Origin: a virus
IMG/VR virus record: IMGVR_UViG_3300046818_000017
Span: 1-31,239 of that record
Strand: one strand, 5' to 3'
Length of the DNA stretch: 31,239 bases
This document shows positions 1 through 31,239 of this stretch, one piece after another (position 1 is the stretch's first letter; every line of letters begins with the position of its first letter). The position numbers and the translations under genes are program-made. The notes beneath the pieces were generated by a model. It saw nothing but the letters and a program-made list of their open reading frames with translations, was not told the origin of the DNA and made no database searches.

Positions 1-1230
1 CGTTTTGACCGAGGGCACAGCGGTCTCTGTTGTCACCGGCACCTGACCGGGGGTTGCTACTGCGGTTGGCGGAGAGATGGTTTCTTCTTCAGCAAAGGGA
101 TTGAACATATTGAACCATTCACCCCAACTGTTATCAGGGACGGCAAGGCTTCGTCCCGTCATTTCTTTGTAGAGTGGTTCCAGATTGTTCTTGCCGAACT
201 TGGCTTTGTCTGCACTTGGGAGTGTCATGCCCATGCGCACGGCGGCATCCCACTGTTTTTTGAGTGGTGCATTCTCGGCTTTGCTGGTCGCGGCATCAAC
301 GTTGAGTTTGGCTTGTTGCACCCGTAAATCCAGCAGCTCCTGTTTCTTAGCCGCAGCTTCCGGCGAGCCGCCACGGGCGCGGATGGCGCGTTCTCGTTGT
401 TCAAAGTTACGGTTCTGTCGTGCAAGAGTAGATTCGTACTGTCGCTCTTTTTGCTCTGCGCCCAGTACTTTGAACTCGTAGTTTGAGCCGAACTCCTCGC
501 CCTTACGTTTCTCAGTCGCCTGACGGTAGCTTTCTGTGGCGGCTTGTCCTCGCTCTCGTTGCCCGTAGTTGAGCTGAGACATCTCGCGGTCAAAGGCTTT
601 CTGTTGTTCGTCCAGTTTGTTGCGGGCTTCTTGGAGTTCCAACCCCTTCTTTCTCAGGTCAATGTTTTCCTTGCCCTGCTCGGCACGCAGGGTCTCGCCT
701 GGACTCGCAATGATTTTGCGTTTGGCCCGCTCGCCTTGCACCAACTCTTCATGGGGAATGTCGCCGAGAATGTCAGCCTCCCGCTTTGCCGCTCCGGTCT
801 TGGCGGTGTTCAGTGCCGCTGCCGTCTGGTCGCGGGTGATACCGCTTCCTACCTTCAACGCCTCAAGCACCTGTTTGATGTACTCGTTTTGGAGTTGTTG
901 CTTTTGCTGTTGGACTATTGCTGGGGTCATCTGCCGAGCGGTGAGAAGCGCAACAATCGGATTGATGACGTTGGCAAACTTGTTCTGGCTCGGCTGGTTC
1001 AAGCGTTGGTAGAGCATCATCTGAATGGCGCGGGGATCGACCGCGCCCATCCCCATTCCTGGTTGTTGTGGTTGCATCCCTCCCCTACCTCCACCAAGAA
1101 GTGCAGCTAAGAGGTTGCCAATGTTACCGGGGGCTTGTGGTGCTTGCGGCATTCCCATACCGGCATTCATCGGCATTCCACCAAGTGTATCGAGTAACGA
1201 AAGTCCCGATTGGTCGATTACGTCTGCCAT
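1..1230 (-). CDS. Probable internal virion protein, coiled-coil (3' end cut off)
   Basis: The minus-strand frame is open from an ATG at 1230 to the window edge, giving at least 410 residues, and the C-terminus is missing. The ATG is preceded by AGGAGGGAGTG, a strong ribosome binding site, 9 bases after the stop of the upstream gene. The N-terminal ~60 residues are Gly/Met/Pro/Gln-rich. From about residue 100 to 330 the protein is rich in Gln, Glu, Lys, Arg and Ala with heptad-like spacing, which suggests a long coiled coil. A Pro/Thr/Val-rich tail follows. I do not recognise a family. Position at the distal end of the virion block, after other Gln/Gly-rich proteins, fits an ejected or internal virion protein, which is an inference. 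Every plus-strand ORF over it is a shadow. Confidence 0.75.
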   Translation of the reverse strand, partial: MADVIDQSGLSLLDTLGGMPMNAGMGMPQAPQAPGNIGNLLAALLGGGRGGMQPQQPGMGMGAVDPRAIQMMLYQRLNQPSQNKFANVINPIVALLTARQMTPAIVQQQKQQLQNEYIKQVLEALKVGSGITRDQTAAALNTAKTGAAKREADILGDIPHEELVQGERAKRKIIASPGETLRAEQGKENIDLRKKGLELQEARNKLDEQQKAFDREMSQLNYGQRERGQAATESYRQATEKRKGEEFGSNYEFKVLGAEQKERQYESTLARQNRNFEQRERAIRARGGSPEAAAKKQELLDLRVQQAKLNVDAATSKAENAPLKKQWDAAVRMGMTLPSADKAKFGKNNLEPLYKEMTGRSLAVPDNSWGEWFNMFNPFAEEETISPPTAVATPGQVPVTTETAVPSVKT

Positions 1231-1239
1231 CACTCCCTC

Positions 1240-1638
1240 CTATTTACTCAAGAGTGCTCCCATCAGCACTTGCATAAGCGGATCATTTTGTGTTCCCGGT
1301 ACTCCCCATTGCGTTGAGCTGTCACCTGGCGGAACGAATTGTTCGCCCAACCAATGCCCTCCCTGAAAAACCCCGCCGTCCGGTCGTGGCACTCCGTTGT
1401 ATTGCGACTCAATCGAAAAAGTCGGATGGTTCGGTTTTTTGAACTGGTCGGTTGCGTGCGCATCAGCTCCAAACCCGCCGCCACTCTTCCAGAGCCCGCG
1501 CAAGTCGTAGTCGTACAGATCCATGAGAACGTCCCGACCCATTTGACGACTCAAGTCTCTTGCCCACGCTTGAAACTTCAGTTCTTCTGGTTCGGAGAGT
1601 GGAGTGTTAAAATTACCGAGGAAAAAGTCTTCATCCAT
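1240..1638 (-). CDS. Conserved phage virion-associated protein with DLYDYDLRG motif
   Basis: This is a 132-residue protein. I chose the start MDEDFF because GGAGGAGAAT lies directly before it; a longer reading from 1686 would run into the upstream gene and lacks such a site. The protein has FNTPL near the N-terminus, then FQAWA, GRDVL, DLYDYDLRG and KKPNHPTFS. I recall this motif string from uncharacterised proteins in many podovirus-like genomes; no function is established to my knowledge. It lies between two Gln/Gly-rich probable internal virion genes, so a virion role is inferred from context. No signal peptide or membrane segment is visible. Confidence 0.8.
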   Translation of the reverse strand: MDEDFFLGNFNTPLSEPEELKFQAWARDLSRQMGRDVLMDLYDYDLRGLWKSGGGFGADAHATDQFKKPNHPTFSIESQYNGVPRPDGGVFQGGHWLGEQFVPPGDSSTQWGVPGTQNDPLMQVLMGALLSK

Positions 1639-1648
1639 ATTCTCCTCC

Positions 1649-3310
1649 CTAGTAGCCGAATCCCGAGGCCGCTTGACCTGCTGCACCCATCGCTGCCGCT
1701 AATAAATCCCACCCCTGGCCGCCACTCGTCTTGGCGCTGCCCGTGCTCTTGGTTGTCCCACCGCCTAAGCCTGCCAATCCTAACAACGCCGCCACCTCGG
1801 GTGGCAATCCAAGGCCCCGTAAATAGTCCTGGTAGGCCATTCCCAAGGCGTTCTGCCGGTTGGCCGCATCTAAGCTGGAGAGTGCCCCGCCCGTGCCGAG
1901 ATAGCGATTCATGGCGTTTTCTGAGACGTTCCCTTGGGTCTGGAGAAGAGGTGTGGCAAACCCGAGGTCTCGGTTAATGTCGGTCGCTCGACGGTTCTGT
2001 TCGCTGCCAAGGAGCTGTGCGCCGTAGCCCAGTCCTCTCTGCAGGTCCAATCCTTGGCGGTTCTGTTGTGCTCCTAAGAGTTGCGAGCCGGTGCCAAGCA
2101 GGCGTTGCAGGTCCAACCCCTGGCGGGCTTGTTCCCCGCCCAGGAGTTGGCTGCCGGTGCCAAGGAGTCGCTGCAAGTCGAGTCCCTGACGCGCTTGTTC
2201 CGCTCCTAACCCTTGCCCGGTCAGGGCAGGAAAGAGGCTTGCCCCGATTCCCATTCTCTGGTTGGCGAGTCCACCGCCTGCACCTGCCAGTTGGCCGAGA
2301 ATACCGGCGGCATTCCCTGCCTGTCCTTGCATACTGGCCAGGAAGTTTAATCTGGCGTCGTTCTCCGCTCGTGCTAATCCTTCAGCCAGATCACTACTGG
2401 CAAGAGCGCCGCCCATGTTCTGTGACTCCAAGCTGCCCGCTCTGGAGAGGGCTAAGTTGGCGTTGAGTGCTTGCTGCATCGCCGGTGGGATCTCGCCCCG
2501 TGCGAGGCTCGCAAGGAAAGGATTCTGGGCTTGGGTCCCTAACATCTGCTCGAACTGGCTTGCGCCCGGCGTGAGTCCCTGCGGGCCTCTGGCCGCGTAC
2601 CCCCCTAACAGTTGTTCAAGCCCGCTCACCGGCAGCGGTCCCTGCTGCATCTGCCGCAGCAAGAGCTGTTCGGCTGGACTTGGCGCGGTCGGTCCTTGTG
2701 CCATCCGACCGGCAAGCAATTGCTCAACTCCGCTGGGTGCGGTTGGTCCCTGTCCAAGCTGACCGGCAAGGTATTGCTCTAACTGGCTGGCACCGGTGGG
2801 TTGGAAGTTCTGCAAGCGGTTCTGCATGTAGTTCTCAGCATAGGTAGGAGGAGAAGCAAATCCTCCTGGTCCCATCCCGAGGAACCGATCTTGCAGACTC
2901 TGGGTGGCGAGTCCTTGCCCCGGCATGTACTCCGCGAGGCGGTCGTTTTGGCCTACTGGAGTACTACTCGTGACACCCGAAGTACCACCGGTCTGTGGCG
3001 TTGTTCCTTGGGTGGGTGCCATCGACCGGCCTGCTGTGGCGTTTGCTGCTGGTAGGGTTTGTTGAGAGGCTGGAGCTTGCTGTTGCATGGCCGGTGCGGC
3101 TTGCACTGCTTGCTGCATGTAGCCGAGCGCTCCCTGGAACGCGGAGTCGCTAATCCCTTTCGGTGTCACCTTCTGCAGATCGGCCAAGGTGAATTGCGCG
3201 GGCAGCTTCTTCATCAGCTTATCCACGTCCTTCTTGGCCCGCGTGTCATGGCCCAATATGTCACGATAGATGTATTCCAAATCGGCTCTGGTAAACTTTT
3301 CTTCTGCCAT
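1649..3310 (-). CDS. Repeat-containing probable internal virion protein
   Basis: This protein has 553 residues from MAEEKF, preceded by AGGAGAATTT; an upstream ATG at 3346 lies inside the previous gene and has no better site. Residues 1-60 form a charged, helical domain (TRADLEYIYRDI). A Gln/Ala/Thr/Pro-rich linker follows. Next come about four copies of a ~21-residue QLL/GQGPTAPS-type repeat (roughly residues 175-260), then Ala/Gly-rich helices. Four 22-residue repeats built on RQGLDLQRLLGTGSQLLG lie at about residues 371-458, and a Gly-rich tail ends the protein. The composition resembles internal or ejection proteins of short-tailed phages rather than enzymes. I do not recognise a named family. 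Neighbours on both sides are similarly low-complexity, so they may form one internal complex (inference). Confidence 0.8.
   Translation of the reverse strand: MAEEKFTRADLEYIYRDILGHDTRAKKDVDKLMKKLPAQFTLADLQKVTPKGISDSAFQGALGYMQQAVQAAPAMQQQAPASQQTLPAANATAGRSMAPTQGTTPQTGGTSGVTSSTPVGQNDRLAEYMPGQGLATQSLQDRFLGMGPGGFASPPTYAENYMQNRLQNFQPTGASQLEQYLAGQLGQGPTAPSGVEQLLAGRMAQGPTAPSPAEQLLLRQMQQGPLPVSGLEQLLGGYAARGPQGLTPGASQFEQMLGTQAQNPFLASLARGEIPPAMQQALNANLALSRAGSLESQNMGGALASSDLAEGLARAENDARLNFLASMQGQAGNAAGILGQLAGAGGGLANQRMGIGASLFPALTGQGLGAEQARQGLDLQRLLGTGSQLLGGEQARQGLDLQRLLGTGSQLLGAQQNRQGLDLQRGLGYGAQLLGSEQNRRATDINRDLGFATPLLQTQGNVSENAMNRYLGTGGALSSLDAANRQNALGMAYQDYLRGLGLPPEVAALLGLAGLGGGTTKSTGSAKTSGGQGWDLLAAAMGAAGQAASGFGY
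1937..2200 (-). repeat. Four tandem 66-bp in-frame repeats
   Basis: Inside the gene above, four consecutive 66-base units encode 22-residue repeats. The first two units are almost identical in protein sequence (EQARQGLDLQRLLGTGSQLL), the third is close and the fourth is divergent. A still weaker unit may precede them. Divergence increases toward the C-terminus, which suggests recent duplication of the N-terminal pair. Confidence 0.85.
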
Positions 3311-3318
3311 AAATTCTC

Positions 3319-4209
3319 CTAGAAGCGCGGGATGCCACGCAGCCAATCAAGAACGCCACCCGTACCATACGGATTGCCGCCGCTCATCGACTGTCCAATG
3401 CCACCGCCCACGAGTCCCCCTCCTGGGGGGATAATCCCGGTGTTGCCAATCGTTGGCGTGATGTTGACAGGACTCATCGACCGCCCCGCAGTGGCGTATC
3501 CGGGAGGTGGCCGCTGTCCGGTGGGAGCGGCTGCGGGGATCGATCCAAAGAGGCTGGGGCTGCTTCCTCCATACGGCTGCGACAGGTTTGAAACCGTGTA
3601 GCCTGCCGTATTCTCTTGGGGAACCGGAATCCCTCTGAATCCGCTACGTGCTGGTTTCCCACGTACGCCTGCTGCGAGTGGTGCCTGCGTCCACGGAGTG
3701 AAGGTCTGGGTGCCGCTCGCTATACGGTTCATGTTCTGCCAGTAGCTCGGGTCTTGTGAGTAGCCGCCCTCCTGGGTGCTGAGCCCGCCCGGTCCACTCG
3801 CCGCCCATAATGCCGGATCGACCCCGATAGGTTGAGGACCAGTGTAGGACGGAGCTGGAGGTGCGGCTGCTTGCAGCATGGCGGTCGTGAAGTTGGGTGC
3901 TGGTGCCTGTTGCTGCTGATACCCGCCATAATTCGGGGGGAACGCGCCGCCGTAGGTGTTCATGTTACTGGTCTGACCGGGTTGTTGGAGACCACCAAAC
4001 AGTTGGCTGAAGAAGTCCGGTGAGAGTGGCGGACCCCCCCCAAGCTGGCTGCCGAATCCATAGGGATTCATCCCGCCCATGCCGTACATCAGCTCACCAA
4101 GAGAACCGGGGTTCATGCCACCGAATTGCCCACCATATGAGGTCTGTTGTGGTTGCTGCTGCTGGTTGCCCATCATGTTCATGAGTAGCATCAATAGTGT
4201 CGGGTCCAT
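3319..4209 (-). CDS. Gly/Gln/Pro-rich low-complexity virion protein
   Basis: This 296-residue protein starts 5 bases after a GGAGG site. It opens with a Met/Leu-rich helix (LLMLLMNMMG), then has long Gly-, Gln-, Pro-, Tyr- and Met-rich stretches with several GGM and YGG patches, and little predicted regular structure. The C-terminus is Gly-rich and ends in WLRGIPRF. No catalytic motif, signal peptide or membrane helix is apparent. It begins 1 base after the stop of the previous gene, so the two are probably co-translated. The motif ATAGRSM recurs in the 553-residue neighbour, so the two may share a linear motif or partner. I cannot assign a function; an internal virion or tail-associated role is inferred from position. 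Confidence 0.75.
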   Translation of the reverse strand: MDPTLLMLLMNMMGNQQQQPQQTSYGGQFGGMNPGSLGELMYGMGGMNPYGFGSQLGGGPPLSPDFFSQLFGGLQQPGQTSNMNTYGGAFPPNYGGYQQQQAPAPNFTTAMLQAAAPPAPSYTGPQPIGVDPALWAASGPGGLSTQEGGYSQDPSYWQNMNRIASGTQTFTPWTQAPLAAGVRGKPARSGFRGIPVPQENTAGYTVSNLSQPYGGSSPSLFGSIPAAAPTGQRPPPGYATAGRSMSPVNITPTIGNTGIIPPGGGLVGGGIGQSMSGGNPYGTGGVLDWLRGIPRF

Positions 4210-4210
4210 G

Positions 4211-4510
4211 TTATCCTCCCTTCTTCTGCTGCCGGAGTGCAGGATTCAACAGGATCGGATTCACCCCAGGAAACTCCTGCTGCGGCGTTCCCGTTCCTGG
4301 CAATGCTCGCGCCTGTTCTGGGGTGACACCGGGTGCCGTGAACTGTGGATTCTCACCTATCCTAAACTGGCCAAAGGTCGGGTTGCCCAGGCTCTGCAAG
4401 CGCGTCAATAGGTAGTTGCTCAGCCACTGCTGGATTGCCAGTGCTTCTGGCGTTAGCGTCTGTACGGTCTTCTGTTTCTGCTTCTGCTTCGGATTGCTGA
4501 ACAGTCCCAT
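4211..4510 (-). CDS. Small probable virion protein, N-terminus overlaps upstream gene
   Basis: A 99-residue protein beginning MGLFSNPKQKQKQK, preceded by GAGGTGAGAG as a ribosome binding site. It has a Lys/Gln-rich N-terminus, an amphipathic helix (ALAIQQWLSNYLLTRL) and a Pro-rich C-terminal half. I do not recognise a family. The first 149 bases are also covered by the 3' end of the upstream gene in another frame, an unusually long overlap for this genome. The helix and good start signal argue that this frame is real. Position suggests a small internal virion or tail component. Confidence 0.7.
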   Translation of the reverse strand: MGLFSNPKQKQKQKTVQTLTPEALAIQQWLSNYLLTRLQSLGNPTFGQFRIGENPQFTAPGVTPEQARALPGTGTPQQEFPGVNPILLNPALRQQKKGG

Positions 4511-4895
4511 CTCTCACCTCGCTATTCATTGAAGGTTCGGCGTTGTTCTCAAACGTCAATATTACCCCATCACTAAAAGTTCCGTCTTCGTGTTTCACCA
4601 GCTTGCGCCAGATCCCGTCATTGTTCCAACTGCTCATCAGGAAGATCGCCAGCGTGGTCTCGTCATCGTCTCGCACCACGGTGCGAAAGAGCGGGAACGT
4701 CCCCGATGCGGAGATGATGTCGTGAAACATCTGTCGCACTCTGCGGGCTTCCGCACTGGTGATGGCCCGGTTCGCTCTGACCGTCGTGTGACCACCATCT
4801 TGGATGGTGAACTGCACCACGTCCCCATCCTCCGCTCGCCCGGCAATCACAAGGGGTGAGTGTTCGCTGAGATTGGATAAGATTCTGAATTGCAT
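4362..4895 (-). CDS. Uncharacterised virion-region protein with long 3' overlap
   Basis: I start this 177-residue protein at MQFRIL, preceded by AGGAGACAGT; a longer reading from 4931 runs into the nozzle gene. Residues 1-125 look like a compact alpha/beta fold with alternating strands (VVQFTI, LAIFLM, VILTF) and a helix around SAEARRVRQMFHDI. The last ~50 residues turn Glu/Ala/Asp-rich and lie over the start of the next gene in another frame, so they may be a disordered tail. Function is unknown. Position directly after the nozzle gene suggests a tail or neck accessory protein (inference). Confidence 0.7.
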   Translation of the reverse strand: MQFRILSNLSEHSPLVIAGRAEDGDVVQFTIQDGGHTTVRANRAITSAEARRVRQMFHDIISASGTFPLFRTVVRDDDETTLAIFLMSSWNNDGIWRKLVKHEDGTFSDGVILTFENNAEPSMNSEVRDGTVQQSEAEAETEDRTDANARSTGNPAVAEQLPIDALAEPGQPDLWPV

Positions 4896-4903
4896 ACTGT
4901 CTC

Positions 4904-6433
4904 CTAGAACGTATCCCCAACCCGTTCCCATTCCACTGCCAAGGGCCCCTCGATCATCAAGGGAAACTCACCGGTTCTCTGACCGAAGGTGAAACGGATA
5001 TGGGAGAACGTGACAATAAAGTTATACATGGCAATGCCCTGCGCATTGGCCGTCACGGCAATGCTACCGATAAAACTCACACCCTTATCAATCGACACTG
5101 CGACGTTGACCTTGGTCAGTGGATGGGTGCGGAAGATAAGTGAGAGCAGTTCGTTCTTGGCGTTCATGTCAGGGATGTCTTGGCTGTTGAGAGCAAAGAA
5201 ATCTTGGGTCGTGAATCCGGTGTCTGCGACCGGCACCGTCTCGGTATCTTGATACGACTTCTCTAAGTACACGCGGTCAACATTATCGGCTGCCACCAGA
5301 TATTCCATTGAGTCATCGTATTGACGAGCGTTAAAGAAGGCCGGGGCCAAGGTCTGGGTAATCTTGCCCAGTGCGGTCCGGCCTGAATAAATATCCGTGA
5401 ACCAGCGGTCAGCCTTCAAGTCGTAAATGAACATCAGCGCCTGACTCGCGCCCTCATCCACGCCCGAGGCCATCAGCAAGTAATACTCACCACGGGCCGG
5501 GAGCACCAACCCCTGAATGGTCATCATACGGTAGGGGTCCAAATAGGGTTTCAGCGATTTCACAATCGGATCGCCAATGGCTTTGAAACTGCTCCGATCC
5601 CAGGCATAGACGTTATCAGGTCCTAAGAAGAAGGCGATGTGATTCCACACTTGCCAACTCCTAGGGGCTGCCACCGTCACTCCCTCAGAATGCCGTCCCA
5701 ACTCAAACACTGGAAACAAACTTCCCGTGGGTAAGAGTTCGATGAATTCTCCCACCACGCTAATCACCGCAATCTCATCGAAGTTATAGAGCCCGGTAAT
5801 CCCGCCGCTACTGGTGTTACTCCCCACCTCCAGAAAGCCACTGCCCAAGCCGGTCCAATCTAAGAAGTTGCCATTGGCGCACCAGCGGATGCGGGCGGTG
5901 TTACTACTGCCGGTCTCATAGGTGTTGGCAATGACAATGCGTTTGTTGAAGGCAATCAGATGGCGCGCGCTGTAGTCCTGGGCAATCGGCGTGATCGTCG
6001 TGCCATCATACACCCGGACTCGGATCGGTGGGGTCGCTTCCGCCATCGTCCAGACAAACTTGTGCGCGCTGTTGGCCCAGGCAAACCGCGGGCGGAAGTT
6101 GCCGCCGCTGATGCTCGACACATTGACGTTGTAGCCGGTCTCTTTGGTGCTCCAGCCAGTAAACGTGTAGGTCGCCATGCGGTTATTGGTCAGTGCGACC
6201 AGCATATTCTCTTCATGGCCCGGCGGGGCAAAGAACATATGCACGAGGTTGCGGGTGACGTCGGTCCCGGTCGGCCCACCAATGCTGGTAATACTCAAGT
6301 CGCCACCGCGTTTGACGGTGTTATCGATCACCCGCATCCGCGTGATACTGGACAGCGTTTCTTGCGAGGTCTGGAAGCTGGAGCGGGTATCGAGTCCTTT
6401 CAGCGGGAGCGGAATGAGCCGGGTCTTACTCAT
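4904..6433 (-). CDS. Tail nozzle / packaged-DNA stabilisation protein
   Basis: A 509-residue protein beginning MSKTRLIPLPLKGLDT, with GGGAG six bases before the ATG and an 8-base overlap with the gene upstream. The body has many beta-strands with propeller-like spacing. Conserved-looking segments include FIELLPTGSLFP, SWQVWNHIAFFLG, NVYAWDRSSFKAIGDP and PARGEYYLL. This pattern matches the P22 gp10 / SU10-nozzle type of phage stabilisation protein, whose beta-propeller forms the lower neck of short tails and helps retain packaged DNA. Family assignment is from recognised pattern; the fold was not computed. Its presence without tube, sheath or tape-measure genes is the main reason for calling the phage short-tailed. 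The extreme C-terminus (PLAVEWERVGDTF) fits an edge strand. Confidence 0.75.
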   Translation of the reverse strand: MSKTRLIPLPLKGLDTRSSFQTSQETLSSITRMRVIDNTVKRGGDLSITSIGGPTGTDVTRNLVHMFFAPPGHEENMLVALTNNRMATYTFTGWSTKETGYNVNVSSISGGNFRPRFAWANSAHKFVWTMAEATPPIRVRVYDGTTITPIAQDYSARHLIAFNKRIVIANTYETGSSNTARIRWCANGNFLDWTGLGSGFLEVGSNTSSGGITGLYNFDEIAVISVVGEFIELLPTGSLFPVFELGRHSEGVTVAAPRSWQVWNHIAFFLGPDNVYAWDRSSFKAIGDPIVKSLKPYLDPYRMMTIQGLVLPARGEYYLLMASGVDEGASQALMFIYDLKADRWFTDIYSGRTALGKITQTLAPAFFNARQYDDSMEYLVAADNVDRVYLEKSYQDTETVPVADTGFTTQDFFALNSQDIPDMNAKNELLSLIFRTHPLTKVNVAVSIDKGVSFIGSIAVTANAQGIAMYNFIVTFSHIRFTFGQRTGEFPLMIEGPLAVEWERVGDTF

Positions 6434-7073
6434 AGCGGTCTCCCGTCACAATCAGTTGCAAGAAGTTCCCGGCTACGTATGGCGTGGCTCCCCCATTAAT
6501 AAGTTCGATTCTTCCACTGGAGGGAACCGTGACTTGTCCAGTCCAATTGACGGTGCTGGCATTACTGAAGCTGGTCTGAATGCGTGCGAAGATGAAGGCA
6601 ATGACATCCAACGGAATCAGCGTCACCATCTTTCCGCGGGTGACATCGGCAGCAAACACCTCACGGTTAAAGGCAATCAGCACCGTGGGTAAGGATCGCT
6701 GGGAATTGCTCACCGGGCCAAGCTGTGAGGTGCCGCTGATGGCTTGGGCAGCAAAGCTGGTGTCAGGATGCCGTGCCAGCATATCGACGTAGCCGCCCTC
6801 ACTGGAAAAATAAATCTTGTCGCCCATCAACGTTCGGGCGAGGGTGACAAAGGTGGTCGCGGTCGCCGTATCATTGGCTCCCAAGGGAATGGCAATCCGA
6901 CCCGGGGCGGTGAGACTGCTGTTGTTGTCGAACTCAAAGGTGTAGACAATGCCATCCACCGTCAAGGAAAACACATGACCGTCTGCCGGAGTGACCAATT
7001 GCAGGAGCACCTGCACCGGCATGGCGATGTGGTCGAGTGGTTTTAAGATGATCGGTTCAAGCTGTTGTGGCAC
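6426..7073 (-). CDS. Uncharacterised beta-rich virion protein
   Basis: A 215-residue protein that starts with GTG at 7073; AGGA lies 8 bases upstream and no in-frame ATG is better placed. It is beta-rich, with segments such as HVFSLTVDGIVYTFEF, KIYFSSEGGYVDML and GNFLQLIVTGDRYE, and has no signal peptide or membrane segment. It is translationally coupled to the nozzle gene by an 8-base overlap. I do not recognise a family. Location between adaptor-side genes and the nozzle suggests a neck or tail-interface protein. A receptor-binding or fibre-anchoring role is an alternative that the sequence does not decide. Confidence 0.75.
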   Translation of the reverse strand: MPQQLEPIILKPLDHIAMPVQVLLQLVTPADGHVFSLTVDGIVYTFEFDNNSSLTAPGRIAIPLGANDTATATTFVTLARTLMGDKIYFSSEGGYVDMLARHPDTSFAAQAISGTSQLGPVSNSQRSLPTVLIAFNREVFAADVTRGKMVTLIPLDVIAFIFARIQTSFSNASTVNWTGQVTVPSSGRIELINGGATPYVAGNFLQLIVTGDRYE

Positions 7074-7082
7074 GAGAGTGTC

Positions 7083-7307
7083 CTAGAATGCGGGGTCGTC
7101 GTCCACCGGTGGAGCGGCAGTGGTGCGGGTGGCCTCGAATGGATGGTGCGGGATTTTCCACCCGTCCGGCGGCGTGTCTGAGTCATCGTCTTCCCGGCAC
7201 TGCCAGCGTTGGAACCGGGCAACGTAGCGCAACTCACTCACGAGGAATCGTCGCCCGCATGTGCTGCAAAGAGCGCATGGACCGTAGGTGTATTTTCTTC
7301 TGTGCAT
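7083..7307 (-). CDS. Small zinc-ribbon-like protein
   Basis: A 74-residue protein with an excellent start: GGAGGT five bases before the ATG. The N-terminal half holds Cys residues in the arrangement C-ALC-STCG followed by RRFLVSELRY and a fourth/fifth knuckle at WQC. The pattern CxxCG, SEL, then C about 18 residues later resembles a small zinc-ribbon family often found among phage structural genes. The second CxxCG-like partner is reduced to a single Cys here, so metal binding by C12/C15/C18 plus the distal Cys is a guess. The C-terminal half is acidic, Pro-rich and probably disordered. Function in those phages is unknown to me. Confidence 0.7.
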   Translation of the reverse strand: MHRRKYTYGPCALCSTCGRRFLVSELRYVARFQRWQCREDDDSDTPPDGWKIPHHPFEATRTTAAPPVDDDPAF

Positions 7308-7310
7308 CTG

Positions 7311-7478
7311 TTACCTCCACCATCGCCACAGGACATAGAGCACGGCACAGACCACGACCAACTCCACCACATTGACCAGCGCCAACAGAATCCATTGGCG
7401 CATCCAGAACAACCAGACGCGCCAGCGGCGTGGTCTTACTTCTTCCCGTCCTTCAGTACCGTACGAATCTCGTAACAT
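7311..7478 (-). CDS. Small single-pass membrane protein
   Basis: A 55-residue ORF: a charged Arg/Glu-rich N-terminus, then WLFWMRQWILLALVNV continuing into VVVCAVLYVL, and a Trp/Arg-rich end (WRWWR). This gives one strong membrane helix with aromatic and basic flanks. The start at 7478 overlaps the upstream gene by 43 bases and has only a weak GGCGG-type site. The internal ATG at 7403 would give a 30-residue peptide made almost only of the helix. The stop lies 3 bases before the zinc-ribbon gene. With its membrane-bound neighbour it could be part of a lysis (holin/spanin-like) pair, but no endolysin is visible nearby. Confidence 0.6.
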   Translation of the reverse strand: MLRDSYGTEGREEVRPRRWRVWLFWMRQWILLALVNVVELVVVCAVLYVLWRWWR

Positions 7479-7753
7479 GAGTCTTGTAACCGCCTAACGG
7501 TCTTCTCAAAGTTCTCCGTCGAGACACGCTGTGCCTCTAAGAATTCCCCGCGCTGTTTCTCCAAGGCCGCCACATGCACCTCGCTTTGCTTGGTCAACAG
7601 CGCTGCCTGTTGTGCATCGCGCTCGGGCATGAACACGAACATCAGGTAGAGAATGAAGGCTCCACCGGTGATGTGGCCCGGTAACGTGGCTAACATCTGC
7701 ATCAGCATCTGCTTGGGATCGGTGACGGGTGCGGAAACGGTTGCTTCTGACAT
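7436..7753 (-). CDS. Membrane-anchored coiled-coil protein (possible lysis accessory)
   Basis: A 105-residue protein with GGAGG nine bases before the ATG. Residues 1-25 are polar, residues ~26-45 form one hydrophobic segment (TGGAFILYLMFVFM), and the rest is a charged helix with coiled-coil character (LTKQSEVHVAALEKQRGEF and beyond). This topology occurs in phage holin-like and inner-membrane spanin-like proteins, but also in unrelated membrane proteins, so the role is open. The ~95 bases between this gene and the adaptor gene carry three GAACCGA repeats and a short Asn/Glu/Pro-rich frame that I do not call. Confidence 0.7.
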   Translation of the reverse strand: MSEATVSAPVTDPKQMLMQMLATLPGHITGGAFILYLMFVFMPERDAQQAALLTKQSEVHVAALEKQRGEFLEAQRVSTENFEKTVRRLQDSCYEIRTVLKDGKK

Positions 7754-7848
7754 ACTCTTTTTCCTCCGCCCGCCATGTTGAACTCACAATCGGTTCGTTA
7801 CTAGTGTTCATCGGTTCATCCTTCGGTTCGTAGTGGTTCATATTTTCT

Positions 7849-8490
7849 CTATCGTTCGGCATAGAAGGAAAGGTTTTCGTCATTGACCGATTCCCACATA
7901 CTCGGAGTGGTCGGATTGACTACCGCCAGTTGCAAATTCTGCGGGAGCCGCTGAAAGAGCACGTCGCGCTCCTTGTTTCTCCCAATCGTCGGATAGACAT
8001 AGATCGAAGCAATATTCAGTAAATGCTCAAACCATTCATCTGGGGTCTCTAAGGTGCCGAGTACCGGCAGTCTGCGGAAGTTGATCGAGACCTGGGTAGT
8101 GACCGTTGCTTGCTTGGTGAAGAACCAGAACTGATTGAAGCGCCGCAGCCAGCGCAGTTGCGGCCCCTCGGGAACCGTCGTCAGGCGCGAGAGTTCGTTC
8201 CACCCGCCCCGACTCATGAATTGCCCAATCGTCAGATTGCGCATCGACTCCACCGCCCAGAAATTGGTCAGGTTGAATCCGCCGACCCCAATCGTTACGG
8301 TCGTTGCGTTGGCGGGAATGAGGAGCGGGGAAGCAAACGAGTCGAAGACATCTAGTCCCTTGACATTGGTTGCGAGGACAAGTTGGGCTTGATTGAGGAA
8401 CTTATCGAAGTCGGTATCGGTCAGATCGGTCCGATGGCCGGTGCGTGCCTTCAGTTGCGCCCGTGCATCAACGAATGAATAGATCGCCAT
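7849..8490 (-). CDS. Head-tail adaptor protein (SU10-adaptor-like)
   Basis: A 213-residue protein; the ATG overlaps the upstream stop by one base (TAATG) with AGGAGAAG just before it. The N-terminus (DARAQLKART, then DFDKFLNQAQLVLAT) matches the helical start of phage adaptor/connector proteins. A beta-rich middle follows, and then a helix near DEWFEHLLNIASIYVY and RNKERDVLFQRL. In short-tailed phages these proteins form a dodecameric ring below the portal to which the nozzle attaches. The nozzle gene four genes downstream supports this. Assignment rests on recognised pattern and position. Confidence 0.7.
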   Translation of the reverse strand: MAIYSFVDARAQLKARTGHRTDLTDTDFDKFLNQAQLVLATNVKGLDVFDSFASPLLIPANATTVTIGVGGFNLTNFWAVESMRNLTIGQFMSRGGWNELSRLTTVPEGPQLRWLRRFNQFWFFTKQATVTTQVSINFRRLPVLGTLETPDEWFEHLLNIASIYVYPTIGRNKERDVLFQRLPQNLQLAVVNPTTPSMWESVNDENLSFYAER

Positions 8491-11111
8491 TACTTCTCCT
8501 GCCCGCCGCCCGCACGTCTACCGCCGCCCGTCTGTTGGTTGGCACCGGTGGTCACGGTCGAGAGCCGTAGCGCGAACGCATTACGGTCGGTATCGGTAAA
8601 GGCAATGAGTGTGCCCGTGGGCGGATGGTACTGGAGGCGTTTGCCAACGTTGAACGCTGCCAGCGTATTCTCCGCGTACCCCGGTCCTGCTGCAATCTCC
8701 TGCGTCGTACAGGTATTGGTCACTGGATCCAGCAGATAGATCGTATCGCCGCCAATCCACCCCACCATTTTTCCGAGTTGCGCCTCCCATACCAGCCCAG
8801 GGTCGGTGTCGATCAACGGAGTACAGTTATTATTCGCGGGTAAGGCCGTGAAGCTGCCGGTGTCCAAGTCAAAGTAGCCAGTAAAGGCTCCGAACGTATA
8901 GAGACGATGGCGGATGGGGTCTACCGCGCCGTTGACGACCGCTCCCGATGATACCACACAGCCCGCCGCCCCTCGGCTCCAAGCATCGGTCAGGGGGTCA
9001 TAGAAGGTGAGACACGCCTTGTCGAGCACGAGAGCTTTTTGCGAGACCGGGTCATAGGTGGAGAAGGGGTAATCAGCGGACGGCGGCGCTGTGCCGGTTG
9101 GCGTCTTCTTTTCCCAGGTATCCGTTCCTGGAGTCCACAACCAGGTGTCGGTTTGAAAGCCACCGACATAGCCGCCCCAGCCAAACATCTTGTTGACGTT
9201 TGATAGCCAGGCCAGCGAATCGCGGGTCTGTCGGCCACAAGGCCGCCCGGTCCCTACTCCACTCGTCAGAGTGCCAGCCGTACAGGTCCCGCTCTGCGGC
9301 GTATTGAGCTGGGCAACAGTAAGGGTATTCATATTGAGTGCATAGACCGAATTGTCCGGACGGGTCTGACCGTTGCCCCAAATGAGAATGCGATTACTCT
9401 GCGTGTCCAGCGTCAAAGCGGTATGATAGAAGACATCGAAGTTGGACGTGGCCGGATTGATGACCGTATTGAGCGTGGTGTTCAAGATTTCCTGCCAGCC
9501 GAGATCCGGGGCTAACGTTCCCGAGACCTGCTTGATGCGGTGCGAGACCACCGGAGCGCTGGCGGCGCTGCTGCCTCCGGCATGATCCGCAATCACCGTA
9601 TAGCTGTAGGTCGTGTCTGCGGCTGCCGTCGAATCCGTATAGGTATAGGCATTGGTGACGGTGGCGAGTGCGGCTGCATTCCGTAGCACCCGGTATTGAG
9701 TAATATCGGTGTCGGTGATCGGAGGCGGCCAGGAAAGCACGATGGTGGTTGCGGTTGGCAGGGCATACGCCACTGGCGCGGGCACCGTACCCGTGAGCGA
9801 GGCATTACTTTCATAGGCTCCGAGATCGCGCCGAACCCCCGTCGTCGTTCGTGTCGCCGTGCTACGGGGATGCACGTAATACTTATCTGGAATCAGACTG
9901 ACGCCATAGACAGCAGCGGGATCGACGGTGGCGGCGTCTATCGCCGTTGAACTCCCGGTGAGGTGATAATTCTGGTTAGTGGCATCGACGAAGTTGGCTG
10001 CTGCGACTGTTGCATATTTCTGATTATTGGCGGGGTCGGTCTGGGCGACGCCCGACCCGGAGCCGGTTGCCCAGATCATACTGCCCGCCGCCGCACCAGC
10101 AAAAATGTTATTCTGAATAACTTGGATAGTCGGGTTGACCTTATTGGTGCGAATGAAATTTGTGGTCGTGCCCTCGCAGATATCAACAAACGTATTGTTC
10201 GTAACATACATCTCTTCGGCGCTGTTTGCCTGGCCCGCATCCGGGTCCTCAGAATGGTAGGCCAGCATAATCTTGTTGGGGGATGAGCACGACTGAATGA
10301 TGAGGTTACCCACGATGATGAGCGTGCCGCCAAGCGAATAGTCAATCTCGTAGTTACTCTGCCCGGTCCACAGCATCCGTGGGGCCGCAAGCGGGTACTT
10401 CACTTGTAGCAATCCCGGCCAATCCCCGAGACGGTTATAGAGGAGGGTGGTGGTATTGGCCCGACTCTTGACATCCTGTCCCTTCATACTGTCATGCGAC
10501 CACGAGCCCGTCATGGTAAAATTGCGAATCTCGCCGATGTAAATGTTGTGGGCGTGACCGTCATTGTTCTGGGCGTTGGTGCTGCCGCCGTTGGCAAAGA
10601 ACTCACTCCCAGTAATCGTCATGTCATACATGCGGCTCGCCCCGGCGACGTTCTCGTTGAAGGTCAGGATGCCGTTATCATTGTGGTGGAAGTAGACATT
10701 GGTCAGCACCATACTGGTGTTAGCGGGCCAGATCGGTTGGGCATTGGTCGCGTGTGCGCCGCTCATTTCAATACTGTCTACCGTCAGTGTCGTCACGGTG
10801 CCGTAGGTATGGGTTGGTCGCCACATGCCTTGGCTCCCCGGCATTTGCGCATAGTCGTGTCGCACGTGCGGGCGTTGACTGCCCACTCCACGAATCGTCA
10901 AATTGGTCGTACTCCAGGTACAAAAGTCATCGACGTACACCAGTTGATTGCCGCTGCCATCCGCCCCGTCAATCTCAATCGTGTCACCGCTGGCCGCCGC
11001 CATAATCGCCGCACATGGCAACGTATAGGTGCGGGTCGGTCCGACCTGAAGCGTGGCTGCCTCGGCCACGGGAGCGAGGGCAAGCGCGAGCATGAGTAAG
11101 AAAATTCTCAT
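8490..11111 (-). CDS. Secreted beta-helix / FN3 / beta-propeller protein
   Basis: An 873-residue protein with a clear Sec signal peptide (MRIFLLMLALALAPVAEAA, cleavage after AEA). Residues ~20-440 form a right-handed parallel beta-helix with many Asn-ladder turns, an SxxxxKGQDVKSRA segment at 207-218, and a typical closing DLGAYE at 429-434. Residues ~442-525 are a fibronectin type III domain (LSWPPP, YRVLRN, YTDST, YSYTVIADH). Residues ~535-850 look like kelch-type beta-propeller repeats (TLDTQSNRILIWGN, WLSNVNKMFGWGGY, YDPVSQKALVLD). The beta-helix is the usual fold of tailspike depolymerases and pectate lyases; a glycan-binding or cleaving role is inferred. The start overlaps the previous stop as ATGA, with a weak ribosome site, so translation is probably coupled. 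Confidence 0.8.
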   Translation of the reverse strand: MRIFLLMLALALAPVAEAATLQVGPTRTYTLPCAAIMAAASGDTIEIDGADGSGNQLVYVDDFCTWSTTNLTIRGVGSQRPHVRHDYAQMPGSQGMWRPTHTYGTVTTLTVDSIEMSGAHATNAQPIWPANTSMVLTNVYFHHNDNGILTFNENVAGASRMYDMTITGSEFFANGGSTNAQNNDGHAHNIYIGEIRNFTMTGSWSHDSMKGQDVKSRANTTTLLYNRLGDWPGLLQVKYPLAAPRMLWTGQSNYEIDYSLGGTLIIVGNLIIQSCSSPNKIMLAYHSEDPDAGQANSAEEMYVTNNTFVDICEGTTTNFIRTNKVNPTIQVIQNNIFAGAAAGSMIWATGSGSGVAQTDPANNQKYATVAAANFVDATNQNYHLTGSSTAIDAATVDPAAVYGVSLIPDKYYVHPRSTATRTTTGVRRDLGAYESNASLTGTVPAPVAYALPTATTIVLSWPPPITDTDITQYRVLRNAAALATVTNAYTYTDSTAAADTTYSYTVIADHAGGSSAASAPVVSHRIKQVSGTLAPDLGWQEILNTTLNTVINPATSNFDVFYHTALTLDTQSNRILIWGNGQTRPDNSVYALNMNTLTVAQLNTPQSGTCTAGTLTSGVGTGRPCGRQTRDSLAWLSNVNKMFGWGGYVGGFQTDTWLWTPGTDTWEKKTPTGTAPPSADYPFSTYDPVSQKALVLDKACLTFYDPLTDAWSRGAAGCVVSSGAVVNGAVDPIRHRLYTFGAFTGYFDLDTGSFTALPANNNCTPLIDTDPGLVWEAQLGKMVGWIGGDTIYLLDPVTNTCTTQEIAAGPGYAENTLAAFNVGKRLQYHPPTGTLIAFTDTDRNAFALRLSTVTTGANQQTGGGRRAGGGQEK

Positions 11112-11416
11112 TGTTGGGGTCTTGTGGCCTCTGTAGAGCCATCGGTCGGTGTCGGCGGTGCGGTGGTCGAGGTGCCGTTCTGCACGGCGGTTGCCTTCTG
11201 TTGTTCGGCTACCACCGCTTCTAATCGCGTAATCTCTGCCGTACTCTGGCGGAGTACGGCCACGCCGTTGTTAATCTGGTACTCGGCTAACTGCTTGGTG
11301 AGTCGCTGATTCTCTAACTTCTCCTGCACACAAGCGTCATCGGCTTGTGCCCGTCCTACGGGTACCCATGCCACGGTTCCCAGTGCCAACAATCCAATCA
11401 CTAAAAGTCTATACAT
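11108..11416 (-). CDS. Small secreted coiled-coil protein
   Basis: A 102-residue protein with AAGGAGGACGT directly before the ATG. Residues 1-24 are a signal peptide (MYRLLVIGLLALG..., cleavage after GRAQA). Residues ~28-75 are a Gln/Glu/Leu-rich helix with heptad spacing, and the tail is Thr/Pro-rich and probably disordered. One Cys (DDACVQ) lies just after the predicted cleavage site, but without a lipobox. Its stop overlaps the start of the large beta-helix gene as ATGA. A chaperone, anchor or assembly partner for that protein is a guess from coupling. An outer-membrane spanin is an alternative I consider less likely because no lipobox is present. Confidence 0.75.
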   Translation of the reverse strand: MYRLLVIGLLALGTVAWVPVGRAQADDACVQEKLENQRLTKQLAEYQINNGVAVLRQSTAEITRLEAVVAEQQKATAVQNGTSTTAPPTPTDGSTEATRPQQ

Positions 11417-11429
11417 ACGTCCTCCTTCT

Positions 11430-13238
11430 CTATTCGAGTTGAATGCGTCCGCTGAGAACGATCTTCCCGCTCAGTTTCGGAACGCCGAGCGGTGGAGCGA
11501 TCACCGCTCCAAATTCAATGGCGCCCAGATCCGGAGCCGTACCGGCGAAATAGCCCGGACTCATGCCAGGAAGCGCGGGCTGACTTGGCCCCCAAGTGGT
11601 AGACAAATTGAGGCCCGCATCAATGGTTTCGTAGCCTGCGGCTGGGGTGAAATCGGTCTGGGCATCCGACCAGATACGAATATTCGTGCGCCACATCATC
11701 GGTGCGGTCGTCCAACTCGGGGCCGTGGTCGTATTCCCTGCTCCATTGCCGCTGCCCATCGCGCCGCCAATCCAGAGACGGCTACCAAAGGCGGGATCTC
11801 CCGCCAGCTCCATCACCCAGTTCTTGCCCGGACTCATAATGTTGTTGACAAAAAAGATGTTCTGCATGTTCTGGTTGGAATAGGCGAGAATGCCAGAGTC
11901 CCGCCCATTACTCGTATTGTGGTAGAAGTAGCCTTTGCCGCCGTTGGGGAAGATGCCCGCCGCAACGCTGTTAACCGCCGAGAACTCCAAGTCTCCTCCC
12001 CGTGCGCACGCCGCACACCCATCGGGATTGGTCGCGGTATTGCGGTAATAGTAGAAGTTCTCGCCGCTGGCATTGAGCACCCGGCCAATCCGTGTGGCGT
12101 TGTAATAGGTATTGATGCTGTTGTCGTGGAACTGGAAGTTTATGGCTTTGGTATCTTGAATCTGAAAGCAGTAGTCCTGGCAGTTATTGAACGAATTATA
12201 ACCAATCTCAGTATTGGCATAGGTATAACTTGGGTCACCCAGATAGTTGGTGGACCAGAGGTAGATGCCAGCAGCCCCCGTATGATCGAAGACGTTGTTT
12301 AAGACTTTGTTATTGCTGCCTGGATCAATCAAGTAGAACGAACTCGTAATTGGCATGGCGTCCCGCATCGCCTGAAACACGTTCTCTTGGGTGACGTTGG
12401 CTTGGTTCACTAGCGTATATCTGTGATGGCCGTGGTCCTCATAGATCCAATTCACGAACCAGCGGTTATTCTGGAAGAGGTTGTCGTGCGCGCCGAACCG
12501 GACCCACACCGCATAATAGCCGTTGGTACAGGTCGAATTCTGAAGGGTGACGTGATGGGCTTCCTCACCGACAATGAGGCAGCTATAGGCGTTCTTGAAG
12601 TAAAACCCATCAAACGTGAGGTAGCCCTTGGTTGCGCCCGAGACCATGAACGCGCCGATGTTCTCGGGTGCGAGCTTCAAGGGTTTGGTATCGGGGTCAG
12701 CATCATCTTGGAACCGGCAGCGGGTGAACGTGCCAAAGTTCTTGCACGCTCCTTCTACTCCCTGCCATTCGACCGAGCCGGGAGCTTGCGCCAGATAATC
12801 AACCTGCGAGGTGATCCCGGGTCGGACAAAGACAATCATCTGGTCGCCAATGGTCGCATGAGCCGGGACGTTGCCACTGAAGCCATAGGCACTGTTAGCA
12901 ATCTCAAAGACGCCATTGGGAAAGCCGCCTGCTTGCGTCCAGCCCGAGGCACTGGTACCGCCATCAACAATGCACGCTCTGTTGGTTGTACACAGAAAGG
13001 TAATCAGACTGCCCGCACTGCCCGCCCTCCCAAACACCACCCGCTCCTGATAGGTACCCGCAGCCACATTGACCAGATCACCGGGATTGACGGTATCGGC
13101 GGCCTTCTGAATCGTCCGCCAGGCAGTCCCCGAAGACGTGCCATTGGCGGCATCACTGCCCGTAGTTGCGACGAAATAGGTCGTCGCGTCCACCGGAGAG
13201 ACCCACAGCAGCATAAAAATGAGTACTATCCAGCTCAT
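11430..13238 (-). CDS. Secreted right-handed beta-helix protein (pectate-lyase-like)
   Basis: A 602-residue protein. Residues 1-18 are a signal peptide (MSWIVLIFMLLWVSPVDA). It is followed by TTYFVATTGSDAANGTS and AWRTIQKAADTVNPGD, the hallmark N-terminal cap of secreted pectate-lyase-like beta-helix proteins. Solenoid repeats run to about residue 570 with many N-N and HDN turns (FHDNSINTYYN), and end with DLGAIEFG. A short C-terminal strand pair (KLSGKIVLSGRIQLE) may be a trimerisation or attachment element. No catalytic triad can be assigned by eye. The ATG overlaps the TGA of the upstream gene. Likely substrates are host capsule, exopolysaccharide or lipopolysaccharide, which is an inference. 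Confidence 0.8.
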   Translation of the reverse strand: MSWIVLIFMLLWVSPVDATTYFVATTGSDAANGTSSGTAWRTIQKAADTVNPGDLVNVAAGTYQERVVFGRAGSAGSLITFLCTTNRACIVDGGTSASGWTQAGGFPNGVFEIANSAYGFSGNVPAHATIGDQMIVFVRPGITSQVDYLAQAPGSVEWQGVEGACKNFGTFTRCRFQDDADPDTKPLKLAPENIGAFMVSGATKGYLTFDGFYFKNAYSCLIVGEEAHHVTLQNSTCTNGYYAVWVRFGAHDNLFQNNRWFVNWIYEDHGHHRYTLVNQANVTQENVFQAMRDAMPITSSFYLIDPGSNNKVLNNVFDHTGAAGIYLWSTNYLGDPSYTYANTEIGYNSFNNCQDYCFQIQDTKAINFQFHDNSINTYYNATRIGRVLNASGENFYYYRNTATNPDGCAACARGGDLEFSAVNSVAAGIFPNGGKGYFYHNTSNGRDSGILAYSNQNMQNIFFVNNIMSPGKNWVMELAGDPAFGSRLWIGGAMGSGNGAGNTTTAPSWTTAPMMWRTNIRIWSDAQTDFTPAAGYETIDAGLNLSTTWGPSQPALPGMSPGYFAGTAPDLGAIEFGAVIAPPLGVPKLSGKIVLSGRIQLE

Positions 13239-13609
13239 GGGTCAGGGGTTCCTGTCACCGTACCAGCGGGGAGGCAGCCGTTGGCCTGTGCGTAGTTAAG
13301 TGCCCGCTTCTGCAAGCTGTTGGTGGTGAGGTTAGCGGTATTAAGAATCTTACTCAAATTGACGGCTTCATCTCCCAAGACCGTACAGGTCACGGGTTTG
13401 CCGCCTTCCTTGCAGATGACTCCCGGTGTTGTCGAGGGTTCGCAAAAGATCATCCGCACCTCTTTTCCAGTCCGGGCAATAGAAATCATGTCCAGTTTCC
13501 ATGACGTGGTAGCCGGATTAGGAATCGGTGTGGTCATGTCTAACTGCTCGTCCGCGTATACCAGCCCAGCACTCCCAACCAGCAGGAACACCATAAGTAG
13601 ATGTTTCAT
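13235..13609 (-). CDS. Small secreted protein of unknown function
   Basis: A 124-residue protein with signal peptide MKHLLMVFLLVGSAGLVYA and AGGAGAAG upstream of the start. The mature part has four Cys residues (FCEPS, ICKEG, VTCTV, NGCLP), an even number that fits disulfides in an oxidising compartment. I do not recognise the fold. It overlaps both neighbours by 4 bases (ATGA), so it is translated as part of a coupled set with the FN3 protein and the beta-helix protein. It may be a partner of either. Confidence 0.75.
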   Translation of the reverse strand: MKHLLMVFLLVGSAGLVYADEQLDMTTPIPNPATTSWKLDMISIARTGKEVRMIFCEPSTTPGVICKEGGKPVTCTVLGDEAVNLSKILNTANLTTNSLQKRALNYAQANGCLPAGTVTGTPDP

Positions 13610-14007
13610 TCTTTTGCTTCTCCTTTCGTGCCGCTGGTCACGTCAACTGTCACCTTGATGTTGAGATCACCCGGTGCTTGCAGCGGCGGCAGCGGCACCG
13701 GCATGTCAACGCAGACCTCGTTGCTGGGACCACTGCGTTCCGCTCCGCGTGCGGCGAGCACCCGATAACACCACGTACTGCCGCCCTCTGCGGTCGTGTC
13801 TGTCCATGTCGTCACGTTGGCTGCGGTACTGGCACGTTCATAAAACGTCCCGGTCGCACCGTGGCGGCGCTCAACCTTGAACCCGTCCTCGGTCACGGAG
13901 TTGTCGGTCCAGGTGAGATCCACCACCCCGGCCCATCCCACCAGAGGCACCGCCCATGCCCCAACACAGGGCACCAGCAACAGCAACGTCATCTTCCAGA
14001 GTTTCAT
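13606..14007 (-). CDS. Secreted fibronectin type III protein
   Basis: A 133-residue protein with signal peptide (MKLWKMTLLLLVPCVGAWA, longer hydrophobic run to about residue 26) and AAGGAG close to the start. Residues ~27-105 are one fibronectin type III domain: VDLTWTDNSVTEDGFKVERR, TTWTDTT, WCYRVLAARGAERSGPSNEVC. The two Cys residues of the domain could pair. A Pro-rich linker and a basic/acidic tail (TSGTKGEAKE) follow. Phage FN3 domains commonly sit on virion surfaces and are thought to bind carbohydrate. Finding one alone behind a signal peptide is uncommon. Confidence 0.8.
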   Translation of the reverse strand: MKLWKMTLLLLVPCVGAWAVPLVGWAGVVDLTWTDNSVTEDGFKVERRHGATGTFYERASTAANVTTWTDTTAEGGSTWCYRVLAARGAERSGPSNEVCVDMPVPLPPLQAPGDLNIKVTVDVTSGTKGEAKE

Positions 14008-14018
14008 TCCTTCTCCTT

Positions 14019-16307
14019 TTATTGCAGCATGATTGGTCTGCGGAGTGCTCGTAACCCACTCGGGGCCGCTGGTGCCGGGTTAATCGCTACCACCGTCTCC
14101 CGCCAGGCACTGGTTGCGGCTCCGGTTGCGGTCCACGTCAGTGGTTTGGGAGTCCCGTTGGCATCGGCAAACTGCGCCGCCAGGGTTCGGGTGTTGGTAT
14201 ACAGATTGTTTTGCGTGGAGAGGCCGGTCTGGTTTGCCGTGAAGGTCGTACTGCCGCCCAACGCAGCCCACACAATACCCAAGAGCGAACCCCCAGTCGT
14301 ACCGGTTGCGGTCAGGGTCGCAGGCATCGTCGTGCCGATCGCGCCGGTGAAGGTATCCGGCGTGACCTGATTGACGCCGCTGTAGGGCAAGCACATGAGG
14401 GCGATCTCTGCCGACGAACTCCCCAACGTCACGGTCAGCGTATTGACGCCGGTGGGGGGAGCGACCAATCGGTAGATGTACAAACCCAGCGTCGATAAGG
14501 TTGTTTGCGACGTGACCAGCGTGAGCGGCACGCCATTATAGGTGACACTACTCACGGCAGACGTGCGCTGGCCGATCGCAGCATATAACACCCGGTTCGT
14601 GTCAGTGCCTGCGTCACAGCTCACCGATGCAGTAGTGCCAGTGCCAGAGACGAACGCAGCCGGTCCAGGTTCTGCGATAGGAGAAGAGGAGGTGACGAGG
14701 GTAGGTTTGACGGGAAGTGCTGTCAGCGCAAAGCCACGGGCATTGCCCCATGACCAGCCCATCGTTGTTATCCCTGCTTCGCTCGTCGCTTTGTAGGAAT
14801 CACGAAACTGGGTGGTGCCAGTCGTCGTAAACTGAATGAGGGTTTGCCCGGCATCGGGGACAACAGTCTCAACGTGGCTGCTCTTGGCAATGAGATCAAG
14901 CACGAGTCCACCGGCATCACTGGTGACGTTGACCGATCCAGAGATTTGTCCCACCGTCGAACTACTACAGCCAGGCTCGCCAAAGGGCGTTGTCTGATTC
15001 ACGTTGTGCAACGAAATCGGCACGAGCCACACAGTACCCGAACCGTTCGTCGTCCAGACCAGATTCTGTGCCCCGCCTGCTGGATTGAGAAGATAATAAA
15101 AAGCGGTATAGCGAGAGCCGGTCTGCAAGCATTCCGAGTCGGCAATCTTGGTCATTGCCACGCCATTGTAGGTCAGCGTGGCTAACCCCGCGCCTGCTGA
15201 ATAGGCATGCCCAACCGCCACCACTAACGCATCACTGGGTCCGTCCGTATGATTGTAAGAGAAGGTACCACCGGCAGTCACCGTGGTGTTGGCACTGCCA
15301 ATATAGCTGACCGCGCCTTCGACTGGAGGTATGGGATCAACAGGAGCGGTGCCGCCTGGCGCAACCACCTTGTAACAGGAGGTTGCATCGCTAATAGGAA
15401 CGGAACCCGAACAGCCTACTTCATCTGCGATCTTTATCTCATCATACAGCACTGTGTACTTGTCACCGGCGTTCGCTGGCGCAAGGCCCTTCCAGTCAGC
15501 CGCATATGTTCCCCACTTAAAGATTTGTGGGTTGACGTCGTTATAGGTGGTAGGTCCAGTAAAGTTGACCTTAAGAACACCATCGACCCAAATCTTGAGA
15601 AACCCCCCTTGCCCAGCCGCATAGACCCACTTGGCCGCAACAACGACGTCATGCCAGGTGTTTTTATCGAACTCGCCCAGCGTGTAACGGTTCCGCACCC
15701 ACTGGCTATCAATCGTACATGCGCGTGCATCAGACGTGGTGTACACGTCCCACTTATCCTTGGTCGAAACACTGCCTGCCTTGCGTTCCATTCCCAAATG
15801 CGGCGATTTGTTGATGTCGCAGGCATCTTTAAAGGTATGCCATTGCAGCATCCCCGGCCCCCGGTTGACGTTAGCATTGGAATCCACGGTATTCGTGCCG
15901 TCAACATAGATGCTCATGCCGTACCACCGCGTCTGACCGACACTCGCCGTCCCCTGAATTTCAAACTCGGTCCGGGCAATGTCCCCCATCGGCTGACCAG
16001 CAGCAGTCGGGGCGTAGAAATCTCCATAGATCCAGCCCGTCACCGTCTGCGGTAAGAAGGTCTTCACCGCGCGTGCGCCAACGCGCGGGGTAGGACTGCC
16101 GGTAATGATACTGATGTACGATGATCCGGCGACCGACTGAAAGTTCGACGGACATTTCTCGGTCGGCGTATGGAGCGAGGCAGGACATACGGTTGTATTA
16201 CCATAGGTGTTGTCATCATAGGTTGCGGAATAGAGGATGGTCGCTCCGGTCCGCACCGGCAGGAGCAGCACACACACGACGAGCAGAAAGATTCGGATAC
16301 GGTACAT
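14019..16307 (-). CDS. Secreted polysaccharide lyase (heparin-lyase-I-like) with tandem C-terminal domains
   Basis: A 762-residue protein with signal peptide (MYRIRIFLLVVCVLLLPVRTGA). Residues ~75-300 carry the signature of the heparin lyase I-type polysaccharide lyase fold (Pfam Polysacc_lyase): ARTEFEI (111-117), WYGMSIYV (128-135), QWH (155-157), W-x-D-VVVAAKW (218-227), FLKIWVDG (236-243), KWGTY (264-268). The His of QWH and Tyr of KWGTY are at the usual catalytic positions, by recollection of the family. Two homologous ~200-residue beta-sandwich domains follow (about 331-540 and 545-755), each with LVVAVG/VLYAAIG, then YNGVAMT or YNGVPLT, and a closing ALTALPV or TVVAINP strand. Likely role: beta-elimination cleavage of an acidic surface polysaccharide. 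Substrate unknown. Confidence 0.75.
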   Translation of the reverse strand: MYRIRIFLLVVCVLLLPVRTGATILYSATYDDNTYGNTTVCPASLHTPTEKCPSNFQSVAGSSYISIITGSPTPRVGARAVKTFLPQTVTGWIYGDFYAPTAAGQPMGDIARTEFEIQGTASVGQTRWYGMSIYVDGTNTVDSNANVNRGPGMLQWHTFKDACDINKSPHLGMERKAGSVSTKDKWDVYTTSDARACTIDSQWVRNRYTLGEFDKNTWHDVVVAAKWVYAAGQGGFLKIWVDGVLKVNFTGPTTYNDVNPQIFKWGTYAADWKGLAPANAGDKYTVLYDEIKIADEVGCSGSVPISDATSCYKVVAPGGTAPVDPIPPVEGAVSYIGSANTTVTAGGTFSYNHTDGPSDALVVAVGHAYSAGAGLATLTYNGVAMTKIADSECLQTGSRYTAFYYLLNPAGGAQNLVWTTNGSGTVWLVPISLHNVNQTTPFGEPGCSSSTVGQISGSVNVTSDAGGLVLDLIAKSSHVETVVPDAGQTLIQFTTTGTTQFRDSYKATSEAGITTMGWSWGNARGFALTALPVKPTLVTSSSPIAEPGPAAFVSGTGTTASVSCDAGTDTNRVLYAAIGQRTSAVSSVTYNGVPLTLVTSQTTLSTLGLYIYRLVAPPTGVNTLTVTLGSSSAEIALMCLPYSGVNQVTPDTFTGAIGTTMPATLTATGTTGGSLLGIVWAALGGSTTFTANQTGLSTQNNLYTNTRTLAAQFADANGTPKPLTWTATGAATSAWRETVVAINPAPAAPSGLRALRRPIMLQ

Positions 16308-16322
16308 ATCTCACACTCTATG

Positions 16323-19300
16323 TTACTGGACTCTGCGGAAGGTAAACTCGGCCCCAATGAACCGAACCTTGCCCACCAAATCGTCTACGACCCCACCGGT
16401 ATCATCGACATTGCGGCACATACGGATGTGGAGCAGTCGGCCAGCGGCAACCCCGGTCGCGGTCACGGCGGGATCGTCCGCATAGTTGAGTTGCAAAGAC
16501 GTGGGTTTGGTTGTGTCGGCTATACAATTGCCCGAGGCTTGGGCTGGGAACGCAACATCGTCTACCTCGCCATCGCCATTGCTGATGAGCTGGGAGCAGA
16601 AGGCGACGTTGCCGCTAATCACCGGAGAGTACCAGACATACCGAACATCAAGGGGAAGGGCGAAATCTGCCGGTAACATGATTGTCGTTTGCAGACAGGA
16701 TTCCGGCGTCTGTTCAAAATCAGCGACGCCCTTCTGCACACCTAGTGAATCCGGAGCACAGACCGCAGTCGGAACATTAGTGGCTTCCACGTCCCACAAC
16801 AGATTGGCAACCCCAGCCTGACAGCTTGCTGCCGGTAGCCATACCTTACTCGTGGTCGTCAGCACGTTGGTCGCATCGGTCGCATCAATCGTTTTGTTGG
16901 TGAGGGTGGAGGGGGTATCAACAAACTCAATCTCTCCGGCAGTTCCATTGTTACAGCCTTTGAGCGCGGTCTCGGACGTATCGGCAAAGACGCTGTAGCT
17001 ACCTGCTGTACAGGTCTTCGTATCATTCGGGGTTAAATCCACACCGCCAATTACAGCCGGTGAAGTCAAGGTTAATACCGTACCGTTCCACGTCGCCGCA
17101 CCCACACCGCCAAAGACGCCGCTGTTGTTATACTGAAGTTGCGTCGTACTACCGGCTGGCGTCCCACCACTGCCGAATGTATCCAAGGCACTAATGGTTC
17201 CGTTCTGGCACTTCTTCCACTGGGTTTCACTGGAGTTGGCGCGAATCCAGTATTCACCCGTGTTACAGGTGCCATCGGTTCCCGTTGCCACTCCCGTCAG
17301 CCGTGGGACTTCGAGCCCACTTGGCAGCCAGCGGCCAGATTGCACGAAGGTACCGTTCGATACCACATTTGCTACTAACGCCGCTGAACGCGTGGCATGC
17401 GTTGCATCGGTCCACACCGCATCCATGCGAGCAGCATCCTGGTTAGCGGTCGAACTCGAATTGAGTTGATAGAGCAGACTGCTACCTAATCCAGCCGCCG
17501 GTGTTCCCGTACTCTGTCGCCGGATGGTGAGCCCGGTGCCAACCGTCGTTGTTCCGCCATCACGAAAGCCGGTAATGAGCGGCGCGTTCTGACCTGCCGT
17601 CGCGGTACGCACTTCCAACACATTCGCAGACACGCGGCTCAGACCAACGTCTGGAGAGTTCTCTGGAAAGCTGATCGACGAGACATTCACACCGCTGCTC
17701 ACGACCTTTACTTTCCACACGCCGCCGCTGCCAAGGTTGGTTGATGTGGGACCATTCAGGTAGAGGTCGGCACCGTCACCAGCGATTCCGTAGTTTGTCG
17801 CCGTTGGTGTCCCCGGACCGAAATACACCGATCCATACGTCGGGGTGCCAATAAGTGTACCGATACGGAGGAGGTTAGTCGTCGCAAAGTTCTGGATGGT
17901 CAAGGTATTAGGAATATCGGCAGTTGGCGGCGTGAGCGTTACCGGCGCAGTCACCGTTCCACCACCACCACCTCCGCCAATCACTTGAAAGGTTCCACCC
18001 GAACAGCCAAGCCACATCGCTGAGACAGCGGCATCGGTATCAAGGAAGGTCTCACCAGTCGTGCAACTACCGGGAGGAGTCGTCCCAAACTTACTCGGTT
18101 TGGTGATTGCCGCTGAGCCAAAATCTACCGTTGTGGCTGGCTCAGCAGTAAAGACACCGGCCTCAGTCACCTTGAGAAGATCCGCTCCACCCGACTGTTC
18201 GACAATCCAATTCTTGGTCGAGGGAATCGTCATCACCATGTCACTCGTCGGAACGGTCTCGGTCACCCAGGTGCTGTTACCAGTGTCATAATAGCGGCGC
18301 TGATAGATCGTGCAGGTGGTATCGCCACAGAGATAAAAGGCTTTTGTCGGACTGGTCAGATCCATGATCCGCCAGCCATTGGCACCCACAGTAATCGACG
18401 GCGTTGTCCCACCAAGATTATAGGCGTTCTGGATGTTCGGCGTGGGATTGAGCAGAATCATATCGGTGCCGTCATAGGCGAGTCCCATCCACATCTCGTC
18501 TTGCACGTCACCGGTCACGAGCGGCGTCTTCACGTCATTGACGATCTTCACAATCGCTTTAGGCCCGGCAATGCTATTGAGTTGCAACGTAGCGGGTCCC
18601 GTATTCGGTGTCCCGGCTTTGATGACATAGCGCGTGTTGTTGGCATAGGCGGTGATTGCGGGCGTCATGGTACAGGCGTAGCTATCGTTGCCGGTTGCAC
18701 TCACGCAGCCCGTGGCGGCGGAGATCCCATCGACATCACCCGCGCCACTCCCAGCCCCGGTCAAATCACTGCCGCAACTCCATAAGGTGTTACTACCCGA
18801 GGTTCCCGTACTCTTTAAGACAAGCCCGGTTCCACACGTTAGACCAGCGACTGTTGTTAAATCGGGATCAATGGGTTGATAATCAGAGAGCGTGATACCG
18901 GTATTGGGAATGTCAGCATCGGTAATCGCCGCCATCGTCGCAGTAGTGATTCCTGCGGTAGACGAGACCTTGAGCACACCGGTCCCTGGAACAGAAGGCA
19001 TGACAAAATTATACGGTGTAGTCACCGTTGCCGGTGCATGAATCTGCAGGGTGGTTGCCGCAGCCGCACTCGGTGCGATTCCTGCGGTCAGTGTGAGCAC
19101 TCCGGCATTACTACTGCCCGCACCTGATGCGAGTGTTCCTGCGGTACTGATGTTGCCACTGTCATCAATGATAACGCTGGAGTTCTGAATCAGTTTGCCG
19201 GTGGTGCTATCGAAACGAGCAATAGCATTATCGGTTGCGCTTGCTGGACCGCCCACATCACCCGCGCCGACGCCACCACTGTCAGCCGCGCAGACCCAGT

Positions 19301-20483
19301 TACCACTGGACTTCTTCATGATCTGCGTATCGGCACACACCAACCCGGCAATCTGGCTCAGATCCGGGTCCTGTTGCTGCTTCTCGGTCTCAATTTCGGC
19401 CATCATCGCTTGTACATTGGGACTACTCAGCCCACCCGTGGTGGTCGTGGTAATTTGCGCGGCTGTATAATCACCACTTGCGGGAACCACGGCTCCTGTT
19501 CGGGTGTTAAACGACAACACGCCCACAGTATCCGTACTACAGACCCAGGTGGTGCCTGACTTCTTGATAATTTGCTGGTCGGTACAGGCGAGCCCGGCGA
19601 TCTGGGTAAGGTCGGAATCACCGATTTGCCGTTCGGTGCCCAATTCATCAAGCTGGGCTTGGACGGTCGTCCCAGCAATGGCGTTGGGAACCGAAGGAAC
19701 CGCACTCACCTGACCGGCTTGCACCTGGGTACAGGTCAACGAACCATCCGAGGCGGTATCCGAAACATAGGTACCCGCTGGGCAAGGATTGGGATTCGCT
19801 ATGAGCGGTTGTTTGCCGGTATCGAGTTGGTTGATCGCCGCTTGTACGTCGGTCGCCGTCACCGACACACCCGGAACATTGACGATCTGGGTCGCCGTGT
19901 AATCCCCGCTTGCCGAGACCACCGTGCCGCTGCGGGTATTGAAGGTTGCCACGCCAACGGTATCAACGTCACTGCCACAGACCCAGGCACTGCCATTCCA
20001 TTTATGAATTTGGTTAGTGGTACACACCAGTCCCGCAAGTTGGGTGAGGTCGGTATCGAGCGGCTGGAACTCGGCCACGATCTCAGTCAGTACGGCTTGC
20101 AGATTGGTACTGCCGATGGTTCCGGTTGCGGTATTGGTAATCTGGGTAGCGGTATAATCGCCGGTTGCTGGGCTCACCACACCGGAACGGGTATTCCACG
20201 TCGTGACGCCTGCTGACGCACTTGCTGAACCTAAGAGCCAATCACCGGCAATATCACACTTAGTAGGATCAACCCCCAAGTTCGGTGCAGTTTTACAGGT
20301 ATAGATATTGCCGTTGTTTTGCTGGACGCAGGCCTCCAACGGACTGGCGACAAACCCGGCATTGGGACAATCGGTTGGATGCGAGTAACGGACTCCGCCC
20401 CCTCCGCCACCACCACCCCCAACCCATCCCGCTTGTGCTGACGATGCCAGCACCGCGAGCACCACCCCCAGAATGTACTTCAT
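16323..20483 (-). CDS. Giant secreted fibre-like protein with Cys-paired repeats
   Basis: A 1386-residue protein, the largest here. Residues 1-18 are a signal peptide (MKYILGVVLAVLASSAQA), followed by a run of nine Gly. Residues ~95-400 hold three repeats built on NTRSGxVxxASGDYTATQI and DLTQxAGLxC...WVC, typical of tail-fibre shafts; a fourth partial copy lies at ~535-570. Residues ~415-455 (IARFDSTTGKLIQNSSVIID) are also fibre-like. Three CTTGE...WxxCxNGT modules lie at ~807-830, ~1073-1096 and ~1158-1181. TLTNKTID (1193-1200) is a common fibre motif. The C-terminal ~120 residues look like a beta-sandwich ending VGKVRFIGAEFTFRRVQ. Probable role: host attachment. The Sec signal and paired Cys are unusual for a fibre. 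Confidence 0.75.
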   Translation of the reverse strand: MKYILGVVLAVLASSAQAGWVGGGGGGGGGVRYSHPTDCPNAGFVASPLEACVQQNNGNIYTCKTAPNLGVDPTKCDIAGDWLLGSASASAGVTTWNTRSGVVSPATGDYTATQITNTATGTIGSTNLQAVLTEIVAEFQPLDTDLTQLAGLVCTTNQIHKWNGSAWVCGSDVDTVGVATFNTRSGTVVSASGDYTATQIVNVPGVSVTATDVQAAINQLDTGKQPLIANPNPCPAGTYVSDTASDGSLTCTQVQAGQVSAVPSVPNAIAGTTVQAQLDELGTERQIGDSDLTQIAGLACTDQQIIKKSGTTWVCSTDTVGVLSFNTRTGAVVPASGDYTAAQITTTTTGGLSSPNVQAMMAEIETEKQQQDPDLSQIAGLVCADTQIMKKSSGNWVCAADSGGVGAGDVGGPASATDNAIARFDSTTGKLIQNSSVIIDDSGNISTAGTLASGAGSSNAGVLTLTAGIAPSAAAATTLQIHAPATVTTPYNFVMPSVPGTGVLKVSSTAGITTATMAAITDADIPNTGITLSDYQPIDPDLTTVAGLTCGTGLVLKSTGTSGSNTLWSCGSDLTGAGSGAGDVDGISAATGCVSATGNDSYACTMTPAITAYANNTRYVIKAGTPNTGPATLQLNSIAGPKAIVKIVNDVKTPLVTGDVQDEMWMGLAYDGTDMILLNPTPNIQNAYNLGGTTPSITVGANGWRIMDLTSPTKAFYLCGDTTCTIYQRRYYDTGNSTWVTETVPTSDMVMTIPSTKNWIVEQSGGADLLKVTEAGVFTAEPATTVDFGSAAITKPSKFGTTPPGSCTTGETFLDTDAAVSAMWLGCSGGTFQVIGGGGGGGTVTAPVTLTPPTADIPNTLTIQNFATTNLLRIGTLIGTPTYGSVYFGPGTPTATNYGIAGDGADLYLNGPTSTNLGSGGVWKVKVVSSGVNVSSISFPENSPDVGLSRVSANVLEVRTATAGQNAPLITGFRDGGTTTVGTGLTIRRQSTGTPAAGLGSSLLYQLNSSSTANQDAARMDAVWTDATHATRSAALVANVVSNGTFVQSGRWLPSGLEVPRLTGVATGTDGTCNTGEYWIRANSSETQWKKCQNGTISALDTFGSGGTPAGSTTQLQYNNSGVFGGVGAATWNGTVLTLTSPAVIGGVDLTPNDTKTCTAGSYSVFADTSETALKGCNNGTAGEIEFVDTPSTLTNKTIDATDATNVLTTTSKVWLPAASCQAGVANLLWDVEATNVPTAVCAPDSLGVQKGVADFEQTPESCLQTTIMLPADFALPLDVRYVWYSPVISGNVAFCSQLISNGDGEVDDVAFPAQASGNCIADTTKPTSLQLNYADDPAVTATGVAAGRLLHIRMCRNVDDTGGVVDDLVGKVRFIGAEFTFRRVQ

Positions 20484-20487
20484 AATG

Positions 20488-20820
20488 TCACTCGAATCCT
20501 ACATAGAGGAGTCCAGAATCAATGCGCTGCACGCTGAGACCGGCATTACTAGAGAACCCCAACGGCAATTCGTATTCCGTTGCCCCGCTCGGTGCGGTGG
20601 TTTCAAAGAGTTTTCTGCCGTCACGATCAACGAGAATGAGTTTGTGACCCGCCGTCGTCACGTTGACCCAGCGCATACTGCTGACATGGATTTGTCCGGT
20701 CACAATCGGCGTGGGTGTTGCCGTATCAATCAACCACGGCGTGCGTTGGATATTGTTAGCGGCAAAACTCACCGTTGAGACGATGAGAAGACTCACCAGT
20801 CCAAGAATGAGACGAACCAT
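20488..20820 (-). CDS. Small secreted protein upstream of the fibre
   Basis: A 110-residue protein with signal peptide MVRLILGLVSLLIVSTVSFA and GGGGGAC before the start. The mature ~90 residues are beta-rich (GQIHVSSMRWVNVTTAG, KLILVDRDGRKLFETTA, ELPLGFSSNAGLSVQRID) and have no Cys. I know similar short beta-rich proteins next to capsid genes in other phages, but cannot name the family. Its stop lies 4 bases before the fibre ATG, whose ribosome site (GAGTGA) is inside this gene, so the two are coupled. A fibre-base or decoration role is a guess. Confidence 0.75.
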   Translation of the reverse strand: MVRLILGLVSLLIVSTVSFAANNIQRTPWLIDTATPTPIVTGQIHVSSMRWVNVTTAGHKLILVDRDGRKLFETTAPSGATEYELPLGFSSNAGLSVQRIDSGLLYVGFE

Positions 20821-20842
20821 GTTGTCCCCCTTCCGACCGAGG

Positions 20843-21097
20843 TTAGACTTGGGTGCCTATGACGGTCCCACCGGTTTCAGTATTGGCCGGAATTGCGGTT
20901 CCGGTTCGTATCTTGCCATCTGAGCTAGCCCACAGGTAAATGGTGGTCCGTGTTCCGTTGGCGGCGACCGCATCCAAGGCCAGAATCGCCCCTTGCTGTG
21001 GTCGTCCACTCTGGACATGCAAGATACTGGGTAGACTGCGGCCCCTATTGCCCAAGCGGGTCTCACCCCGCACGGCATTATTTGCTCGTACTGCCAT
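20843..21097 (-). CDS. Small capsid-region protein
   Basis: An 84-residue protein with AGGAGACACGACT before the ATG. It has an Arg-rich N-terminus (RANNAVRGETRLGNRGR) and a beta-rich rest (ILALDAVAANGTRTTIYLW, KIRTGTAIPANTETGG). It lacks a signal peptide, so the secreted block begins only with the next gene. It is 27 bases downstream of the major capsid gene. A head-completion or minor capsid role is likely from position but not shown by motif. Confidence 0.7.
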   Translation of the reverse strand: MAVRANNAVRGETRLGNRGRSLPSILHVQSGRPQQGAILALDAVAANGTRTTIYLWASSDGKIRTGTAIPANTETGGTVIGTQV

Positions 21098-21124
21098 AGT
21101 CGTGTCTCCTTTTGTAAGAACGAA

Positions 21125-22063
21125 TCAAGAACCAGGGGAACTATAGGTACCACGCCAGCCGGAATGACCGGTGCCGATACGGAAGGAGACCTTGGTTTTG
21201 ACGCCGCCGTGGTTAAAGTCGGGATCGGTTTGGGTGCGAATGCCGCGTCTCACCCACACATTCAAATCGTGCGTATTTGCCGTTACGACCCACTGACCGG
21301 GATCAGTAAGGTAATGGGTAATCTCGTACTTTAATGCCTTGGCAACGGTGTTAATGGCGTTATTGGCGGTATCTGGTTCGTACTCCGAGAGTAAGAGCCG
21401 CTTGGCAATCCACTCAAGCTGCGGTGGAACGATCAGCTTACTACCCGTCTTAGGCATGGGTAGGCCGGACTCGTTGACGATCAGGCGGAAGTTGGTGAGT
21501 GCTTCTTCGATTGCGGCTTGCGAAAGGTCGGTCGCGGTCGCTGGGCGATTGGGATATGACCCACCGCGTGCAATCGCGTGGTCAACCTTAAAGAGGGATT
21601 CCGCTGTTGGGCCAACGGGATTGTAGCCCAGGCCCGCACCGGTCACACCGAATCCCAAGGTCAAGATCTTGAAGGCTTGAATTTCGATCTCATATTGCGC
21701 AGCGGCTCCAAGCTCAGAGCCGATCTTGGGCACGATGCCATACATTTCATCTTCGACCGACTCTTCGGAGATCCGTGCTCCGAGGGCAAAAGTATAGGGC
21801 GTGTAGCGCACGGTGCCAACGACGGCGATGTTGTCGAAATCGATAGGGGCATACTCGGCCTTTGGTGCCAAGCGACCAACGGACCTGACCAGCACATCAT
21901 CAAAAAATGCCTTGCCGGTATTATTGGCGGGTTTCTGCGGGACGATATTAAAGATCGAGCGATATTGTTTCGGGAAGGTATCAACTGTACTAAACATGGC
22001 CTTTCTCAGGCCAGGCGTAATCAGTTGTACTATTTGGGGAGTCGTTAGAACGATATTAGCCAC
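21125..22063 (-). CDS. Major capsid protein (HK97 fold)
   Basis: A 312-residue protein. The start is GTG at 22063, with GGAGG nine bases upstream; the only nearby ATG is followed at once by a stop. The pattern fits podovirus-type HK97-fold major capsid proteins: an N-terminal arm, then GARISEESVEDEMYG (E-loop/spine region). ATDLSQAAIEEAL with NESGLPM lies before KLIVPPQLEWIAKRLL, NNAINTVA and YLTDPGQWVV, the usual order in this family. It forms the icosahedral head with the scaffold and portal encoded upstream. I see no separate protease or delta domain. Confidence 0.88.
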   Translation of the reverse strand: MANIVLTTPQIVQLITPGLRKAMFSTVDTFPKQYRSIFNIVPQKPANNTGKAFFDDVLVRSVGRLAPKAEYAPIDFDNIAVVGTVRYTPYTFALGARISEESVEDEMYGIVPKIGSELGAAAQYEIEIQAFKILTLGFGVTGAGLGYNPVGPTAESLFKVDHAIARGGSYPNRPATATDLSQAAIEEALTNFRLIVNESGLPMPKTGSKLIVPPQLEWIAKRLLLSEYEPDTANNAINTVAKALKYEITHYLTDPGQWVVTANTHDLNVWVRRGIRTQTDPDFNHGGVKTKVSFRIGTGHSGWRGTYSSPGS

Positions 22064-22120
22064 TGGTCACATCCTCCTCTACCGCCACTCCGCACAGTAG
22101 CGTACACGAACAGTTAGTAA

Positions 22121-22606
22121 TTAGCCTTGAATCGCTGCCGGTAAGAACTTGAAGTAAAATTCGGTGTTGGTATCACCAATCGCACTGCCTGGCGCGACCT
22201 GAATAACAAACACCCGATCATCCACACCACCTTGCTCGGACTGGTCGAGATGAAAGAGCTTGGGGGTATCATCATAAATGAGCCCCATCGGTCCATGATC
22301 GGCAATCAGACTAACGACGTTGGCTGCTGCCGCGCCGACCTCATTCGCCACACACACTAAATCGGTAGTAATACGATAGCAGCGTGCCCGTTTATTGGTA
22401 CCATTCTGACCGGCGTTCTCGGCAATCCCCCAGTAGGCAAGGTCATCGTCACCGGATGCCAGGGTCAGCTCGCCATTAGCATTGACAATGAGCAGACTAC
22501 CTTCACTCCAGGTGCTATTGACCGCTTCCGGCAGGTCATAGACCACTGGTGGCGTGCCACTATCAGTGCGTGCAATCCGTAGTTGCTTGCGTAGAATTGT
22601 TGCCAT
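22121..22606 (-). CDS. Probable capsid decoration / head-stabilising protein
   Basis: A 161-residue protein with GGAGG eight bases upstream of the ATG, placed inside the end of the previous gene. It is beta-rich with Gly/Asp turns (EGSLLIVNANGELTLASGDD, YWGIAENAG, RVFVIQVAPGSAIG) and ends FYFKFLPAAIQG. Its position just before the major capsid gene, and its small compact beta make-up, fit a head decoration protein; that is inference rather than motif recognition. A gap of 57 bases to the capsid gene shows no hairpin. Confidence 0.7.
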   Translation of the reverse strand: MATILRKQLRIARTDSGTPPVVYDLPEAVNSTWSEGSLLIVNANGELTLASGDDDLAYWGIAENAGQNGTNKRARCYRITTDLVCVANEVGAAAANVVSLIADHGPMGLIYDDTPKLFHLDQSEQGGVDDRVFVIQVAPGSAIGDTNTEFYFKFLPAAIQG

Positions 22607-22609
22607 TCC

Positions 22610-23080
22610 TCATTCCTCCTCAGTCATATAATTACGGGTTTGACCCGCAACGGTTTCATCAAAGGTATGATCCTTATGGGCATTGGCCCCGCCCTCATCG
22701 ACCAGGGTCCGGTTCATATTCTCGCGTGCGAGTCCACGAATCGCTTGGCTTTGCTCATCGAGCTGGGCGCGATACTGCGCGTGTCGCTTGGCGTACGAGT
22801 CGAGATCGGTGTACATCAGCACCGTATCCTTGTAGACAAAGCGTTTCTCTTTCCGCTCGCCAACGGCGAACTCTTCTTCTTTCTCTTTGGGAAACTGGTA
22901 ACCCTGGGACTGGACTTCGGCAACACGGCGGGGATCGTCATAGACCGCACGATAGACCCGACCGGGCTTCGGGTTCTTGACTTCGAGAGGGGAGAACGGG
23001 GCTTCCCGATGGACTCGACCCCGTTCCAGGAGTTCCCGGCGCTTCTTATCGATCTCGTCTTCAATGATATTGATACTCAT
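22610..23080 (-). CDS. Charged capsid-region protein of unknown function
   Basis: A 156-residue, highly charged protein: helical N-terminus (DEIDKKRRELLERGR), middle with PLEVKNPKPGRVYRAV and QGYQFPKEKEEEFAVG, and a helix near SYAKRHAQYRAQLDEQSQAI. The start ATG follows AGAAAGGT. It lies between scaffold and decoration genes and may help head assembly. I do not recognise the family. The 124 bases upstream hold two hairpins, so expression of the capsid genes may be set here. Confidence 0.75.
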   Translation of the reverse strand: MSINIIEDEIDKKRRELLERGRVHREAPFSPLEVKNPKPGRVYRAVYDDPRRVAEVQSQGYQFPKEKEEEFAVGERKEKRFVYKDTVLMYTDLDSYAKRHAQYRAQLDEQSQAIRGLARENMNRTLVDEGGANAHKDHTFDETVAGQTRNYMTEEE

Positions 23081-23135
23081 ACCTTTCTGCCTTTCATTTG
23101 CAAATAGATAACATTCTCTTTATACTGAACCTTAC

Positions 23136-23152
23136 TTGGCCCTTCGGGCCAA
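23136..23152. other. Perfect 7-bp hairpin with TTC loop
   Basis: TTGGCCC-TTC-GGGCCAA is a perfect inverted repeat in the gap between the scaffold gene and the next gene. No T-run follows on either strand, so it is not a classic intrinsic terminator. It may act as an RNA processing or stability element in the leftward transcript (inference). Confidence 0.7.
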
Positions 23153-23167
23153 CCCAACAAGAGGGAG

Positions 23168-23202
23168 CCCACTCCGGCTTTGGCTGGTGTGGGTTTTCTT
23201 TT
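23168..23202 (+). terminator. Intrinsic terminator on the plus strand
   Basis: A stem CCCAC-t-CCGG / CTGG-t-GTGGG with loop CTTTGG is followed by TTTTCTTTT on the plus strand. On the minus strand the stem is followed by CTCCCTCTTG, so the strong direction is rightward, opposite to all genes around it. It would stop antisense transcription into the scaffold and portal genes. It might also act as a weak attenuator for the leftward transcript. Confidence 0.6.
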
Positions 23203-23204
23203 GC

Positions 23205-23939
23205 TCAAATCTCGGCATCTCCCAGATTCTTGGCCAATGCATACTCTTTATGAGACATACCCATTTGCTCAGCCATGTAGGCTTCCTCGCGGGTGAGCCG
23301 GAGCTTTTGCTGTGGGGCTCGCACACTGCGTGAGGGCTGGGTGCTTTGCGGTCGGGCTACTTGCTGTGGTTGTCGTTGTGGTTCGGGTTGTCGTTGTGGT
23401 ACGGGCTGGTTGGGCTTTTCTTTTTCTTCTTCGTCTTCTTCTTCCCCATCGTCCACCTCCACGCCGCCGTCGTCGGGTTCGGTCGGCTGTTGTTGGGCCG
23501 TCATGCGTTTCTGTACTTCTTCTTCCACAAGTTCCTGTTGGTGCCGACTGGCGACCAGACTATAGAGACCCGAGACGGTCTCGGGCTTCCCCAAAAGAGC
23601 AGCGGGCACTTGTTGGGCGAGCTGGCGAATTTCGTTCTCCCACTTGGCCGCATAGGGAAATCGGGCATCTCCCTTGAGGATCGAGAGGTTTGACTCGAAC
23701 TGATTGCCGGAGAAATGGGTCACCACCGGGGAGAGCGTGTCGACCACGGTCTTACGCAGAGAATCTTCAATTTGTCCCTTGAGCTTCTGCGGGTCGCTGG
23801 TATCCCACAGCGGCTCCTCGGGTTGGGCCTGTTGCGGCTGCTGCTGTTGTAATGCCTGATAGGCAAGCCCCATGTCTTTACGGTACTGGTCCTCTAGCTG
23901 TTTGTACTTCTCTTCCCAAATCGGCTGTTCATCGGCCAT
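23205..23939 (-). CDS. Capsid scaffolding protein
   Basis: A 244-residue acidic, Gln-rich protein with AGGAG six bases before the ATG. The N-terminus is a coiled coil (EEKYKQLEDQYRKDMGLAYQ), followed by a Q-tract, a helical middle (KLKGQIEDSLRKTVVDTL), a long Asp/Glu run (DDGEEEDEEEKEK), a Pro/Gln/Arg-rich linker, and a C-terminal helical segment (LTREEAYMAEQMGMSHKEYA). Composition and location between portal and major capsid genes fit the internal scaffold that templates head assembly. No protease motif is seen. Residues after the linker may bind the capsid protein. Confidence 0.78.
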   Translation of the reverse strand: MADEQPIWEEKYKQLEDQYRKDMGLAYQALQQQQPQQAQPEEPLWDTSDPQKLKGQIEDSLRKTVVDTLSPVVTHFSGNQFESNLSILKGDARFPYAAKWENEIRQLAQQVPAALLGKPETVSGLYSLVASRHQQELVEEEVQKRMTAQQQPTEPDDGGVEVDDGEEEDEEEKEKPNQPVPQRQPEPQRQPQQVARPQSTQPSRSVRAPQQKLRLTREEAYMAEQMGMSHKEYALAKNLGDAEI

Positions 23940-23942
23940 AGA

Positions 23943-24116
23943 TTACTCCTTCTCCATCTCGTTTACGCATTCCAGTATTTTTTCAGCCAGCACACGCGCA
24001 TCCTCGGCGGACCATACCACCAGCGTGCCGACATCAAGAATAATGGTCTTGGTCACGGGGTCGGCAATGATCGTCATCGGGTCATGAATACGGTCGAAGG
24101 GCGAGCCGTTTCGCAT
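23943..24116 (-). CDS. Short alpha/beta protein
   Basis: A 57-residue ORF with GGAGG seven bases before the ATG. The sequence MRNGSPFDRIHDPMTIIADP leads to a strand (KTIILDVGTLVVW) and a terminal helix (SAEDARVLAEKILECVNEM). The compact strand-then-helix pattern and good start signal support a real gene. Its stop is 3 bases before the scaffold ATG. Unknown function. Confidence 0.7.
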   Translation of the reverse strand: MRNGSPFDRIHDPMTIIADPVTKTIILDVGTLVVWSAEDARVLAEKILECVNEMEKE

Positions 24117-24132
24117 CTCCTAGCCTCCACTC

Positions 24133-24303
24133 CTACTCTTTGATGTGCGGTCCACAAAAGAAACGCCAGCAGGTAAACAAGATCACCTCACCACTATAGA
24201 TCCGCCGCTGTGGCTTCCACGACCACGCTTTCCCAGAGGGACGAAAACCAAAATGGCTCTGCTGCGTCGTCCAATGCAGCCAGCTTTTCCCTATCGCACG
24301 CAC
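24133..24303 (-). CDS. Short Trp-rich basic protein
   Basis: A 56-residue ORF starting with GTG, which lies six bases after GGAGG. I checked each codon: the frame is open to a TAG at 24133. It is basic and unusually rich in Trp (SWLHWTTQQ, GKAWSWKPQRR, FTCWRFFCGPH), with two Cys near the C-terminus. Spacing of 2 bases from the upstream stop supports co-translation. No family is recognised. Confidence 0.65.
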   Translation of the reverse strand: MRAIGKSWLHWTTQQSHFGFRPSGKAWSWKPQRRIYSGEVILFTCWRFFCGPHIKE

Positions 24304-24305
24304 GA

Positions 24306-24566
24306 TTATCCTCCACTCCGAATCTTGCGTTCACGCGGCACCGGAATAAATGAGGGGTCGGTATTTGCGGGCGGTGTCACTTCGTGTTCCAAGGCGGCAT
24401 TGGTCGCGTCGATAATATCGGCCAAGAGATTATGGAGCGCCCGGAAGTCCGCGCGCACGTCCACCAGTTCCTCGTTATTGCAGGAGAGCACCTTGTTGCG
24501 GGCCTCCTGGTAGCGGCGCACCATTCGCTGGTGCAGCTCCACCCATTGCTGCTGACTCGTTTCCAT
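24306..24566 (-). CDS. Small helical protein starting inside the portal gene
   Basis: An 86-residue protein. GGAGG lies five bases before the ATG, which sits 92 bases inside the 3' end of the portal gene in another frame. Residues 1-60 are a charged helix (QQQWVELHQRMVRRYQEARN, DFRALHNLLADIIDATNAAL), followed by a Pro-rich, basic tail. It looks like a helical-hairpin head protein, but I recognise no family. Both frames of the overlap have protein-like composition. A shorter start at the internal ATG (residue 15) has no ribosome site. Confidence 0.72.
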   Translation of the reverse strand: METSQQQWVELHQRMVRRYQEARNKVLSCNNEELVDVRADFRALHNLLADIIDATNAALEHEVTPPANTDPSFIPVPRERKIRSGG

Positions 24567-26352
24567 TCATCCCTCCAGCCATAGAACTGGCAATGTCATC
24601 ACTAATAAACATGCTGTTTAAGTCGTAGGCGTCTGTGGACTCAACGATGTCTTTGAGGACTTTTTCTGCGGCTTGAATCACATTGATGAAGAACTCCTTG
24701 ACCGGCGGCGGCGTCTGCGGATTGTAGACCACGCCTAACATCTTGGTGATCTCCATGGCGTGCTGAATAATCAAACCATAGAGCCGTTCATTAGCCTGCC
24801 GTCTCATTTCTTTGTTGATCGCCCGCGTACTGACTTCGATGGTGACGCCGACGAGTCCCAGGATGGTATCCGAGCGCTCAAATAGTGATCGGACCATGCC
24901 ACCGCGTTCTTGTCCGAGCATGGATTCGGGACTGGTGGCGGCGTCGGGGTCGGGGAGTCCGTTTTGCTGGAAGGCTTCAAGCAGTAGTTCGCCATAGCGT
25001 TGGAACGCGTCCCGTCCCAAAGTAACAGAGAGGTCGTCTCGTTGCGCGCCCTGCTCGGCAAGGAACATAGTAGTTGTCGCAGCAGCGCGGTTGGTAAGGG
25101 TGCTTTCGCGTCCGATTGCCGCATCAGAGATGCCTATCCTCCTCTCTAACAAACTGATAGTGAGACTTTCATCCTGCACGGTAGACATATAGGAGCGGGG
25201 CAAGTCGAGCACATCTAAGTCGTTGATGTCATTGACCAGCCAGATTTTACCAGGATACCAGCGAGTCGATTCATTTATACCATTGACGGGGCGACCCTTG
25301 AGCATGACGTTATTGGCAATGGTGGCGTTATCGCGGCGCTGGTTGTGGATGGTAGAGACTTCGGACTGATAGTGTTCGGCTTGTTCGCAGATACCAAGAC
25401 CATCGAACTCCCCTTCGCGTCGCACGAAAGGAGCACTGAAATAGGGACGCTTGCCATAGGCACGGGTGTTAGGTGCGTAATACAGAAGCTGTTTGGACTC
25501 GAAGTGGAAGATGCCCTCATACTCTTCCGGATAATTATCGCCATCAAGATCATAACAAAAGCTAATAAAAAATATCTCATAGGGGGTTACGTCTTCTTCG
25601 ACCCGGACGTCTTCATCTTGGTTTTTGTTCGTCGGTTTGACTTTGTCGAAGTCGATATCGATTTGGTTTTCATAGGCGAGTCGTTGGAGATAGGAGCGAG
25701 CCAGCCACGACCGATGGCCCACGAGGGGTGCTTTGTCGAGGTCATCGTATCCGGGGGTGATGAGGAAGTCTTCCCGGGGAATCCATTTGGCGTCGGGGTG
25801 TTTGATGCGGCCTTGCGGCTCGGCCGGGCCACTGGTGATATCTCTCCTGACTAAGTAGGGAATATCGACGAAGCCGACATATCCCACACCGGTCCCGACT
25901 TTACAACGGTCCCGCTCGAAGTTCTCGACCAGCTGTTGTCCTTTCCACAAGGACTTCTCGGCCAGATCCAGATAGTCCGACAGCGCTTGCACGCTATCGG
26001 CATTCTCTGGCACCTTGCTACTCAGGCTGAGGAAGGGAGTCGGACTCCTGAGCGCATTGACGTGCTTGGCAACAAATTGGTCCACGTAGGTGGCCCCAAG
26101 GGCAATACTCAAATTGGATGCATTCTCCCACGGCCAATTCTTCTGGGCATACTTAGGCGCGGCGTCATAGATTTCCCATAACCGTTCCAACCTTCCGATC
26201 AGTACATTCTCGCGGTACTGCACACACTCCTCCAGCCGCGCGGTTAAGTACGTTACAAGCCTTTCGTCTTGGGTCCGCAGACTTGCATCCCCCAGCCCCT
26301 CCCCATCCGCCTCCTCGTCCACCACAACATCAATGTAATTGTCGTCTGCCAT
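24475..26352 (-). CDS. Portal protein
   Basis: A 625-residue protein whose ATG overlaps the upstream stop by one base (TAATG). It has the build of P22/SU10-like portals. An N-terminal helical wing includes RLERLWEIYDAAPKYAQKNW and PWENASNLSIALGATYVDQF. The stem and clip region includes GVGYVGFVDIPY and PEEYEGIFHFESKQLL. A crown-side helix follows (NQRRDNATIANNVMLKG, later TNRAAATTTMFLAEQGAQRD). The tail is Gly/Ala/Asn/Gln-rich. The protein forms the dodecameric ring at one head vertex through which DNA is packaged by the terminase encoded two genes upstream. The last 92 bases also encode the start of another protein. Confidence 0.85.
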   Translation of the reverse strand: MADDNYIDVVVDEEADGEGLGDASLRTQDERLVTYLTARLEECVQYRENVLIGRLERLWEIYDAAPKYAQKNWPWENASNLSIALGATYVDQFVAKHVNALRSPTPFLSLSSKVPENADSVQALSDYLDLAEKSLWKGQQLVENFERDRCKVGTGVGYVGFVDIPYLVRRDITSGPAEPQGRIKHPDAKWIPREDFLITPGYDDLDKAPLVGHRSWLARSYLQRLAYENQIDIDFDKVKPTNKNQDEDVRVEEDVTPYEIFFISFCYDLDGDNYPEEYEGIFHFESKQLLYYAPNTRAYGKRPYFSAPFVRREGEFDGLGICEQAEHYQSEVSTIHNQRRDNATIANNVMLKGRPVNGINESTRWYPGKIWLVNDINDLDVLDLPRSYMSTVQDESLTISLLERRIGISDAAIGRESTLTNRAAATTTMFLAEQGAQRDDLSVTLGRDAFQRYGELLLEAFQQNGLPDPDAATSPESMLGQERGGMVRSLFERSDTILGLVGVTIEVSTRAINKEMRRQANERLYGLIIQHAMEITKMLGVVYNPQTPPPVKEFFINVIQAAEKVLKDIVESTDAYDLNSMFISDDIASSMAGGMNGNESAAMGGAAPANGAPLPGGPQQGALLQ

Positions 26353-26621
26353 TATTTATATCCTGCCCGTGTCATTGATTCCGGCAATGGTGGCGGGTCA
26401 GGTAGTCCAATTTGATTCGGAACATACAACAGTGCTTGCACCGCACATCGCTTTGCTTCCAGCAAACACTCAAAGGCATTTTGCTTGTGTATATTGTCTG
26501 GCAAGGCCTCTCCCAATGCATCGGCAAAGTCGGCAAATTGCTGACTCAACGCCCGCAGATGGGGCGGCAAATGGTCATAATGAAAGAATTGAATCATGTC
26601 ATGCGGTAATTGTTGTGCCAT
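26352..26621 (-). CDS. Helical-hairpin protein, candidate Acb2/Tad1-type nucleotide sponge
   Basis: An 89-residue protein with AGGATACTAAT before the ATG. It reads FFHYDHLPPHLRALSQQFAD, then LGEALPD, then AFECLLEAKRCAVQALLYV. The pattern H/Y-x-x-LP-x-x-L near the N-terminus, LA-like helix, LPD turn, and a second helix ALxxLLEAKxxAVxA is widespread in small phage proteins encoded near terminase and portal genes. It resembles the two-helix hairpin of Acb2/Tad1, which sequesters the cyclic nucleotide signals of CBASS. The second helix here lacks the MWAN motif I associate with confirmed Acb2. The anti-defence role is therefore a hypothesis; a head-assembly accessory is equally possible. Confidence 0.6.
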   Translation of the reverse strand: MAQQLPHDMIQFFHYDHLPPHLRALSQQFADFADALGEALPDNIHKQNAFECLLEAKRCAVQALLYVPNQIGLPDPPPLPESMTRAGYK

Positions 26622-26622
26622 A

Positions 26623-28230
26623 TTAGTATCCTGTGAATTGGTCCCTGCCGTCGCCGTAACCTTGGGTCTGCGGCATCACCACGTCATCCTCGTCTCCCAC
26701 CAGAGAGCGGATTTCATCTCTCGGATTCGGGGGAGTAGAACTCACAGTTGGTATAGTCCACACGTAGGGCAAGTAGGCCGCGGCATCTAAGAGATCCATC
26801 AGCCCAGTTGGAAAACTCTCCCACTCATCCAAGAATTCGGTCATGCTGGGATGGAGATAGATATGGCCGTTCTCCCCAAAGGGCGTGAAGGCTCTGATAC
26901 GCGAGAGCTTTGAGGCTCCACCGTCTGGTTTCACGCCTTTCACCATCATGTCGGGATACGCACTCAGCAGCCACTCTTTCATGGTGACTTGGGCGGCAAC
27001 GGTTTCCACGGCAAAGATGATCGGTTTCCAGAACAGGTATTCCGCACGCGCCATCTCCAGCGCGCCTTTGGGAGTCGTGGCCTTTGCTAATGCCGAAAGT
27101 ATGATTATCTGAAAGTGGTCCATCGCATGTTGGGGTTTGGCCAGACCGACAACAATGTTGGCAGAGCGACTACTTTGGGAATTCTTGGAGACGTTCGGGT
27201 CCAAGACCTGGTAAATGAACAAGTCATGAAGGAACACTTTTCGCGTCGTCCCATCCGGGGCATGAAGAAGAAAGAACCGTCGCCCGAGCGCATCGGTACC
27301 TTTACTGTAAGTATTGAGATCCGCCGCCGACAGCTCGAAAAAGCCTTCCGCAGGCGTCTGGTTGAGGATCTGGAGACTATAGTTCCGGTTACCGATCTTG
27401 CGCCGGATACGCTCCAGGGTGAGCAGAGGGAACCGGGCAGGAAATAGTGCACTGCCGTCCGGTGCGGTCGGACCGCAGTGAAAGATATCAAGCCCGGTCT
27501 CTTTCTCCATCATGTCCTGATAGAGGTCGTGCGGGGACCATCGGGTCCCGTAGGTATCCAAGCGTGAGGTATTGGGATCGACGAGCAAGTGCATGGACAA
27601 GTTATGATCGTCTTTCGCCATCTGCATGGTAGCGGGACTGCGTTGGGCTTCTTTGCCGATCACGTCATCTTCTTTTATTCGGGTGTAATGCCGAGACGTT
27701 GAAGCTCCACCAACGCCGATAGCTTCGATAGAGAGCTCTGGATATTCCCCATCTCGGGGAAAGAGAAGCCCGTCTTGATTCCACTTATCGGCAAAGTCGG
27801 GGATGCGCTCGGGAAAGAGCCACTGCCATATAGAGCAGCCTTCAGGGACGCGTCTAATGCGATATAGAAACTTTTGGGCATTGATATGGATTTCATTACG
27901 AATGAGAATCCTTTCCTCGGGTTCGGTGGAGATGATGCGTACGGTGTCAGCAATCGTCCATAAACTGGTCTTCAAGAAATCTCTGGGAACCAGTCCCAGT
28001 TTGGTGAGGGTATCATTCTGCATCCAGGCAGCCATAGCGGCATGAATGCCGGTATTGACGAGATTGAAGCCAATGACCCACGCCATGAACAGGGTATAGT
28101 CGGAGGCGAGCCGTTTGAGGCGGAGGCGGTGGGCGTCGGCGTCATTGCCCGCGACGAGGCCGGTGCCATAGATGCGGTCATCGCCGAAGTCCCAGGTGCT
28201 ACTATCGATGCGCTCTGGCCCCACGTTCAT
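26623..28230 (-). CDS. terL: Terminase large subunit
   Basis: A 535-residue packaging ATPase-nuclease. ATPase part: Walker-A-like LVPRDFLKTSLWTI (80-93, the PRDFLKTS variant rather than GxxxxGKT), Walker B IKEDD (185-189), and a coupling segment YGTRWSPHD (227-235). RNase H-like nuclease part: LDPN with D344, IFAVET with E409, and LMDLLDAAAYL with D479/D482, a plausible metal-binding set. It motors DNA through the portal encoded downstream and cuts the concatemer. The ATG overlaps the stop of the preceding 51-residue gene (ATGA), so translation is coupled. The packaging strategy (cos, pac or terminal repeats) cannot be read from this sequence. Confidence 0.87.
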   Translation of the reverse strand: MNVGPERIDSSTWDFGDDRIYGTGLVAGNDADAHRLRLKRLASDYTLFMAWVIGFNLVNTGIHAAMAAWMQNDTLTKLGLVPRDFLKTSLWTIADTVRIISTEPEERILIRNEIHINAQKFLYRIRRVPEGCSIWQWLFPERIPDFADKWNQDGLLFPRDGEYPELSIEAIGVGGASTSRHYTRIKEDDVIGKEAQRSPATMQMAKDDHNLSMHLLVDPNTSRLDTYGTRWSPHDLYQDMMEKETGLDIFHCGPTAPDGSALFPARFPLLTLERIRRKIGNRNYSLQILNQTPAEGFFELSAADLNTYSKGTDALGRRFFLLHAPDGTTRKVFLHDLFIYQVLDPNVSKNSQSSRSANIVVGLAKPQHAMDHFQIIILSALAKATTPKGALEMARAEYLFWKPIIFAVETVAAQVTMKEWLLSAYPDMMVKGVKPDGGASKLSRIRAFTPFGENGHIYLHPSMTEFLDEWESFPTGLMDLLDAAAYLPYVWTIPTVSSTPPNPRDEIRSLVGDEDDVVMPQTQGYGDGRDQFTGY

Positions 28231-28382
28231 TTCTTTTTCCGTCTCCTTGAAACTGCTAATCCGATTGCGACGGCCTGACGACGACTGCGGACCTTTGGCC
28301 CTTTCTTTGAACCCGAGTGCAATTTACCCGCTTTCCATTCGTGCATCACAACAGCCATTTTCGATTTGCGTGCGCGACTCAT
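28227..28382 (-). CDS. Small basic protein (DUF6496-like)
   Basis: A 51-residue basic protein. It reads MHEWKAGKLHSGSKKGP, then VRSRRQAVAIGLAVSRRRKK. The order H-E-W/F-K-x-G-K-L-x-S-G-S, then V-x-S-R-x-Q-A-x-A-I-x-L matches the small DUF6496 family by my recollection. The family is frequent in phages and bacteria and has no established function. High Lys/Arg content suggests nucleic-acid binding. Its stop overlaps the terminase ATG. The frame has no internal stop over its 52 codons. A longer N-terminus is unlikely, since the previous gene ends 2 bases upstream. Confidence 0.75.
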   Translation of the reverse strand: MSRARKSKMAVVMHEWKAGKLHSGSKKGPKVRSRRQAVAIGLAVSRRRKKK

Positions 28383-28384
28383 AA

Positions 28385-28606
28385 TCACATACGAAGAATA
28401 TCGGAGAGGTCACGGACGACCATGTCCAGCACTTGACCGGGTGTGCGATCACGGAGGGCAATGAGGCGATTCGTCTCGTCCTGGTGGAAGGCAATCTTCT
28501 TGTCGAGGAGGTCCCGCAGCGAGCGATTGCGAAGCTTGGTATCCTTGGCATAGGCGGCTTCATCGAGGGTCGTGGGGGTTTCTTCTTTGCTTTGTTTTTC
28601 ACTCAC
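28385..28606 (-). CDS. Small charged helical protein
   Basis: A 73-residue protein with GTG start overlapping the previous stop (GTGA). It is strongly charged: a disordered N-terminus (SEKQSKEETPTTLDEA) and two amphipathic helices (SLRDLLDKKIAFHQDETNRL, QVLDMVVRDLSDIL). No family recognised. A regulatory or packaging-accessory role is possible from its place between small-terminase and large-terminase genes. Confidence 0.7.
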   Translation of the reverse strand: MSEKQSKEETPTTLDEAAYAKDTKLRNRSLRDLLDKKIAFHQDETNRLIALRDRTPGQVLDMVVRDLSDILRM

Positions 28607-28773
28607 GGTAACTCCAAGAATCGTTGATAGAGGAGGAGCAGGAGCACGAGGAGGGTAAGGAGGAAGAGCATACGTTTGACATAATCGGGAAAGACGGTTG
28701 CGGAGAAGATGAGATAGAGGACGATGCCTGAGACGAAGGCGACGATAACGGGATGGGTATGGTCATGGCCCAC
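28603..28773 (-). CDS. Small two-helix membrane protein
   Basis: A 56-residue ORF with GTG start at 28773 (GHDHTHP N-terminus). It holds two hydrophobic helices, VIVAFVSGIVLYLIFSA and MLFLLTLLVLLLLLYQ, separated by a short charged loop (FPDYVKR). It ends with RFLELP and overlaps the next gene by 4 bases. The competing ATG frame over the same DNA gives a Ser-rich sequence of shadow type. GAGGG lies upstream. Membrane topology resembles small holin-like proteins, but a lysis role is only a possibility. The His-rich N-terminus might bind metal. Confidence 0.65.
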   Translation of the reverse strand: MGHDHTHPVIVAFVSGIVLYLIFSATVFPDYVKRMLFLLTLLVLLLLLYQRFLELP

Positions 28774-28777
28774 CTCA

Positions 28778-28963
28778 TTACCCAACCCTCGGGAGCAGGA
28801 TGGAACCGCCGAGGAAGACACGGACCAGCCACAACAAGAGGACGACGATAATGACAACACGGATAATGAGCTTGATACTGGGATCGATAGGGAGCAGTTG
28901 TTCGATGAGATAGAGGACGGCCCCGACGACGATAAGGATGATGATGAGGCCGATGAGATCCAT
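28778..28963 (-). CDS. Small two-helix membrane protein (Thivi_2564-like)
   Basis: A 61-residue protein with GGAGGGCAGG upstream. Two helices, LIGLIIILIVVGAVLYLI and IIRVVIIVVLLLWLVRVF, flank a short loop EQLLPIDPSIK. This arrangement with the P-I/M-D-x-x-I-K loop matches a small family of phage and bacterial membrane proteins annotated Thivi_2564-like, known to me only by recollection. It starts directly after the upstream stop and ends 4 bases before the next start. Possible holin; evidence is topology only. Confidence 0.75.
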   Translation of the reverse strand: MDLIGLIIILIVVGAVLYLIEQLLPIDPSIKLIIRVVIIVVLLLWLVRVFLGGSILLPRVG

Positions 28964-29197
28964 CTACAACCTGCCCTCCGGAATGGGGTCGAGGGCAAAG
29001 GGAGTAACGACTGACCAGATCCCTTGGGGCGACTGCGAGATGAAATCGCCGAGGTTAACGAAGAGGTCTTGGGCGTCGGTATGGATGGAGAGGGAGGAGT
29101 CAGGATTCACGTGTACGTCTCCTGGGGCATCGTTTCCAGATTGGATGAGATCGAGCGTGGCGGGCGATCCATCCCAGCGTATGGGGTTGGTGGTCAT
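28964..29197 (-). CDS. Small protein of unknown function
   Basis: A 77-residue protein. I start it at MTTNPI because AGGAG lies seven bases before that ATG; a GTG 33 bases upstream has no site. Segments WDGSPATLDLIQSGNDAPGD and AQDLFVNLGDFISQ suggest a mixed fold without membrane segments. No family recognised. It follows a 124-base gap after the small-terminase candidate that contains a tiny basic frame. Confidence 0.65.
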   Translation of the reverse strand: MTTNPIRWDGSPATLDLIQSGNDAPGDVHVNPDSSLSIHTDAQDLFVNLGDFISQSPQGIWSVVTPFALDPIPEGRL

Positions 29198-29207
29198 GCC
29201 TTTTCTC

Positions 29208-29258
29208 CTAGCATGGGCCAAGTCCACCACGTTTCTTCTTTTTGCCTTTACCCTTCAT
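29208..29258 (-). CDS. Tiny Lys-rich ORF (uncertain)
   Basis: A 16-codon frame, MKGKGKKKKRGGLGPC, whose ATG overlaps the stop of a short upstream basic frame (PRKSNPRTKGNRKRK) as AAAATGA. The stop TAG runs into the AGGAG site of the next gene. Both peptides are extremely basic, so they could be two coupled micro-proteins or one protein joined by a -1 shift at CGAAAATGA. The ribosome site is weak. I list it as uncertain. Confidence 0.3.
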   Translation of the reverse strand: MKGKGKKKKRGGLGPC

Positions 29259-29321
29259 TTTCGCTTTCTGTTCCCTTTCGTTCGAGGATTGGATTTACGG
29301 GGGGTCAATTCCTCAACACGA

Positions 29322-29915
29322 TCAATCGTCCTTATCGAAGTCGAGATCGCGGACTACGGGGTGTACGGGTCCATTCCAGCCCTCTTGAGAAGCCATGAGT
29401 CTTTCCTCTTCACTGAGGGAGCCATTGCCGATGCGGTGAAAGGATTGGAACTCGGGAGCGATGGTACCAGGGGGAACTTGCTGTTGGGCGAATGCCCTTT
29501 CTAGTTCTGCGAGTTTGGCAAGGGACTCATCGTTGAGAGTAATACGAGACTGGAGGGGAGGAGTTTTGTGGCCGACGACGGAGGCCCGGTCGAGGATGTC
29601 CTTGGACATAGAGACCATGGTACGGGCGTCGAGCTCTTGTCCTACAACGGAAGTGACGGCGACGTCGAGGGCATGGTTGGAGGCAAGACGGATGAGGATA
29701 TCTTGGAGGGGGAGGGAAGCGGCGTCTGCATGAGGCGGCAGGAATTGTTGCAGGAAGGACCGGGGGAGGGCGCGGATGAGCGCAGAAGGCGAGACGCCTG
29801 CTTCAGCGGCCAAGACCAGAGGATCTTCGTTGGTTTCCAAGCAGATCTTCACCAAGGCATCAAGATTGCGGTGTTTGTCACGGAGCCGATTAGGAGTCGT
29901 GAAATGATCGTCCAC
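29322..29915 (-). CDS. Putative terminase small subunit (HTH DNA-binding protein)
   Basis: A 197-residue protein with GTG start at 29915, AGGA nine bases upstream. The N-terminal part holds LVLAAEAGVSPSALIRALPR (about residues 33-52), a good helix-turn-helix. The middle is helical, including VVGQELDARTMVSMSKDILD, with RITLNDESLAKLAELERAF further on; the C-terminus is acidic (DLDFDKDD). First gene of the leftward block, DNA-binding fold, and large terminase a few genes on point to the packaging small subunit, which recognises the phage DNA. A transcription regulator is the main alternative. No known small-terminase signature outside the HTH is seen. Confidence 0.6.
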   Translation of the reverse strand: MDDHFTTPNRLRDKHRNLDALVKICLETNEDPLVLAAEAGVSPSALIRALPRSFLQQFLPPHADAASLPLQDILIRLASNHALDVAVTSVVGQELDARTMVSMSKDILDRASVVGHKTPPLQSRITLNDESLAKLAELERAFAQQQVPPGTIAPEFQSFHRIGNGSLSEEERLMASQEGWNGPVHPVVRDLDFDKDD

Positions 29916-29969
29916 AGAGCATGTCCTACACGGGGAACACCAAAAAGTATAGAGCGAAGTAGGTGTTTG

Positions 29970-29986
29970 TACTACGTAATGTAGTA
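29970..29986. promoter_or_regulatory. Operator-like inverted repeat TACTAC/GTAGTA
   Basis: TACTAC-GTAAT-GTAGTA is a 6-bp dyad with a 5-base spacer, 55 bases upstream of the small-terminase start. TACTAC recurs at 30032, 30344 and 30599. Six-base boxes this frequent in noncoding DNA suggest a binding site for a regulator, perhaps of the late block. No protein is identified. Confidence 0.45.
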
Positions 29987-30021
29987 GTAATTGAATGGAT
30001 GTGTATGGGATGGACTTGCTG

Positions 30022-30030
30022 TGTGGATAA
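30022..30030 (-). promoter_or_regulatory. Perfect DnaA box TTATCCACA
   Basis: TGTGGATAA on the plus strand is the exact complement of the E. coli consensus DnaA box TTATCCACA. It lies in AT-rich DNA right next to a TACTAC box. Only one perfect copy was found, so origin function is suggestive only. Confidence 0.5.
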
Positions 30031-30083
30031 ATACTACAAAGTGTGAGGGGTCATTTCCAACCCTTCTTTCACTTCTATTTTTA

Positions 30084-30112
30084 CCTATATACACAGATAA
30101 CATACACGTAAA
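30084..30112 (-). promoter_or_regulatory. Weak candidate leftward promoter
   Basis: On the minus strand TTTACG (30112-30107) and TATAGG (30089-30084) are separated by 17 bases, each matching 4 of 6 consensus positions. It would start ~160 bases before the small-terminase gene. A second weak candidate (TTGATA-18-CATATT) lies at 30259-30230. Late promoters may instead be phage-specific. Confidence 0.2.
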
Positions 30113-30286
30113 TACTTTTATGAAGTAATCTCAAAAAAGCCCTTAGGAAACAATAATATACGTGACAATTAACCAAAAGGTGGAGGCAGGGAAGGGAAAA
30201 ACTGAAGGCTTGATGAAAGCAGGAAAATAAATATGACAAAGAAAGTCTAACAATATCAATAGAAAGATGATGTACATAAAATATAT

Positions 30287-30316
30287 TTGACAAGAAAACG
30301 TTAAATATGGTAGAAA
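30287..30316 (+). promoter_or_regulatory. Candidate rightward promoter of a small RNA
   Basis: TTGACA (30287-30292), an 18-base spacer, then TAGAAA (30311-30316; 4 of 6 matches). The -35 is perfect. Transcription would start near 30323 and reach the terminator about 100 bases on. Confidence 0.45.
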
Positions 30317-30322
30317 CAACCT

Positions 30323-30426
30323 TGTTGGGGCGAGACTAATCACTACTACTAGTTCTTCTGTCTTACTGCACTAATCGTACCAAAGAGATTTCGAGACCGC
30401 ATTCCTCATAAGGGTGCGGTTTTTTT
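30323..30426 (+). ncRNA. Candidate small RNA between promoter and terminator
   Basis: The stretch between the candidate promoter and the intrinsic terminator has no ORF and would give an RNA of roughly 100 nt. The 5' part can form a weak GAGAC/GTCTT stem with a long loop that holds the unpaired run TAATCACTACTACTAG; the 3' end is the strong terminator stem and U-run. This layout is typical of Hfq-type small RNAs. No T-arm or acceptor stem supports a tRNA. Target unknown. Confidence 0.35.
30396..30426 (+). terminator. Strong intrinsic terminator, plus strand
   Basis: ACCGCA-tt-CCT, loop CATA, AGG-g-TGCGGT, then seven T. The stem is interrupted only by a small internal loop. No T-run follows in the minus direction, so it stops rightward transcription only. 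The only visible rightward source is the candidate small RNA or antisense from further left. Confidence 0.75.
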
Positions 30427-30681
30427 GTGCTTTCGTTGTTCACTACTTGTGAGCAATACGTTATCGGACATCTTCTTTTCGCTTTCTCTACGCTCGCAAA
30501 CTTTCATTCGCACTCCAGCTTGCAGCTTCCCTGGTCGCCGCTTCGCGGCTCCCCTTCCCCCTGGTGAGGCTCTAGGCCACAACTGGCTTGCCCAAATCTA
30601 CTACCTTTGAAAAAATGGTGCGCGATTGTACGTGTGAGTGGTTTTGGATCACACGCAGTTACATGGGGGCCAGGCACCCTC

Positions 30682-30724
30682 TTCACATACGTATACACAC
30701 AGGTAGTTCACATACAGCTACACA
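30682..30724 (+). repeat. Two direct repeats TTCACATAC-N3-TACACA
   Basis: The motif occurs at 30682-30699 and 30707-30724, start-to-start 25 bases. A third TTCACATAC lies at 30959-30967, 2 bases before the -35 box of the right-end promoter. This looks like iterons or an activator/repressor site (inference). Confidence 0.6.
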
Positions 30725-30782
30725 TACACATGCGTCTACACACCACAATACACGCACTCTCCAGCAGCAATACATAATATAA

Positions 30783-30847
30783 CTAACAGTTAATATACAT
30801 ATCACAAAATGTGTATAGCACTATTAGTTACACATAACAATCAGTTA
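30783..30847 (+). repeat. Three copies of CWAWYAGTTA
   Basis: CTAACAGTTA (30783), CTATTAGTTA (30821) and CAATCAGTTA (30838) share a consensus within 65 bases. Between them TATACA (30794) and TGTATA (30812) form a dyad. The cluster resembles a multi-site operator. Confidence 0.45.
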
Positions 30848-30864
30848 GAGACACTCCTGCCTGT

Positions 30865-30883
30865 GATGTCACTTCGTGACATC
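30865..30883. other. Perfect 8-bp hairpin GATGTCAC/GTGACATC
   Basis: The arms are separated by TTC. Only CTTCTTGG follows on the plus strand, so terminator function is doubtful. Located 87 bases before the right-end -35 box; could be a dyad operator or an RNA element. Confidence 0.6.
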
Positions 30884-30969
30884 CTTCTTGGTAAAGTACT
30901 TTGTATGAGAGAGTATGGTGATCCATGCCAGGAATTACCTCAATTACACCAAATATCCTTCACATACAC

Positions 30970-30998
30970 TTGACATATTCACAAAACATGCATAGAAT
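30970..30998 (+). promoter_or_regulatory. Near-consensus sigma-70 promoter
   Basis: TTGACA (30970-30975), spacer exactly 17 bases, TAGAAT (30993-30998). This matches 11 of 12 consensus positions, the best promoter in the window. A TTCACATAC box ends 2 bases upstream. The predicted start of transcription falls at about 31004-31005, the A of the following ATG. Confidence 0.75.
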
Positions 30999-31004
30999 AG
31001 GTAC

Positions 31005-31223
31005 ATGAACAACACCAAACCAACCCGACTCGACGAGTTTTCCCAACAAATTCGCGACTTTAACCAAGAAACCTGGGAGGAGGAACAACATGCACGCGCA
31101 CTAATAAATCAAGATTCCGGCTGGTCATGTCCACTTCACAATCACAGCAAACTATGTAGCGACGTTTATTTGGCCTTGTTAATTTCCGTGAATCTGCTAA
31201 TACACAGGTCTCATTCAGAATAG
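31005..31223 (+). CDS. Small rightward ORF, possibly leaderless early gene
   Basis: A 72-residue ORF: charged helix (RLDEFSQQIRDFNQETWEEE), then SGWSCPLHNHSKLC (Cys/His spacing C-x2-H-x-H-x3-C, perhaps metal binding), then a hydrophobic stretch (VYLALLISVNLLIH). No ribosome binding site precedes the ATG, which coincides with the predicted transcription start, so it may be translated leaderless. It is the only rightward gene candidate. Family unknown. Coding status is likely but not certain. Confidence 0.5.
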   Translation: MNNTKPTRLDEFSQQIRDFNQETWEEEQHARALINQDSGWSCPLHNHSKLCSDVYLALLISVNLLIHRSHSE

Positions 31224-31239
31224 CGCATGGCCGTTTTGG

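Follow-up and report, generated by a model that had tools for sequence, protein, structure and literature searches.

Eight consecutive genes in the structural operon of an environmental tailed phage encode proteins that all begin with a predicted Sec signal peptide, and these proteins are probably exported from the cytoplasm of the infected cell before they act or join the particle. The genes lie on the minus strand, from position 20820 down to 8490 of the 31,239-nucleotide stretch of DNA that we analysed (the window), and their order, coordinates and lengths (Table 1) match exactly those given in an earlier note on this DNA. Our best explanation, a judgement that we regard as evenly balanced, is that the block supplies receptor-binding and glycan-degrading virion parts that are exported by Sec, fold with disulfides outside the cytoplasm, and are joined to finished particles at or after lysis. 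The carrier looks, from its genes, like a virulent, short-tailed phage.

Table 1. Genes of the signalled block, in gene order from position 20820, and three flanking virion genes. The caret marks the predicted cleavage site.
Product	Positions	Strand	Predicted signal	Cleavage after residue	Cys in mature protein	Other features
110-aa exported protein (predicted)	20488..20820	-	MVRLILGLVSLLIVSTVSFA^ANN	20	0	first gene of the block
1386-aa tail-fibre-like protein	16323..20483	-	MKYILGVVLAVLASSAQA^GWVGG	18	30	GDYTA-type and QLQYNNSGVFGG fibre repeats
762-aa protein	14019..16307	-	MYRIRIFLLVVCVLLLPVRTGA^TIL	22	10	polysaccharide lyase match, PF14099 (111-292)
133-aa fn3-like protein	13606..14007	-	MKLWKMTLLLLVPCVGAWA^VPL	19	2	alternative site VGWA^G possible
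124-aa protein	13235..13609	-	MKHLLMVFLLVGSAGLVYA^DEQ	19	4	start overlaps upstream stop (ATGA)
602-aa right-handed beta-helix	11430..13238	-	MSWIVLIFMLLWVSPVDA^TTY	18	10	DUF1565-like N-cap
102-aa protein	11108..11416	-	MYRLLVIGLLALGTVAWVPVGRAQA^DDA	25	1	probable coiled coil (by eye)
873-aa protein	8490..11111	-	MRIFLLMLALALAPVAEA^ATL	18	10	fn3 and kelch-like repeats, preceded by a possibly beta-helical part (by eye) at the N-terminus
213-aa probable tail adaptor, downstream flank	7849..8490	-	none			assigned from position, no family match; stop/start overlap with the block
509-aa virion structural (nozzle-like) protein, downstream	4904..6433	-	none			
312-aa major capsid protein, upstream	21125..22063	-	none			phrog_371-like

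Our search for signal peptides used a rule-based scorer that combines n-region charge, an uncharged hydrophobic core and the -3/-1 rule; a classical Sec/signal-peptidase-I preprotein was taken to have a basic n-region, a hydrophobic core of 8-15 residues, small residues at -3 and -1, no lipobox and no twin arginine. Ten exported E. coli proteins scored 6.2-8.7, and six cytoplasmic, membrane or phage proteins gave no score. All eight ORFs of the block have a classical Sec/signal-peptidase-I N-terminus by this measure, with scores of 6.52-8.31, Ala at -1 and a small residue at -3 in every case, a few residues past the hydrophobic core; none has Cys at +1. The weakest signal is that of the 602-aa protein, whose n-region (MSW) contains no basic residue. 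By contrast, none of the remaining 24 genes in the window, including those for the capsid, portal, TerL, adaptor-like and 509-aa structural proteins, scored as encoding a signal. The earlier note's central observation, that every protein of the block carries a Sec signal and that the virion genes on both sides do not, is therefore upheld.

The same scorer has a background of 2.3% among shadow ORFs and of 2.9% among 2617 genes in 228 phage loci, and the chance of a run of at least eight signalled genes in 32 would be approximately 1e-12 to 1e-10, assuming independence. The longest signalled run was 0 in 184 of these loci, 1 in 37, 2 in three, 3 in L066, 4 in L005 and L125, and 8 in the present phage alone, although these counts are indicative, since some of the loci overlap or are near-duplicates.

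The arrangement of the genes ties the signals to the structural operon. Stop and start codons overlap at four junctions (13609/13606, 13238/13235, 11111/11108 and 8490/8490): the genes at 13235-13609, 11430-13238 and 8490-11111 have starts that overlap the upstream stop by 4 bases, and the adaptor-like gene at 7849-8490, which has no signal, starts on the last base of the block. Several starts are preceded by AAGGAG/GAGG-type ribosome-binding sites, others by weak ones, and the genes for the 1386-, 762- and 602-aa proteins have no plausible alternative start close behind the signal. Together, the overlaps and start sites indicate that the signals belong to an operon running from the capsid gene upstream to the adaptor-like and 509-aa structural genes downstream.

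A second property of the block proteins is their cysteine content. Cys accounts for 67 of 3933 residues (1.70%) in the mature proteins, as compared with 17 of 5189 (0.33%) in 21 other proteins of the window (Fisher p = 7e-12), and most of the individual counts are even. Most Cys residues of the 1386-aa protein are regularly paired as C-x(10-20)-C, with CTTNQIHKWNGSAWVC, CTDQQIIKKSGTTWVC and CADTQIMKKSSGNWVC as examples. Enrichment, even counts and regular pairs are the pattern of disulfide-bonded proteins that fold outside the cytoplasm, and thus support real export. In a sample of collar fibres from IMG/VR that have no signal, the median Cys content is 0.44%. We claim a strong contrast for the present phage only, because across all fetched loci the contrast is weak (1.18% versus 0.90%). 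Signals, start sites and paired cysteines together give good support to export of the block proteins.

The earlier note credited four of the proteins with carbohydrate-directed folds, which overstates the case. One has a curated carbohydrate family: the 762-aa protein is a predicted polysaccharide lyase by its match to PF14099 (1.5e-21, 77.7 bits against a Pfam cut-off of 29.9). Two or three others are weaker cases, namely a beta-helix (602 aa), fn3 and kelch-like repeats (873 aa), the kelch-like match falling below the Pfam cut-off, and a fibre-like protein (1386 aa) with GDYTA/QYNN repeats of fibre type inside the virion module. No peptidoglycan-hydrolase domain was found in any of the eight proteins with Pfam or PHROGs. 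For the 110- and 124-aa proteins, structure models built from the single sequence had low confidence (pLDDT 45 and 39) and were set aside.

A longer record, IMGVR_UViG_3300046684_000217 (48,670 bases), contains an identical copy of the window at bases 1235-32473; such identical copies carry no evolutionary information. The ends of the longer record form a 135-base direct repeat with one mismatch, suggesting that the genome is probably complete at approximately 48.5 kb. It encodes TerL (phrog_38), a portal protein (phrog_1216) and a major capsid protein (phrog_371), together with a replication module of a PD-(D/E)XK nuclease, an AAA_24 ATPase and DUF3987; no integrase was seen in the genome. 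Two more signalled proteins, of 108 and 224 aa, are encoded on the opposite strand near the replication genes, outside the structural operon.

The earlier note had left three roles side by side: a secreted arsenal, virion parts assembled in the periplasm, or proteins that act after lysis. Export itself stands, and the evidence leans towards virion parts; one clear carbohydrate-enzyme family was found in the block. The main alternative to our explanation is that none of the eight is a virion protein: exported during infection and freed on lysis, they would serve as unattached lyases, lectins and adhesins that loosen the capsule or biofilm of the host or conceal its surface. The PF14099 lyase, the beta-helix and the fn3 and kelch-like modules would suit such a role, as would the DUF1565-type N-terminus, which resembles those of bacterial secreted proteins, and the two signalled proteins encoded outside the structural operon. 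Nonetheless, we consider this alternative unlikely, if a serious contender. A virion role is favoured because the block sits in the structural operon with its stop/start overlaps, because the 1386-aa protein has the repeats of a classic fibre, because a phage related by its terminase, MW202554, has a signalled collar fibre, and because we recognised no unsignalled candidate for a receptor-binding protein. Indeed, when all proteins of the approximately 48.5-kb genome were read through, nothing recognisable as a fibre or spike was seen beyond the signalled block; should none of the eight be on the virion, no recognisable receptor-binding protein would remain, although this is an argument from absence.

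A mixed set, in which the fibre and some of the small proteins belong to the virion whereas the lyase, the kelch protein and the beta-helix act as free secreted enzymes, all exported because their target or folding conditions demand it, strikes us as improbable. Fibre-type proteins do stand beside enzyme-type proteins here, and a similar mix occurs in MW202554, but the lyase itself also matches minor-tail-protein PHROGs in two stretches (phrog_553 and phrog_2106), which favours virion use. There is still less to recommend the idea that the N-termini are uncleaved anchors that tether the proteins to the inner membrane or the virion, or insert at infection: a few members have long hydrophobic stretches (24 uncharged residues in succession in the 133-aa protein), but in all eight a small -3 residue and Ala at -1 follow shortly after the core, and the cysteine pairs imply that the whole chain is translocated. 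Lastly, wrong start codons or chance hydrophobic N-termini are very improbable sources of the pattern, since a background of 2-4% contrasts with a run of eight, starts overlap, and several genes have no other start just past the signal, even though the start codons are predicted and some ribosome-binding sites are weak.

We return to exported virion parts and propose the following route. The signals, their operon setting, the Cys enrichment and the recurrence in other phages are observed, and virion membership, cleavage, localisation and time of attachment are what we infer from them. The proteins would be translated late from a single structural operon, as gene order and overlaps suggest. They would then be exported through SecYEG and cleaved by signal peptidase I after Ala-x-Ala-type sites, the step for which the sequence evidence is strong, and would fold and form disulfides in the oxidising periplasm, consistent with the enrichment and pairing of Cys. 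Heads and the adaptor- and nozzle-like proteins, which lack signals, would presumably assemble in the cytoplasm. The two pools would come together at lysis or shortly before it, when fibres and spikes would attach to particles that are otherwise complete; as a textbook precedent, finished particles accept P22 tailspikes or T4 fibres in vitro. Some members, the lyase and the kelch protein among them, may in addition work as free enzymes on biofilm or released debris. Several points weigh against the route: a fibre exported away from the assembling head requires a rendezvous that is hypothetical; at the mature N-termini of the block proteins no obvious particle-binding domain was recognised, searches of Pfam and PHROGs having found no known attachment domain there; homologous collar or fibre domains in the cultured phages checked have no signal; and beyond the present phage the general Cys contrast is weak.

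Judged by their N-termini, signalled fibres are a rare trait, clustered by phage and not confined to one phage. MW202554, the nearest named phage by terminase (32% identity), has predicted signals on a tail-collar fibre (PF07484, 1.7e-23), a GH28/pectate-lyase tailspike, a LamG lectin, an 846-aa repeat protein and the products of two smaller virion-region genes. L066 carries, just upstream of TerL, a run of three signalled genes (fibre-like, 254 aa and beta-helix). L106, a contractile-tail phage by gene order, has four signalled genes in its fibre region, some of them fibre-like, L099/L100 have one, and the run of four in L125 includes a signalled collar fibre. Among the phage records searched there were no relatives of the 1386-, 762- and 873-aa proteins. 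Of 108 complete collar ORFs sampled, one was signalled; most fibres that share the repeat motif but differ in their N-termini had no signal, and none was found on homologous collar or fibre domains in the cultured phages checked. We did not rely on the signal of the nozzle-like protein of L125 (789 aa, phrog_578), which overprints the end of the upstream gene, and we treat that of L131 as a false positive: its start would have to lie 33 codons in, and it has no convincing core. Scans of genome contigs with a 136-aa fibre-block protein of L106 gave no match and no named host.

A separate phage protein family is represented in a viral contig, L145, by a Cys-rich 460-aa protein encoded next to a collar fibre. 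An N-terminal signal is present in 26 of 26 homologues examined, down to approximately 50% identity; 19 of them score at least 5.9, whereas the remaining seven resemble signals by eye and have a weaker cleavage site. The letters of the signal vary freely and the mature start, Q-V/I-I-Q-H-x-I-S-D-D, is conserved, as expected of a functioning signal. A signalled partner gene adjoins the family member in nearly all cases. We tentatively suggest, as a generalisation a little likelier to fail than to hold, that a recurrent set of tailed phages from the environment, related only distantly to one another, exports its receptor-binding tail parts through Sec, stabilises them with disulfides and attaches them to the particle outside the cytoplasm, such that assembly is divided between two compartments.

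In textbook tailed phages, fibres and spikes are not exported, and particles are taken to be completed in the cytoplasm. The block fibre resembles the tail-collar or short fibres (PF07484) and repeat fibres of Caudoviricetes in its repeats and its position in the virion module, and MW202554 has a true collar domain; known fibres of this class, however, are cytoplasmic and have no signal. Similarly, tailspike depolymerases (P22-type, PL/GH) share the polysaccharide-lyase and beta-helix modules but differ from the block proteins, which have predicted cleavable signals and many cysteines. Tailed-phage proteins exported during infection by a Sec signal are known: Lys44 of Oenococcus phage fOg44 is an endolysin with a true Sec signal, and SAR endolysins are also exported (PMC6116005). 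Whereas these are lysis enzymes, the eight adjoining genes here supply fibres, a lyase and small proteins of structural type. The coat proteins of filamentous phages, such as G3p of M13, set a precedent for virion proteins synthesised as Sec preproteins (PMC8310372), but those phages assemble at the membrane and are extruded, whereas the present phage has the TerL, portal and major capsid proteins of an ordinary tailed phage. In the open-access literature that we searched, we found no description of Sec signals on tailed-phage fibres, nor of a two-compartment assembly route for Caudoviricetes.

If fibres are exported first, assembly of these phages would be split between compartments. Host Sec and Dsb functions would then be phage host factors, and fibres would be able to use disulfides. 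Cells in the uninfected neighbourhood could encounter fibres and lyases before lysis. Lastly, polysaccharide-active genes of viral metagenomes would be read differently, in that some signal-bearing "auxiliary metabolic genes" may encode tail parts.

Adjoining a collar fibre, at 3102-4960 in the viral contig L145 and also in L244-L273, is a pair of phage genes for signalled proteins (bearing a predicted N-terminal Sec/signal-peptidase-I signal) of ~150 aa and 400-460 aa. The pair is kept in ~30 viral contigs, its larger member contains Cys-rich NPLYxxxCxGYxxAY repeats, and a search of phage records for the pair returned no match. In L125, a phage locus with a run of four signalled genes, the nozzle-like protein (phrog_578; 3701-6085) has a signal-like N-terminus as well, but the DNA encoding it overlaps the last part of the preceding gene.

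Signalled proteins adjoining replication genes at L013, a locus on the same genome as the window and beyond it
Protein	Coordinates	Strand	Features
108 aa	L013:3776-4102	+	4 Cys
224 aa	L013:4328-5002	+	7 Cys; VPAPAAL stretch close to the C-terminal end

In MW202554, the nearest named phage by terminase, an intein-like insertion appears to split the terminase large subunit (32887-34542), which would explain its split annotation.

The 48,670-base record IMGVR_UViG_3300046684_000217, which includes the window, carries the same 135 bases in direct orientation at both ends (bases 1-135 and 48536-48670), apart from a single mismatch; despite its linear classification, the contig is therefore probably a complete, circularly closing genome. 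Within the window, the 565-aa protein at 1649-3346 has several near-repeats, ARQGLDLQRLLGTGSQLLG and GPTAPS..EQLL; it probably serves inside the virion or as an ejection protein. The GC content of positions 30001-31000 is 0.406, compared with ~0.55 elsewhere, and this interval contains no long ORF; it is probably a regulatory or origin region, with the late (-) module on one side and the early (+) module on the other.
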